DNA of 50,932 nt, taken from assembly GCF_016462415.1 (NCBI RefSeq), contig NZ_JAEMTF010000026.1:1-50932 (forward strand). Reading direction: 5' to 3'. Position 1 is the first letter of the stretch; each line of letters starts with the position of its first letter. Positions 1-50,932 of the stretch are shown one piece after another. A program made the translations under genes and the position numbers. Under the pieces are notes generated by a model. It saw only the letters and a program-made list of their open reading frames with translations. It did no database searches and had not been told where the DNA came from. The DNA is from Williamsia sp. GTDB taxonomy: Bacteria; Actinomycetota; Actinomycetes; Mycobacteriales; Mycobacteriaceae.

Positions 1-41
1 TCGAATCCGTAGCAGTTCGTATCGCTCAGCGACACAAACTG

Positions 42-518
42 CTACCGATGGTGGGTGGGACGCGCGGCGGCAGTCGCGACCTCGTGCACCCCGATCGCGG
101 CGAGGACGATGAGCACAGCAAATGACAAGCGGAAGGTGATGCCGCCGATGCCGTTGACGGCGGCGGCCACCGCGAGGATCGCCACCGGTGACGCCGCGAC
201 GGTCAGTACGGCCACGATCGGTCGTCGGCGTGCGAACACGCTCTGCACGATCGCTGTGACGACGACAAGTGCTGCCGCACAAGCGGTCACGATCCCCGTC
301 CACTCGACACCCCCGCGCAGTGCGTAGTCGATCTCGAGCGATGTGGAGTACGCCTTGGCACCGTCGAGCGGAACGTACGAGCCGTTGTAGGTGAACGTCC
401 GTTCGTTGCCCAGGCTCAGCCACGGCACCTGGCCCGCGGCCAACGCAACAACCACGAAGACCCACCATGACGCACGACGAAGGCGACGTGCACCGGTCAG
501 GATCTGATCGGCGTCCAT
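42..518 (-). CDS. Small integral membrane protein, unknown function
   Basis: A 158-residue protein that I do not recognise. It shows four hydrophobic segments, at about residues 16-36, 71-93, 100-122 and 129-147. A polar loop of about 35 residues between the first two segments contains Tyr, Asn and Gly (NGSYVPLDG) and is probably extracytoplasmic. The C-terminus is short and basic (RPTHHR). The ATG at 518 is preferred because the reading frame becomes protein-like there and a GATGGT hexamer lies 7 nt upstream; an in-frame ATG at 530 is the alternative. It is divergent from the VOC gene at 615, so the two share a short promoter region. No enzymatic motif is visible. Confidence 0.65.
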   Translation of the reverse strand: MDADQILTGARRLRRASWWVFVVVALAAGQVPWLSLGNERTFTYNGSYVPLDGAKAYSTSLEIDYALRGGVEWTGIVTACAAALVVVTAIVQSVFARRRPIVAVLTVAASPVAILAVAAAVNGIGGITFRLSFAVLIVLAAIGVHEVATAAARPTHHR

Positions 519-601
519 GGCGACCACCATCGCACAGACCGGCCGCAGACCGCCCGCGGCATCGACCTGATCGAGGCTTGGCCTGAACGTCGGTTGCTCG
601 C

Positions 602-607
602 TACCGT
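602..607 (+). promoter_or_regulatory. -10 hexamer of a leaderless promoter
   Basis: TACCGT lies 7 nt before the ATG at 615, with a possible -35 TTGGCC at 578-583 (18-bp spacing). There is no Shine-Dalgarno sequence. This fits transcription starting at or next to the start codon. Confidence 0.5.
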
Positions 608-614
608 CTGGCGC

Positions 615-1052
615 ATGGCCATAAAACTCGAGAACGTCGGTATCGCGGTGGAGGACCTGGAAGCGACGATCGCCTTCTTCACCGACCTCGGTCTCACCGT
701 CCTGGGTCGCGACACCGTCAGCGGGGAGTGGACCGACACCGCCGTCGGCCTCGACGGCAACCACGCGAAGATCGCGATGCTGCAGACGCCCGACGGCAAC
801 GGTCGTCTCGAGCTGTTCGAGTACATCCACCCCGAGGCGATCCCGACCACCCCGACCGTGCCGAACGAGATCGGGATGCACCGCGTCGCCTTCTCCGTCG
901 ACGACATCGACGAGGCCCTCGCCATCGCCGCACGACACGGGTGCCATCCGCTGCGTGGCGTCGCGACCTACGAGGACATCTACAAGCTCAGCTATATCCG
1001 CGGGCCGAGTGGCATCATCGTCATGCTCGCCGAGGAGTTGAGGAAGAGCTGA
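615..1052 (+). CDS. VOC (glyoxalase/methylmalonyl-CoA epimerase-like) family protein
   Basis: A 145-residue single-domain vicinal-oxygen-chelate protein with two beta-alpha-beta-beta-beta modules. The first module starts with LENVGIAVEDLE and the second with MHRVAFSVDDID. Candidate metal ligands are Glu in LELFEY, His in GMHRVAF and Glu in IVMLAEE. The usual first-module His (HVGI) is Asn here, so the metal site may be altered. Such proteins include lactoylglutathione lyases, epimerases and dioxygenases, and the substrate cannot be told from sequence. The start at 615 is chosen over the upstream 594 codon because of the leaderless promoter. It is probably co-transcribed with the downstream alkyltransferase-like, MFS and membrane genes, which all overlap or nearly touch. 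Confidence 0.8.
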   Translation: MAIKLENVGIAVEDLEATIAFFTDLGLTVLGRDTVSGEWTDTAVGLDGNHAKIAMLQTPDGNGRLELFEYIHPEAIPTTPTVPNEIGMHRVAFSVDDIDEALAIAARHGCHPLRGVATYEDIYKLSYIRGPSGIIVMLAEELRKS

Positions 1053-1393
1053 CGGGTGACCCGCCCCATCGAGAACCGGAGACCCAGGATGACTTCGGCA
1101 TCGCGGTTCTCGACGTCGTCGACCGCATCCCGAGTGGTCGGGTGATGACTTACGGCGACATCGCCGAGTACCTGCAGCGCGGCGGACCGCGCGGCGTCGG
1201 CGGTGTGATGGCGCGCGACGGCCAAGCGGTCACCTGGTGGCGAGTCGTGCGCGCCACCGGAACCCTGCCCGCCCATCTGATGATCGAGGCGCAGACGCAG
1301 TGGCACAGCGAGAACACACCGTTGCGCCGCGGGATCGTCGACATCGAACGCGCGCGCTGGTGGCCCGACGAGACCGCCGGGGGACTCGCGTGA
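1049..1393 (+). CDS. MGMT-family alkyltransferase-like (ATL) DNA-binding protein
   Basis: About 110 residues matching the DNA-binding domain of O6-alkylguanine-DNA methyltransferases: IPSGRVMTYGDIAEYL followed by GVGGVMAR and VTWWRVVRATG. The catalytic Cys of the PCHRV motif is Trp here. That is the hallmark of alkyltransferase-like proteins, which bind O6-alkylguanine lesions and hand them to nucleotide excision repair without transferring the alkyl group. The start is a problem. In this frame there is no ATG, GTG or TTG between 728 and the conserved core at 1142. The options are a CTG at 1049 overlapping the VOC stop, or a GTG at 1056 in another frame with a one-base frame change near 1070. 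The 3' end overlaps the MFS gene by GTGA. Confidence 0.7.
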   Translation: MTGDPPHREPETQDDFGIAVLDVVDRIPSGRVMTYGDIAEYLQRGGPRGVGGVMARDGQAVTWWRVVRATGTLPAHLMIEAQTQWHSENTPLRRGIVDIERARWWPDETAGGLA

Positions 1394-2667
1394 CCGCGCC
1401 CTCGATGAGCCGGTCGTCATCGCTGACGGCCGGGGCGTTCGTCCTCCTGACGAGCCTGTATTTCGCGCAGGGACTGCCGTTCGGCTTCTTCACACAGGCG
1501 CTGCCGGTGGTGCTCCGCCGCTCCGGGTATTCGCTGGTGACGATCAGCGCCACCGGCATCCTCTTCGCCCCCTGGGCGCTCAAGTTCCTCTGGGCGCCGT
1601 ACGTCGACCGCTACGGGTCGCGGCGCCGATGGCTGTTGACGCTCCAAAGCGCTTCCGCTGCAGTCGCTCTGATCCTCGCCTGCCTGGACCTGTCGACGAC
1701 CCTGACCTGGCTGTTCGTCGGCATCGCGGTGGTCAACCTCATCTCCGCGACCCAGGACGTCGTCACCGACGGGCTCGCCGTCCGCCTGCTCGGACCGCGC
1801 GACCGCGGCGTCGGTAACGCGATTCAGGTGGGCGCGTATCGCATCGGGATGATCGTCGGCGGCGGGTTGCTGCTGTGGTTGTTCTCGCTCGCCGGGTGGC
1901 GTCTGTTGTTCGTCGCGATGGCGCTTCTACTGATCGCGTCGACGATCCCGGTGTGGTTCCTGCGTGCCCAGACCGATGCTGCTGATCAGGTCTCGTCCGC
2001 AGCCGACCGACCGTCGGCGGCTCGGTTGGCCACCGGCTGGTTCACGCGGCTACGCCGACCGGGGATGATCGCGTTCATCCTGCTCGTCGCCGGGTACAAG
2101 TTCGGGAACTCGATGGGGTCGGCGTTGGTGGGCCCGTTCCTCTCCGACGTCGGGCTCTCGCTGCCGCAGATCGCGCTCATCGAAGGCGGGTTGTCCTCGG
2201 TGTCGGCGTTGGTCGGCGCGGGACTCGGCGGTTGGTACGCCTACCGGTTCGGGCGTCGCCACGCGCTGTTGCTCGCCGGCATCACCCAGACCGCCGCGCT
2301 CGCGCTGTACGTCGCGGCCTCCCTCGACATCGGAGGCCTGGGTCTCATCGTCACGGCAAGCATCGCCGAGCACGTCTTCGGGGGCGCGGCCACCGTGGTG
2401 GTGTTCGCGCTGATGATGGACGCGTCCGATCGTGATCACGCGGGAACCGACTACACGCTGATCGCGTGCGCGGTCGTCTTCTCGCAGGGCATCGCCGGAT
2501 TCACGGCAGGCGTGGTCGGTGACCTGTTCGGCTACCCCGCGATGTTCGGCAGTGGATTGGTGCTCTCCGGCCTCGGGTGCGCGGTGATGCTCACGGCACT
2601 GTCGCGGGGCGTCGGCCCGAAAGGGTTGCGCGCGGTGGTGTCGCCGCCGGGCATCATGAGGTCATGA
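1390..2667 (+). CDS. MFS transporter, AmpG-like
   Basis: A 425-residue polytopic protein with about 12 hydrophobic segments. The sequence SLYFAQGLPFGFF near residue 20, TQDVVTDGLAV around residue 120 and the following GNAIQVGAYRIGMIVGGG resemble the AmpG/acetyl-CoA-transporter branch of the major facilitator superfamily. AmpG imports anhydromuropeptides in Gram-negatives; the substrate of actinobacterial relatives is unclear. The GTG start at 1390 overlaps the upstream stop (GTGA), giving translational coupling, and the 3' end overlaps the next gene by ATGA. A hydrophilic loop at roughly residues 195-220 separates the two six-helix halves. Confidence 0.82.
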   Translation: MTAPSMSRSSSLTAGAFVLLTSLYFAQGLPFGFFTQALPVVLRRSGYSLVTISATGILFAPWALKFLWAPYVDRYGSRRRWLLTLQSASAAVALILACLDLSTTLTWLFVGIAVVNLISATQDVVTDGLAVRLLGPRDRGVGNAIQVGAYRIGMIVGGGLLLWLFSLAGWRLLFVAMALLLIASTIPVWFLRAQTDAADQVSSAADRPSAARLATGWFTRLRRPGMIAFILLVAGYKFGNSMGSALVGPFLSDVGLSLPQIALIEGGLSSVSALVGAGLGGWYAYRFGRRHALLLAGITQTAALALYVAASLDIGGLGLIVTASIAEHVFGGAATVVVFALMMDASDRDHAGTDYTLIACAVVFSQGIAGFTAGVVGDLFGYPAMFGSGLVLSGLGCAVMLTALSRGVGPKGLRAVVSPPGIMRS

Positions 2668-3083
2668 CCGTCGAACTCGCCCCTGATGTCTCCCGTCATC
2701 TGACGCGTCGACTGACGCTGTGGGGTGGAGTGTCGGTCGTCGGTGGCGGGCTTCTGGCTCTGCGCGGACGGAGTGCGGGGAGCCGCGCTTTCGGACTTCA
2801 GAATGCGATGTGGGGCGCGATCGATGTGGTCATCGCCGGGGTGTCCACGCTGCAGTCGACCCCGCCCACCACACCGAAACTCCGTCGGCTCCTGCTGATC
2901 AACACCGGCCTCGATGTCGCCTACGTGGCCGGCGGAGCTCATCTGATCGTCCGCACCCCGAGTTTCCGCGGTCGGATCACCGCCGAGCAGGCGCGCGGGC
3001 ACGGCGCCGCGGTCGTCGTTCAGGGGGCTGCGCTGTTCGTTCTCGACCTCACCCACGCTCGCCAGTTGCATCCGTGGCCGTAG
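2664..3083 (+). CDS. Small membrane protein, unknown function
   Basis: A 139-residue protein with hydrophobic stretches at roughly residues 19-37, 48-66, 85-100 and 112-132. The middle segment, FGLQNAMWGAIDVVIA, has Asn, Trp and Asp inside a helix, which suggests a conserved functional face. I recall similar actinobacterial proteins of unknown function but cannot assign a family with certainty. The ATG overlaps the MFS stop (ATGA), so it is the last gene of the VOC-ATL-MFS operon. It is convergent with the SDR gene, with only 23 bases between the stops. Confidence 0.7.
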   Translation: MTVELAPDVSRHLTRRLTLWGGVSVVGGGLLALRGRSAGSRAFGLQNAMWGAIDVVIAGVSTLQSTPPTTPKLRRLLLINTGLDVAYVAGGAHLIVRTPSFRGRITAEQARGHGAAVVVQGAALFVLDLTHARQLHPWP

Positions 3084-3106
3084 TCCCCGCTCAGCGGGTC
3101 ATCTGG

Positions 3107-4069
3107 CTACGCCTGGTCTATCCCGGTGGCGTCCACGACCGCCTGCCACAACGCCTCCCGCGCGTCGGGTGAATCCCGGCGCCAGGACGGGTAGTGGGTC
3201 GGTCGGGTGGCACGGTCGTGCCAGAACTTACCGGTGCTCGTGGTCGCCTGGGGAGAGGCCGCCAACCACACGATGGTGTCGGCACCGGCTTGCGCGGTGC
3301 GCAGGATCGGCTTCATGACGGCACCGAACGCCGGGATCGAGTCGGTCACGCCGGGAGTCGCCGCCCACCCCGGGTGCATGCTGTGCACGACGGCGTCCTC
3401 GGGACCCGCGAACCGTTGCGCCAGTTGCTCGGTGACCACCACCTGCATGCGTTTGGTTCGCGCGTAGGCGGTGAGTCCGGAGTAGGTGCCCTCGGTGAAC
3501 TCGAAGTCCGTGGTCTGCAACGGCACGGGGTACATCCCGCCGCTGGAGACGAACACGACCCGCGAGTCCGCGTCGAACAGTGGCCGCAGCCCCACGGTCA
3601 ACGCGACCGGACCCAGCACGTGGGTGGCGAAGGCCGACTCGTGTCCCTGCGCGGAGAGCGTCCGCTCCGGCGGCATCACCCCGGCACTGTGGATCACGGC
3701 GTGCACACGCGGCAGGTCCGCGGTCAGCGCGGTCACCAGCCGCGAGACCGCGTCGAGATCGCTGATGTCGTACTCGTGGATCACCACATCGGCGTCGGGG
3801 ACGTGGCCTCGCACCGTCCGCGCCGACGACTCGAGTCGCTCGGCGGTCCGGCCGACGAGGTGGACGCGTGCGCCGAGTCGCGCGAGCTCGGTGGCGGCGG
3901 CCGCACCCAGACCGGAACTGCCGCCGGTGACGACGATGTCGACGCCGGTGTCGAACGGTTCCGGGTCGGGTGCCCAGAAGCGACTGCGCACCGATGATCC
4001 GATGCGTGAATAACCGGGGATGACCGTGCGATCGAGCAGGACATCGACGGCGGTGGTGAGCGGGTTCAT
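3107..4069 (-). CDS. Short-chain dehydrogenase/reductase (DHRS12-like)
   Basis: A 320-residue classical SDR. After a roughly 40-residue N-terminal extension it has the nucleotide-binding motif TGGSSGLG, the structural motif HSAGVM (for NNAG), the catalytic serines in VFVSSGG and the catalytic pair YARTK. Arg in VGRTAERL after the second strand suggests NADP(H). The N-terminal extension and HPGWAATPGV resemble the DHRS12 type, whose substrates are not well defined. The start at 4069 has a GGAGG Shine-Dalgarno 10 nt upstream. It lies 18 nt downstream of the metallophosphoesterase gene on the same strand, so the two are probably one transcript. Confidence 0.85.
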   Translation of the reverse strand: MNPLTTAVDVLLDRTVIPGYSRIGSSVRSRFWAPDPEPFDTGVDIVVTGGSSGLGAAAATELARLGARVHLVGRTAERLESSARTVRGHVPDADVVIHEYDISDLDAVSRLVTALTADLPRVHAVIHSAGVMPPERTLSAQGHESAFATHVLGPVALTVGLRPLFDADSRVVFVSSGGMYPVPLQTTDFEFTEGTYSGLTAYARTKRMQVVVTEQLAQRFAGPEDAVVHSMHPGWAATPGVTDSIPAFGAVMKPILRTAQAGADTIVWLAASPQATTSTGKFWHDRATRPTHYPSWRRDSPDAREALWQAVVDATGIDQA

Positions 4070-4087
4070 GTGTGTGGGCCTCCGCGG

Positions 4088-4624
4088 TCAGCGTATCGAC
4101 CGCGTCGTGTCGGGCTGCAGCTCGTGGAGGTGCACGTCACCCAGGACGCCGTCGGTGACGGTGGTGGTCATGTAGGTGCAGTGCGGCTGACGTCGACGAT
4201 CGGTGGGGGAGCCGGGGTTGAGCAGACGCAGGCCGGTGTCGGTGGTGGTGTCCCACGGGATGTGGCTGTGGCCGAACACGAGAACGTCGGTGTCGGGGTA
4301 GGTCAGCGACATCCGCTTGTCGCGGCCCGTCGAGGCGCCGGTCTCGTGGACGACCGTGATGCGCAGACCGTCGATGGTCACGTCGGCGCGCTCGGGCATC
4401 CGCCCCCGCAGTTCCGGCCCGTCGTTGTTCCCCCAACACGCGATGAGCCGCGCCGACCGTGCGTCGAGCAGCTCGAACGTGGCGAGATCGACCCAGTCGC
4501 CGGCGTGGATCACCACATCTGCAGCATCGACGGCAGCCAGAAGCTCCTCGGGTAGTACCTTCGCGCGTTTCGGCAGATGGGTGTCCGACATGAGGAGCAC
4601 AGACAGCGAGCTGGGCGGGGTCAT
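4088..4624 (-). CDS. YfcE/MJ0936-type metallophosphoesterase
   Basis: A 178-residue calcineurin-like phosphoesterase. All metal-binding blocks are visible in order: SDTHLP, HAGDW, WGNND, the VHETG His, and GHSHIP. Small proteins of this type hydrolyse phosphodiesters using two metal ions; the natural substrate is generally unknown. The ATG at 4624 is chosen because TAGCGT sits 7 nt upstream (leaderless pattern); a GTG at 4633 is possible. It precedes the SDR gene in the same orientation. Confidence 0.85.
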   Translation of the reverse strand: MTPPSSLSVLLMSDTHLPKRAKVLPEELLAAVDAADVVIHAGDWVDLATFELLDARSARLIACWGNNDGPELRGRMPERADVTIDGLRITVVHETGASTGRDKRMSLTYPDTDVLVFGHSHIPWDTTTDTGLRLLNPGSPTDRRRQPHCTYMTTTVTDGVLGDVHLHELQPDTTRSIR

Positions 4625-4631
4625 GACCGCC

Positions 4632-4637
4632 ACGCTA
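4632..4637 (-). promoter_or_regulatory. -10 hexamer of a leaderless promoter
   Basis: On the minus strand TAGCGT is followed by 7 nt and then the ATG at 4624. There is no Shine-Dalgarno in the gap. Confidence 0.5.
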
Positions 4638-4703
4638 ATGCTGCTGCGGCGGATCCAGGCCGACGGCCGGTCGTGGTCTCACGCCGCGTCGTCCGACCGG
4701 TGA

Positions 4704-4906
4704 ATCAGGCTACGCAAGAACACGTCTGACGCAGGCTGATGCGATGGCAATGTGTGCGTTCGTGAACGACTGGACATTCATACGAACGGGACACTGCTCA
4801 GTAGTGAGTTAAACCAACGTTCCCTGATATTGAACTGTCACTTAACTGTGATCATTAGTGTCCGTTTCGACGGCACCAGCGAGGTGCCCTGAGTAACGGA
4901 GCAGGA
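4704..4906 (+). promoter_or_regulatory. AT-richer promoter and leader of the secreted protein gene
   Basis: This stretch is clearly lower in GC than its surroundings (about 4740-4865), as expected of a strong promoter region. A leader hairpin, GGCACC (4872-4877) with GGTGCC (4883-4888) and loop AGCGA, lies just before the Shine-Dalgarno GGAGCAGGA and the ATG at 4907. Repeated ACTGT/TTAACTGTGA elements near 4834-4852 may be a regulator site. I cannot fix the transcription start. Confidence 0.35.
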
Positions 4907-5629
4907 ATGAAGATTCGTAATCGGATGATCGCGCTCACGGCGGCCGTCATGGCGACCGCTGCCCTGGGAACGGTGTCCGCCACCCAGGCGAACGCAGCGT
5001 TGGACCCGTCCAACAGCCTCGGTATCAACTTCGACGCTGACACCACGACTGTGATCGCGAAGACCCAGCAGCCGGTCGTGTTCCCCCAGACCAAACTGGT
5101 GACCCGCACCGACCTGACCAACCTGGAGGGAACCCTCAACCTCCCGCAGGCCGCGGCCAAGCTCAAGCTCGGTCCGCTCACGCTGGCCAACTTCAAGATC
5201 TCGGTCATCAACGCGTCGCAGGTGACCGGCACGATCAAGCAGGGTGGCACCGAAACCGCGCCGGCCCTCGACCTGGACGTGTCGCAGACCTTCCAGATCC
5301 GTCTCGACTCGGTGCAGCCGCTCAACATCAGCAGCGGTTCGGCCAGCCTGAACCTGGTTCCGGCCAACGGAAGCTGTGTCACCGCGCCCACCACGGCCAA
5401 GCTGACCGGTTCGCTCGATGCCACCAAGCTGCTCGGCGGCGACGTGCCGCAGGCCGACGCCCACATCAAGGGCAGCTACACGATCCCGCCGTTCCAGAAC
5501 TGCGGACCGTTCGCCGGCGTGCTCAACGCGATCATCGCGGGTCCGGGCAACACCCTCGACGTGCACGTGACCAACCCCGAGTTCGTGATCGGCGACCAGG
5601 CCGCAGCGCGCGCGAAGTTCGTCAACTGA
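4907..5629 (+). CDS. Secreted protein, unknown function
   Basis: A 240-residue protein with a classical signal peptide: MKIRNR, a hydrophobic core, then an Ala-x-Ala-type end (TQANA) about residue 31. The mature part is rich in Thr, Leu and Asn with alternating polar/apolar strands (LEGTLNLPQAAAKLKLG, VTGTIKQGG), suggesting an all-beta fold. It has two Cys (NGSC and FQNCGP) that could form a disulfide. I do not recognise a named family; similar exported proteins occur in mycolic-acid actinomycetes, and a cell-envelope role is inference. It has a good Shine-Dalgarno, its own promoter region and a strong terminator, so it is probably a single, well-expressed transcript. Confidence 0.75.
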   Translation: MKIRNRMIALTAAVMATAALGTVSATQANAALDPSNSLGINFDADTTTVIAKTQQPVVFPQTKLVTRTDLTNLEGTLNLPQAAAKLKLGPLTLANFKISVINASQVTGTIKQGGTETAPALDLDVSQTFQIRLDSVQPLNISSGSASLNLVPANGSCVTAPTTAKLTGSLDATKLLGGDVPQADAHIKGSYTIPPFQNCGPFAGVLNAIIAGPGNTLDVHVTNPEFVIGDQAAARAKFVN

Positions 5630-5659
5630 TCACAGACGTTCGCGTCTGAAACACCGCAG

Positions 5660-5690
5660 CGGCGGGTGGGTCCCATGGACCCGCCCGCCG
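5660..5690. terminator. Strong hairpin terminator
   Basis: A 14-bp stem (5660-5673 paired with 5677-5690, one G-U pair) with a 3-base loop CAT lies 30 nt after the stop at 5629. It is followed by TTGTCGTGTG rather than a T run. It sits between convergent genes and can serve both. Confidence 0.75.
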
Positions 5691-5747
5691 TTGTCGTGTG
5701 CGTCAGTCGAGTACGAGCCACTGCGAACGTGACAGCGTTCCAACCGA

Positions 5748-6656
5748 TCAGCCCGGGAACGGCCCGGCACGTCCGAACAGCGCAGGGACCGGCGAGTCCA
5801 GCTGCGCACCGATCCATGTCGCCGCGTCGGCGATGGCCCCGCCGTCGATGCCGGTGTCGACACCGGATCGCTGCAGCGCATAGTTGAGGTCCTCGGTCGC
5901 GATGTTGCCGGTTGCGTTGGGGGCGAACGGACATCCACCGAACCCGCCGATGCTGGCGTCGAGGGCGCAGTCGCCGAGATCGAAGGCGGTCAGCGCGTTG
6001 GCGTAACCGGTGTTGCGGGTGTTGTGGAAATGCCACCGCAGCGCTACGTCCGGCGCGACGCGTCGCGCACCGGCGTGCAGAGCGCGAACCTGTGCCGGCA
6101 CACCCACCCCGATGGTGTCGGCGATGGCGATCTCGTCGGGGCCCGACTCCGCGACCCGCGCCATCAGATCGATGACGCGCTCGGCGGGCATCTCGCCACT
6201 GAACGGGCACCCGAACGAGACCGCGAAGGTGACCGTGGTGAACATGCCCGCGGCTCGGGACTCGGCGGCGATCCGCTTCCACCGCGCCAGGCCCTCCTCG
6301 ACGTCGCAGCCCTGGTTGCGCTGACTGAACTCGTCGGAACAGACGACGACCACGTTCACCTCGTCGACGCCCGCGGCCAGAGCGCGTTCGAGTCCACGCT
6401 CGTTGAGCACCAACCCGATGTAGTCCACGTCGTCCCGCCGGGGGAGCGCCGCCATGACCTCTTCGGCGCCGGCCATCTGGGGCACACGCTTCGGGTTGAC
6501 GAAGCTGACGGCCTCGATGCGTCGCATGCCGGCGTCGACGGCGCGGGTGATGAAGTCGACCTTGGTTTCCACCGACAGGGCGGTGCGTTCGTTCTGCAGG
6601 CCGTCGCGCGGCCCGACTTCCACCACATGAGTTCCGGCGTAGGTCGTGTTCGTCAT
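5748..6656 (-). CDS. Hydroxymethylglutaryl-CoA lyase-type (DRE-TIM) lyase
   Basis: A 302-residue HMGL-like TIM barrel. The Arg-Asp pair of EVGPRDGLQ, the SFVNPKRVPQMA segment, the metal-binding HFHNTRNTG histidines and the mobile-loop Cys in GGCPFAPNATGN match HMG-CoA lyase. That enzyme splits 3-hydroxy-3-methylglutaryl-CoA into acetyl-CoA and acetoacetate in leucine catabolism; relatives cleave other 3-hydroxyacyl-CoAs. It lacks the usual leucine-pathway neighbours. It is divergent from a GntR regulator that leads a CoA-transferase/HyuAB operon, so a related but different substrate is plausible. A TTGCATACAA box lies 26 bp upstream of the start. The start at 6656 gives a normal family N-terminus. 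Confidence 0.85.
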   Translation of the reverse strand: MTNTTYAGTHVVEVGPRDGLQNERTALSVETKVDFITRAVDAGMRRIEAVSFVNPKRVPQMAGAEEVMAALPRRDDVDYIGLVLNERGLERALAAGVDEVNVVVVCSDEFSQRNQGCDVEEGLARWKRIAAESRAAGMFTTVTFAVSFGCPFSGEMPAERVIDLMARVAESGPDEIAIADTIGVGVPAQVRALHAGARRVAPDVALRWHFHNTRNTGYANALTAFDLGDCALDASIGGFGGCPFAPNATGNIATEDLNYALQRSGVDTGIDGGAIADAATWIGAQLDSPVPALFGRAGPFPG

Positions 6657-6681
6657 CCACCCATCATCACCCCACCAGGTA

Positions 6682-6691
6682 TTGCATACAA
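6682..6691. promoter_or_regulatory. Candidate GntR operator box 1 (TTGCATACAA)
   Basis: A near-palindrome (reverse complement TTGTATGCAA) identical to the box at 6755. It lies 26 bp upstream of the lyase start, where a minus-strand -10 region would be. FadR-subfamily GntR sites often look like TnGTnnnACnA. Confidence 0.6.
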
Positions 6692-6754
6692 GGTTGTGTT
6701 GATTCGCGGTTAAATCTGCGGTTTATCAAGACAGAACTCGAACTCCCGCTTACC

Positions 6755-6764
6755 TTGCATACAA
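6755..6764. promoter_or_regulatory. Candidate GntR operator box 2 (TTGCATACAA)
   Basis: An exact copy of the box at 6682, 73 bp away (about seven helical turns). It ends 20 bp before the preferred GTG start of the regulator gene. Confidence 0.6.
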
Positions 6765-6784
6765 ACAAGCGAAACGGGGTCGCA

Positions 6785-7528
6785 GTGGAACGTGCAGTCG
6801 ACCGGGTGTACTCCCACATCCGGGCCGCCATTCTCGACGGCCGGTTCGCGCCTGGGGCGCGGCTGGGTGAGGCGGAGCTGGCCGAGGTCACGCAGGCCTC
6901 CCGCACCCCGGTGCGAGAGGCGTTGCGCCAGCTGGAGGTCGAGGGCCTCGTCGAGGTGTTGCCGCATCGCGGCGCCCGCGTCTATCAGTTCACCTCCGAT
7001 GACCTCGAGGAGATCTACGACCTCCGCATGACGTTGGAGGCGTTGGCGGCCGGGCGCGCGGCGTCGCGGATCAGCGATGGGCAGCTCGATCAGATGGCCG
7101 AACTGTGCGACCGCATGGAGGCGGCCGCGCTCGACGACGACCTCGAACTCGTCGCCACGGCCAACATGGAGTTCCACGCCATCGTCCGCACCGCCTCGGC
7201 GAGCACCCGGCTCACCTCGATGCTCAGCGCGGTGATCCAGCTGCCACTGATGATGCGGACCTTCCACCGGTACGCGCCCGAGGATCTGCACCGCAGTGCC
7301 GGACACCATCGTGAACTGATTGCCGCGCTGCGTGCGCGGGACGAGGTGTGGGCGGATGCCGTGATGCGGTCGCACGTCCGAGCGGCCAAGGCCGTGCTGC
7401 TCGCCTCGGTTCGCGCCGACGAGGAGCTGGCGACGACGGCCCAACCGGCAGAAACACCGGCCCAACCCGGGCACACAACCGCCCACCACGCGCACACGAC
7501 GGCCCAACCGGCTCAGAGCGGAGTCTGA
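6785..7528 (+). CDS. GntR-family (FadR/FCD subfamily) transcriptional regulator
   Basis: A 247-residue regulator. The N-terminal winged helix-turn-helix (RVYSHIRAAILDGRFAPGARL, LAEVTQASRTPVREALRQLE, VEVLPHRGARV) is typical GntR. The C-terminal FCD domain carries candidate metal ligands such as His in NMEFHAIV and the GHHRELIAAL and SHVRAA segments. Its ligand is probably a carboxylate or acyl compound handled by the operon. The last 30 or so residues (TTAQPAETPAQPGHTTAHH...) are a low-complexity tail outside the domain. The start could also be the TTG at 6755 inside the operator; the GTG at 6785 fits the family better. The next gene begins 2 nt after its stop. Confidence 0.88.
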   Translation: MERAVDRVYSHIRAAILDGRFAPGARLGEAELAEVTQASRTPVREALRQLEVEGLVEVLPHRGARVYQFTSDDLEEIYDLRMTLEALAAGRAASRISDGQLDQMAELCDRMEAAALDDDLELVATANMEFHAIVRTASASTRLTSMLSAVIQLPLMMRTFHRYAPEDLHRSAGHHRELIAALRARDEVWADAVMRSHVRAAKAVLLASVRADEELATTAQPAETPAQPGHTTAHHAHTTAQPAQSGV

Positions 7529-7530
7529 TC

Positions 7531-8757
7531 ATGACCACGGCACACGACACGGCACCTCCCACCGCGACCGGGCCGTTGGCCGACCTGCGGGTGGTGGAGA
7601 TGGGTCAGCTGTTGGCCGGCCCGTTCTGTGGTCAACTCCTGGCCGACTTCGGTGCCGAGGTCATCAAGCTCGAGGCCCCGGGGGTCGGAGATCCCATGCG
7701 GCAGTGGGGGCGTGAGAAGCCCTACGGCAAGTCGCTGTGGTGGCCGGTGGTGGCCCGCAACAAGAAGTCGGTGACGTGTGACATGCGCACGCCGGAGGGC
7801 CAGGAACTCGCCCGCGACATCATCGGCCGCTCCGACATCGTCGTCGAGAACTTCCGTCCCGGCACCCTCGAGCGGTGGAACCTCGGCTTCGAGGAACTGC
7901 GCGCCGACAACCCCGGACTCATCATGGCGCGCGTCAGCGGCTACGGACAGACCGGTCCGTACTCCTCACGCGCCGGTTACGGGTCGATCGGTGAGGCGAT
8001 GGGCGGGATCCGTTACGTCACCGGCGATCCCGACAATGCCCCGTCGCGGGCCGGGATCTCGCTCGGCGACTCGCTGGCGGCGGTGTTCGCCACCATCGGT
8101 GTGCTCACCGCTCTGCACAGCCGATCGGTCACCGGCCGCGGGCAGCTCGTCGACGCGGCCATCTACGAGTCGGTCCTCGCGATGATGGAGTCGATGCTGC
8201 CGGAGTGGGCGGTGGCCGGATATCAGCGCGAGCGGACGGGCTCGGTGCTGCCGAACGTCTCGCCCAGCAACGTCTATCCCACGCGGGGCGGCGAGATGAT
8301 CCTGATCGCCGCCAATCAGGACACCGTGTTCGGTCGGCTCGCGACGGTCATGGGTCGCGAGGATCTGATCACCGCGCCGCGTTTCGCCGGCCATGCGGCC
8401 CGCGGGGAGAACATGGACGAACTCGACGGGATCATCGCCGCCTGGACGGCTGACCTCGACACCGACGAGCTGTTGGAGACCCTGCACGGCGGTGGCGTTC
8501 CCGCCGGTCGGATCTTCACCGCGCGTGACATGTTCGACGACCCGCACTTCGCCGCCCGCGACGCGATCGTGCGGCTGGCCCACCGCGACTTCGGCGAGTT
8601 CCCCACGCACAACGTCTTCCCCAAGCTCGGGGACACCCCCGGTGCGGTGCGGCATCTCGGTCCCGAACTCGGCGAACACAACGACGACATCTACCGGCAC
8701 CTGCTCGAACTGTCCGACGACCGTCGCGCCGACCTCGCGCGCCGCAGCATCATCTGA
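7531..8757 (+). CDS. CaiB/BaiF-type class III CoA-transferase
   Basis: A 408-residue family III CoA-transferase. The N-terminus LRVVEMGQLLAGPFCGQLLADFGAEVIKLE, the VENFRPGTLERWNLG block, the SGYGQTGP motif and the GRGQLVDAAIYES region are characteristic. These enzymes move CoA between carboxylic acids through enzyme-bound anhydride intermediates. Members related to human SUGCT use succinyl-CoA with glutarate or hydroxymethylglutarate. Placed next to an HMG-CoA-lyase-type gene, it may activate the acid that the lyase then cleaves; this is inference. It starts 2 nt after the GntR stop and is followed after 40 nt by hyuA, so it belongs to the same operon. Confidence 0.87.
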   Translation: MTTAHDTAPPTATGPLADLRVVEMGQLLAGPFCGQLLADFGAEVIKLEAPGVGDPMRQWGREKPYGKSLWWPVVARNKKSVTCDMRTPEGQELARDIIGRSDIVVENFRPGTLERWNLGFEELRADNPGLIMARVSGYGQTGPYSSRAGYGSIGEAMGGIRYVTGDPDNAPSRAGISLGDSLAAVFATIGVLTALHSRSVTGRGQLVDAAIYESVLAMMESMLPEWAVAGYQRERTGSVLPNVSPSNVYPTRGGEMILIAANQDTVFGRLATVMGREDLITAPRFAGHAARGENMDELDGIIAAWTADLDTDELLETLHGGGVPAGRIFTARDMFDDPHFAARDAIVRLAHRDFGEFPTHNVFPKLGDTPGAVRHLGPELGEHNDDIYRHLLELSDDRRADLARRSII

Positions 8758-8797
8758 CCCCCACCGCCCACCGGCGTCGAAACAACTAGGAGACCCC

Positions 8798-10855
8798 ATG
8801 CGATACCGACTCGGAGTGGACGTCGGCGGGACGTTCACCGATGTGCTGCTGCTCGAGGAGACCTCGGGCAGCACCTACCGCGCCAAGACCCCGTCGACAC
8901 CCGCGGATCAATCCGTCGGCGTGCTCAACGGCGTCACCAAGGTGTGCACCGACGCGGGCATCGACCCCGAACAGATCGAGCAGGTGCTGCACGGGACCAC
9001 CGTGGCGACCAACGCGATCTTGCAGGGACGCGGTGCTCGGGTGGGTCTGGTGACAACCGACGGGTTCCGTCAGGTCCTGCAGATCGCGCGGTCGTTCGTC
9101 CCGGGCGGGCTCGCCGGGTGGATCATCTGGCCGAAGCCCGAGCCACTGGCCAAGCTCGAGCACACCGTTCAGGTGGTCGGCCGGATCGGCGCCGACGGCG
9201 GTGAGATCACCCCGCTCGACGAGGAGCAGACCCGCGGCGAGCTGCGCAAGCTCGCCGGTGCCGACGTCGAGGCGATCACGGTGTCGCTGATCAACTCGTA
9301 TGCGAACAGCGACCACGAGGAGCAGGTCGGACGGTGGGTGGCCGAGGAGCTGCCCGACATCCCGATCTCGTTGTCGTCGCACGTCCTGCCGGAGATGCGC
9401 GAGTACGAGCGCACCCTGACCACGGTGGCCAACAGCTATGTGCAGCCCGAGGTCTCGCGATACGTCAAGAACCTCGACTCGTCGCTGAGGGAGAAGGGGA
9501 TCACCGCGCCGCTGTCGATCCTGCGCAGCGACGGTGGTCTGGTACAGGCGAGCAAGGCCGCCGAGGACCCGGTGTCGCTGCTGTTGTCGGGACCGGCCGG
9601 CGGCGTGACCGGTGCGGTGTGGTTCGCCCAGCAGGCCGGATACAACGACTTCCTGACCTTCGACATGGGCGGGACGTCCACCGATGTCGCCCTCGTCCTC
9701 GACGGTCAACCCCGCATCGGCCGCGAGACCAAGGTGGGCGACCTCGCGGTCCGCGCGACCAGTGTCGACGTCCGAACCGTCGGCGCCGGTGGCGGTTCCA
9801 TCGCGCATGTCCCCGAGCTGACCAAGGCCCTGCGCGTGGGTCCGCAGTCCGCAGGTGCCGATCCCGGTCCCGCGGCCTACGGCAACGGCGGCACGGAACC
9901 GACGGTCACCGACGCCAACGTCGTCTTGGGGTATCTGCCCAGCGACCTCGCCGGCGGCGAGGTGAAGCTCGATGTCGAGGCCGCCCGCACGGCGGTCGCG
10001 ACGATCTCCGACGCGATGGGACTCGATTCCCCCGAGGCCGCGGCGTCGGGGGTGGTCGACATCGTCAACGAGAACATGTTCGGAGCGTTGCGGCTGGTGA
10101 GTGTCCAGCAGGGCTACGACCCCCGCGATTTCGCGCTGGTGTCGTTCGGCGGTGCCGGTCCGCTGCACGCGAACGCCCTCGGCCGGCTCACCGGCGCCTG
10201 GCCGGTGATCATCCCGCCCTCGCCCGGGGTGCTGTGCGCCTACGGCGACGCCACGACCTGTCTGCGTGCCGAGAGTGCCCGCACCCTGATCCGTGCCTTC
10301 GTCGATCTCACCAGCGACGAATTGCGTTCGGTCATCTCCGATCTCGCCGAGGTGGCCACCGAGCGCCTCGAGACCGAAGGCGTGCCGCGGGCCGAGCAGA
10401 CCGCGACCTACCAGGTGGACCTGCGCTACCACGGCCAGGGATTCGAGATCCCCGTCGACCTCGACCCCGATGTGCTCACCGGGACCGGAGACCTGCTGGC
10501 GGAGTTGGGCACCGCCTTCGACACCGAGCACAAACGACTGTTCTCGTTCCTGCTCAAGAACGAGCGTGAGGTCATCAACCTGCGCGTCACCGTGAGCGGG
10601 CCGCGTCCCGAGGTCGCCTGGACCGAACTGGCCCAGGGGTCGGAGGATCCGTCAGCGGCACTGATCGAGGAGTCGCAGGTGTGGATGGACGGCGCGCACA
10701 CGACCGCGGGCATCTACGACCGCGAGAAGTTGTTGGCGGGCAACGTCATCGTCGGACCGGCCATCGTCACCGAGATGGACTCCACGACGCTCGTCCTGTC
10801 CGGGCACGCCGCCACCGTCGACCCCAGCGGCAGCCTCATCATCCGACCGGTCTGA
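8798..10855 (+). CDS. hyuA: Hydantoinase/oxoprolinase family subunit A (ATP-dependent)
   Basis: A 685-residue protein with Hydantoinase_A N-terminal and core domains. The ASKHA-type nucleotide site starts at residue 4 (GVDVGGTFTDVLLLEE), and a second GGTSTDVALV phosphate loop lies near residue 290. LHGTTVATNAILQGRG, DPGPAAYGNGG and SFGGAGPLHA are family blocks. With subunit B it forms ATP-dependent ring-opening amidases (5-oxoprolinase, N-methylhydantoinase, caprolactamase) or, in relatives, ketone carboxylases. The TAGGAGA Shine-Dalgarno supports the ATG at 8798. The downstream N-carbamoylsarcosine-amidase-like gene favours a hydantoin-type substrate over a ketone. The symbol is a family name, not a proven activity. 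Confidence 0.88.
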   Translation: MRYRLGVDVGGTFTDVLLLEETSGSTYRAKTPSTPADQSVGVLNGVTKVCTDAGIDPEQIEQVLHGTTVATNAILQGRGARVGLVTTDGFRQVLQIARSFVPGGLAGWIIWPKPEPLAKLEHTVQVVGRIGADGGEITPLDEEQTRGELRKLAGADVEAITVSLINSYANSDHEEQVGRWVAEELPDIPISLSSHVLPEMREYERTLTTVANSYVQPEVSRYVKNLDSSLREKGITAPLSILRSDGGLVQASKAAEDPVSLLLSGPAGGVTGAVWFAQQAGYNDFLTFDMGGTSTDVALVLDGQPRIGRETKVGDLAVRATSVDVRTVGAGGGSIAHVPELTKALRVGPQSAGADPGPAAYGNGGTEPTVTDANVVLGYLPSDLAGGEVKLDVEAARTAVATISDAMGLDSPEAAASGVVDIVNENMFGALRLVSVQQGYDPRDFALVSFGGAGPLHANALGRLTGAWPVIIPPSPGVLCAYGDATTCLRAESARTLIRAFVDLTSDELRSVISDLAEVATERLETEGVPRAEQTATYQVDLRYHGQGFEIPVDLDPDVLTGTGDLLAELGTAFDTEHKRLFSFLLKNEREVINLRVTVSGPRPEVAWTELAQGSEDPSAALIEESQVWMDGAHTTAGIYDREKLLAGNVIVGPAIVTEMDSTTLVLSGHAATVDPSGSLIIRPV

Positions 10856-10905
10856 CCCGACCTCACACCCCGAGACACCCTCCCTCCCAGCACAGGAGAA
10901 CCACG

Positions 10906-12795
10906 ATGGCCACCATCATCGAAACCGCCACCGACCCGGTCGCGAAGACCTCCGTCGACCCGGTCACCCTCGACATCATCGAGAACGCTCTGCGCAACGC
11001 CCGCTACGAGATGGACGAGGTGCTGTTCCGTACCGCGCTGTCGCCCGGTATCCGGGAACAGCACGACGAGTTCCCGCTCATCGCCGATCCGAGCGGCAAG
11101 ATGGTCGTCGGCCAGTTCGGTCTGTCCGTCCCCGACTTCCTCGACAACTTCGACGGCACCGTCGGCGACGGCGACATCCTGCTCACCTCCGACCCCTACG
11201 CCTGCGGCGCTGCCATCAGCCACGCCAACGATTGGTTGATCGTCCTGCCCATCTTCCACAGCGGGCGGGTCGTCGGGTGGTCGTCGATGTTCGGCCACAT
11301 GTCCGACGTGGGCGGCAAGACGCCGTCGTCGATGCCCGCCGACGCACGCACCATCTTCGAAGAGGGCGTGGTGATCCCGCCGTTCAAGCTCTACGACCAG
11401 GGCACGCTCAACGAGACCGCGCTCGACATCATCCTCAACCAGGTGCGCATGCCCGACTGGAACCGCGCCGACCTCAACGGTCTGGTCGCGGCATGCACCA
11501 CGGCGTCGCGACGCATCGTCGAACTGTGTGACCGGTTTGGCGTCGAGGTGTACCTGTCGGCGCTCGACGCGCTGCTCGACCGCAACTACCAGGCCATGAA
11601 GGTGCTGCTCGCGACGCTGTTCGTCGACGGTGAGACCATCGAGTTCAGTGACTACATCTGCGATGACGGATGTGGTTACGGGCCTTATGAACTCACCATC
11701 AAGCTGACCCGTCACGGCGAGAAGATCCACCTCGACTTCTCCGAACACGCGCCGCAGGCCGTGGGGCCGATCAACTACTTCATCAACGAGAACCTCGTCC
11801 GGATGTTCTTCGGCATCTACGTGATCACCATCGCCGATCCGCAGATCCTGTGGAACGACGGGTTCTATCCGTTGATCGACGTGACCATCCCGGACAACTC
11901 GTTCTGGAAACCGGCCTATCCGGCCGCGCTCAACGGTCGCAATCACGGCATCGGCCGCGTGTTCGACCTGTTCGGTGGGCTGCTGGGGCAGAACAACCCG
12001 GAGATCCTCAACGCCGCCGGGTTCTCCTCGTCGCCGCACTTCATGTACTCCGGTCACTACGACGGCGGACCGCGCGACGGCGAGTGGTTCCAGCTCTACT
12101 CGATCGGGTTCGGCGGTATCCCCGGGCGTCCCATCGGCGACGGACCGGACGGTCATTCGCTGTGGCCGTCGTTCGTGAACATCCCGTGCGAGTACCTGGA
12201 GTCGTACTACCCGTTGCGGGTCGAGCGGTGGGAGACGTTGCCCGACACCGGCGGTGCCGGTGTGCACCGCGGCGGCAACGGTGTCGACGTCGCCTACCAC
12301 TTCGAACAACCGGGCACGATCGCCATCCACGACGACCGCTGGCTCACCTACCCCTGGGGTGTCAACGGCGGCAAGCCCGGCGCGCGCGGTCGCAAGTGGA
12401 TCGTGCGGAAGAACGGTGAGATCGACATCCTGCCCAGCAAGATCCACGACGCGCCGGTGTACCCGGGCGACGTGCTGCACTTCGTCACCTGGGGCGGCGG
12501 GGGATGGGGTGACCCGCTCACCCGCGACCCCGAACTGGTCGCCCTCGAGGTGCGACGCGGCTTGGTCACCGTCGAGGGTGCGACGGCCGGCTACGGGGTG
12601 GTCTGCGACGACCAGGGTGTCGTCGACACCGCGGCGACCGAGACCCGTCGTGCGGAGATCCGCTCAGGACGCGGCGAACTGCAGACCTTCGACATGGGCC
12701 CGTCGATCGCGGAGATCCTGGAACGCTGCGAGGAGGAGACGGGATTGCCGGCCCCGCGGCCGCCGGTGAGCGTGGCCCGGTCAGCGGCTCGATGA
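10906..12795 (+). CDS. hyuB: Hydantoinase/oxoprolinase family subunit B
   Basis: A 629-residue HyuB-type subunit. The opening DPVTLDIIENALRNARYEMDEVLFRTALSPGIREQHDEF is the typical start of the domain, followed by SDPYACGAAISHANDW, the GHMSDVGGKTPSSMPAD metal-site region and HFVTWGGGGWGDPL near the C-terminus. It partners HyuA in the ATP-dependent enzyme. AGGAGAA lies 5 nt before the ATG. Its stop overlaps the next start (ATGA), so the hydrolase is made in step with it. The pair is about 1,314 residues, close to the single-chain 5-oxoprolinase of eukaryotes. Confidence 0.88.
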   Translation: MATIIETATDPVAKTSVDPVTLDIIENALRNARYEMDEVLFRTALSPGIREQHDEFPLIADPSGKMVVGQFGLSVPDFLDNFDGTVGDGDILLTSDPYACGAAISHANDWLIVLPIFHSGRVVGWSSMFGHMSDVGGKTPSSMPADARTIFEEGVVIPPFKLYDQGTLNETALDIILNQVRMPDWNRADLNGLVAACTTASRRIVELCDRFGVEVYLSALDALLDRNYQAMKVLLATLFVDGETIEFSDYICDDGCGYGPYELTIKLTRHGEKIHLDFSEHAPQAVGPINYFINENLVRMFFGIYVITIADPQILWNDGFYPLIDVTIPDNSFWKPAYPAALNGRNHGIGRVFDLFGGLLGQNNPEILNAAGFSSSPHFMYSGHYDGGPRDGEWFQLYSIGFGGIPGRPIGDGPDGHSLWPSFVNIPCEYLESYYPLRVERWETLPDTGGAGVHRGGNGVDVAYHFEQPGTIAIHDDRWLTYPWGVNGGKPGARGRKWIVRKNGEIDILPSKIHDAPVYPGDVLHFVTWGGGGWGDPLTRDPELVALEVRRGLVTVEGATAGYGVVCDDQGVVDTAATETRRAEIRSGRGELQTFDMGPSIAEILERCEEETGLPAPRPPVSVARSAAR

Positions 12796-13439
12796 GCACC
12801 GAGTCGTCCGACCCGCTCGACGACTACCGCCGGTCCGGTTTCGCGGGATCGGTGGGATTCGGGCAGCGGCCCGCGGTACTGGCCATCGACCTCGCGCGCG
12901 CCTACGTCGACGACTCCTCGCCGCTGCGCGCGCCGGTCGAGTCGGCGGTGGCGGCGTCGGCCCGGTTGGTCGCCGCCGCGCGCGGGTTGTCGGTGCCGGT
13001 GGTCTTCACGAGGGTGAGCTACCGGGTGGACCCGGACAGCGGCGCGATCGTCGACGGTGGGTTGTTCGTCGCGAAGATCCCGTCGCTGCGGGTGTTCGCC
13101 GAGGGTTCGCCGTTGGCCGAGTTCGTCGACGACCCGCGGCCCCGTGGTGGCGAGGTGGTCATCACCAAGCAGTACGCGAGTGCGTTCAGCGGAACGTCGC
13201 TGGCCGCGACGCTGTCGTCCCGGGGGATCGACACCGTGGTCATCTGCGGTCTGTCGACCAGTGGATGCGTCCGTGCCTCCGCCACCGATGCGCTGCAACT
13301 CGGGTTCCGGCCGATCGTGGTCGCCGACGCCTGCGGGGACCGGACGCCGGCCATCCAGGAGGCGAACCTGACCGACCTGGCGGCCAAGTACGCCGACGTC
13401 GTCGACACCGACGAGGCCATCCGGCTGATGACGGGCTGA
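12792..13439 (+). CDS. Isochorismatase-fold cysteine hydrolase, N-carbamoylsarcosine amidase-like
   Basis: A 215-residue cysteine hydrolase. The triad is visible: Asp in LAIDLARAYVD, Lys in VVITKQYASAF and Cys in GLSTSGCVRASATDA. The N-terminal GSVGFGQRPAVLAIDLARAY and the SPLRAP segment are closer to N-carbamoylsarcosine amidohydrolase than to isochorismatase or nicotinamidase. In creatinine degradation, N-carbamoylsarcosine amidase acts directly after N-methylhydantoinase, a HyuAB-type enzyme, giving sarcosine, CO2 and ammonia. The ATGA overlap with hyuB supports a shared pathway. The exact substrate is not proven. Confidence 0.83.
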   Translation: MSTESSDPLDDYRRSGFAGSVGFGQRPAVLAIDLARAYVDDSSPLRAPVESAVAASARLVAAARGLSVPVVFTRVSYRVDPDSGAIVDGGLFVAKIPSLRVFAEGSPLAEFVDDPRPRGGEVVITKQYASAFSGTSLAATLSSRGIDTVVICGLSTSGCVRASATDALQLGFRPIVVADACGDRTPAIQEANLTDLAAKYADVVDTDEAIRLMTG

Positions 13440-13523
13440 GCCGCGGAACCGGGTCGGTAACGTTTCGCGACCTCGTGACGACTCCGGTGTGTAGGCACGT
13501 CGGGATCACGAGGGGCATTTTGT

Positions 13524-14966
13524 ATGGGCTGGACCGTTGTTGACGAGAACCGATCACCGGCGACCGGATGGAGCGCTGCGGTGCTCCGTCCCGCGGTGGT
13601 ACGGCCCGCGGCGATCATCATCGCGGTGAGCGTCGTCATCTTCGCGCTGACCGCGCTGCTGACGACGGACAACAAGGCTCAGGCGCTGACCGGCCACCCC
13701 GAGGTCCTGCGCCAGGGTTGTACCTGGGACTCGTCCGGTAACTACGTCCAGAACTGCAGGGTCTACTCGCAGTCGCAGGGCAAGTGGGTGATCGTGCAGA
13801 TCCGCGCGTCCAGCGGCAGCACCCAGGGCGTCTACCTGCTCGACGGAATGCGTGCGCGTGAGGACCGTTCCGCGTGGACCACCGACGTGCAGGCCGCCAA
13901 GGTCTACGACGGCAAGTCCGACACCACGCTGGTGATGCCGGTGGGCGGCGCCTCGTCGTTCTACACCGACTGGAACGGCGGCGCGGGCGACAAGAACACC
14001 ACCATCAAGCAGGAGACCTTCCTGACCTCCGAGCTGCCGGACTTCCTGCAGCAGAACTTCGGTGTCGCCAAGAGCGGCAACGCGATCGTCGGACTGTCGA
14101 TGTCGGCCGGGCCCGCGGTGACGCTGGCCGAGAAGCACCCCGAGCAGTTCAAGGTCGTCCAGGCGATGTCGGGGTACTACCAGACCAACAACCCGCTCGG
14201 CGCGCTCGGCGTCTTCGCGACCCAGTCGCTGGTGTCGAACTACACCAACGGCATCGTCAACATGTGGGGCGCCCCCGGCAGCGCACAGTGGCAGCAGAAC
14301 GACGCGTCGCAGAACCTGGCGAAGCTCAAGGAGAACGGTCAGGTCCTGATCATCTCCTCGGGCAACGCGTTCCTGACGCCGCAGGAGATGGCCAAGCTGG
14401 CCCCGCAGGATCAGATCAGCGCGATCCTCCTCGAGGCCCTGTCCGCGGTGTCCACCGTGCTGCTGCAACTGCAGGCGGCGCAGGCCGGCGTCTCGGTCGT
14501 CACCATCCCGAACTACGGCGGACACACCTGGGAGAACTGGGGGCGCGGGCTCGCCGCGGGTAAGCAGAACCTGCTCGACGCGATGAAGGCGACGCCGCCG
14601 GTCACGCAGAAGACCGTGGTGCTGGCCGCGAACAGGATCGGCACGACCGAGTCGTCGTCGATCGCGTCACCGACGCCCACGTCATCGTCCGAGTCCGGCG
14701 CGCCCTCGAGCTCGGCCGCATCGAGTTCCACACCGTCGAGTTCGAGTTCGTCGGCCCCGAGTTCGTCGGCATCCACGTCCTCGACGCCGGACGCGAGCAC
14801 CGATGTCTCCGCCTCGACCACAGCTCCGTCGGCGCCGTCCTCCTCGGTCGCCCCGAGCGCGGCCGCGGTGCCCGACACCGCCGGCAGCAGCTCGACGGTC
14901 CCGTGCTCGACGACCCCAGCGGTGCCGGGATCGACGGCCGTCGCGACCTGTGTGCCGGTTCCCTGA
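13524..14966 (+). CDS. Mycolyltransferase-like esterase with N-terminal anchor and Ser-rich tail
   Basis: A 480-residue alpha/beta hydrolase of the antigen 85/PS1 family, which transfers mycolic acids to trehalose or arabinogalactan. One membrane segment (about residues 30-48) would act as signal or anchor. The fold shows VYLLDGMRARED, the nucleophile Ser at about residue 192 in GLSMSAG, and the catalytic His in GGHTWENWG. From about residue 377 the chain becomes a 90-residue Ser/Ala/Pro/Thr linker (SSS repeats) ending in a short VPCSTTPAVPG segment with two Cys. Most antigen 85 proteins lack such a tail, so it may span the cell wall or be a glycosylation site. AGGGGC precedes the ATG. Confidence 0.87.
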   Translation: MGWTVVDENRSPATGWSAAVLRPAVVRPAAIIIAVSVVIFALTALLTTDNKAQALTGHPEVLRQGCTWDSSGNYVQNCRVYSQSQGKWVIVQIRASSGSTQGVYLLDGMRAREDRSAWTTDVQAAKVYDGKSDTTLVMPVGGASSFYTDWNGGAGDKNTTIKQETFLTSELPDFLQQNFGVAKSGNAIVGLSMSAGPAVTLAEKHPEQFKVVQAMSGYYQTNNPLGALGVFATQSLVSNYTNGIVNMWGAPGSAQWQQNDASQNLAKLKENGQVLIISSGNAFLTPQEMAKLAPQDQISAILLEALSAVSTVLLQLQAAQAGVSVVTIPNYGGHTWENWGRGLAAGKQNLLDAMKATPPVTQKTVVLAANRIGTTESSSIASPTPTSSSESGAPSSSAASSSTPSSSSSSAPSSSASTSSTPDASTDVSASTTAPSAPSSSVAPSAAAVPDTAGSSSTVPCSTTPAVPGSTAVATCVPVP

Positions 14967-14975
14967 TCGGTCAGG
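14962..14975. terminator. Short bidirectional hairpin between convergent genes
   Basis: CCTGA and TCAGG with loop TCGG form a 5-bp stem that contains both stop codons of the convergent mycolyltransferase and NUDIX genes. It is short and may not terminate alone. Confidence 0.3.
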
Positions 14976-15438
14976 TCCGGAAACGGGCCTCCGGCTCGTT
15001 GTCGACGGCTGTGCCGATCCGGTAGGTCATCTCGTCGGACATCGTCGGTAGGTCGTCGAGCGGGAACCAGCCGCACTCGCTGTTCTCGTCGTCGCTGACC
15101 GTCGGCTCGCCGGAGACCCAGGCCATCCGGAAAGTCAGGTCGAGGTACTGCGACACGTCGCCGTTGGGGTAGGTGACCGGCGGTGTGACGTGCACCGACA
15201 CCAGTCGTTGCGGCGTCACCACGCAGCCGGCTTCCTCGGCGACCTCCCGTGTCGCCGCGACCGCGGGTTCCTCGCCGGGGTCGATGATGCCGGTCACCGG
15301 CGTCCACGCGCCGTTGTCGGATCGGCGCACCAACAGGACCTCGTTGTCTCGGACGACCACCGCCGTGACCCCGGACAACCACAGCGGGGCATGTCCGATG
15401 TGCTCGCGCAGTTCCAGGATGAAGTTAGGTGTGGGCAT
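14971..15438 (-). CDS. NUDIX hydrolase
   Basis: A 155-residue NUDIX hydrolase. The 23-residue box starts at GIIDPGEEP and continues through AATREVAEEAGC, with all required Gly and Glu residues. The N-terminal LREHIGHAPLWLSGVTAVVVRD is typical of a cluster of actinobacterial MutT-like proteins that act on nucleoside-diphosphate compounds, but the substrate is not evident. The ATG at 15438 follows TACAGT by 7 nt (leaderless), and upstream in-frame codons run into a 21-bp tandem repeat. It is convergent with the mycolyltransferase, 4 nt between stops. Confidence 0.87.
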   Translation of the reverse strand: MPTPNFILELREHIGHAPLWLSGVTAVVVRDNEVLLVRRSDNGAWTPVTGIIDPGEEPAVAATREVAEEAGCVVTPQRLVSVHVTPPVTYPNGDVSQYLDLTFRMAWVSGEPTVSDDENSECGWFPLDDLPTMSDEMTYRIGTAVDNEPEARFRT

Positions 15439-15445
15439 GGGTCCG

Positions 15446-15451
15446 ACTGTA
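15446..15451 (-). promoter_or_regulatory. -10 hexamer of the NUDIX gene
   Basis: TACAGT on the minus strand lies 7 nt before the ATG at 15438; there is no Shine-Dalgarno. Confidence 0.5.
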
Positions 15452-15456
15452 TTCGG

Positions 15457-15520
15457 ATGCCGCCCACTCACCGTCCGCATCCGCCCACTCGACGTCCGCA
15501 TCCGCCCAGTGGACGTCTGC
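15457..15520. repeat. Three tandem 21-22-bp repeats
   Basis: Units at 15457-15478, 15479-15499 and 15500-15520 share the frame ATcCGCCCActcgaCGTCcGC. They lie directly upstream of the NUDIX -10 hexamer, in a 148-bp divergent promoter region. Units one and two differ by few bases; the third has three or four changes. Confidence 0.75.
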
Positions 15521-15547
15521 TGTCAGCGAAGTCTGGCCGCCGCCTCT

Positions 15548-15571
15548 TGTAAGCGTGTAATCATGTAATCA
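15548..15571 (+). promoter_or_regulatory. Three tandem 8-bp boxes (TGTAAGCG, TGTAATCA, TGTAATCA)
   Basis: Exact 8-bp periodicity over 24 bp, ending 15 bp before the start of the RHH-like gene and just ahead of its GAGGAG Shine-Dalgarno. Direct repeats of this length are typical of ribbon-helix-helix repressor sites, and the TGTAAT units could also overlap a -10 element. Confidence 0.55.
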
Positions 15572-15586
15572 CCGACAGAGGAGAAC

Positions 15587-16138
15587 ATGATGAAGGAACA
15601 CAATCGCGGCGGAGGTCGCCGTGGCGGCTGGCAACAGGCCGAACTGCCCGACGCCGGCGACGCCGCATCGTGGTTCGTCGGTCGGCTGCCCGACGAATGG
15701 TTCGACGGCGACCCCGAGGTGATCGTCGACCGTGACGAGATCACCGTCGTCGGGACACTGACCGCGCCGAGTGGTGACGGGGGCAGCGCGGCGGCACAGG
15801 GGCGCGCCTCGCGGTTCCGCGAGGACACCCGCGATCAGCGCATGACCATCGCCGACGAGGCGCAGGCCCGGTATGCCCGCAAGGTGTCGTGGGGCGTGCA
15901 GGTGGGCGATGAGCGAATCCTGTTCACGCACATCGCCGTCCCGGTGATGACGCGTCTGCGTCAGCCCGAACGTCAGGTTCTCGACACCCTGGTCGACGCC
16001 GGTGTCGCCCGATCGCGCGCGGACGCGCTGGTGTGGTCGGTCAAGTTGGTGGGAACCCACACCGACGAGTGGCTGGGCAAGTTGCGCGAGGCCATGAACG
16101 AGGTCGACTCCCTGCGCGCCGAGGGCCCGGAACTGTAG
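15587..16138 (+). CDS. Conserved actinobacterial protein with ribbon-helix-helix-like C-terminus
   Basis: A 183-residue protein of unknown function resembling a conserved mycobacterial family. The N-terminus is Gly/Arg-rich (NRGGGRRGGW), then FVGRLPDEWFDGDPEVIVDRDEITVVGTL and a basic helical stretch, RASRFREDTRDQRM. The region from about residue 125 (VMTRLRQPERQVLDTLVDAG, then VARSRADALVWSVKLV) has the strand-helix-turn-helix spacing and the SRADAL segment of MetJ/CopG-type ribbon-helix-helix proteins. I infer DNA binding, probably autoregulation through the 8-bp repeat array upstream. GAGGAG lies 4 nt before the ATG. The stop at 16138 directly abuts the stop of the convergent TetR gene. Confidence 0.75.
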   Translation: MMKEHNRGGGRRGGWQQAELPDAGDAASWFVGRLPDEWFDGDPEVIVDRDEITVVGTLTAPSGDGGSAAAQGRASRFREDTRDQRMTIADEAQARYARKVSWGVQVGDERILFTHIAVPVMTRLRQPERQVLDTLVDAGVARSRADALVWSVKLVGTHTDEWLGKLREAMNEVDSLRAEGPEL

Positions 16139-16708
16139 TCAGCGTCGGACCAGTTGTCGCTGCAGGGCCGGGCCGAATCGCTCGACGATCTGGGTCGGGG
16201 TCAGGGCGACGACGTCGGGGACGCGCAGGACGTATCGCATCATGGCCATCCCGATGAGGGTGGACGCGATGACCTCGATGTCGACATCCGGCTCACCGCC
16301 CGCGGCGGCGACCGCTGGCCGTACCTGCCCGGCGAAGATGGTCCGCATCTGTTCCGCAGCAGTGGTTTCGGTGGCCGCGGAGGCGAGCAGGATGCGAAGA
16401 GGTTCGCCCTCCGGCCCGTCCCACCGGCTCAGGAACGTCTCGACGATCACCGCGCCCAGTCGACGTCGCGCGACCGAGCTGAAGTCGGGTAGGTGCAGGT
16501 CGACCGCGGTCGCCGCCTCGTACAGTCCGCGTTTGCTGCCGAAGTAGCGCATCACCAGCGCGGGGTCGACACCCGCGTCGGCGGCGACGGCCCGCACCGT
16601 CGTCCCCGCGAAACCGTCGTCGGCGAAGCGCCGTTGCGCCGCGGACACCAGGGCCGCACGTGTCCGCGCCGCGTTGCGCGTGGGATCGCCGGGCGAGGGA
16701 TCGGTCAT
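16139..16708 (-). CDS. TetR-family transcriptional regulator
   Basis: A 189-residue TetR regulator. The helix-turn-helix is RAALVSAAQRRFADDGFAGTT, VRAVAADAGVDPALVMRYFG, SKRGLYEAA. The C-terminal ligand domain has the TIGMAMMRYVLRV-type helix seen in TetR_C proteins of actinomycetes. It is divergent from the FAD monooxygenase gene, and the 60-bp region between them carries two perfect GTCAAC-N4-GTTGAC dyads. One overlaps its own promoter (TATGCT at 16716-16721, 7 nt before the ATG) and the other covers the monooxygenase start. It therefore probably represses both genes until a substrate of the monooxygenase binds. A start at 16720 is less likely. Confidence 0.88.
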   Translation of the reverse strand: MTDPSPGDPTRNAARTRAALVSAAQRRFADDGFAGTTVRAVAADAGVDPALVMRYFGSKRGLYEAATAVDLHLPDFSSVARRRLGAVIVETFLSRWDGPEGEPLRILLASAATETTAAEQMRTIFAGQVRPAVAAAGGEPDVDIEVIASTLIGMAMMRYVLRVPDVVALTPTQIVERFGPALQRQLVRR

Positions 16709-16722
16709 GCCGATCAGCATAT

Positions 16723-16738
16723 GTCAACAAGCGTTGAC
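16723..16738. promoter_or_regulatory. TetR operator 1, perfect dyad
   Basis: GTCAAC AAGC GTTGAC, 6-bp perfect arms. It overlaps the -35 TTGACC of the monooxygenase promoter and adjoins the -10 of tetR. Confidence 0.75.
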
Positions 16739-16762
16739 CTCACGACCGACCGGGATTAAAGT
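16734..16762 (+). promoter_or_regulatory. Leaderless promoter of the FAD monooxygenase
   Basis: -35 TTGACC (16734-16739), 17-bp spacer, -10 TAAAGT (16757-16762), then 6 nt to the ATG at 16769. There is no Shine-Dalgarno. Confidence 0.6.
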
Positions 16763-16776
16763 CAACGCATGTTGAC
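16761..16776. promoter_or_regulatory. TetR operator 2, perfect dyad over the start codon
   Basis: GTCAAC GCAT GTTGAC, the same arms as operator 1 with centres 38 bp apart. The ATG of the monooxygenase lies inside it. Confidence 0.75.
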
Positions 16777-17893
16777 TTCGACGAGTTCGGTTCTGGTGGT
16801 CGGTGGGGGACCGACCGGTCTGACCGCGGCGGTGGCCCTCGCCTCGCGCGGTATCGATGTCCGGGTGATCGACGCGGCGGAGCAGGGGGCCAATACCTCG
16901 CGTGCGGCGGTGGTGCACCCGCGCACCCTCGAGGTGCTCGAGGACATCGAGGTGACGCCACGGATCCTCGCCCGCGCCGTGCGTGTCCCCAGGTTCGACA
17001 TCCGCGACGGGGCACGATCGATTGCGCAGCTGGACTTCTCGTCGCTGCAGACCGACTACCCGTTCACGGCGATGATCTCCCAGGCCGACACCGAGACGAT
17101 CCTTCGCGCCCGTCTCGGTGAGCTGGGCGTCGGCGTGGAGTGGAACACCCGGCTCGAGGGCCTCGACACCGACGGCCGCGCAGAGGTGGTGACCTCCTCG
17201 GGACGCAGCAGCTCGGTCCGGTCCGACGTGGTGATCGGCGCCGACGGCATGCACAGCGCGGTGCGCGCCGCGGTCGGGATCGACTTCCCGGGAACCGGAT
17301 ACGAGCAGTCCTTCATCCTCGCCGATGTGGCGATGGAGTGGCCGGTGCCGCGCGACACCGTCTCCCTCACCTTCGCGCCGGAGGGACTCGCGGTGGTCGC
17401 CCCATTGCCCGACAACCGGTTCCGGGTGGTCGCCACCGCCAACGACCCACCCAGCGAGCCCGACGCCGATTACATCGGGTCGCTGCTGAGGCGTCGCGCG
17501 GGCCGCGCACACGTCAGCGACGTCGCGTGGAGCGGACGCTTCCGGATTCACCACCGACTCGCCGAGACCTACCGTCGCGGTGCGGTGTTCCTCGTCGGCG
17601 ACGCCGCACACGTGCACTCGCCGGCGGGTGGTCAGGGCATGAACACCGGGATCCAGGACGCGGTCGCGCTCGCCGGGATCCTCGCCGACGGCGGCGACCC
17701 CGACTCCTACGAACGTCTGCGTCGACCCATCGCTCGCCGCGTCCTGCGCCTCACCGATCGGATGACCCGTGCGGCCACCATCGACCTCGGGGGCGTCCGC
17801 TTCGTCCGCAACACGCTCATCCGCGCCGGGCTGAGCGTCCCGCCGGTCCGACACCGCATCTCGATGGAGATCTCCGAACTCGCCTACCGTTGA
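16769..17893 (+). CDS. FAD-dependent monooxygenase (PHBH/group A type)
   Basis: A 374-residue flavoprotein hydroxylase. It has the N-terminal FAD motif VVGGGPTGLTAAVALASRG with the acidic VRVID end, the DG motif GADGMHSAVR near residue 155 and the GD motif VGDAAHVHSPAGGQGMNTG near residue 280. Enzymes of this group use NAD(P)H and O2 to hydroxylate or epoxidise aromatic or polyketide-like compounds. At 374 residues it lacks the C-terminal thioredoxin-like domain of phenol hydroxylases. Expression is probably controlled by the divergent TetR regulator; the mRNA is probably leaderless. The cupin gene follows 35 nt downstream. Confidence 0.88.
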   Translation: MLTSTSSVLVVGGGPTGLTAAVALASRGIDVRVIDAAEQGANTSRAAVVHPRTLEVLEDIEVTPRILARAVRVPRFDIRDGARSIAQLDFSSLQTDYPFTAMISQADTETILRARLGELGVGVEWNTRLEGLDTDGRAEVVTSSGRSSSVRSDVVIGADGMHSAVRAAVGIDFPGTGYEQSFILADVAMEWPVPRDTVSLTFAPEGLAVVAPLPDNRFRVVATANDPPSEPDADYIGSLLRRRAGRAHVSDVAWSGRFRIHHRLAETYRRGAVFLVGDAAHVHSPAGGQGMNTGIQDAVALAGILADGGDPDSYERLRRPIARRVLRLTDRMTRAATIDLGGVRFVRNTLIRAGLSVPPVRHRISMEISELAYR

Positions 17894-17928
17894 CCTCGCC
17901 CCTGACGACATCCGCGAGAGGACGACAC

Positions 17929-18309
17929 GTGATCGAGTGCTGGAGACTGTGGACGGGAGACGACGGTGACTCGCACGTCGAGCACGGTGTCGTCGACCTC
18001 GGGGACGATGCAGACGCGCTGATGACCGGCGCGATCCCGGCGACGTCGGTCAAGTTCCAGGAGACCCCCGCCGGACACGAGTTCAGCTGGCATCCCGCGC
18101 CGACACGTCAGTTCGTCATCACGCTGAGCGGGGTCCTGCACTTCTCGACCCGCGACGGTGAGAGCTTCACCTTGACGCCCGGTGACGTGCTGCTCGCCGA
18201 GGACACCACCGGATCGGGACACACCTGGACGCTGGACGACTCGGCGCCGTGGCGCCGCGTCTACGTCGTCCTCGCCGACGGTGTCGACGTGCCGTTCCGC
18301 CGCGACTGA
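17929..18309 (+). CDS. Small cupin-domain protein
   Basis: A 126-residue single cupin. The first cupin motif is represented by HPAPTRQFVITLSGVLHF, followed by DGESFTLTPGDVLLAED, and GSGHTW supplies the second-motif His. The first motif lacks the standard HxH, so the metal site, if present, is atypical. The GTG start is supported by GAGAGGA 6 nt upstream. It follows the FAD monooxygenase in the same orientation and probably belongs to its operon, perhaps acting on or binding the product; this is inferred only from position. Confidence 0.78.
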   Translation: MIECWRLWTGDDGDSHVEHGVVDLGDDADALMTGAIPATSVKFQETPAGHEFSWHPAPTRQFVITLSGVLHFSTRDGESFTLTPGDVLLAEDTTGSGHTWTLDDSAPWRRVYVVLADGVDVPFRRD

Positions 18310-18376
18310 CGCCGTAACGGGTGAGCAATACAACAGCCGGGAATGACGCGGCAGGTCGATCCTGTTGGACTCGGGC

Positions 18377-19459
18377 GTGACCTCACCTACCTTGTTCACC
18401 CCGATCACCCTCCGCGATCTCACGATCTCCAACCGGGTCTGGCTCTCCCCGATGTGTCAGTACAGCTGTTTCGACCGTGACGGCGTGCCCACCGACTGGC
18501 ATCTCGTGCATCTCGGCTCGCACGCCATCGGTGGATTCGGTCTGATCGTGACCGAGGCGGCCGCGGTGACCGCCGACGGACGGATCAGCCCGGAGGACGC
18601 GGGAATCTGGAACGACGAGCAAGGTGCCGCGTGGAAGCGCGTCGTCGACTTCGTCCACGGCCAGGGCTCGTTGATCGGTACGCAGCTCGCCCACGCGGGC
18701 CGCAAGGCGTCCACCTGGTCTCCGTTCGCCGACGCCGAGGGTTCGGTCCCGGTCTCCGACGGCGGATGGCAGACGGTGGCGCCGTCGGCGATCGCCTTCG
18801 AGGGCTACGACGTCCCGCGCGCCCTGACCGTCGACGAGATCGGCGACATCACCACAGCGTTCGCCGACGCCGCGCGCCGCGCCGACGCCGCCGGATTCGA
18901 CGTCGTCGAGATCCACGCCGCGCACGGCTACCTGCTGCACGAGTTCCTCTCGCCGCTGTCGAACACGCGTGACGACGCCTACGGTGGCGACTTCGAGGGG
19001 CGCACCAAGGCTTTGCTCGAGGTCGTGGACGCGGTCCGCGCGGTCTGGAGCAAGCCGCTCTTCGTGCGCATCTCGGCCACCGACTGGACCGAGGGCGGAT
19101 GGTCCGGCGACGACTCCGTCGCGCTCGCGCAGATCCTGCGTGACCGTGGTGTCGACCTCGTCGACGCATCCACCGGCGGCAACGTGCTCGCCGACATCCC
19201 CGTGGGTCCGGGCTACCAGGTGCAGTTCGCCGCGCAGGTCCGCGACAAGGCCGACATTGCGACCGCCGCGGTCGGCATGATCACCGATCCAGAGCAGGCC
19301 GAGACCATTGTCGCCACCGGGCAGGCGGACGCGGTCTTCCTCGCCCGCGCGGCTCTGCGCGACCCCGCGTGGCCGCTACGAGCAGCCCACGACCTGGGGC
19401 TCACGCACCACGAGGCGCCGTACCGTCCGCAGTACGCCCGGGGTGCGTGGCGCGACTGA
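18377..19459 (+). CDS. NADH:flavin oxidoreductase, Old Yellow Enzyme (YqjM-like)
   Basis: A 360-residue FMN-dependent TIM-barrel ene-reductase. Key YqjM-type features are Cys and Tyr in PMCQYSC, the substrate-binding His pair in the EIHAAHGYLLHEFLSP block, QLAHAGRKAS, and YGGDFEGR. Such enzymes reduce activated C=C bonds in enones, nitro compounds and similar xenobiotics using NAD(P)H. The GTG at 18377 is chosen because TGGACT lies 5 nt upstream (possible leaderless start); a TTG at 18365 is in frame. It is probably a separate transcript from the cupin, since 67 nt separate them. It is convergent with the crotonase gene. Confidence 0.88.
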   Translation: MTSPTLFTPITLRDLTISNRVWLSPMCQYSCFDRDGVPTDWHLVHLGSHAIGGFGLIVTEAAAVTADGRISPEDAGIWNDEQGAAWKRVVDFVHGQGSLIGTQLAHAGRKASTWSPFADAEGSVPVSDGGWQTVAPSAIAFEGYDVPRALTVDEIGDITTAFADAARRADAAGFDVVEIHAAHGYLLHEFLSPLSNTRDDAYGGDFEGRTKALLEVVDAVRAVWSKPLFVRISATDWTEGGWSGDDSVALAQILRDRGVDLVDASTGGNVLADIPVGPGYQVQFAAQVRDKADIATAAVGMITDPEQAETIVATGQADAVFLARAALRDPAWPLRAAHDLGLTHHEAPYRPQYARGAWRD

Positions 19460-19474
19460 TCTCCCCGCCGGAGC

Positions 19475-20275
19475 TCAGCGGCCGGTGAAGCGGGGCGGAC
19501 GACGTTCGAGCATGGCGTCGACCGCCTCGTGGTGGTCGTCGGTGTGATGGGCGATCGCCTGCATGGCGGCCGACAGTTCCAGCAGGCTCTCCAGGCTCTG
19601 CTGTTGTCCCTCCCGCAGCAGGCGCTTCGTCATCCGCAGGACATGCGGTGGATTCGACGCCACCCGGGCCGCGAGGGCGTGGGCGTGGTCGAGGAGTTCG
19701 TCGGGCTCGCACACCCTCGACACCAGTCCCCAGTCGAGCGCGGTCGTCGCGTCGATGGAGTCCCCGGTGAACGCCATCTCGCTGGCGCGGGCGAGTCCGA
19801 TCGCGCGCGGAAGCAGCCATGCGCCGCCGTCCCCGGGGATGATGCCGACCTTGGCGAAACTCTCCGCGAACACCGCCGTCGTCGACGCGAGTCGCATGTC
19901 GCACATCAGCGCCAGGTCGCAGCCGGCGCCGATGGCGGGGCCGTTCACCGCGGCGATCGTCGGGATCTCGCAGTGATACAGCGTCTTCGGGATCCGTTGG
20001 ATCCCCCGCCGGTACCCCTGGCGGAGCTCGGCGGGGGTGCCGCCGAACATCCCGACACCGTCTCGCATGTGCTTGACGTTGCCGCCGGAGGAGAATGCGC
20101 TGCCGGCGCCGGTGAGGATGGCGACGCGGATCTCGTCGTCGGCGTTGGCGGTCTCGACGGCGTCGACCAGCGCATCGATGATCTCGTTGTCGGAGATGGG
20201 GTTACGACTCTCGGGCAGGTTCAGCGTCCAGGTGACCACCTGATCGGTGCGTTCGGTCAGCAGTGCGTCGGTCAT
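19475..20275 (-). CDS. Crotonase (enoyl-CoA hydratase/isomerase) family protein
   Basis: A 266-residue crotonase fold. The oxyanion-hole segments are FSSGGNVKHM and NGPAIGAGCDLAL; GIIPGDGGAWLLPRAIG and the SEMAFTGD helix follow. Aligned with rat enoyl-CoA hydratase, the position of catalytic Glu144 appears to be Phe (ESFAKVG against QPEILLG), while Glu164 (SEMAFTGD) is kept. One catalytic Glu suggests an isomerase or another crotonase reaction rather than simple hydration. AAAAGGA lies 9 nt before the ATG. The HDHxE-type C-terminus (AIAHHTDDHHEAV) is His/Asp-rich. It is followed, across the convergent border, by the OYE gene. Confidence 0.87.
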   Translation of the reverse strand: MTDALLTERTDQVVTWTLNLPESRNPISDNEIIDALVDAVETANADDEIRVAILTGAGSAFSSGGNVKHMRDGVGMFGGTPAELRQGYRRGIQRIPKTLYHCEIPTIAAVNGPAIGAGCDLALMCDMRLASTTAVFAESFAKVGIIPGDGGAWLLPRAIGLARASEMAFTGDSIDATTALDWGLVSRVCEPDELLDHAHALAARVASNPPHVLRMTKRLLREGQQQSLESLLELSAAMQAIAHHTDDHHEAVDAMLERRPPRFTGR

Positions 20276-20318
20276 CGTGGGGGTCCTTTTCTCCGGGTCG
20301 GTCGGTGCGGGCCGGTGT

Positions 20319-22424
20319 TCACGCCGGTCGGTGCATGACGAGCGGCAGGACCGCGGTGGCGCCTGCCTCACGGAGCTTCGCGGCGGCGACGGTGACCGGC
20401 CATCCGGTCCGTGTCGAATCCACCACCAGCAGAACCGATTTGCCGACGACGTCGGGCGGCGCCCCGAGTGCGGTGCGCCAGAACGCGGCCTCGTCGGCTC
20501 CCGAGGAATCCCGGCCAGGGGTGTCGGACGACTCGATCGGGAGCACATCGCGGTCGAGCTTTCCCACCTGCGCCAGATGATCGGCGATCGTCGCGCAGAG
20601 CGACGATGAGGTCAGGGTCAGCGAGATCGCCGTGTCCGGCCGCGACACCCAACTCGATCGCCATGCCGACAGGGCCGAGACCGCGGCGGCGGCCACATCG
20701 GCGACGGCATCGGTGTCACCCCGGCGTGCGCCGTCGAGGGTGTCGGTCCACTCCGGCGCGTCGGCGTGGACGAGTACTCGTCCCGTCTCGGCACCCAACT
20801 GGGCGGGGATCCGGCCCTTGGCACCGAACGCGCCGCCGGGCCACATCTTGCGGGGCTCCATCTCGTGCGCGCCGGTCCGCAGGGTCGACGACACCGCGCG
20901 GACGGTCGCGTCCGCGGGCCTGCCCTGCAGTCCCTCCGACAGCGCGCCCCGGCAGACCGAGCAGCGGCCGCACGCCTGCACCTCGGGGTCGTCGAGAGAT
21001 TCCACCAGCAGCGCCATCAGACACCGCTCGCCGCGGGTGTAGGCCCGCATGATGTCGGCCTCGCGGCGTCGGGTGGCGATGATGCCGTCGTAGTGTTCGG
21101 CGTCGTACGCCCAGGGCGTGCCGGTCGACCGCCACCCTCCCTCGACGCGATCGACCGCCCCGTCGACCGCGAGCTGCTTGAGCATCAGCTCGACCTTGGT
21201 GCGCCGGATGCCGGTGGACGCCTCGATGGCGATCGCCGACGGCGGCTCGTCGGACGCGTCGAGTTCGGCGAGCACCTTCGTCATCTGCTCCGGGTCGGGG
21301 ATGGTCGCGGTGGCGAAGTGGTCCCAGATCCCGGTGTCCGAGGGCGAGGGCAGCAACGCGACCACTGCGTGGTCGATGGCGCGCCCGGCACGGCCGACCT
21401 GCTGGTAGTACGACACCGGCGACGGCGGTGACCCGACGTGCACCACGAACCCGAGATCGGGCTTGTCGTAGCCCATCCCGAGTGCGGACGTGGCCACCAG
21501 TGCCTTCAGCTCGTTGGCGCGCAGACCGTCCTCGAGTCGGTGTCGGGTGTCGGCGTCGAGTTGCCCGGTGTAGGCGGCGATGGGGATCTCGTCGCCGTGT
21601 ACGGCGTGCACCGCGTCGACCAGCCGCTGGGCGTCGGCGACGGTCAGGACGTAGACGATCCCCGACCCGGGTAGACGGGCGATGTGGTCGACGACCCAGC
21701 CGTATCGCTCGATGGGACTCATCGAGTCGATGACGTTGAGCTGCAGCGACGTCCGGGCCAGCGGTCCCCTCAGGACGAGGGTCGCCGGGCCGAGCTGGCG
21801 CGCGACGTCGTCGGTGACGCGCTCGTTGGCGGTGGCGGTGGTGGCCAGGACCGGCATGGTCGTGTTGACGCTCGCCAGCACGTCGGCGACGCGACGGTAG
21901 TCGGGCCGGAAGTCGTGGCCCCAGTCGGAGATGGCGTGCGCCTCGTCGATGACCAGCAGCCCGAGTGTGTCCGACACCGCGTCGAGCACACGCCGGCCGA
22001 AGCCCGGGTTGGCCAGACGTTCGGGGGAGACGAGCAGCACATCGAGGCTGCCCGATCGCAGATCCTCCTCGATCGCGTTCCAGTCCCCGACGTTCGACGA
22101 GTTGACCGTCGCGGCCGTGAGTCCGGCGCGTTGTGCGGCGGCGACCTGATCGCGCATCAGCGACAGCAGCGGGGACACGATCAGTGTCGGACCGGCACCC
22201 TCGGAACGCAGGATCGCCGTCGCCGCCCAGTAGACGGCGGACTTGCCCCAGCCGGTGGCCTGGACGACCAGCACGCGCGCGCCGGGTTCGGTGAGCGCGG
22301 CCACGGCCGTGAGCTGGTCCTCGCGCAGTGCGGCGTCCGGGCCGGCGAGCGCGGCGATGACGGTGGCCGCTGTCTGTGCCCGCTCCGGCGTCCAGAGTGC
22401 GGGGTCGTGCGTTGCCGATGTCAT
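20319..22424 (-). CDS. RecQ-family DNA helicase with C-terminal PRTase-like domain
   Basis: A 701-residue superfamily 2 helicase. Motif I is QATGWGKSAVYW, the DEAH box is VIDEAHAISDWGHDFRPDY, and motif VI is YYQQVGRAGR. A RecQ-type zinc cluster (C in RGERCLM, then CGRCSVC) lies near residue 470. It then diverges: there is no HRDC domain. The last 150 residues include LLVVDSTRTGWPVTVAAAKL and EAGATAVLPLVMH, which look like the PRPP-binding loop and strand of a phosphoribosyltransferase fold. The tail may bind nucleotides or DNA rather than catalyse. The ATG at 22424 has TAACGT 7 nt upstream (leaderless). It is convergent with nothing and divergent from the ROK gene. Confidence 0.85.
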   Translation of the reverse strand: MTSATHDPALWTPERAQTAATVIAALAGPDAALREDQLTAVAALTEPGARVLVVQATGWGKSAVYWAATAILRSEGAGPTLIVSPLLSLMRDQVAAAQRAGLTAATVNSSNVGDWNAIEEDLRSGSLDVLLVSPERLANPGFGRRVLDAVSDTLGLLVIDEAHAISDWGHDFRPDYRRVADVLASVNTTMPVLATTATANERVTDDVARQLGPATLVLRGPLARTSLQLNVIDSMSPIERYGWVVDHIARLPGSGIVYVLTVADAQRLVDAVHAVHGDEIPIAAYTGQLDADTRHRLEDGLRANELKALVATSALGMGYDKPDLGFVVHVGSPPSPVSYYQQVGRAGRAIDHAVVALLPSPSDTGIWDHFATATIPDPEQMTKVLAELDASDEPPSAIAIEASTGIRRTKVELMLKQLAVDGAVDRVEGGWRSTGTPWAYDAEHYDGIIATRRREADIMRAYTRGERCLMALLVESLDDPEVQACGRCSVCRGALSEGLQGRPADATVRAVSSTLRTGAHEMEPRKMWPGGAFGAKGRIPAQLGAETGRVLVHADAPEWTDTLDGARRGDTDAVADVAAAAVSALSAWRSSWVSRPDTAISLTLTSSSLCATIADHLAQVGKLDRDVLPIESSDTPGRDSSGADEAAFWRTALGAPPDVVGKSVLLVVDSTRTGWPVTVAAAKLREAGATAVLPLVMHRPA

Positions 22425-22431
22425 CGTTGGC

Positions 22432-22437
22432 ACGTTA
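22432..22437 (-). promoter_or_regulatory. -10 hexamer of the RecQ-like gene
   Basis: TAACGT on the minus strand, 7 nt before the ATG at 22424; no Shine-Dalgarno. Confidence 0.45.
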
Positions 22438-22489
22438 CCGCCCTGCGCCGACACCGGAGATCGCCAGCGGTCCAGGCAGGCCGCTCGCC

Positions 22490-22495
22490 TAGACT
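22490..22495 (+). promoter_or_regulatory. -10 hexamer of the ROK gene
   Basis: TAGACT followed by 6 nt and the GTG at 22502; no Shine-Dalgarno. Confidence 0.55.
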
Positions 22496-22501
22496 GCCCC
22501 T

Positions 22502-23440
22502 GTGACCGGCCCTGTTGTCCTCGCCGTCGATGTCGGCGGAACCAAAGTCGAGGCTGCGCTTGTGGACTCGGTGGGATCTGTGGTCGACGGGTCCCGTTTC
22601 CGCGCACCGACCGGTCCGACACGCACCGCCGACGAGCTCGACGCAGCGGTGACCTCGGTGATCGACCGGGTTCTCGATCGGCTGGGTGGGCTACGCCTCA
22701 TCGGTGTCGGGGTCTCCTGCGCCGGACCGGTCGACGAACGTGCCGGCACGGTCAGCCCGATCAATCTCGCGGTCTGGCATCGACACCCGTTACGAGATGT
22801 GGTGGCGGGCTGGGTTGCTCGGCGTTCACCGAATGTTCCGGTGGCGTTCGCCCGCGACGGAGTGGCCATCGCGCTCGCCGAGCACTGGGTGGGCGCCGGT
22901 CGCGGGGTGGAGAACATGCTGGGGATGGTGATCTCCACCGGGATCGGTGGCGGGATGATCCTCGGCGGCCGGGTCATCGGCGGCAACGCCGGACACATCG
23001 GTCAGATCGAGGTGTCGGAGTTCACCGGCGAGCTCAGCCTGGGGCGTCGGACGACGCTGGAGTCGGTGGCCTCGGGACCGCACATCGTCGACTGGGCCCG
23101 CGCGCAGGGCTGGGCCGGGACGACCGGTGAGGATCTCGCGCGTGCCCGTGCCGGCGGCGACGAACGAGCGGACCGAGCGATCGCGCGGCTGGCGGACGCT
23201 GTGGGGCAGGGTATCTCGAGCGCCGCAGCGCTCCTCGACATCGACCTCGTGGTGGTCGGGGGAGGTTTCGCCCGCGTTGCGCCGGACCTCATCGAGCTCA
23301 TCGGTGCGCGGGTGGCGCAGCATCCACTCGACTACGTGGCGCGGGTCCGGGTCGTGGCGGCCGGTCTCGGCGACGCGGCTCCGCTGGTCGGTGCGGCGGC
23401 GTTCATCCACCGCGCGGATCTGATGCCACCGGCGCGGTAG
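22502..23440 (+). CDS. ROK-family protein (glucokinase-like)
   Basis: A 312-residue ROK protein without an N-terminal helix-turn-helix, so a kinase rather than a NagC-type repressor. The phosphate-1 loop is AVDVGGTKVEAALVD, the catalytic Asp is in FARDGVAIALAEHW, and GTG-type STGIGGGMILGGR and NAGHIGQIEV follow. The zinc cluster normally found next (CxCGxxGCxE) is replaced by LSLGRRTTLE, with no Cys at all. Loss of the zinc site often affects stability or sugar choice, so activity on glucose is uncertain. The GTG start is set by a leaderless promoter. The gene ends before a strong hairpin shared with convergent cspA. Confidence 0.85.
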   Translation: MTGPVVLAVDVGGTKVEAALVDSVGSVVDGSRFRAPTGPTRTADELDAAVTSVIDRVLDRLGGLRLIGVGVSCAGPVDERAGTVSPINLAVWHRHPLRDVVAGWVARRSPNVPVAFARDGVAIALAEHWVGAGRGVENMLGMVISTGIGGGMILGGRVIGGNAGHIGQIEVSEFTGELSLGRRTTLESVASGPHIVDWARAQGWAGTTGEDLARARAGGDERADRAIARLADAVGQGISSAAALLDIDLVVVGGGFARVAPDLIELIGARVAQHPLDYVARVRVVAAGLGDAAPLVGAAAFIHRADLMPPAR

Positions 23441-23477
23441 TGGCCGGTCGGGACAACCGACCCAGAACAGCAATCAA

Positions 23478-23511
23478 CCCCGCCCGCTGCCGAAATCGGC
23501 TGCGAACGGGG
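23478..23511 (-). terminator. Hairpin terminator of cspA
   Basis: On the minus strand a 15-position stem (CCCCG...CGGGG outer, GCCG/CGGC inner, one A-A mismatch, two G-U pairs) closes an ATTT loop, then TTGATT follows. It lies between the convergent rok and cspA genes and could also stop rok transcription. Confidence 0.7.
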
Positions 23512-23531
23512 CTGATCGGAGAAAGCGAGGG

Positions 23532-23735
23532 TCAGACGGCGGTGACGCCGACGGCCTGCGGGCCCTTGTTGCCCTGCTCGGTCTCGAAGCTCACGCGATC
23601 GTTCTCGTTCAGGCTGCGGAATCCGCCACCCTGGATCTCGGAGTAATGGACGAAGACGTCCTTGCCGCCGTCATCCGGGGTGATGAAGCCGAAGCCCTTG
23701 TCGGCGTTGAACCACTTGACAGTTCCCTGAGTCAT
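23532..23735 (-). CDS. cspA: Cold-shock protein, CspA family
   Basis: A 67-residue cold-shock domain protein. The RNA-binding motifs are intact: [12 protein letters not shown] (RNP1) and VFVHYSEI (RNP2). The last residues, [10 protein letters not shown], are typical of actinobacterial Csp. These proteins bind single-stranded RNA and act as chaperones that keep mRNA unfolded. AAAGGA lies 8-9 nt before the ATG. The gene has a leader of roughly 80 nt if the proposed promoter at 23824-23851 is right; csp leaders often carry temperature control. A terminator hairpin follows the stop. Confidence 0.95.
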
Positions 23736-23823
23736 GGGATGTTTCCTTTGTTTCCGTAAGATCGACGTCCCACCTCGTGTGAGACATCGGGTACTACCAC
23801 AACGGGTGCGAAAGGAATTTTTT

Positions 23824-23851
23824 AGAATGTCCCGACGCGCTCTTGTGTAAA
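23824..23851 (-). promoter_or_regulatory. Candidate cspA promoter
   Basis: On the minus strand TTTACA (23851-23846), 16-bp spacer, CATTCT (23829-23824). The surrounding 23811-23890 bases are unusually AT-rich for this window. The site predicts a leader of about 80 nt before the ATG. Confidence 0.35.
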
Positions 23852-23943
23852 TTCTTGCGAGCGACAATCGAACACAAAAACTTGAACCGAGAACCAGTCA
23901 ACAGGTCCGACTCCGACATGTCAAGGCAGTCGCACGATGTGGT

Positions 23944-24123
23944 TCATCGGCGCGTCGCCCGGCCCCGTTCGATGAACAGATCGTTCTCGAGCGTGGTGAA
24001 CGCGTTCACCAGCACGGCTCGTAATTCGCGCAGCACTTCCGGATCCATCCCACCGTCGGCCAACGCGCTGAGTTCGGAGTCCACGCGTCGTGCGACCGGA
24101 GGCAGATCCAACCGCTGCCCCAT
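23944..24123 (-). CDS. Small protein (59 aa) coupled to the DUF5994 gene
   Basis: A 59-residue protein, mostly helical: VARRVDSELSALADGG, then EVLRELRAVLVNAFTTLEND. I do not recognise its family. The start codon overlaps the stop of the DUF5994 gene (TGATG), so it is probably translated by re-initiation. It has no membrane segment, Cys or His. It may be a partner of the DUF5994 protein; that is inference from coupling alone. Confidence 0.6.
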   Translation of the reverse strand: MGQRLDLPPVARRVDSELSALADGGMDPEVLRELRAVLVNAFTTLENDLFIERGRATRR

Positions 24124-24554
24124 CAGACGGCCACCGACGTGGTGCCGCGGACGTGTGCCATCGCATCTCGCGCATCGCCGTCCGAGGAGGTGGGCGGGAT
24201 GATCTCCAGAAGACATTGCCGCCGAGACGAACCCACCACGGTGATCGTCTCGGGAACTCGGTGGTGATAGCCGTCGAGCTTGATCTGTCCTGCTGACGAG
24301 TCGATGCGACGCGACGCCGGCCGCCAGTCCTCGAAGCGGTAGGCGACCCGCTCGGTGCCGCCGTACTCCGGCCGCAACGCGGCGAGGAGTCCGACGACCT
24401 CGGTCTCGAGGTCGTCGGAGTACGGCCACCAGGCGCCGTCCACCGACAGGCGGGGCGCGCCGTCCGGGGTCATCTCGAGCCGGACGGGGTTGCTGGGGGA
24501 GGGGGCGTGCGGCGCGGTGTCCACGCGGGCGGATCCTGAGTCGTGCAGCGTCAT
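24123..24554 (-). CDS. DUF5994 family protein
   Basis: A 143-residue protein of the family found in mycobacteria and relatives. The markers are LSVDGAWWPYSDDLETEV, the ERVAYRFEDWRPASRR segment and the IKLDGYHHRVPETITVVG segment. Function is unknown; some members are linked to stress regulons in mycobacteria, which I recall but cannot confirm here. The Shine-Dalgarno GGAG lies 7 nt before the ATG. It is the first gene of a two-gene unit with the 59-residue protein. Confidence 0.8.
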   Translation of the reverse strand: MTLHDSGSARVDTAPHAPSPSNPVRLEMTPDGAPRLSVDGAWWPYSDDLETEVVGLLAALRPEYGGTERVAYRFEDWRPASRRIDSSAGQIKLDGYHHRVPETITVVGSSRRQCLLEIIPPTSSDGDARDAMAHVRGTTSVAV

Positions 24555-24657
24555 GATGACGCTCCAATCCGGAGCCGGAATCGCTCCACGAGGTCGGCGA
24601 TCACGCCAGCGGCGGAATTCGCATCGACACCCTCGAGCCTACGCCGCGACCTGCGGT

Positions 24658-25521
24658 TCAGCGCCGCACGAACTGCTCGGCCACCTCGTCGAGCACCTCG
24701 ACGGAGGCGCGGTAGGGGTCGGTCTCGCGCGGCCAATGGCAGATGACGTCGCTGAAGCCGAGTTCGGCAGCCCGCGCGGTCATGTCGCCGTAGAGCGAGA
24801 CACTCGACAATGACGCCACCGGCGACGAGTCCAGGCTGAGGTAGGTCGGGAAATCGGCGCGGGAGCGACCTGCCGAGGCCAGCGACTCGTCGAGCTTCGC
24901 GGAGCTGACCGCGACCGCGTCGAACCACGCGTCGAGGTCGTCGGCGCGGGGACCGGTGGTGATCCATCCGTCACCGGTACGCGCCGCATAGTCGACCGAT
25001 CGGGGACCGTTGCCCGCCAACAGCAACGGATTCCGTGGACGGATCGGGGTGCCGCGCAGCCGCATGTCCGTGGTGGAGAACCAGCGTCCCTCCGACGTCA
25101 CATGGTCGGTGCTCAACACCCGGTCGAGCAGTTCGGTGAACTCCTGGAGGCGATCGACGCGGTGTCTCGGTGACAGTGACTCCCCTCCCAGGATGGTGGA
25201 GTCGGGGTCCCCGCCGGCTCCGAGACCGACCAGCAGGCGGTCGCCGGAGACGTCGGCCACGGTCTGTAGTTCGCGCGCGAACGGGACGGGGTGGCGGAAG
25301 TTGGGCGACGCCACGAAGATCCCCAGCGCGATCCCGGAGGTGACGGTGGCGGCGGCGGTGAGCGTGGGGATCGCGCCGAACCACTCCGACTCCGGCAGGC
25401 CGCCCCACACCACATGGTCATAGGTCCACGCGTGATCGAAGCCGAGTTCCTCGGCCCGCGACCACAGGGGACGGGCGTCGTTCCAGCGGTACTCGGGAAG
25501 GATCGCGATTCCGTGGCGCAT
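24658..25521 (-). CDS. LLM-class flavin oxidoreductase, probably F420-dependent
   Basis: A 287-residue luciferase-like monooxygenase superfamily protein. The barrel shows AEELGFDHAWTYDHVVW near residue 24, ALGIFVASPNFRHPVPFARELQTV, GDRLLVGLGAGGDPDS and PLLLAGNGPRSVDYAARTGDGW. This matches the TIGR-type F420-dependent oxidoreductases of mycobacteria, which use reduced F420 rather than FMNH2. fbiC in this window shows that the host makes F420. The substrate is unknown. TACTCT lies 7 nt before the ATG (leaderless pattern). About 100 bases after its stop hold no gene I can support. Confidence 0.87.
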   Translation of the reverse strand: MRHGIAILPEYRWNDARPLWSRAEELGFDHAWTYDHVVWGGLPESEWFGAIPTLTAAATVTSGIALGIFVASPNFRHPVPFARELQTVADVSGDRLLVGLGAGGDPDSTILGGESLSPRHRVDRLQEFTELLDRVLSTDHVTSEGRWFSTTDMRLRGTPIRPRNPLLLAGNGPRSVDYAARTGDGWITTGPRADDLDAWFDAVAVSSAKLDESLASAGRSRADFPTYLSLDSSPVASLSSVSLYGDMTARAAELGFSDVICHWPRETDPYRASVEVLDEVAEQFVRR

Positions 25522-25627
25522 GCCGCCGAGAGTACGGCGCCAGTGGACGACGGTGAGGGTGCGGTGTTTCGTTCACCGTGATCTCAGGTCTGTCTCGCCG
25601 CGCCGATGACAGCGATACTTTGCGGTC

Positions 25628-26845
25628 GTGACCATCTCCATCGCCGCCACCACGTCCGACGCCGACCTGCACGCCAGGTTCGACCCCATCTTCGCCCGCA
25701 TCGCCGAAGGGGCGGTCGAGCGCGAGATCGATCGCCGCCTCGCCTACGACGAGGCCGGCTGGCTGCGCGAGGCCGGGTTCGGCGCTCTGCGTGTCCCGGT
25801 TGAGTTCGGGGGATTCGGTGCCACCGTGCGTCAGGTGTTCGACCTGCTCATCGACCTGGCGTCGGCGGAATCCAACCTGCCGCAGGCGCTTCGGGTGCAC
25901 TGGAGCTTCGTCGAGGATCAGCGTCTGTCGACCGACGCGCAAGCCCGTGAGCGCTGGCTGCGCGCCGTCGCCGACGGCCGCCTGGTGGGCAACGCGATCA
26001 CCGAGCCCGGCGTCGGCGCGGTGGATCGATACCGGACCGCGGTGACGCGTGACGCCGACGGACTGGTGCTCAACGGCACGAAGTACTACAGCACCGGCAG
26101 CCTCTACGCCGACCACATCCTCGTCGCCGCCGATCTCGACGGCGAGCGGGTCTCGGTACTGGTGGACGGGGACGCCGACGGCGTCACCCAGCACGACGAC
26201 TGGGACGGCTTCGGTCAGCGCCTCACCGCCAGTGGCACGACCGAGTTCGTCGACGTCCGGGTGCCCGAGGACCGTCTGCTCGGCGCCGGGTACGGCGCCG
26301 CGGGCCGCACCTACGGCACCTCGTACCTGCAGCTCGTCCAACTCGCAGTGCTCGCCGGTATCGCCCAGCGGGCCACCGACGACGCCGCCGCGTGGGTGCG
26401 CGACCGCACCCGCAGCTACACCCACGCCACCGCCGACCTGCCCCGACACGATCCGCTGGTCCAGCAGGTCATCGGTCGCCTCTCGGCCGCCGCGTATTCG
26501 GCGCGGGTCACCGTCCTCGCCGTCGCCGACACCCTCGACGTGGCCCTCGACCACGCGGCGCAGACCGGCGCGTTCGACGACGCCCACCTCGACGCCGCCG
26601 AACTGGCGTCGGCGCGGGCTCAGGCGACCGTGATCGAGCAGGTCCTCGCGGCCACCAGCCAGCTCTTCGAGGTGGGTGGCGCATCGATCGTCTCCGAGCG
26701 GCTGCGCCTCGACCGGCACTGGCGCAACGCGCGCACCATCTCGGTGCACAACCCATTGATCTACAAGTTGCAGTCGATCGGCGCACATGTGCTCAACGAC
26801 GCCGACCTGCCGTATGCGTGGAGCGCAGGCAGCCGCACGTCCTGA
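25628..26845 (+). CDS. Acyl-CoA dehydrogenase-fold flavoprotein, DszC/SfnC-like monooxygenase
   Basis: A 405-residue protein of the acyl-CoA dehydrogenase fold. The C-terminal block RLRLDRHWRNARTISVHNPLIYKL is characteristic of flavin-dependent monooxygenases such as DszC (dibenzothiophene) and SfnC-type sulfur-acquisition enzymes, not of true dehydrogenases. The catalytic Glu of acyl-CoA dehydrogenases is not evident. Reduced FMN from a separate reductase would be needed, and no reductase lies next to it. A role in oxidising an organosulfur or other hydrophobic compound is inference. The GTG is set by TACTTT 6 nt upstream (leaderless). Confidence 0.83.
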   Translation: MTISIAATTSDADLHARFDPIFARIAEGAVEREIDRRLAYDEAGWLREAGFGALRVPVEFGGFGATVRQVFDLLIDLASAESNLPQALRVHWSFVEDQRLSTDAQARERWLRAVADGRLVGNAITEPGVGAVDRYRTAVTRDADGLVLNGTKYYSTGSLYADHILVAADLDGERVSVLVDGDADGVTQHDDWDGFGQRLTASGTTEFVDVRVPEDRLLGAGYGAAGRTYGTSYLQLVQLAVLAGIAQRATDDAAAWVRDRTRSYTHATADLPRHDPLVQQVIGRLSAAAYSARVTVLAVADTLDVALDHAAQTGAFDDAHLDAAELASARAQATVIEQVLAATSQLFEVGGASIVSERLRLDRHWRNARTISVHNPLIYKLQSIGAHVLNDADLPYAWSAGSRTS

Positions 26846-26875
26846 CCCTCCGGGACCGCGGTGTTAGCGTGCCGC

Positions 26876-28195
26876 GTGGAGCGTATGACGGCCACCGACG
26901 CCCAGACCCACTGGATGTCGGCGAAGATCCCCAACGACCAGTTCCTGCTGTTCGGTTTCGTCGGGGTGCGTGAGCCCATCGAGCGGATCGCGGCCGATCT
27001 CGAGGAGCGGGCGTCGGCCATCGCCGACCTGCGACTCCGGGTCCGCGAGGTGCCCGCCACGCTCGACCACCCGTACTGGGTGGCGGCACCCGTCACCGCC
27101 GATCAGATCCGAATCCACCGCGGGGTGTCCGACTGGGGGCGATGTCTGGCCGACCTCGCGGGACGAATGGGCGATCACCTCGACGCCACGACGCAGGCCT
27201 GGCGGGTCCATCTGTACGACGCCGTAGAGGGTGCGCCCCGTGCGGACGGGGCGACCATGGTCGTGGCCGTCCTGCAGATCGCGCACGCTCTCGCCGACGG
27301 TTCTCGTGCCACGCGCATCGCCCGGCAGTTGTTCGACTCCCGCCCGATCGCGCCGCCCGAGACGGCCTCGTCGGTTCCGTCCTTCGACATCGGGTCGACG
27401 CTCATGGCCGGACTCGGGGTCGCGCGGTTACCGCTGCAACTCGTCTCCCTCATGGCTCGGGGACGCCGGGCCCACCTCGCCCACCGCGACCTCGAGCGTG
27501 ACATCGCCGCGGGCGACCTCCCGTCGCCGCAGCCCGGTGGTCCGCGAGCGCCGATCAACGCCGCCCCGGGGGAACGACGCGAGTTGCGGGTGGTGCTCAC
27601 CTCGGCACAGCGACTCCGAGATCTCGGCGGGAGCGTGACCGTCGGGGCGCTCGTCGTGATCGGTGAGGCCCTGGATCGTCACCTGGCCGTACGTCCGGAC
27701 GGTGACCTGCGGGCCGAGGTGACCATCGCCAAATCCGGACCGGCCCGTGCGCGCAACCACTTTCGCAACGCCGGTGTCGCCCTCCACGTCGACGAGGCCG
27801 ATCCGACCCGCCGGGCCGCCGCGATCCGCGCCGACCTCGCCGCCGCACGTCGCCGCACCGACCACCGGCTGGTCGAGGCGGAGTCCGCGGCGATGCGATC
27901 GGTCCCCGCAACACTTCTGCACTGGGGCGTGCGGTCCTTCGACACCGCCGTCGTGCCCGAACTGGTGACCGGTCACACCGTGGTCTCCAGCGTGCATCGC
28001 GGCGCGGCCGACCTCTCCATCGGTGGCGGGACGGTCCACGTGACGGCCGGGTTCCCGGCGCTGTCACCGGTGCAGTCCCTCACCCACGGCGTCCACGGGA
28101 TCGGGGACATCGTGGCCATCTCCATCACCGCGTCCCCCGACGTGGTCAGCGACCTGGACGGATATCGCGACCGGGTGGTCGACGCGCTGGGCTGA
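26876..28195 (+). CDS. WS/DGAT-like acyltransferase
   Basis: A 439-residue protein related to wax ester synthase/diacylglycerol acyltransferases, which use acyl-CoA to make storage lipids in mycolic actinomycetes. The N-terminal MTATDAQTHWM is the MSxxDAxxW-type start of the family. The active-site HHxxxDG reads AHALADG: the first His is lost, and the second, catalytic His and the Asp are kept. Later family segments (NDLVL-type region) are weak, so it could be a divergent condensation-like member. The GTG at 26876 follows TAGCGT by 5 nt (leaderless); ATG 26885 is in frame. Its stop adjoins the stop of the next gene (TGATCA). Confidence 0.78.
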   Translation: MERMTATDAQTHWMSAKIPNDQFLLFGFVGVREPIERIAADLEERASAIADLRLRVREVPATLDHPYWVAAPVTADQIRIHRGVSDWGRCLADLAGRMGDHLDATTQAWRVHLYDAVEGAPRADGATMVVAVLQIAHALADGSRATRIARQLFDSRPIAPPETASSVPSFDIGSTLMAGLGVARLPLQLVSLMARGRRAHLAHRDLERDIAAGDLPSPQPGGPRAPINAAPGERRELRVVLTSAQRLRDLGGSVTVGALVVIGEALDRHLAVRPDGDLRAEVTIAKSGPARARNHFRNAGVALHVDEADPTRRAAAIRADLAAARRRTDHRLVEAESAAMRSVPATLLHWGVRSFDTAVVPELVTGHTVVSSVHRGAADLSIGGGTVHVTAGFPALSPVQSLTHGVHGIGDIVAISITASPDVVSDLDGYRDRVVDALG

Positions 28196-28393
28196 TCAGA
28201 TCGTCACGGGCCGTTGCGGCTCCGGTGGCGTGGGGCCGGGTCCCGGTTCCGGTGCCGGAACCGTCGGTTCCGGTGGCGGGGCCGGCACCGGTGACGGCTC
28301 GGGTACCGGGGGTGAGAAGGGTTCGGGAGCCGGTTCCGGCTCGGGCGGCGGTGGCGCGGGGATCGGTTGTCCCATGGCGTTTCTCCCATTCAT
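28196..28393 (-). CDS. Proline-rich small protein (65 aa), possible
   Basis: About 65 residues, half of them Pro, with Pro-Glu and Pro-Ala repeats (PEPEPAPEP, PVPEPSPVP) and no signal peptide or membrane segment. It lies 31 nt downstream of the transketolase pair in the same orientation. Pro-rich sequences of this kind also arise from GC-rich simple repeats, and the opposite strand is open too (Gly/Ser-rich). I therefore hold the coding call loosely. If real it would be extended and unstructured. Confidence 0.4.
   Translation of the reverse strand: MNGRNAMGQPIPAPPPPEPEPAPEPFSPPVPEPSPVPAPPPEPTVPAPEPGPGPTPPEPQRPVTI
28209..28365. repeat. Low-complexity GGTTCCGGTGGCG-like minisatellite
   Basis: Many imperfect copies of GGTTCCGG/GGCTCGGG with GCCGGnnCCGGT interruptions; the purine-rich strand is plus. 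It underlies the Pro-rich gene on the minus strand. Confidence 0.55.
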
Positions 28394-28424
28394 TCCGGTG
28401 TCACCCACCGTAGGCCCGCCCTGG

Positions 28425-29333
28425 TCACACGGCAACCGGCATCCGCCACGAGCGGATCGAGACGGCCAACCCGGCGGCATCCAATCCGGCGGCGGAAAGG
28501 TGTTGCGCGGCAGTCCCGTAATGCCGGAGTTCGTCGACACCGAAGCCCAGCGACAGCAGGCGGTGCGGTCGGTGTGTGAGGGCCGAACTCACCTGGTGTG
28601 CCGAGGTCCCGCCGAGGTAGGGCTCGACGAGCACCACGTCGGGCACCGCGTCGCCGACTGCTGCGCGCAGGCCGTCTCCGTCGAACGGACGCACCGTGGC
28701 GGTGTAGCAGACGGTGGCGTCGAGTCCCTCGGTCGCGGCGAGGACCGCGTCGAGCACCGGGCCCACAGCGATCACCACGAGGCCGCTCGATCCATCTCGC
28801 ACCCGGTGCAACCGGCCGTCGCCGACGTCGAAAGAGACCGAGTTCTGTTGCGCGGTCACGCGTACGTAGCTCCGACCGCGCGCGGCGTGTCCGTTGCGGA
28901 TGATCTGGTCCACCTCCGCGGCGGTGCCGGGAACATGCACGGCGAATCCCGGTACCGCGCCCATCAACGCGACGTCGGCGCTGGTCTGATGCGTCCGACC
29001 GACGGCCGCCATGTCGACCGAGCCGCCGGTGGACACGAGCATCCCGTCGGTGTCCTGATGGGCGAAGCCCAACTTGATCTGCTCGTAGGCGCGCTCGACA
29101 AGGAACGGCGCGAACGTGTGGACGATCGGGAAGATGCCGGCCAGTGACATCCCGGCACCGACGTTGACCATGAGCTGCTCGCGGATGCCGACGTTGATGA
29201 CGCGGTCGGGGTGGCGATGCTGCGCGGCACCGAGGTACTGACCGGCGATCTCGGCGTAGACGATGGCCGTGTCGGGGTGCGTGTCGACGAGATCGACTGC
29301 GGTGGCGGCGAATTGTTCGCGTGGGTCGTTCAT
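28425..29333 (-). CDS. Transketolase-like protein, C-terminal (pyrimidine-binding and C) subunit
   Basis: A 302-residue protein equal to the second half of a transketolase. It has the pyrimidine-binding part with the catalytic Glu in VGIREQLMVNVGAGMS, then the block FAHQDTDGMLVSTGG, and a C-terminal domain with DVVLVEPYLGGTSAHQVSSAL. It would form the active site together with the N-terminal subunit encoded just upstream. The start overlaps the upstream stop by ATGA, so the two are made in equal amounts. Split transketolases are usual in archaea and in specialised bacterial sugar or antibiotic pathways, besides the full-length enzyme of central metabolism. Confidence 0.87.
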   Translation of the reverse strand: MNDPREQFAATAVDLVDTHPDTAIVYAEIAGQYLGAAQHRHPDRVINVGIREQLMVNVGAGMSLAGIFPIVHTFAPFLVERAYEQIKLGFAHQDTDGMLVSTGGSVDMAAVGRTHQTSADVALMGAVPGFAVHVPGTAAEVDQIIRNGHAARGRSYVRVTAQQNSVSFDVGDGRLHRVRDGSSGLVVIAVGPVLDAVLAATEGLDATVCYTATVRPFDGDGLRAAVGDAVPDVVLVEPYLGGTSAHQVSSALTHRPHRLLSLGFGVDELRHYGTAAQHLSAAGLDAAGLAVSIRSWRMPVAV

Positions 29334-30025
29334 CGCTTCCTCTCGACCAGTGCGGCGATGAATGCGGGGCGGCGGTCGGAGTGGGTGAGCGCGGACCGGA
29401 TGGCGTCGTGATCGTGCCCGTCGATCTCGATGCTCGACCACTCCTCGACGTCGAAGCGCCGCGCGAGGCGATGTGGCCGGTTGTGGGTCGACGACGAGTT
29501 GTCGACGGCGACGACCGTGAGGTTGTCGAGTCCGATGGCGCCCGCGAATGCGATGGCCTCGTCGTTGGAACCCTCGTCCAGCTCGGCGTCTCCGACCAGG
29601 ACGTAGACGTGCGCGTCACTGCCGCGGGCACGCAGCCCGAGTGCCGTCCCGACCGCCAGCGGCAGACCGTGCCCCAGGGACCCGGCGGAGATCTCGCATC
29701 CTGGTATGAGGGTGCGGTCGGGGTGCGCACCGAGCGGCGAATCGAACTCCATCCAGTGATCGAGCCAGTCGGCCGGGAAGAATCCGTGTGCCGCGAGCGT
29801 CGCGTAATACGCCATCGGACCGTGCCCTTTGGACAGGTAGAACCGGTCACGGTCGGGATCGGCGACGCGATCCGGTGTGAGCGCGAGGACGTCGTGATAG
29901 AGCACCCACACGACGTCGAGGGTGGATTGTGAAGCGGGGTCGTGCTTCTCGTCGCCGGTCATGCGCGCGAGAAGGTGTGGCAGATCCCGATAACCGTAGG
30001 TCGCACGGTGCGTGGTCGTCGTCAT
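29330..30025 (-). CDS. Transketolase-like protein, N-terminal (ThDP-binding) subunit
   Basis: A 231-residue N-terminal transketolase half. SKGHGPMAYYATLAAHG, PGCEISAGSLGHGLPLAVG and GDAELDEGSNDEA are the ThDP-site blocks. The classical ThDP motif begins GDG and ends NN; here it begins GDA and ends DN (VVAVDNSSS). Metal and diphosphate binding may be altered. The partner is the next gene. The reaction would be transfer of a C2 unit or related ketol chemistry on an unknown sugar. The ATG at 30025 lies 6 nt after a GATCGT hexamer, with an unusual dyad upstream. Confidence 0.85.
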   Translation of the reverse strand: MTTTTHRATYGYRDLPHLLARMTGDEKHDPASQSTLDVVWVLYHDVLALTPDRVADPDRDRFYLSKGHGPMAYYATLAAHGFFPADWLDHWMEFDSPLGAHPDRTLIPGCEISAGSLGHGLPLAVGTALGLRARGSDAHVYVLVGDAELDEGSNDEAIAFAGAIGLDNLTVVAVDNSSSTHNRPHRLARRFDVEEWSSIEIDGHDHDAIRSALTHSDRRPAFIAALVERKR

Positions 30026-30031
30026 GCAACC

Positions 30032-30062
30032 ACGATCCGACTTCAAGTCGGGTTGAGGTCAA
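30032..30062 (-). promoter_or_regulatory. Promoter with MerR-type dyad in a 19-bp spacer
   Basis: On the minus strand -35 TTGACC (30062-30057) and -10 GATCGT (30037-30032) are 19 bp apart, longer than normal. The spacer holds the dyad ACCTCAA...CTTGAAGT and a perfect 15-bp palindrome CCGACTT G AAGTCGG (30037-30051). The long spacer with such a dyad is the MerR/SoxR arrangement. Confidence 0.45.
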
Positions 30063-30076
30063 CCCCGGCCGCGACG

Positions 30077-30937
30077 TCAGTCGTGGTGGTGGTCGTGCCC
30101 GTTGAGCTCGTGCTGCTTGCCGCCGCCCCGGGTGAGTCGCCGGGGGAGGCGGCCGGCGAGATCGCCGAGCGGGGTGACCGCGTGGTTGAGCACGTCCACC
30201 GCATCGCGCAACTCGTGCACGGTCTCCTGGATGGCCATGATGCTGGGGGCGAGTTGGCCGATGGTGTCGGTCAGCTCGGTGATCCGGTCGAGGGGACCGT
30301 TGGGGGCGATGGCCCGCTCGATGGCCCCGCCCTCGCCGACGAGCTGGTCGAGCAGGCCGCCTTCGACGACGAGACGGTCGATGATCCCGCCCTCGTCGGT
30401 CATCTTGTTCAGCAGGCCCTCTTCGGCGGTCAGCTTGTCGATGATGCCGTTCTCGCTGGTCAGGCGTTCGAGGATGCCCTCGTTCTCGGTGAACTGATCG
30501 ATCACGCCGCCCTTGCGGCTCAGGCGGTCGAGGGGGCCGTCCTTGGCGGTGAGGCGGATCAGGATGCCGTTCTCCTCGGCCATCTGATCGAGCAGTCCGC
30601 CGCGGGCGGTCAGACGCTCGAGTGACCCGTCGCCGGCGGTCAGTCGATCCACCACGCCACCCGGAGCCAACAACCGATCGAGGGGGCCGTCCTCGCCGAG
30701 AATCCGACCGATGGGCCGATCGGGTCCGAGCATCTCGGCGACCTGACCGATGAGCTGCAGAGGTGTGCGCGCCGAGAAGTTCTCGTCCTCCACGCCCAGC
30801 ACACCGTTGACCTCGTGCGCGACGTTCTCGAAGGTCAGACGCGCGATCGTCACACTCGACTCCACGGCCGCCAGCGCGACACTGGTGATCGCGAAACCGA
30901 CCTTGAACGGGAGCTCCACGGCGAGCTTTACATCCAT
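30077..30937 (-). CDS. Decapeptide-repeat protein, unknown function
   Basis: A 286-residue protein. After an amphipathic N-terminus (about residues 1-70) come 14 uninterrupted decapeptides at residues 75-214 plus a partial fifteenth. The consensus is [ILVP][ILV][DE][RQK][LMF]TxxxG, for example PLDRLSRKGG, VIDQFTENEG, ILERLTSENG. A C-terminal helix (VHELRDAVDVLNHAV) and a basic, His-rich tail (HDHHHD) follow. I do not recognise the family; an extended solenoid or a helical bundle are both possible. It has no signal peptide. The start follows TAGCCT by 7 nt (leaderless). Confidence 0.75.
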   Translation of the reverse strand: MDVKLAVELPFKVGFAITSVALAAVESSVTIARLTFENVAHEVNGVLGVEDENFSARTPLQLIGQVAEMLGPDRPIGRILGEDGPLDRLLAPGGVVDRLTAGDGSLERLTARGGLLDQMAEENGILIRLTAKDGPLDRLSRKGGVIDQFTENEGILERLTSENGIIDKLTAEEGLLNKMTDEGGIIDRLVVEGGLLDQLVGEGGAIERAIAPNGPLDRITELTDTIGQLAPSIMAIQETVHELRDAVDVLNHAVTPLGDLAGRLPRRLTRGGGKQHELNGHDHHHD

Positions 30938-30986
30938 GGATGACAGGCTATGCCATAGCGGTGTGACCCAGCGAACATCGGGCGGT

Positions 30987-31556
30987 TCAGGCGCCGGCCT
31001 TGGCCTTCGCCTTGGCTTCTTTCTTGAAGGCCCGCACCTTGTTCAGCGACTCCTCGTCGACGACGTCGGCGACCGACCGGAAACCCTTCTTCCCGTAGTC
31101 GCCGACCGCGGTCGTCCACCCCTTCGGCTTCACGTCGAGCTGCTTGGCGAGCAGCGCGGTGAAGATCTTGGCCTTCTGCTCACCGAATCCCGGTAGCGCG
31201 TTGATCCGCTTGACCAGATCGGCTCCGCTGGTGGCCTCGGTCCAGATGCGCGTGGTGTCGCCGTCGTATTCCGCGACGATCACGTTCGCCAGGTCCTGCA
31301 GACGCTTGGCCATCGACCGCCCGTAGCGGTGGATGGCCGGGGGAGTGGCGCACAGGTCGGCGAACGCGTCGGGATCGGCCATCGCGATCTTCTCGGGGTC
31401 CAGCGTGCCGAACCGGTCGAGAACCTTGGCCGGCCCCGCGAAAGCCCGCTCCATGGGGAACTGCTGATCGAGCAACATCCCAGCGAGCAGCGCGAACGGA
31501 TCGTTCGACAGGAGCTCGTCGGCAGCGGGGTCCTGGGCAATCTGCAGGGTGACCAT
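30987..31556 (-). CDS. HhH-GPD family protein (putative base-excision repair)
   Basis: A 189-residue protein with a helix-hairpin-helix, INALPGFGEQKAKIFTALLA, of the HhH-GPD superfamily that includes EndoIII and MutY. The N-terminal LLAGMLLDQQFPMERAF is the domain's first helix. The catalytic Asp after the hairpin may be replaced by the QLDVKPKGW region, and there is no 4Fe-4S cluster. It matches an actinobacterial subfamily described only as an uncharacterised HhH-GPD protein (TIGR03252, as I recall). The tail is Lys/Ala-rich (KEAKAKAKAGA). TAGACT lies 6 nt before the ATG (leaderless). Confidence 0.85.
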   Translation of the reverse strand: MVTLQIAQDPAADELLSNDPFALLAGMLLDQQFPMERAFAGPAKVLDRFGTLDPEKIAMADPDAFADLCATPPAIHRYGRSMAKRLQDLANVIVAEYDGDTTRIWTEATSGADLVKRINALPGFGEQKAKIFTALLAKQLDVKPKGWTTAVGDYGKKGFRSVADVVDEESLNKVRAFKKEAKAKAKAGA

Positions 31557-31725
31557 GCTGGAAGTCTAATCCGCCGAAAACCAAACCGACCGCGAGTCGT
31601 GGGGCGATTGCGTGTCCATCGAGTTTGCGTGCGGAGTAGCGTTTTGCGCGGCACGTACGCCGACCCGCGCACATCGCGGTCGTCAGTGCCCGACACATAC
31701 CTACTGCGTAGATCGGGGCAGCCAG

Positions 31726-33174
31726 ATGAGCACCACGAGCCCGGCCACCACCAAGGACCAACACGTCGCGAAGGTCATCGGCGTCACGGTCGCCGCCGCC
31801 GTGGGCGGCTTCCTGTTCGGCTTCGACAGCTCCGTCGTCAACGGCGCCGTCGACTCGATCGGTTCACACTTCGAGCTGAGCGAGTTCTTCAAGGGCTTCG
31901 CCGTCGCGGTGGCGCTGCTCGGGTGCGCGCTCGGCGCCTGGTTCGCCGGCCGCCTCGCCGACAAATGGGGTCGCAAGCCCGTCATGCTGGTCGGCTCGTT
32001 CCTGTTCACGATCTCGTCGATCGGCACCGGATTCGCCTGGAGCGTCCCGGATCTCATCGTGTGGCGCATCCTGGGAGGTCTCGGTATCGGCATCGCGTCG
32101 GTCATCGCCCCGGCCTACATCGCCGAGATCGCACCCGCGAAGTTCCGCGGTGCGCTCGGGTCGATGCAGCAGCTGGCGATCACCATCGGCATCTTCATCG
32201 CGCTGCTGTCGGACTCCCTGCTGCAGGACAGCGCGGGCGGCGCAGCCAACGACCTCTGGTTCGGCATCGAGGCGTGGCGGTGGATGTTCTTCGTCGGCGT
32301 CATCCCCGCCCTGGTGTACGGCGTTCTCGCACTGATGATCCCGGAGTCGCCCCGCTATCTCGTCGGCAACAACCTCGACGAGGAGGCCGCGCGCATCCTG
32401 CGTGAGGTGACCGGCGAGAAGGACCCGCTCAACCGCGTCAAAGAGATCCGGCTGACGCTCAAGCGTGAGTCCAACGTGTCGCTCAAGGACATCCGAGGCC
32501 CGTCGTTCGGACTGCACCCGCTGGTCTGGGTCGGTATCTGGATCGCCGTCCTGCAGCAGTTCGTCGGCATCAACGCGATCTTCTACTACTCGACGACCCT
32601 GTGGCAGTCGGTCGGTTTCTCCGAGAGCGAGTCGTTCAAGACCTCGGTCATCACGGCCATCATCAACGTGGTCATGACCTTCGGCGCCATCCTGTTCGTC
32701 GACCGCATCGGACGACGACGGCTGCTGAAGATCGGCTCGGTCGGCATGTTCGTCGGACTCGTGCTCGCCGCCATCGCCTTCACCCAGCAGCAGGGCTCCG
32801 GTGACAGCGTCACGCTCCCGGACACCTACGGCACGCTGGCCCTGATCGGCGCCAACCTCTTCGTCGTCGCGTTCGCGGCCACCTGGGGTCCGGTCATGTG
32901 GGTCATGCTCGGCGAGATGTTCCCGAACCGGATCCGCGGCGTCGCCCTCGGCGTCTGTACGGCCATGAACTGGATCGCGAACTTCGCGATCTCGCTGCTC
33001 TTCCCGCAGGTGAGCGAGTCCCTCGGGCTGGCCTACGTCTACGGGTTCTTCGCGCTGTGCGCGCTGATCTCGTACTTCTACGTGCAGTTCAAGGTGCCCG
33101 AGACCAACGGCATGGAACTCGAGGACATGGGCGATCTGCGCAGCGGCAAGACGGTCCCCACCGAGGTCTCCTGA
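31726..33174 (+). CDS. Sugar porter (MFS) transporter
   Basis: A 482-residue, 12-helix major facilitator of the sugar porter family. Typical blocks are GGFLFGFDSSVVNGA in helix 1, GRLADKWGRKPVM between helices 2 and 3, RILGGLGIGIASVIAPAYIAEIAP, PESPRYLV after helix 6, and the QQFVGINAIFYYS helix 7. These proteins import hexoses or pentoses, mostly with protons. The N-terminal 20 residues are cytoplasmic and polar. The preceding 170 bases (31557-31725) hold its promoter, for which I see no certain -10. It is convergent with the secreted protein gene, with a good hairpin at 33161-33180. Confidence 0.92.
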   Translation: MSTTSPATTKDQHVAKVIGVTVAAAVGGFLFGFDSSVVNGAVDSIGSHFELSEFFKGFAVAVALLGCALGAWFAGRLADKWGRKPVMLVGSFLFTISSIGTGFAWSVPDLIVWRILGGLGIGIASVIAPAYIAEIAPAKFRGALGSMQQLAITIGIFIALLSDSLLQDSAGGAANDLWFGIEAWRWMFFVGVIPALVYGVLALMIPESPRYLVGNNLDEEAARILREVTGEKDPLNRVKEIRLTLKRESNVSLKDIRGPSFGLHPLVWVGIWIAVLQQFVGINAIFYYSTTLWQSVGFSESESFKTSVITAIINVVMTFGAILFVDRIGRRRLLKIGSVGMFVGLVLAAIAFTQQQGSGDSVTLPDTYGTLALIGANLFVVAFAATWGPVMWVMLGEMFPNRIRGVALGVCTAMNWIANFAISLLFPQVSESLGLAYVYGFFALCALISYFYVQFKVPETNGMELEDMGDLRSGKTVPTEVS

Positions 33175-33180
33175 CCTCGG
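33161..33180. terminator. Hairpin between convergent genes
   Basis: CCGAGGT (33161-33167) and ACCTCGG (33174-33180) form a perfect 7-bp stem with loop CTCCTG. It overlaps the stop codon of the sugar transporter, and the next gene ends 13 nt further. Confidence 0.5.
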
Positions 33181-33192
33181 CGGGGGTCGCGA

Positions 33193-33948
33193 TCAGGCGT
33201 TGGTGATCCCCACCATCGGGAGGAAGAAGCAGCTGCGCGCACCGTTGTTCACGGTGCCGAACACCGCCGAGAGGACCGTTCCCTTGCCGGTGTCGACCGG
33301 GGCGAGACGGCTGCCCGCGGGGGCCAGTGCGTTGACGAGGTTGCCCAACACCATGGCTGCGCCGGTCTTCACCGGGCCGGCGGGGATGTTCGCGAGCCAC
33401 TGGTCGGTGAGTGTCTGGCCGGCCTTGCCCATACCGGCGATGCCGTACTTGCCGGTGTTCGCGTTGAACCAGGCCACCTGCATGCCGGTGGCGGTCGGGT
33501 CGCTCGTGATGCCGGCGGGGACGAAGCCGTACAGCGTCTGTCCGTCCTTGACCACGTTCGGGTCGATGTCCACGAACGGGATCTTCGGCAGGTTGACGCC
33601 GGGCGCCGACCACGGTCCGGCGATGGCCCCGCCCGCGGCGGGTGCGAGCCCGAGCGGGTTGGACGCGGTCGGGGCGACACAGTTGAACGCCACCGAGGGG
33701 TTGAGGAACGGTTGGATCCCGAGTTTCCGCAGGGCGGCGTTGGCCTCCGAGAGCAGGGCGAGGACATCCGCCCCCGATGTCGCCGTGGGGGTCGCCGCGG
33801 ACAGGGTCTGCGCGATGTTCGCGGCGTCGGGAGTGCTCACCGCGGGGTCGGCGGCTGCGGCTCCGACGCCGGTGGTGACCGACAGGCCTGCGACACAGAT
33901 GGCGGCGGCTGCGAGCGCGCGGCGGACGGACGGACGGGACGCGGACAT
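33193..33948 (-). CDS. Secreted protein, paralogue of the 34184 gene product
   Basis: A 251-residue exported protein with a signal peptide ending near AAAADPA. The mature part contains QTLYGFVPAGIT, GMQVAWFNANTGKYGIAGMGK, GKGTVLSAVFGTVNNGARSCFFLPMVGI. It has two Cys (FNCVAP and RSCFF), likely a disulfide. The same framework is in the neighbour at 34184, so the two arose by duplication. The family is not one I can name; exported proteins like this are common in mycolic-acid bacteria. AGAGGAG lies 5 nt before the ATG. It is transcribed alone or with the upstream paralogue, which has its own terminator. Confidence 0.75.
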   Translation of the reverse strand: MSASRPSVRRALAAAAICVAGLSVTTGVGAAAADPAVSTPDAANIAQTLSAATPTATSGADVLALLSEANAALRKLGIQPFLNPSVAFNCVAPTASNPLGLAPAAGGAIAGPWSAPGVNLPKIPFVDIDPNVVKDGQTLYGFVPAGITSDPTATGMQVAWFNANTGKYGIAGMGKAGQTLTDQWLANIPAGPVKTGAAMVLGNLVNALAPAGSRLAPVDTGKGTVLSAVFGTVNNGARSCFFLPMVGITNA

Positions 33949-34129
33949 GGTGCTCCTCTGCGGGCGGCCCGTCGCACGCGACCGGCGACACAGCCCTGTT
34001 ACTGATGTGACGGATGGTGTTTGAGAGCACGGTCGCACGGGGTCGACACGGGTGGCAAGGCGCGTTTCCGTTATGAGACGCAACCGCTATCGAACCGGGA
34101 GCAGCGTCGCCCGGGCACCGAACGAGAAC

Positions 34130-34159
34130 CGGGCGCCCCCGCGGATGCGGAGACGCCCG
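34130..34159 (-). terminator. Hairpin terminator of the 34184 gene
   Basis: A 13-bp stem (34130-34142 with 34147-34159, two G-U pairs) and a 4-base loop lie 25 nt after the stop at 34184. Confidence 0.65.
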
Positions 34160-34183
34160 GCGTCGTCGAGATCAGATCGGAGA

Positions 34184-34987
34184 TCAGATGTAGGCGAGGC
34201 CCACCGTCGGCACGATGGTGCAGCCGACCGTCTTGCCCTTGATCTTGGTCGTCACGTTGCCGTAGATCGCCGAGAGCACGCGGCCCTTGCCGGTGTTGGC
34301 GATCGCGGTGAACGTGCCCGGACCGTTGACGGCGTTGATCTTCTCGTTGCGCTTGAGGTTGATCTGGCCGGAGCGACCGGTGTCGATGTTGATCCAGATC
34401 GCGATCAGCGGGGCACGGTTGTTGTCGAGCGCGGGTCCGGTGCCGAGGCTCGTGTAGACGAACCCGGCCTGGCCGCGGGCGGGACCGGGGGCCGGCGCCT
34501 TCTGGGGGCCTGCGGTCACCAGTGCGGTGCCGACCGAGTTGCCGTCGGGCAGGCAACCGATGCCGATGGTCGGGTACAGGAACTGCTGGATACGCGGGGC
34601 GTTCGGACCGGTCGGGATGATCGGGTCGTTCTTCGCGGCGACCTTCGCGACCTGGGACGGCTTCGCGGTGTTGTTGAGGAACCCGAGCACGGTCTTCCAG
34701 ATCTCGCCGACGGCGGGCGGCATGCCCGGGACGGAGGCGAGCGCGTTGGCCTGCGAGGCGATGTCGGCGTTGACCTTGCCGTCGGGGCCCGCGGTGGCCA
34801 CCGAGCCGACGATCGCGGGCACGAAGGCGCCGAGCGAGCTGAGGGTCTGCTGGTCCACCTTGGGTGTGGCGGGTGCCGGGGCACCGGACGCGACTGCCGG
34901 GGCCGACAGCGCGGTCGCGGCGGCCAGAGCGGTTACGCAGACGGCCCGGCGGGTCCAGGACCCCGGACGCACGTCACCAAAACGCAC
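34184..34987 (-). CDS. Secreted protein, paralogue of the 33193 gene product
   Basis: A 267-residue exported protein; the signal peptide is RRAVCVTALAAATALSAPAVASG. The mature part shares with its neighbour QAGFVYTSLGTGP, IAIWINIDTGRSGQINL, GKGRVLSAIYGNV and the C-terminal VGCTIVPTVGLAYI. Two Cys (IGCLP and VGCTI) may pair. The GTG at 34987 is the likely start, with GGGA 9 nt upstream; a GTG at 34972 would shorten the signal peptide. No enzymatic motif is visible. Tandem duplication and secretion suggest a role in the cell envelope. Confidence 0.75.
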   Translation of the reverse strand: MRFGDVRPGSWTRRAVCVTALAAATALSAPAVASGAPAPATPKVDQQTLSSLGAFVPAIVGSVATAGPDGKVNADIASQANALASVPGMPPAVGEIWKTVLGFLNNTAKPSQVAKVAAKNDPIIPTGPNAPRIQQFLYPTIGIGCLPDGNSVGTALVTAGPQKAPAPGPARGQAGFVYTSLGTGPALDNNRAPLIAIWINIDTGRSGQINLKRNEKINAVNGPGTFTAIANTGKGRVLSAIYGNVTTKIKGKTVGCTIVPTVGLAYI

Positions 34988-35354
34988 AATTACATCCCAT
35001 CGTGTGTCGATTCGCGCTGACGGCGAACCGTGGTCGCCCCGCGGGCGCAGACCGTTGTCGTTGTCACTTCCCCCGACGCATCGCGTCGGGCGTCAGTGTA
35101 GGCGGTGACCGCGTGTCTGCGGCCGTCCAGGGACCCTAGCCTGGTACTGGAGTGACAATTGAGACTGGTGATCCGATTGTTACTCGGTCCACACCGGATC
35201 GACACCGCGGTCGTTCCGCTGTGCCGGTCGCCGGTCAGGTCCTGTGACGCGGCCATGAAACCCGTGGTGGCACCCCGACACCGCCGACACGCCGCGTTCG
35301 TCCGCGACTGGTTAGATCGGTGGGTAGCGCAGTGTCGAGCAGGAGGTCAATCGG
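34988..35354. other. Gene-free divergent region before the thiamine-type importer
   Basis: Between the 34987 gene and thiB. It holds a perfect 8-bp hairpin, CCCGACGC (35072-35079) and GCGTCGGG (35083-35090), probably in the leader of the secreted gene, and a TTAGAT hexamer (35312-35317) that may be a -10 for thiB. I see no CTGAGA element, so no TPP riboswitch. No coding frame here looks real. Confidence 0.6.
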
Positions 35355-36410
35355 GTGCAGCGGTGGGGTCGACAACAGCCAGGACAGCGGTGGGGTCGAC
35401 GAACGGTCGCGATCACCCTCGGGGCGGTACTGGTGGCGTCGCTCGCGTCGGCGTGCGGGAGTTCGGACACCGCCGACGAGGTCACGCTGCTGACCCACGA
35501 CTCGTTCGCCCTGCCCGACAGCGTGATCGCCGACTTCGAGAAGCAGTCCGGTCTGACGCTCAAGATCGCCAAATCCGGTGACGCCGGGCAGCTCGCGTCG
35601 ACGATCTCCCTGACCCCCGGCCGACCCAAGGCCGACGCGGTCTACGGCATCGACAACACCTTTGCGTCGCGGCCGGTGTCGGCGAACGCACTCGAGGCGT
35701 ACCGGTCACCCGCGCTGACCGGCGGTGCGCAGGACTACTCGCTGACCGGCGCCGCGAAGGACCAGCTGACCCCGGTCGACCGTGGTGACGTCTGCATCAA
35801 TGTCGACACCGCCTGGTTCGACCAGCGCAAGATCCCCGTGCCGACGTCGGTCAACGATCTGACCGACCCGCGATACAAGGGCGACACCGTCGTGATGGAC
35901 CCGGCGACGTCGTCGCCGGGCATGGGGTTCCTGCTCGCGACGATCGCGCAGTTCCCCGCGGATTGGCAGAACTACTGGCGCGCGATGCGCAGCAACGACG
36001 TCTCGGTCGTGGCGGGCTGGGACACCGGGTACAACCAGCAGTTCTCCGGCGGAGAGGGCAAGGGCCCCAAACCCATCGTGGTCTCCTACGCGTCGTCACC
36101 GGCCGCCAACCCGGCGACGAAGGCACTGCTCGACAGCTGCTTCCGACAGGTCGAGTACGTCGGCGTACTCCGCGGTGCCGCCAACACCGAGGGTGCGAAG
36201 AAACTGGTCGACTTCATGCTCGGCGAGCAGGTGCAACGCGCCCTGCCCGACTCCATGTACGTCTACCCGGTGCGGGACGGCACCCCGCTGCCCGAGTCGT
36301 GGGCGCGCAACGCGCCGTTGCCGGAATCGACGGTCGAGCTGTCGGCTGCGTCCATCGCCAAGAACCGCGAGAGTTGGCAGCAGCAGTGGCGAACCATCAT
36401 GGGGCGCTGA
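35355..36410 (+). CDS. thiB: Thiamine-type ABC transporter substrate-binding lipoprotein
   Basis: A 351-residue lipoprotein. The signal peptide ends with the lipobox LASAC, then GSSDTADEVTLLTHDSFALPDS. The blocks LLTHDSF, ADAVYGIDNTF and NVDTAWFD resemble ThiB (thiamine, thiamine phosphates) more than the iron-binding FbpA. Aromatic residues such as Tyr in ADAVYGID and Trp in VAGWDTGYN could stack on the ring. AGGAGG lies 9 nt before the GTG. It is the first gene of an importer with permease and ATPase genes. The thi symbols rest on similarity only. Confidence 0.8.
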   Translation: MQRWGRQQPGQRWGRRTVAITLGAVLVASLASACGSSDTADEVTLLTHDSFALPDSVIADFEKQSGLTLKIAKSGDAGQLASTISLTPGRPKADAVYGIDNTFASRPVSANALEAYRSPALTGGAQDYSLTGAAKDQLTPVDRGDVCINVDTAWFDQRKIPVPTSVNDLTDPRYKGDTVVMDPATSSPGMGFLLATIAQFPADWQNYWRAMRSNDVSVVAGWDTGYNQQFSGGEGKGPKPIVVSYASSPAANPATKALLDSCFRQVEYVGVLRGAANTEGAKKLVDFMLGEQVQRALPDSMYVYPVRDGTPLPESWARNAPLPESTVELSAASIAKNRESWQQQWRTIMGR

Positions 36411-36465
36411 CATTCTCGCTGGTCAACTGACGTCGGGCGCGTCCGGGCGATTCCGTTCGGTCGGG

Positions 36466-38070
36466 GTGGGCGCGATCGTCGTCGTCCCCCTGCTGTTTCT
36501 CGGTGTGTTCTTCGTGTGGCCGGTCGGCGCCCTGATCCGGCGTGCCTTCGACGTGTCCGACGGTGCCGGCCTCGGGGCGCTGCTCGCCCGGACCGACGCG
36601 TGGGGACTGCTCGGCTTCACCCTCGCGCAGGCGGCGGGGTCGACCGTGGTCGCCCTGATCGTCGCCGCCCCGATCGTCTGGCTGGTCGCGGTCGCCGCGC
36701 CACGGTGGTCGACGGCTCTGATGGTCCTGGTGACCGTGCCGTTCGTGCTGCCCACCGTGGTGGTGGGCATGGCCTTTCGGGCACTGCTCGGCCGTGGCGG
36801 ACCGCTGGCCGGGCTGGGATGGGACGGATCGGTGTGGTCGATCCTCGCCGCGCACGCCTTCCTCAACGTGGCGGTGATCGTCCGGGTCGTGGGGTCGGTG
36901 TGGCGCACGATGGATCCGCGGGCCGAGCAGGCCGCGCGCACCCTGGGCGCATCCGGGTGGCGGGCGTTTCGCACCGTGGTGCTCCCGCGACTGGCCGTCC
37001 CCGTTCTGGCCTCGTCGGCACTGGTGTTCCTGTTCTGCGCCAGCAGCTTCGGGGTGGTCCTCATCCTCGGCAACGGGAGGTGGCAGACGCTGGAGACGGC
37101 GATCTACACCCAGGCCATCGGCTACTTCGACATACCCGCGGCGGTCGCGCTCTCGATGGTGCAGATCGTCCTTGTCGTCATCGTCGTCGGCGCCGCCCGC
37201 GTCCTCACACCCCGCACCGAGGCGATCGCGGCCAGAGCCGCCGCCCCGACACCGCTGACCGGTCTGCGCGCGATGAGCGCCGCCGCCGCGACGGTGTGGT
37301 CGGTGATCCTGCTCGTCGGGCCGCTCGCGGTCGTCGCCCTGCGCTCGGTCCGCCCCACCTCCGGCGGCTCCCTGACCGACCCCGACTCCTGGACTCTGTC
37401 CGGGTACCGGTCGCTGACCGAGTCGGTCAACGGCGAGACGCCCCTGCAGACCCTGCAGTACAGCGCGGTCAGCGCGCTGTGGGCCACGGTGCTCGCCATG
37501 GTCGTCGGACTGCTCGGAGCCCTCGCCCTGCAGCGCTCGCGGGGCACGGTCGCGACCGTCGGTGCCGGGCTGGCTCTGCTGCCGCTCGGGGTGAGCGCGG
37601 TGACCGTGGGGTTCGGCTATCTCGTCGTGCTCGCGTCGTTGCCCGCCGAGGTCGCCGCGTGGCCCGGAGTGGTCCCGGCGGTGCAGGCGCTCATCGCGGC
37701 GCCCATCGTCATCCGCATCATCGCCCCCGCCCTCGCGGCGGTCCCGTCGTCGCTGCGGCACGCCGCCGCGAGTCTCGGAGCATCTCCCTGGCGGGTCTGG
37801 CGCACGGTCGACCTGCCGCTGATCTGGCGATCCCTGGGTGTGGCAACGGCGTTCGCGTTCATCATCGCGCTCGGCGAATTCGGGGCGACGGGCTTCGTGG
37901 CCCGGCCGGGTACCACCACCCTGCCGGTGCTGATCGGGTCCGCGTTGAACCGACCCGGTGCGGACAGCCTCGCGACCGCGATGGCGTGCTCGATGCTGCT
38001 GATCGCGGCCACGGCCGTCATCGTGGTGATCATGGAGTCCCTGCGCGGCGTGGAAGGCAGTGAGTTCTAG
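36466..38070 (+). CDS. thiP: ABC transporter permease (ThiP-like, two fused halves)
   Basis: A 534-residue permease with about 12 membrane segments in two halves. Each half carries an EAA loop that contacts the ATPase: near residue 160 (LGASGWRAFRTVVLPRLAVPVL) and near 440 (LGASPWRVWRTVDLPLIWRS). Fused double permeases are typical of ThiP and FbpB. The start is uncertain: no ATG or GTG precedes GTG 36466 in this frame, but a CTG at 36427 would add 13 residues and fit the family length. It follows thiB directly and is followed by the ATPase after an in-frame TAG. Confidence 0.84.
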   Translation: MGAIVVVPLLFLGVFFVWPVGALIRRAFDVSDGAGLGALLARTDAWGLLGFTLAQAAGSTVVALIVAAPIVWLVAVAAPRWSTALMVLVTVPFVLPTVVVGMAFRALLGRGGPLAGLGWDGSVWSILAAHAFLNVAVIVRVVGSVWRTMDPRAEQAARTLGASGWRAFRTVVLPRLAVPVLASSALVFLFCASSFGVVLILGNGRWQTLETAIYTQAIGYFDIPAAVALSMVQIVLVVIVVGAARVLTPRTEAIAARAAAPTPLTGLRAMSAAAATVWSVILLVGPLAVVALRSVRPTSGGSLTDPDSWTLSGYRSLTESVNGETPLQTLQYSAVSALWATVLAMVVGLLGALALQRSRGTVATVGAGLALLPLGVSAVTVGFGYLVVLASLPAEVAAWPGVVPAVQALIAAPIVIRIIAPALAAVPSSLRHAAASLGASPWRVWRTVDLPLIWRSLGVATAFAFIIALGEFGATGFVARPGTTTLPVLIGSALNRPGADSLATAMACSMLLIAATAVIVVIMESLRGVEGSEF

Positions 38071-39093
38071 ATGCTCGACATCCGATCGCTGCGGGTCGCC
38101 TACCGCGACCAGGTCGTCCTCGACGGCCTGGACCTGTCCATCGGCACCGACGGGTCGGTGGTCACCGCTCTGCTCGGTCCGTCCGGGTGCGGCAAGTCCA
38201 CCCTGATCCGGGCCATCACCGGCATCGAGCGCCCCACGGCGGGCGTGATCAGCTTCGACGGTGTGGATCTCGTCGACGTACCCACCCACCGTCGCGACTT
38301 CGGCGTGGTGTTCCAGGACGGTCAACTCCTGCCGGGGAGAACGGTGTCGGCCAACATCGGCTACGGCCTGCGCGCACGCCGATGGTCCCGGGCGGCGACG
38401 GCGCAGCGGGTCGGTGAACTGCTCGACCTGGTGGGTCTCCCCGGTCTCGAGGACCGGCCGGTCTCCGAGCTCTCCGGCGGTCAGGCGCAACGCGTCGCGC
38501 TCGCGCGCGCTCTCGCGCCACGTCCCCGACTCCTGCTGCTCGACGAACCGCTGTCCTCGCTCGACCGTCGCCTGCGCGAACGCCTCGCCGTCGACATCGC
38601 CGAGATCCTGCGCGCGGCGGGCACCCCCACGATCCTGGTGACGCACGACCACCAGGAGGCCGCCGTGCTGGCCGACCGGATCGCGATCATGTCCGAGGGG
38701 TCCATCGTGCAGTCGGGCACGCCCGATGTCGTCTGGCGTGCGCCGCTCACCGAGTGGGTCGCACGGTTCGTCGGATGCACCAGCGTCGTCACCGCGCGGA
38801 TGGACGGCGACATCGCGGTCACCGAGGTCGGGCGCGTCCGGCTGCCCGATGCCGGGGCCGCCGAGGCCGTGACAGAGCGGCAGGTGGGGCTGCGTCCCCG
38901 ATCGTTGGTCGTCGTCCCGACCTCGGAGGTGCGCGCGCGGGTGGAATCGGTCGCCGCACTCCCCGAGGAGTATCTGCTGGCGATCCGGCTGCCGTCCGGT
39001 GCGCGGTACGCGGCGGTGTCGGACCGGTCGGTGTCGGTGGGCGACGACGTCGCCGTGGCGCTCGACCCCGACCGCATCGCGGTGATCGGATGA
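38071..39093 (+). CDS. ABC transporter ATP-binding protein (ThiQ/Fbp-type)
   Basis: A 340-residue ATPase. Walker A GPSGCGKST near residue 36, Q-loop FQDGQLL, signature LSGGQAQR, Walker B LLLLDEPLSSLD and the switch His in VTHDHQEA are all present. After about residue 230 a C-terminal TOBE-like domain follows, as in importers for thiamine, iron or sulfate. ThiQ of enterobacteria lacks this tail, so the substrate may be regulated differently. The ATG is immediately after the TAG of the permease. The stop overlaps the start of mutT2 (ATGA), which joins the transporter and the NUDIX gene in one transcript. Confidence 0.88.
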   Translation: MLDIRSLRVAYRDQVVLDGLDLSIGTDGSVVTALLGPSGCGKSTLIRAITGIERPTAGVISFDGVDLVDVPTHRRDFGVVFQDGQLLPGRTVSANIGYGLRARRWSRAATAQRVGELLDLVGLPGLEDRPVSELSGGQAQRVALARALAPRPRLLLLDEPLSSLDRRLRERLAVDIAEILRAAGTPTILVTHDHQEAAVLADRIAIMSEGSIVQSGTPDVVWRAPLTEWVARFVGCTSVVTARMDGDIAVTEVGRVRLPDAGAAEAVTERQVGLRPRSLVVVPTSEVRARVESVAALPEEYLLAIRLPSGARYAAVSDRSVSVGDDVAVALDPDRIAVIG

Positions 39094-39491
39094 GCCGGCT
39101 CGTCGTCGCGGGTGCGGTGATCGACGACGGTCGGCTGCTGGTGGCGCAGCGAGCGCGCCCGGAACATCTGGCCGGTCTGTGGGAACTGCCCGGCGGCAAG
39201 GTCGAGGTGGGGGAGACCCCCGCGGAGGCGCTGCGGCGGGAACTCGACGAGGAACTGGGCGTCGAGGTGGCGGTGGGCGAATCCGTCGGTGCGCCGGTCG
39301 CGGTCGCCGACGGTGTCGTCCTCGTCGCCCTGTCCGCCGAACTCGTCACCGGGACACCGCAACCGCGAGAACATCTCGCGATCCGATGGGTCGACGCCGA
39401 CGAACTCGCCGCGCTCTGCGCCCAGGGCGCCGTGGTCCCCGCCGACACCGCCTGGCTGCCCGATCTCGACGCGCTGTTACGAGGAGAGTAG
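39090..39491 (+). CDS. mutT2: MutT2-type NUDIX pyrophosphohydrolase
   Basis: A 133-residue NUDIX protein. VVAGAVIDDGRLLVAQRARPEHLAGLWELPGGKVEVGETP and EALRRELDEELGVEV contain the complete box. The sequence is very like M. tuberculosis MutT2 (Rv1160), which hydrolyses 8-oxo-dGTP and dCTP-type nucleotides to limit mutation. The gene order relative to typA and lpqW also matches Rv1160, although the intervening genes differ. Its ATG overlaps the ABC ATPase stop. Confidence 0.88.
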   Translation: MSRLVVAGAVIDDGRLLVAQRARPEHLAGLWELPGGKVEVGETPAEALRRELDEELGVEVAVGESVGAPVAVADGVVLVALSAELVTGTPQPREHLAIRWVDADELAALCAQGAVVPADTAWLPDLDALLRGE

Positions 39492-39496
39492 GTCCC

Positions 39497-40021
39497 ATGT
39501 CATTGCCGCCGACCAGCCGTTTCGACCACGGTGACGAGACCGACCCGTTCGACAAGCAAGACCACCCGTCCCCACGGCGCAACGCACCCGCCTGGATCAT
39601 CCTGGGGTCTGCGGTGGTGCTCCTCGTCGTCGTGATCGTGGTGGTCATCGCCAGTGGGGGAGGTGACGACACCCCGGCGACCCCCGCGATCGCGAGCACC
39701 GTCACCGTCGAGCGGACGGTGGCCCCGACGACGACCACCCCGTCGAGCACCTCTCTCGCGCCGCGGCCCACCGCGTCGGCGGCCGACGGTGCCGGCGTCA
39801 TGCCCGACGTGGTGTGCATGAATCTGCAGGCCGCACAGGACCGCATCCAGAAGACCGGGGTCTTCTACTCCCGCAGCGAGGACGCGACGGGCAAGGGGCG
39901 GGCGCAGTTGTTCGACCGCAACTGGATCGTGGTCTCGCAGTCACCCGCTCCGGGTGCGCGCATCGGGGAGGGTGACGCCGTGCTGTCGGTGGTCAAGACC
40001 GACGAACCCAACGACTGCTGA
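39497..40021 (+). CDS. Membrane-anchored PASTA-domain protein
   Basis: A 174-residue protein. About 30 polar, acidic residues are followed by one membrane segment (IILGSAVVLLVVVIVVVIAS, residues 34-53), a Thr/Pro/Ser linker and a C-terminal PASTA domain (MPDVVCMNLQAAQDRIQKTG, then VVSQSPAPGARIGEGDAVLS). PASTA domains bind peptidoglycan fragments or lipid II and often belong to PknB-type kinases; here it is alone, with Cys in VVCMN and in the terminal DC. It probably senses or localises to the wall. GAGGAG lies in its leader. The hairpin at 40017-40033 closes the operon. Confidence 0.82.
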   Translation: MSLPPTSRFDHGDETDPFDKQDHPSPRRNAPAWIILGSAVVLLVVVIVVVIASGGGDDTPATPAIASTVTVERTVAPTTTTPSSTSLAPRPTASAADGAGVMPDVVCMNLQAAQDRIQKTGVFYSRSEDATGKGRAQLFDRNWIVVSQSPAPGARIGEGDAVLSVVKTDEPNDC

Positions 40022-40033
40022 GACGCCCTCAGC
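40017..40033. terminator. Short hairpin at convergent gene ends
   Basis: GCTGAG and CTCAGC with loop ACGCC span both stop codons (TGA at 40019 and, on the other strand, TGA at 40031). Six-bp stem, no T run. Confidence 0.35.
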
Positions 40034-41318
40034 TGACGGTGATCTGGGACAGGTCGGTGCGCAACATCATCACGTTGTAGTCCAACCAGCGGGATGCGGT
40101 GAAGTACAGGTATCGGTCGTCGCCGCCGGTGGCCGGGTAGACGTAGGGCGCGTAGACGCCGCCGAGCTGCTGGCGGGTGAGCAGTGTGATCGGCGCACTG
40201 AACGGCCCCTCGGGCTTCGTCGCCGTACGCATCGCGATGGTGCCGTTCGCCTCGTTGCCGTACAGCATGACGTAGCGCTGCAGCCGGTTGTTCCACGCCA
40301 CCGACAGCTCGCTGACCGGTTCGGTGACAACGGCTTTCGACTTCGTGGTGTCGGGCGACCACGGATCGGCGGCGGTGCCGGTGTAGTACTGGTATTTGCT
40401 CAGATCCAGGATGTCGCCGGGCAGGAAGCGGCACAGGAAGGCCGCGCCGTAGCGGCCGTTGGGGGTGCCGTACTGGTAGACGTACTGGTCCTCGCCCCGT
40501 CCGCGCAGGTAGGCGTTCTGCTGGTACTTGCCGTTGCTGTCGTCGACCTGCTCGACGCCGGGGATCGACACCGGGAGGTTGATGCGCACCGTTCCCGCTG
40601 CGGTGGACCATGATTGACCGTTGTCGCGTGAGACCGCGATGGCGGAACTGTTGGTGACCCACCGGCCGGGCCCGCCCCACTGACGAACCGACATGTAGTT
40701 CATGTACTGCACGCCGTCGATCGCGATCGCCGCGGTCGGGATGGTGGTCACCTCGACCCCGGACACCTCCAGGGCCGGGATGGACTCGTTCGCGAACCGA
40801 GGTGTCGCAGGGGACACGACGGCGCCGGATCGGACATCGCCGGGAACCCCGTCGCGGATCGTGACGCCGTCGGCGGGGTCGGTGTCGGTCGTGCGCAGGA
40901 CGAGGTTGTGGCGCCACTGCTGCCGAGGGGCGTTGCAGTCGCCGAACGTGTCGCCGAACGCCATCAGCGTCTGCCCGGAGCCGTTGTCCCAGGAGATCCC
41001 CAGATCGGTGCCCGAGATACCGAAGCGTGTGTCGGTGCGATTGGGCGACTTGCCACCGGTCACCCAGGCCACCGGGCGGGTGTTCCCGGTCCGGACCACC
41101 GGCAGTGCGCCCTGGGAGCTGCTCTTGCCCAGCAGGGCGCCGCCGCCGCTGCTACCGAATGCGTTGCCGATCGCCTGACCCAGCGGTGACGATCCGAGCA
41201 GTCCCTCGTTGCCGCAGGGCGCGGCGGACGCCGGTCCGGCCAGACCGACACCGGCGAGGGTGGCCGCCGCGGTGCACACGGTGGTCAGCAGGACGGTGCT
41301 GCGACGTAGGGCGGACAT
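40029..41318 (-). CDS. Secreted DUF4185 (GH183-type) protein
   Basis: A 429-residue exported protein with a signal peptide ending near PASAAPCGN. The DUF4185 domain follows: ISGTDLGISWDNGSGQTLMA, FGDTFGDCNAPRQQWRHN, NYMSVRQWGGPGRWVTN, YGTPNGRYGAAFLCRFLPGD. DUF4185 members were reported as GH183 endo-D-arabinanases that cut mycobacterial arabinan, so this enzyme may remodel arabinogalactan or lipoarabinomannan. The Asp in SWDNGSG and FGDTFGD are likely catalytic. CAGGAG lies 4 nt before the ATG. It is one of a tandem pair. Confidence 0.88.
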   Translation of the reverse strand: MSALRRSTVLLTTVCTAAATLAGVGLAGPASAAPCGNEGLLGSSPLGQAIGNAFGSSGGGALLGKSSSQGALPVVRTGNTRPVAWVTGGKSPNRTDTRFGISGTDLGISWDNGSGQTLMAFGDTFGDCNAPRQQWRHNLVLRTTDTDPADGVTIRDGVPGDVRSGAVVSPATPRFANESIPALEVSGVEVTTIPTAAIAIDGVQYMNYMSVRQWGGPGRWVTNSSAIAVSRDNGQSWSTAAGTVRINLPVSIPGVEQVDDSNGKYQQNAYLRGRGEDQYVYQYGTPNGRYGAAFLCRFLPGDILDLSKYQYYTGTAADPWSPDTTKSKAVVTEPVSELSVAWNNRLQRYVMLYGNEANGTIAMRTATKPEGPFSAPITLLTRQQLGGVYAPYVYPATGGDDRYLYFTASRWLDYNVMMLRTDLSQITVS

Positions 41319-41495
41319 GACACTCCTGAGGAACCGAGCCCGCCGTGGTCGGCCGTCGCCACTTCGCTGTGACTCGTGTGACTGATGGGGCTAGTGGGAT
41401 TTACCCGATGATGATCCCCGCCCGCTGCGCCCGAGTCCGCACCGAGAGATCGATCGCGGCCGAACAGATGCCGGATCGTTACGACGAACCGTCGC

Positions 41496-42752
41496 TCAGC
41501 GGACGGGGATCCGTGTGAGATCGGTGCGCAGCATCATCACGTTGTAGTCCTGCCAGCGCGACGCCGTGAAGTACAGGTACTGCCCTCCTGCGGGGGAACC
41601 GGCGTAGATGTACGGCGCGTAGACCCCGCTGAGCTGACCCGAGTTCAACAGCGACGTCGGGCCGCTCCACGGCCCCTGGGGGTTGGGCGATGTACGCAGG
41701 GCCAGCGACCCGTTTCCGTTGTTGCCCGCCAGCATGACGTAGCGGCCCAGGTAGGAGTTCCATGCGACCGACATCTCGCCGACCGGTTCGCGCACGATGG
41801 CCTTCGACTTCGTCTGATCGGGCGACCAGGGCGTGGCCTTGTCGCCGGTGAAGTACTGGTACTTCGTGAGATCGAGGATGTCGGCGGGGCGGAACCGCGA
41901 GACGAACGCGGCGCCGAAGCGGCCGTTGGGGGTGCCGTACTGGTAGATGAAGCCGTCGCGGCCCGTCAGGTAGGCGCCCTGTTGGAACTTGCCGTTGCTG
42001 TCGTCGACCACCTTCGCCCCCGAGGACGGGGTGAGGAGATTCGGGCGCACCGTGGACTGTGCCGTCGTCCAGGTCTGTCCGTTGTCGCGCGAGACCGCCA
42101 CGGCCGAGTAGTTGGTCACCCACCGTCCGGCGTCGCCCCACGACCGCACCGACATGTAGTTCATGAACTGGATGCCGTTGATGGCGATCCCCGCGGTCGG
42201 GATCGTCGTGATCGCCACTCCCGGGATGCCCGGTGACGGAACGCTTTCCGACGCCCTGCGCGGTGTGGCCGCGGACACCGACGCGCCCGAACGGACGTTG
42301 CCGGGCACGCCGGACGGGATGGTCACACCGTTGCCCGGGGTGGTGTCCGAGGTCCGCAGGATCGTGTTGTGCCGCCACTGCTGGCCGGGGGCGTTGCAGT
42401 CACCGTAGGTGTCGCCGAACGCCATCAGGGTCTGTCCCGAACCGTTGTCCCAGGAGATCCCGAGGTCGGTACCGGAAATGCCGAAGCGGGTGTCGGTGTG
42501 GTTCTGCGAGAGCGCGCCCGTCACCCATCCGACGGTCCGGGTGTTGCCGGTCAGCACCCGCGGCAGCGGCTTCTGATCGCTGCGTCGGCCGAGCAGACCA
42601 CCCAGACTGCTGCCGAACGCGAGGCTGGACCCGAAGATGCCCCGGTTGCCGCACGGCGCGGCCGAGGCCGGCGCGGCGACGCCGATGGTCGCGGCGACCG
42701 ACAGCGCGACGCTCGCGGTGGTGACGACAGCGAGAATTGAACGAAACCTCAT
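41496..42752 (-). CDS. Secreted DUF4185 (GH183-type) protein, tandem paralogue
   Basis: A 418-residue exported protein; signal peptide ends near PASAAPCGNRG. The domain blocks are nearly the same as in the neighbour: GISGTDLGISWDNGSGQTLM, FGDTYGDCNAPGQQWRHN, NYMSVRSWGDAGRWVTNYSA, YGTPNGRFGAAFVSRFRPAD and EPVGEMSVAWNSYLGRYVML. A short N-terminal insertion differs. Duplication is recent by conservation. The ATG at 42752 has a GGAGGGG Shine-Dalgarno 9 nt upstream. The 177-bp gap to the neighbour has no strong terminator, so read-through is possible. Confidence 0.88.
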   Translation of the reverse strand: MRFRSILAVVTTASVALSVAATIGVAAPASAAPCGNRGIFGSSLAFGSSLGGLLGRRSDQKPLPRVLTGNTRTVGWVTGALSQNHTDTRFGISGTDLGISWDNGSGQTLMAFGDTYGDCNAPGQQWRHNTILRTSDTTPGNGVTIPSGVPGNVRSGASVSAATPRRASESVPSPGIPGVAITTIPTAGIAINGIQFMNYMSVRSWGDAGRWVTNYSAVAVSRDNGQTWTTAQSTVRPNLLTPSSGAKVVDDSNGKFQQGAYLTGRDGFIYQYGTPNGRFGAAFVSRFRPADILDLTKYQYFTGDKATPWSPDQTKSKAIVREPVGEMSVAWNSYLGRYVMLAGNNGNGSLALRTSPNPQGPWSGPTSLLNSGQLSGVYAPYIYAGSPAGGQYLYFTASRWQDYNVMMLRTDLTRIPVR

Positions 42753-42884
42753 CAAGGACCCCTCCCCGTGCCCCGCTCGCGGTGAACCGAGTGACGCGTC
42801 GATGACGGTCGGGGCATATGTGACTTTGGGGAATCGTACTGACGAACGACCCGATGTCGACCCTTTTCGGGAGGTACGCCCGGA

Positions 42885-43061
42885 TCAGGCGGCGCGGGCC
42901 TTCTTGAGGGCCTTGCTGAACTGCTTGTTCGAGAACTCGTGGGCGTCCATCTTGCCGAGGCGGTGCAGCACCACGGGGCACACAGCACAGCGCGTCGACT
43001 TGCGGCAGCACTTCTTCTTGGGCTTCACCTTGGTGAAGGTCGCGGCGGTCACCTTTGCCAT
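42885..43061 (-). CDS. Small Cys-rich conserved protein (58 aa)
   Basis: A 58-residue basic protein too short for standard cut-offs. Residues 11-31 read KVKPKKKCCRKSTRCAVCPVV, with four Cys (18, 19, 25, 28) in a CCx5CxxC pattern suited to zinc or another metal. The C-terminus, SKALKKARAA, is basic. It resembles a small conserved mycobacterial protein (similar KAKKKCCxxSxRCxRCPVV core). The start has no clear Shine-Dalgarno. It is divergent from typA, with a DtxR/IdeR-like box between. RNA binding or ribosome association is possible but not shown. Confidence 0.75.
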   Translation of the reverse strand: MAKVTAATFTKVKPKKKCCRKSTRCAVCPVVLHRLGKMDAHEFSNKQFSKALKKARAA

Positions 43062-43110
43062 GGAACTGAGAAGACCTCACTGTCGGATCGCTGCATCGCC
43101 GGTGTCGAAC

Positions 43111-43129
43111 TTAGGTAAGCACACCCTAT
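43111..43129. promoter_or_regulatory. Candidate IdeR/DtxR iron box
   Basis: TTAGGTAAGCACACCCTAT matches the palindromic iron-box consensus TTAGGTTAGGCTAACCTAA at 13 of 19 positions. It lies 50 bp before the small Cys-rich gene start and 115 bp before typA. Confidence 0.4.
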
Positions 43130-43243
43130 GTCGGCAGACATTAGCAGAGCGTTCATCGACGTTCGGGGGCTCTGTGACGGTCATCTCAGCGGGCCTACCG
43201 ATACCCTGGTGGGCGGTCAGGCGCCGTGCCCGGTCGTTTTCGT

Positions 43244-45178
43244 ATGTCCAATACCCGAAAGACACGCCCAGTGAATGCTGTTCCGAACTTCCGCAACGTC
43301 GCAATCGTGGCGCACGTCGACCACGGGAAGACCACGTTGGTCGACGCGATGCTTCGCCAGTCCGGCGTCTTCACCGAGCGAGAAGAGGTCGTCGACCGGG
43401 TGATGGACTCCGGTGACCTCGAGCGCGAGAAGGGCATCACCATCCTCGCGAAGAACACCGCGGTGCACCGTCGTCAGCCCGACGGGACCGAGGTCGTCAT
43501 CAACGTCATCGACACCCCCGGCCACGCCGACTTCGGTGGCGAGGTCGAGCGCGGCCTGTCGATGGTCGACGGCATCGTGCTCCTCGTCGACGCCTCCGAG
43601 GGCCCGCTGCCCCAGACCCGCTTCGTGCTGCGCAAGGCCCTGGCCGCGTCGCTGCCGGTCATCCTCCTGGTCAACAAGACCGACCGTCCCGACGCCCGCA
43701 TCGCCGAGGTCGTCGAGGAGAGCCACGACCTGCTGCTCGACCTCGCGTCCGACGTCGATGACGAGGCCGCCGAGGCCGCCGAGCTCGCCCTGGACCTCCC
43801 GATCCTCTACGCGTCGGGTCGCGCGGGCATCGCCAGCACCGTCGCGCCGGAGAACGGCAGCGTCCCCGAGGGCGAGAATCTCGACGCCCTGTTCGACGTC
43901 CTGTTGTCGTACGTCCCCGCACCCAAGGGCGATCTCGACGCGCCGCTGCAGGCCCACGTCACCAACCTCGACGCGTCGGCCTTCCTCGGTCGCCTCGCGT
44001 TGGTCCGCCTCTACGCGGGCTCTCTGAAGAAGGGCCAGACCGTGGCCTGGATGCGTGAGGTCGACGGCCAGCCCGTCACAGAGCGCGCCAAGATCACCGA
44101 GCTGCTGGTCACCGTCGGCGTCGCGCGTACCCCGGCGGAGAGCGCGGTCGCCGGCGACATCGTCGCGGTCGCAGGCATGCCGGAAATCATGATCGGTGAC
44201 ACCCTCGCCGATCCCGAGAACCCGATCGCACTGCCCCGCATCACCGTCGACGAGCCCGCCATCTCGGTGACCATCGGCACCAACACCTCGCCGCTCGTCG
44301 GCCGGGTCAAGGGCCACAAGCTCACCTCGCGCATGGTCAAGGACCGTCTCGACGCGGAACTGGTCGGCAACGTCTCGCTGCGCGTCCTCGACATCGGGCG
44401 TCCCGACGCCTGGGAGGTCCAGGGACGTGGCGAGCTCGCGCTGGCGATCCTCGTCGAGCAGATGCGCCGCGAGGGCTTCGAGCTGACCGTCGGCAAGCCG
44501 CAGGTGGTCACCCGCCAGGTCGACGGCAAGCTGCACGAGCCGTTCGAGCACCTGACCTGTGACGTCCCCGAGGAGTACCTCGGCGCCGTCACGCAGCTGC
44601 TGGCCGCCCGCAAGGGCCGCATGGGCGACATGACCAACCACGGCAGTGGCTGGGTCCGCATGGAGTTCATCGTCCCGTCGCGTGGCCTCATCGGTTTCCG
44701 CACCGACTTCCTCACCGAGACCCGCGGTACCGGCATCGCCAACGCGGTGTTCGACGGCTACGCGCCGTGGGCCGGCGAGATCCGTGCCCGCCACACCGGT
44801 TCGCTGGTCTCCGACCGGGCCGGATCGGTCACCCCTTTCGCGATGATCCAGCTCGCCGATCGCGGAACGTTCTTCGTCGAGCCGGGTGCCGACACCTACG
44901 AGGGCATGGTCGTGGGCATCAACCCGCGCATGGAGGACCTCGACATCAACGTGACCAAGGAGAAGAAGCTGACCAACATGCGTCAGTCCTCGGCCGACGT
45001 GATGGAGACCCTGGCCAAGCCGATCAAGCTCGAGCTCGAGGCCGCCATGGAGTTCTGTACCGACGACGAGTGTGTCGAGGTCACCCCCGAGGTCGTGCGT
45101 GTGCGCAAGGTCAACCTCGACGCCACCACCCGCGGCCGTGAGCGGTCGCGTGCCAAGGCCCGTAACGCGAACGTCTGA
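43244..45178 (+). CDS. typA: Ribosome-associated translational GTPase TypA/BipA
   Basis: A 644-residue translation GTPase. G1 AHVDHGKTT, switch-region REKGITILAKN, G3 DTPGHADF and G4 NKTD are intact, and the C-terminal BipA-specific domain (RVRKVNLDATTRGRERSRAK) is present. TypA binds the ribosome and is needed for assembly or stress growth. The neighbour lpqW is as in M. tuberculosis Rv1165-1166. The ATG at 43244 lacks a Shine-Dalgarno; GTG 43271 would start nearer the family norm, so the true start may be downstream. Transcription probably begins at a promoter within 43130-43240. Confidence 0.93.
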   Translation: MSNTRKTRPVNAVPNFRNVAIVAHVDHGKTTLVDAMLRQSGVFTEREEVVDRVMDSGDLEREKGITILAKNTAVHRRQPDGTEVVINVIDTPGHADFGGEVERGLSMVDGIVLLVDASEGPLPQTRFVLRKALAASLPVILLVNKTDRPDARIAEVVEESHDLLLDLASDVDDEAAEAAELALDLPILYASGRAGIASTVAPENGSVPEGENLDALFDVLLSYVPAPKGDLDAPLQAHVTNLDASAFLGRLALVRLYAGSLKKGQTVAWMREVDGQPVTERAKITELLVTVGVARTPAESAVAGDIVAVAGMPEIMIGDTLADPENPIALPRITVDEPAISVTIGTNTSPLVGRVKGHKLTSRMVKDRLDAELVGNVSLRVLDIGRPDAWEVQGRGELALAILVEQMRREGFELTVGKPQVVTRQVDGKLHEPFEHLTCDVPEEYLGAVTQLLAARKGRMGDMTNHGSGWVRMEFIVPSRGLIGFRTDFLTETRGTGIANAVFDGYAPWAGEIRARHTGSLVSDRAGSVTPFAMIQLADRGTFFVEPGADTYEGMVVGINPRMEDLDINVTKEKKLTNMRQSSADVMETLAKPIKLELEAAMEFCTDDECVEVTPEVVRVRKVNLDATTRGRERSRAKARNANV

Positions 45179-45191
45179 TCGGAGCGTCGGC

Positions 45192-45197
45192 GACAAT
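45192..45197 (+). promoter_or_regulatory. -10 hexamer of lpqW
   Basis: GACAAT, then 6 nt, then the GTG at 45204; a leaderless pattern. It lies just after the typA stop, so lpqW can be transcribed independently. Confidence 0.45.
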
Positions 45198-45203
45198 GCG
45201 AGG

Positions 45204-47129
45204 GTGTCCGCGACGATGAGGCGCCGAGGGGGAGCGCGGCTGCTCGCCGCGCTCTGGTGTGTGGCCGCGGTCGTCACGGCATCGTGCACGGCCGACCCCC
45301 CGCCACCGGTGCAGGAGTCGCAGGCTCCACCGCCGCCGACCGACGTCCCGCAGGGGCAGACGATCTCGGTGGCCACCGACTCGATCGGGGTGGGGTTCAA
45401 CCCGCACCTGTCGGCCGATCAGAGCCCGGTCACCGCGGCCGTCGCCGCGATGACGCTGCCGAGTGCGTTCACTCCCGTCACGACGCCGACGGGAGTGGCG
45501 TGGTTCCTCGACCCGGCGGTTCTGATCGGGGCCGAGGTGACATCGCAGTCGCCGTTCACGGTGACCTATCGGATCGCCCAGGACGCGCAGTGGTCCGACG
45601 GGTTGCCGGTCACGGGCGAGGATTTCTCGTATCTGTGGCAGCAGATGTCGCGCCAACCCGGCACCGTCGCCCCCGCCGGCTACCGCCTCATCGACGACGT
45701 GGCCTCCCGTGCCGGTGGCAAGGAGGCGGTGGTCCGGTTCCGTGCCCCGTACCCGGCCTGGAGGGAACTCTTCACCTCGTTGCTGCCCTCGCACGCGCTG
45801 CGTGGCGTCCCCAACGGCTTCCAGACCGGCATGGACAGCGGACTGCCCGTCTCCGCGGGCCGGTTCGCGATCAGCGGTATCGACTCCAGTCGCGACGAGA
45901 TCCGCCTGCAGCGCAACGACCGGTACTGGCGTACCCCCGCGGTGGTCGACCAGATCGTGTTGCATCGCGTGGGCACGTCCGCCCAGCTCGCCGAGTCGCT
46001 GCGATCGAGCGACACCCGGGTCGTCGCCCTGGCCGGCGGGCCCGCCCTCGCCGGAAGCCTCGGGGCGATCTCCGGCGTCGTCACCGGACGGACCCCGGTC
46101 GGTCGGTCGCTCGGCATCACCCTGAACACCCGGAGCCCGATCATGTCCGACATCGCCGTCCGGCAGGGGATTCTCGGTCTGGTGAACCCGCAGGTCCTCA
46201 TCGACGCGAGTGCGGGCGAGGCCACGGTCACGCCGTTCGCCAACACCGTCCTCCAACCGTCGGACCCGGGTTACTACTTCACCGATCGGCCCGTCCCGGA
46301 CGCGGCGGCCGTCGCGGGGTACTTCGCGACGGGCGGTTACTTCCCGGTGCCGGCCGCGGCGTCGACGACACCACCGTCGTCGAGCGGCGCGAGCGCACCG
46401 GCCGCCGACGCATCGGCGGCCCCGACCACCACCACGTCGACCACCGACGGCGGATCGTCGACCGCGACGACCCTGCCGCAGGGCGTCGTCCCGTTGCAGC
46501 GCGGCGGCACGACGCTGGCCGTACGCATCGGCGTCGTCGCCGGCGACGTCCGAACGCGGGCCGCGGCCGACAGCCTCAGCGATCAGCTGCGCGGGTCGGG
46601 CATCCTCGCCGAGGTGCGCGCGCTGCCCGCGCCCGAGCTCTACGGCACCGCACTCACCGATCCCGGCGTCGACATCGTCGTCGGGTGGCAGTCGGCGGGG
46701 GTCTCGCCGGCCACGCGGCTCGCGTCGAACACCGAGTGCGACGTGCCGCGATCCGGTGCCACCGCGAGCACGTCGGCGACCCCGACCCCGAGCGGTGCCG
46801 TACCCACGACCGTTGCGCCGAGTGCATCGCCGACGACCACCCCCGACCAGTCGTCGGCCACCGGCGACGAGCGCTACGCCAGCAACGTCTCCGGACTGTG
46901 CGACCGCACCCTGGGCGACCTCGCGACCCGCGCCCTGAGCGCCGCCGACCCGTCGACGGCGTTGCGTGAGGCGGAGGCCGCCGTCGCCGCCCAGCACGTC
47001 TATCTGCCGATCTACCAGGACTCCCTGCTGACCGCGGTCGGACCGGGGACCACCAACGTGCGTCTCCAGGGTCCGGTGGCCACCGGCATCTTCGGCAACT
47101 CCGGCACCTGGGGGATCGCCCGGCGATGA
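45204..47129 (+). CDS. lpqW: LpqW-like lipoprotein (ABC substrate-binding protein family 5)
   Basis: A 641-residue lipoprotein; lipobox near VVTASC at about residue 28. The fold is that of peptide-binding proteins (SBP_bac_5): FTVTYRIAQDAQWSDGLPVTGEDF and FQTGMDSGLPVSAGRFAI. Unlike solute-binding relatives, mycobacterial LpqW steers PIM flux toward lipomannan and LAM by acting on PimE. Two Ser/Thr/Pro linkers (about residues 384-425 and 516-550) interrupt the domain. The start is set at GTG 45204; ATG 45216 is also possible. The 3' end overlaps mshB by ATGA. Confidence 0.87.
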   Translation: MSATMRRRGGARLLAALWCVAAVVTASCTADPPPPVQESQAPPPPTDVPQGQTISVATDSIGVGFNPHLSADQSPVTAAVAAMTLPSAFTPVTTPTGVAWFLDPAVLIGAEVTSQSPFTVTYRIAQDAQWSDGLPVTGEDFSYLWQQMSRQPGTVAPAGYRLIDDVASRAGGKEAVVRFRAPYPAWRELFTSLLPSHALRGVPNGFQTGMDSGLPVSAGRFAISGIDSSRDEIRLQRNDRYWRTPAVVDQIVLHRVGTSAQLAESLRSSDTRVVALAGGPALAGSLGAISGVVTGRTPVGRSLGITLNTRSPIMSDIAVRQGILGLVNPQVLIDASAGEATVTPFANTVLQPSDPGYYFTDRPVPDAAAVAGYFATGGYFPVPAAASTTPPSSSGASAPAADASAAPTTTTSTTDGGSSTATTLPQGVVPLQRGGTTLAVRIGVVAGDVRTRAAADSLSDQLRGSGILAEVRALPAPELYGTALTDPGVDIVVGWQSAGVSPATRLASNTECDVPRSGATASTSATPTPSGAVPTTVAPSASPTTTPDQSSATGDERYASNVSGLCDRTLGDLATRALSAADPSTALREAEAAVAAQHVYLPIYQDSLLTAVGPGTTNVRLQGPVATGIFGNSGTWGIARR

Positions 47130-48028
47130 CATCAGCAACACACCGGTCGGCCGCGCGGCGACTGATGGTCGTGCACGCCCACCCCGACGACGAATCGATC
47201 ATGACCGGCGGCATCATCGCCCGGTATCTCGCCGAGGGCGCCGATGTCACCGTCGTCACCTGCACCCTGGGTGAGGAGGGCGAGGTCATCGGCGACCGGT
47301 GGGCCGGGCTCGCCGCCGACGGCGGTGCCGATCAACTCGGCGGGTACCGCGTGCTGGAGTTGACCCGCGCCCTCGACGCCCTCGCCGCACCGGGGACCTC
47401 CCTGGTCCCGACGTTCCTCGGCGGCGCCGGTCGCTGGCGGGACTCCGGGATGGCCGGCTCGCCCGCCGCGGAGCACCCGCGCGCGTTCACCAACGCCGCA
47501 CCGGACGAACCCGTCACCGCCCTGGCCGACCTGATCCTCGCGCTGCGCCCGCAGGTGCTCGTCGGCTACGACCCCGCGGGCACCTACGGTCATCCCGACC
47601 ACGTCGAGGTCCACCGCATCTGCGGCGCCGCCATCGACGAGGCACGCACCCGCGGGTGGTCGGTGGCCAAGCACTACTGGTCGGTCACCGAGGCGACGGC
47701 GCTCGAGCGTGGGCTCGACGGCGTCGACGCACGCGTTCCCGAGGGCTGGCGGATGCCGCTGGCCGACGAACTGCCGCGCTACCCCGATGCGCAGATCACC
47801 ACCGGGGTCGACGTCCGCGACGTCTTCGAGCGCAAGGTCGACGCCCTCGCCGCCCACGCCACCCAGGTGACGGTCGCGCCGAGCCGCACCGAGTACGCGC
47901 TGTCGAACAACATCGTCCAGCCCATCCACCCCGAGGAGCACTTCATCCTCGTCGAGGGCGAGCTCGAACCGCCCGTTCCCGGCGAGCGTGAGACCGATCT
48001 GTTCGGACCCTCGACCGTGGACTCGTGA
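47126..48028 (+). CDS. mshB: Mycothiol biosynthesis deacetylase MshB
   Basis: A 300-residue LmbE-type zinc deacetylase, the same length as Rv1170. VHAHPDDESIMTGG supplies the first His and Asp ligands, and TYGHPDHVEVHRI the third His. It removes the acetyl group of GlcNAc-inositol, the second step to mycothiol, the main thiol of these bacteria. The start overlaps lpqW, and the next gene starts within the stop (GTGA). No sign of truncation. Confidence 0.95.
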   Translation: MTSATHRSAARRLMVVHAHPDDESIMTGGIIARYLAEGADVTVVTCTLGEEGEVIGDRWAGLAADGGADQLGGYRVLELTRALDALAAPGTSLVPTFLGGAGRWRDSGMAGSPAAEHPRAFTNAAPDEPVTALADLILALRPQVLVGYDPAGTYGHPDHVEVHRICGAAIDEARTRGWSVAKHYWSVTEATALERGLDGVDARVPEGWRMPLADELPRYPDAQITTGVDVRDVFERKVDALAAHATQVTVAPSRTEYALSNNIVQPIHPEEHFILVEGELEPPVPGERETDLFGPSTVDS

Positions 48029-48396
48029 CGATGCGCCCGGTCGACCGCGTGCTGCTCGCGGTGCTCACCCTCGACGGCTTCATCGTCGGCCTGCTCAGCG
48101 TGGCCTTCCTCAACGTCTACGTCGGTTCCATCCCGGTTCCGGCGACCGCCCTGGTCGGCGGCCTCGCCAACGGCGTCCTGCTGTGGCTGGCCGCCGGACA
48201 CACCGACACCCCGGCCCGCATGCTGCCGCTGGGGGGATGGGTGATCGCGATGGGGTTCGGGTTGTTCGCAGGCCCAGGTGGCGATGCCCTGCTGTTCACC
48301 GACTGGCGGACGTTGCTGCTGGTCGTGTTCGGTGCCGGGATCCCGGTGGTGGTGTCCTGGTCGGGGCGCCTGCCACACCCGCACAGCACCTCGTGA
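48025..48396 (+). CDS. Small membrane protein (Rv1171-like)
   Basis: A 123-residue protein with four hydrophobic segments (about residues 8-31, 40-57, 67-84 and 92-110) joined by very short loops. It corresponds by position and size to M. tuberculosis Rv1171, whose function is unknown. The GTG at 48025 overlaps the mshB stop; ATG 48031 is the next option. Its place between mshB and fbiC is conserved in mycobacteria. Confidence 0.83.
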   Translation: MTMRPVDRVLLAVLTLDGFIVGLLSVAFLNVYVGSIPVPATALVGGLANGVLLWLAAGHTDTPARMLPLGGWVIAMGFGLFAGPGGDALLFTDWRTLLLVVFGAGIPVVVSWSGRLPHPHSTS

Positions 48397-48452
48397 GGCG
48401 GATGAGGGGGCGCAGATGACCGCCCGGCGCTGCGATGGCGCATGATCGATGG

Positions 48453-50932
48453 GTGACATCCGAACCCCGTGAGTCAGCTGATCTACCGACCCCCACCTTC
48501 GTGGGCGTTCCGACATCGCAGCGCGAAGACATCGTGTCCGCCGAAGTCGCGCCCACACCGTCGGCCATGCGGCGTGCGCTGCGCCGCGTTCGTGACGGCG
48601 CGACGATCAACGTCGACGAGGCGACCGTGCTGCTCGCCGCCCGTGGTGACGACCTCGCCGACCTGTCGGCGTCGGCGGGACGTATCCGGGACGCGGGGCT
48701 GACCGCGCAGGGACGCGATCACCAGGTCACCTACTCCCGCAAGGTGTTCATCCCGCTGACCCGACTGTGTCGCGACAAGTGCCACTACTGCACCTTCGTG
48801 ACCGTGCCCGGCAAGCTGGCCCGCGAGGGAAACGGCGCCTTCCTGGAGATGGACGAGGTTCTCGACATCGCGCGCCGCGGCGCCGAGCTGGGGTGCAAGG
48901 AAGCGCTGTTCACCCTCGGTGACCGACCCGAGGACCGGTGGCCCGAGGCCGCCCAGTGGCTCGACGAGCGTGGGTACGACTCGACGCTGGACTACGTGCG
49001 CGCGGCGTCGATCCGGGTCCTCGAGGAGACCGGTCTGCTGCCGCACCTCAACCCCGGTGTGATGTCGTGGGAGGAGATCTCGCGTCTGAAGCCGGTGGCC
49101 CCGTCGATGGGCATGATGCTCGAGACCACCTCGCGGCGCCTGTTCACCGACAAGGGGGAGTGCCACCACGGCAGTCCCGACAAGGACCCCGAGGTGCGCA
49201 AGCGCGTGCTGGTCGACGCGGGCCGGCTGTCGGTGCCGTTCACCACCGGGATCCTCGTGGGGATCGGTGAGACACGGCGCGAGCGCGCGGAGTCGATCCT
49301 CGAGATCCGTTCGACGCACAAGGCTTTCGGTCACATCCAAGAGGTGATCATCCAGAACTTCCGCGCGAAGTCGGACACGGCGATGCGGTCGGTGCCCGAC
49401 GCCGACATCGACGAGTTCATCGCCGCGGTCGCCGTCGCTCGGGTCCTGCTCGGTCCGTCGATGCGGATCCAGGCGCCGCCGAACCTGGTCTCGGCCGACG
49501 AGTGCGCCGCGCTGATCGGCGCGGGCGTCGACGACTGGGGTGGCGTCTCGCCGCTGACCCCGGATCACGTCAACCCGGAGCGTCCGTGGCCCAACCTGGA
49601 CACCCTCGCCCAGATCACCGCCGACACCGGTTACACGCTGACCGAACGTGTTGCGGCGCAACCGCAGTACGTCCTGGCCGGGCAGCCCTGGATCGACCCT
49701 CGCATCACCGGGCACGTGCGCGCGCTGTCGGACCCGGTGACCGGTCTGGCCGCCGACGTCATCCCGGTGGGTCTGCCGTGGCAGGAACCCGACGAGGACT
49801 GGCAGTCGACCGGACGCGTCGATCTGCACACCGCCATCGACTCCGAGGGCCGCAACACCGAGACCCGCAGTGACCTCGGCAGTGCGTTCGGCGACTGGGA
49901 CACCGTGCGCGAGCAGGTGCTGGCCCTCTCGGCCGACGCCGCGGCGGCGCCCGCCCGCCTCGACGCCGACGTGCTGACCGCACTGCGCAACGCCGAGAAG
50001 GACCCGGCCGCCTGCAGCGACGCCGACTACCTCGCGCTCGCGACCGCCGACGGTGACGGGCTCGAGGCGCTGGTGGCGCTGGCGGATTCGCTGCGCAAGG
50101 AGGTCAACGGCGACGACGTCACCTACGTCGTCAACCGCAACATCAACTTCACCAACATCTGCTACACCGGGTGCCGGTTCTGTGCGTTCGCGCAGCGCAA
50201 GGGCGACGCCGATGCGTACACACTCTCGGCCGACGAGGTGGCCGACCGGGCGTGGGAGGCGCACGTCGCCGGCGCCACCGAGGTCTGCATGCAGGGCGGC
50301 ATCGACCCGGAGCTTCCCGTCACCGGCTACGCCGATCTGGTGCGGGCGGTGAAGGCCCGGGTGCCCTCCATGCACGTTCACGCGTTCTCACCGATGGAGA
50401 TCGTCAACGGTGCGTCACGGGGCGGACAGAGCGTGCGTGAGTGGCTGACCCAGCTGCGTGAGGCCGGACTCGACACCATCCCCGGCACCGCGGCGGAGAT
50501 CCTCGACGACGAGGTCCGCTGGGTGCTCACGAAGGGCAAGCTGCCCACCGCCTCCTGGATCGACGTCGTGACCACCGCGCACGAGGTCGGTCTGCGGTCG
50601 AGCTCGACGATGATGTACGGCCACGTCGACGCCCCGAAACACTGGGTCGGCCACCTCAACATCCTGCGCGGGATCCAGGACCGGACCGGCGGTTTCACCG
50701 AGTTCGTGCCGCTGCCGTTCGTGCACCAGAGCTCGCCGCTCTACCTCGCGGGCGCGTCGCGGCCGGGCCCGACCCACCGCGACAACCGCGCGGTGCACGC
50801 CCTCGCGCGCGTCATGCTGCACGGGCGTATCGACAACATCCAGACCAGCTGGGTGAAGCTCGGTACCGCCGGGACCCAGGTGATGCTGCAGGGCGGCGCC
50901 AACGACCTCGGCGGCACGCTGATGGAGGAGAC
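48453..50932 (+). CDS. fbiC: F0 synthase FbiC (7,8-didemethyl-8-hydroxy-5-deazariboflavin synthase), 3' end missing
   Basis: At least 826 residues, running off the window; about 30 residues of the family are missing. It fuses two radical SAM domains: CofG-like, with Cys 106, 110 and 113 in LCRDKCHYC, and CofH-like, with Cys 570, 574 and 577 in CYTGCRFC. Together they join tyrosine and the ribityl-diaminouracil precursor to make F0, the chromophore of coenzyme F420. The GTG at 48453 lies 6 nt after CATGAT (leaderless pattern); an in-frame ATG is at 48435. It pairs with the LLM oxidoreductase at 24658, which probably uses F420. Confidence 0.96.

Follow-up and report, generated by a model that had tools for sequence, protein, structure and literature searches.

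Several described systems resemble parts of the locus analysed here. The nicotinate fermentation of Eubacterium barkeri ends with dimethylmaleate hydratase (DmdAB), followed by 2,3-dimethylmalate lyase. The 3-hydroxypropionate cycle of Chloroflexus contains a succinyl-CoA:citramalate CoA-transferase and an (R)-citramalyl-CoA lyase. Imidase and half-amidase form a cyclic-imide pathway in Blastobacter. In the nicotinate breakdown of Aspergillus nidulans, HxnM and HxnN convert an imide to the half-amide and then to the dicarboxylate, according to the available portion of PMC9304392.

The window (the whole analysed stretch of Williamsia sp. DNA, 50,932 nucleotides) harbors six open reading frames at positions 5748-13439, all of which pass the curated Pfam cut-offs. 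The five genes from GntR to the amidase are co-directional, separated by 2, 40 and 50 bp except for one overlap of 4 bp, and the gene of the HMG-CoA-lyase (HMGL)-type enzyme is divergent from them on the minus strand.

5748..6656, minus strand: HMG-CoA-lyase-type enzyme, 302 aa (Pfam HMGL-like; NCBIfam NF004283; HxH motif and Cys loop kept)
6682..6691, no strand: palindrome TTGCATACAA, copy 1, proposed GntR operator, between the lyase gene and the divergently oriented GntR gene
6755..6764, no strand: palindrome TTGCATACAA, copy 2, proposed operator, overlapping the TTG start first given for GntR
6785..7528, plus strand: GntR/FCD-family regulator (Pfam GntR and FCD; GTG 6785 preferred, TTG 6755 in the list of open reading frames)
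7531..8757, plus strand: class III CoA-transferase, 408 aa (Pfam CoA_transf_3)
8798..10855, plus strand: HyuA, ATP-binding subunit, hydantoinase/oxoprolinase family, 685 aa (profiles; visible ATP-site motifs)
10906..12795, plus strand: HyuB, metal-site subunit, 629 aa (profiles; four metal ligands matched)
12792..13439, plus strand: isochorismatase-fold amidase, 215 aa (Pfam Isochorismatase; proposed half-amide, maleamate-type, amidase)

Compared by family only, the clusters of some relatives resemble the E. barkeri route in pairing a LeuD/DmdB-family hydratase with a PEP-mutase-family lyase (locus L202; also L072 and L101), but entry is from nicotinate there and through HyuAB and the amidase here, and the Williamsia window uses a CoA-transferase and an HMGL-type enzyme, with no hydratase gene in the cluster. 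By enzyme type, this pair corresponds to that of Chloroflexus, with an equal expected reaction, whereas the Chloroflexus pair serves an autotrophic cycle without HyuAB or amidase. The proposed conversion of an imide to a half-amide, followed by amide hydrolysis to a dicarboxylate, would match the Blastobacter and HxnM/HxnN pathways, although their ring-opening enzymes come from families other than HyuAB and HxnN is another amidase type. The available portion of PMC9304392 describes no CoA step or comparable lyase for the HxnM/HxnN pathway. No account of the gene set was found in the literature (PMC; best matches by title and abstract opening).

Gene set, distribution and predicted operator

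The gene set recurs in Actinomycetota, sphingomonads, Acidiphilium, a Bacteroidota genome and a Geobacillus plasmid, and haloarchaeal plasmids carry an altered form of it. Its hosts are soil and water bacteria and salt-loving archaea. The first sample consisted of 80 loci retained from the scan by HyuB similarity alone, 68 of them with enough flank (the other 12 were left out). These 68 loci contain HyuA (68), GntR (64), the amidase (63), the CoA-transferase (51), the HMGL type (46) and a PEP-mutase type (16). In the second sample, composed of 24 further distinct loci, the amidase, CoA-transferase and HMGL type are each present in 21 and the PEP-mutase type in two. The gene order varies among the loci of both samples. 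In 18 distant HyuAB loci from relatives, used as control, neither the amidase nor a lyase of HMGL or PEP-mutase type is present (0/18), and a distant CoA-transferase (29–31% identity) and a distant GntR (27–31%) each occur in three. The operon-like gene set proposed in the first-pass annotation is thus confirmed, as its reading frames are intact and pass their cut-offs, and the neighbourhood search suggested there finds the genes co-conserved in relatives beyond chance.

Some loci depart from this pattern. Four of Actinoplanes type (L074, L076, L078 and L086) keep the CoA-transferase and lack the amidase and both lyases, L069 and L087 contain HyuAB and the amidase only, and two sphingomonad plasmids carry HyuAB (58% identity) with a succinate-semialdehyde dehydrogenase but no further cluster part. 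A transporter of sugar type is found in four loci. Neighbours in loci of Rubrobacteraceae type include citrate synthase, biotin carboxylase, AMP-binding enzymes and amidase-signature genes, which give no clear clue.

The regulator matches Pfam GntR (67.4 bits) and FCD (90.1 bits). A palindrome, TTGYATRCAA, is common to the cluster promoters, and two copies, 73 bp apart, are located in the Williamsia window. Of 102 exact palindromes in 96 GntR-bearing loci, 100 fall within 206 kb of promoter windows and two in the remaining 1.74 Mb. The palindrome is proposed as the operator by which GntR would control the unit, and it lets the unit be located from sequence. GTG 6785 is the likelier GntR start, because TTG 6755 falls inside the palindrome copy at 6755-6764. 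The association of the genes, their common palindrome, and the lyase replacement and recurrent hydratase genes described below are established by comparison of the loci, and the cluster is almost certainly a co-regulated catabolic unit.

A regulon extending beyond the locus was also considered and found little favour, as palindrome scans of eight Williamsia and 16 other genomes revealed few sites elsewhere. One off-locus copy is present in each of genomes G000, G001 and G007. In G007, the only one whose neighbourhood was viewed, it adjoins an apparent GntR-type regulator, a zinc dehydrogenase and a membrane transporter, as judged by eye from the translations. Lying beside other genes, this copy gives no substrate clue.

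HyuAB and the isochorismatase-fold amidase

HyuA matches Hydantoinase_A (307.1 bits; Pfam cut-off 22.9), together with its N- and C-terminal domains, and HyuB matches Hydantoinase_B (459.9 bits; cut-off 26.8). The best-scoring NCBIfam models of HyuA and HyuB are those of caprolactamase, with 522 and 192 bits, and the best solved match of both is N-methylhydantoinase. The likeness to CapAB and the hydantoinases lies in two-subunit, ATP-dependent ring opening and in ATP- and metal-site residues that are mostly retained in cluster HyuAB, but the companion genes differ and the scores are far under the caprolactamase cut-offs of 1000. Asp54, His106, Asp109 and His131 of the window HyuB are the counterparts of the four metal ligands (Asp-His-Asp-His) of the CapB B subunit, as given in the available part of PMC8453981. 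Among 106 cluster HyuB sequences, the first metal motif is kept in 105 and SH..D in all, while 86 have His and 20 have Asn at the fourth position. The ATP-site motifs are found in 93 and 99 of the 111 cluster HyuA. The gene content suggests a cyclic amide or imide as the substrate of HyuAB and a half-amide as that of the amidase. HyuA and HyuB also match subunits of acetophenone and acetone carboxylases, which belong to the same superfamily, yet an ATP-dependent carboxylase of that kind is extremely improbable, since HyuA scores 522 bits with caprolactamase versus 324 with acetophenone carboxylase and the amidase would be left unexplained.

The amidase (Pfam Isochorismatase, 135.6 bits) is of the same fold family as NicF maleamate amidase and N-carbamoylsarcosine amidohydrolase. 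Its top solved relatives are the N-carbamoylsarcosine amidohydrolases 26st and 1nba, followed by 3ot4 and 4l07; we take 3ot4/3uao and 4l07 to be NicF maleamate amidases. The window amidase is 33–44% identical to the four solved chains, and a tree built with these references does not place it clearly nearer to the N-carbamoylsarcosine type or to the presumed maleamate type. Among the four references, 26st is the best for 94 of the 105 cluster amidases. The motif [ST]TSGC[VI]RA occurs in 102 of the 105, as well as in 26st, 3ot4 and 4l07, whereas the Arthrobacter-type chain 1nba has TAAGCVRH in its place.

These matches bear on a hydantoin- or creatinine-type route, in which HyuAB would open the ring of a hydantoin, either substituted or N-methylated, before the amidase takes off its carbamoyl group and leaves the carbon skeleton to the lyase pair. 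N-methylhydantoinase as the best match of both HyuAB subunits, and the names of the two top amidase relatives together with the lead of 26st, are in line with this route. Nevertheless, it is unlikely, because the motif of nearly all cluster amidases departs from that of 1nba, and neither the hydratase nor the two alternative 2-alkylmalate-type lyases would be explained. The decarbamoylation proposed in the first-pass annotation is less well supported, the amidase being about equally close to both amidase types and the hydratase and lyase genes having no explanation in a hydantoin route.

Lyase replacement and LeuCD-type hydratases

The CoA-transferase (CoA_transf_3, 404.9 bits) reaches no NCBIfam equivalog cut-off, and its solved relatives include succinate--hydroxymethylglutarate CoA-transferase. 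The lyase matches Pfam HMGL-like with 137.8 bits (cut-off 29) and passes the HMG-CoA lyase model NF004283 with 300 bits (cut-off 246). No second such gene turned up in the Williamsia genomes, two of which keep this lyase gene, again as the sole one found, without the other five cluster genes.

In relatives, the CoA-transferase and HMGL type are repeatedly swapped for one protein of the PEP-mutase/isocitrate-lyase family. Both are missing from 15 of the 16 loci with the PEP-mutase type, and the CoA-transferase is present in 50 of the 52 loci without it (Fisher p 5e-12, with the 68 loci counted as independent and kinship ignored). On the HyuB tree, the lyase-type label needs four changes, at least three of them forced. 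One representative of the PEP-mutase type has solved 2,3-dimethylmalate lyase as first match (224.8 versus 189 bits) and petal death protein as second; among NCBIfam models, the PEP-mutase-type proteins score highest with methylisocitrate lyase, at 277.5 bits, below the cut-off of 354.4. The catalytic-loop cysteine motif K[KR]CGH is present in 25 of 25 PEP-mutase-type sequences, all from relatives and none in the Williamsia window. Petal death protein acts on dialkylmalates, and PEP-mutase-family lyases require an alpha-hydroxy acid, which HMG is not.

The replacement bears on salvage of 3-hydroxy-3-methylglutarate (HMG) by the CoA-transferase and an HMG-CoA lyase, with HyuAB and the amidase unrelated, an alternative raised in the first-pass annotation. 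The part that stands is that the lyase scores above the cut-off of the HMG-CoA lyase model, is the sole such gene and persists alone in two genomes, and the CoA-transferase relative named above agrees with it. The unrelatedness of HyuAB does not hold up: HyuAB is constant and it is the lyase pair that can be exchanged, which weakens the salvage reading; moreover, all parts are co-conserved and have the palindrome in common, loci losing the pair still keep HyuAB and the amidase, and the replacing lyase would be unable to act on HMG. Salvage of HMG is thus very unlikely. Instead, the context speaks for 2-alkylmalyl-CoA as the proposed substrate of the HMGL-type enzyme, and cleavage of a 2-alkylmalate-type acid by the pathway is highly probable. 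LeuCD-type hydratases (citraconate, dimethylmaleate) yield the (R) form corresponding to (R)-citramalyl-CoA. To the latter correspond the (S)-HMG-CoA lyases, as stated in the available part of PMC6689899.

LeuCD-type hydratase genes are present in seven of 118 loci and absent from 111, including the Williamsia locus. The LeuD/DmdB model TIGR02087 (cut-off 108.95) is passed by the small subunits of L182 (131.8 bits) and L202 (172.7 bits), whereas LeuD of L035 and L072 pass ordinary LeuD cut-offs instead. In L182 the LeuCD-type genes overlap the amidase gene. The LeuC proteins of L182 and L202 share 53% identity, whereas the L182 protein reaches at most 37% over its full length with any other LeuC in 12 genomes. 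Two distinct LeuCD branches recur among the cluster loci, and a hydration step is fairly probable. Apart from aconitase, a single LeuC-like gene is present in Williamsia. The first-pass annotation contained neither this probable hydration step nor the operator.

After ring opening and deamidation, the same type of 2-alkylmalate could also be reached, without a maleimide, from a different cyclic amide, for instance a six-membered imide or a lactam that is unsaturated or hydroxylated. Lactams are possible because HyuAB scores best with caprolactamase, the lack of LeuCD in most loci would be expected if the hydroxyl were already present, and an alcohol dehydrogenase gene recurs (L072, L082, L101, L190 and L202). 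However, lactam opening would give an amine and not the half-amide apparently needed by the amidase, and the recurrence of LeuCD from two branches is also unfavourable, which leaves such substrates rather unlikely.

Proposed pathway and its implications

The locus may represent a catabolic unit under GntR control that acts on a cyclic imide with a five-membered ring, in the simplest case a substituted maleimide, a reading to which we give even weight for and against; a maleimide-type imide as the actual substrate is likewise evenly balanced. We infer all substrates and the step order, including the imide, the hydration and the tetrapyrrole source. HyuAB would use ATP to open the ring of the substituted maleimide, giving a substituted maleamate, which the amidase would hydrolyse to the substituted maleate and ammonia. 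A LeuCD-type hydratase, encoded within the cluster in some relatives and perhaps a housekeeping LeuCD in Williamsia, would form a 2-alkylmalate, probably (2R). The CoA-transferase would convert this to the CoA ester, and the HMGL-type enzyme would cleave 2-alkylmalyl-CoA into an acyl-CoA and a 2-oxo acid, namely pyruvate when the carbinol carbon carries a methyl. In other bacteria and archaea, a single PEP-mutase-family lyase would stand in for the last two steps. The scheme first suggested, in which a branched hydroxy-diacid is activated and split at a C–C bond after ring opening, all under one regulator, is in keeping with the co-conserved genes, their common palindrome and the exchange of the lyases.

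More speculatively, the unit might be a widespread bacterial and archaeal route for maleimides from oxidation of chlorophyll, heme and bilins, a doubtful extension at present. The maleimides meant are methyl-ethyl-maleimide, methyl-vinyl-maleimide and hematinic acid. All three have the 3-methyl-4-R-maleimide structure and would therefore yield ammonia and pyruvate along with R-CH2-CO-CoA, which would be butyryl-CoA for the ethyl compound and glutaryl-CoA for hematinic acid. The available part of PMC7318184 puts chlorophyll synthesis and degradation on a scale of 10^12 kg per year and mentions reports of maleimides and hematinic acid in senescent leaves and in lake sediments; its own data include hematinic acid and no maleimides in leaves. 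No tetrapyrrole link was seen among the identified neighbours, which are a minority of the neighbour clusters, and no bacterial enzymes using maleimides or hematinic acid were found in the literature (PMC; best matches).

That a two-enzyme CoA route is exchanged for a single lyase narrows down what the intermediate can be and opens the pathway to direct testing. Should the imide reading hold, a further substrate class would be added to the HyuAB enzymes, and many annotations as hydantoinase, N-carbamoylsarcosine amidohydrolase and HMG-CoA lyase would need renaming. If the tetrapyrrole-maleimide reading is also true, the pathway would fill a gap in how tetrapyrrole carbon and nitrogen are recycled.

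Gene content of the unit and its relatives

The unit lies on C71, one of the 243 contigs of a draft genome. Its HyuB is 93–99% identical to that of four named Williamsia records, which places the genome in Williamsia or close to it. It is composed of six genes, with the gene of the HMG-CoA-lyase type (HMGL) flanking the other five, which are spaced 2, 40, and 50 bp apart, with one pair overlapping by 4 bp.

Features in the window
5748-13439, six-gene unit: the HMGL-type gene is divergent; GntR/FCD, class III CoA-transferase, HyuA, HyuB, and isochorismatase-fold amidase follow in this order in one direction
6682-6691 and 6755-6764, two palindrome copies, TTGCATACAA, predicted GntR sites
18365-19459, Old-yellow-enzyme-family gene outside the conserved unit; best model NADPH dehydrogenase NamA, 396.6 bits, under the cut-off of 431

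Positions 1106-14835 of the window recur with 99.85% identity (5 mismatches and 1 gap) on another contig of this draft genome, G000:C80 (locus L205; 13,715 bases), which carries the whole unit again. Contig redundancy, strain mixture, or recent duplication may account for this.

The genome collection was searched with an alignment of nine HyuB, giving at least 597 matching stretches, at least 573 of which encode relatives. The best 80 of these at least 573 HyuB relatives were retained, a sample that leans to near relatives. In the tblastn table of these 80 loci, 68 have enough flank; the 12 incomplete loci, including L088 with both lyases, were set aside. Among the 68, HyuA is present in 68, GntR in 64, the amidase in 63, the CoA-transferase in 51, the HMGL type in 46, a PEP-mutase/isocitrate-lyase-family protein (PEP-mutase type) in 16, and LeuC in 3; the PEP-mutase gene of L101 lies just outside the 7-kb limit and was scored absent. 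In a second sample, the HyuB clade occurs in 30 of 396 genomes of the phylum. These genomes, together with two further relatives, yielded 27 loci, or 24 without three repeats (L180, L199, and L205). This set contains HyuA (24/24), GntR (19/24), amidase, CoA-transferase, and HMGL (21/24 each), PEP-mutase type, and LeuC (2/24 each), with some absent parts falling off contig ends. The control set was 18 distantly related HyuAB loci (33–42% identity in HyuA, 25–33% in HyuB); the amidase, HMGL, and PEP-mutase type were found near none of the 18.

The gene order is GntR, CoA-transferase, HMGL, HyuA, HyuB, amidase in the family of genomes G051 and G081, and GntR, HMGL, HyuA, HyuB, CoA-transferase, amidase in sphingomonads. 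This difference between groups indicates that the association goes beyond a single inherited block. The full gene set is also located on Novosphingobium and Acidiphilium plasmid records, everything except GntR on a Geobacillus plasmid record, and altered sets on haloarchaeal plasmid records.

Two Williamsia genomes lack the HyuB of the unit. Their flanking genes are mostly in the same order, with the GntR-to-amidase block missing between the HMGL and esterase genes. Both retain HMGL, the sole one found there, and its persistence without the other unit genes argues against a lyase dedicated to the unit in Williamsia. Outside this genus, HMGL is frequently within the operon.

Several loci of the 68-locus sample depart from the set. 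Four Actinoplanes-type loci keep the CoA-transferase with neither amidase nor lyase nearby, two contain HyuAB and the amidase alone, one misses HMGL, and L119 misses the amidase. Plasmids of Sphingomonas sp. JE1 (L031) and Sphingobium sp. TomTYG65 (L032) harbor 58% identical HyuAB without the remaining unit parts, perhaps serving a different ring by a related pathway; L031 additionally contains MmgE/PrpD, HapK-like, and methyltransferase genes. A FAD_binding_2 flavoprotein is common to the HyuAB loci L031, L032, and L034; a speculative role for it is interconversion of succinimide- and maleimide-type rings.

Features of related HyuAB loci
L031 9932-15410 and L032 4259-9737, 58% identical HyuAB, followed by succinate-semialdehyde dehydrogenase
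L031 5674-7077, L032 1-1404, and L034 1525-2913, FAD_binding_2 flavoprotein

The sequences of L101, from a record with the title Planococcus sp. APC 4015, cluster with actinobacterial ones in the HyuB and amidase trees, and thus its contig may be misplaced in the assembly or recently transferred.

A palindrome in the cluster promoters

The cluster promoters contain the palindrome TTG[CT]AT[AG]CAA. The 96 GntR-containing loci have 102 exact copies, 100 inside promoter windows totalling 206 kb and 2 in the remaining 1.74 Mb. This enrichment is descriptive, as the motif was defined on the same loci. The promoter window holds the exact 10-mer in 76 of the 96 and the 8-mer core in 93. In the 18 control loci (358 kb), the exact 10-mer is absent and the 8-mer occurs six times, spread over four loci. 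Among eight Williamsia genomes scanned, every one of the six carrying the unit has the palindrome at the locus; the two genomes that lack the unit have zero copies and three copies elsewhere, respectively.

Ten sphingomonad loci contain a TonB-dependent receptor gene. At six of them (L033, L043, L113, L114, L115, and L119), the gene start adjoins the palindrome copy next to GntR, which suggests regulated uptake.

An extra TTGTATACAA copy is present in three close genomes, at G007:C2:71863 (L224 6863), G000:C123:40184, and G001:C1:1636208. Since the G007 copy adjoins genes that resemble those of a second GntR regulator, a zinc dehydrogenase, and a transporter, a site similar to that of the unit may serve a related regulator.

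Lyase replacement and the acid probably cleaved

Of the 16 PEP-mutase-type loci in the 68-locus sample, 15 have neither the CoA-transferase nor the HMGL type, and the CoA-transferase is present in 50 of the 52 loci without the PEP-mutase type (Fisher p about 5e-12, uncorrected for kinship). On a HyuB tree built by a quick method from 67 rows (every non-CoA-type locus and 31 of 70 CoA-type loci), the replacement takes 4 changes, of which well-supported branches force at least 3. Both versions occur inside one haloarchaeal clade, where the CoA-transferase is partnered by a LeuA-family protein as lyase.

For one PEP-mutase-type representative, the top solved match is 2,3-dimethylmalate lyase (224.8 bits), followed in order by petal death protein, a chain named carboxyvinyl-carboxyphosphonate phosphorylmutase, oxaloacetate acetylhydrolase, and methylisocitrate lyase (189 bits). 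The best NCBIfam model for the type is methylisocitrate lyase, with a score under the cut-off. K[KR]CGH is present in 25 of 25 sequences, and a second motif is TP in the 21 readable ones and SP in the oxaloacetate hydrolase compared. One acid type, HOOC-C(OH)(R)-CH(R')-COOH (2-alkylmalate), would suit both lyase solutions; methylisocitrate is one such acid. HMG is unsuited to the PEP-mutase-type lyase.

Proposed ring opening and hydration, and candidate substrates

The HyuB of the cluster keep the caprolactamase metal-site residues; of 106 sequences, 86 have His at the fourth position and 20 have Asn. Two ATP-site motifs of HyuA are found in 93 and 99 of 111 sequences. The amidase motif [ST]TSGC[VI]RA occurs in 102 of 105 cluster amidases; among solved chains, 26st, 3ot4, and 4l07 have TTSGCVRA, which 1nba lacks. 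A tree with these four references does not place the amidase clearly nearer to either the N-carbamoylsarcosine or the maleamate type.

LeuC/LeuD-type genes are in the cluster at 7 of 118 distinct loci. Those of L034, L035, L072, L101, and L122 resemble housekeeping LeuC, and those of L182 and L202 form a separate branch, with small subunits above the TIGR02087 (LeuD/DmdB family) cut-off. The large subunit of L182 shares 53% identity with its L202 counterpart and, over full length, at most 37% with others (12 genomes); short pieces of housekeeping LeuC are up to 46% identical. L202 has the order ABC transporter, PEP-mutase-type lyase, alcohol dehydrogenase, LeuC, LeuD, HyuA, HyuB, and then the contig end.

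Cis-unsaturated diacids are the substrates of this hydratase family, so a maleate is the simplest reading, with a maleamate and a maleimide preceding it. The maleimide would be converted to a maleamate and then a maleate, which would undergo LeuCD-type hydration; in Williamsia, its one LeuC-like enzyme would have to perform this step.

The enzyme families of the unit are already known. No description of this gene set was found among the literature matches listed, and the gene combination, lyase replacement, and palindrome appear undescribed within the literature searched.

Four loci contain a sugar-type ABC transporter, which might suggest a more polar substrate. Chlorophyll-derived maleimides and hematinic acid are 3-methyl-4-R-maleimides, a substitution that fits a pyruvate-forming lyase. 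PMC7318184 cites both as derived from chlorophyll in leaves and in sediments and, for its own leaf material, gives hematinic acid as found and maleimides as not found; PMC8669743 cites maleimides as bacteriochlorophyll products. None of the genes identified at the loci indicates tetrapyrroles, and tetrapyrrole maleimides are thus a hypothetical natural substrate of the unit.
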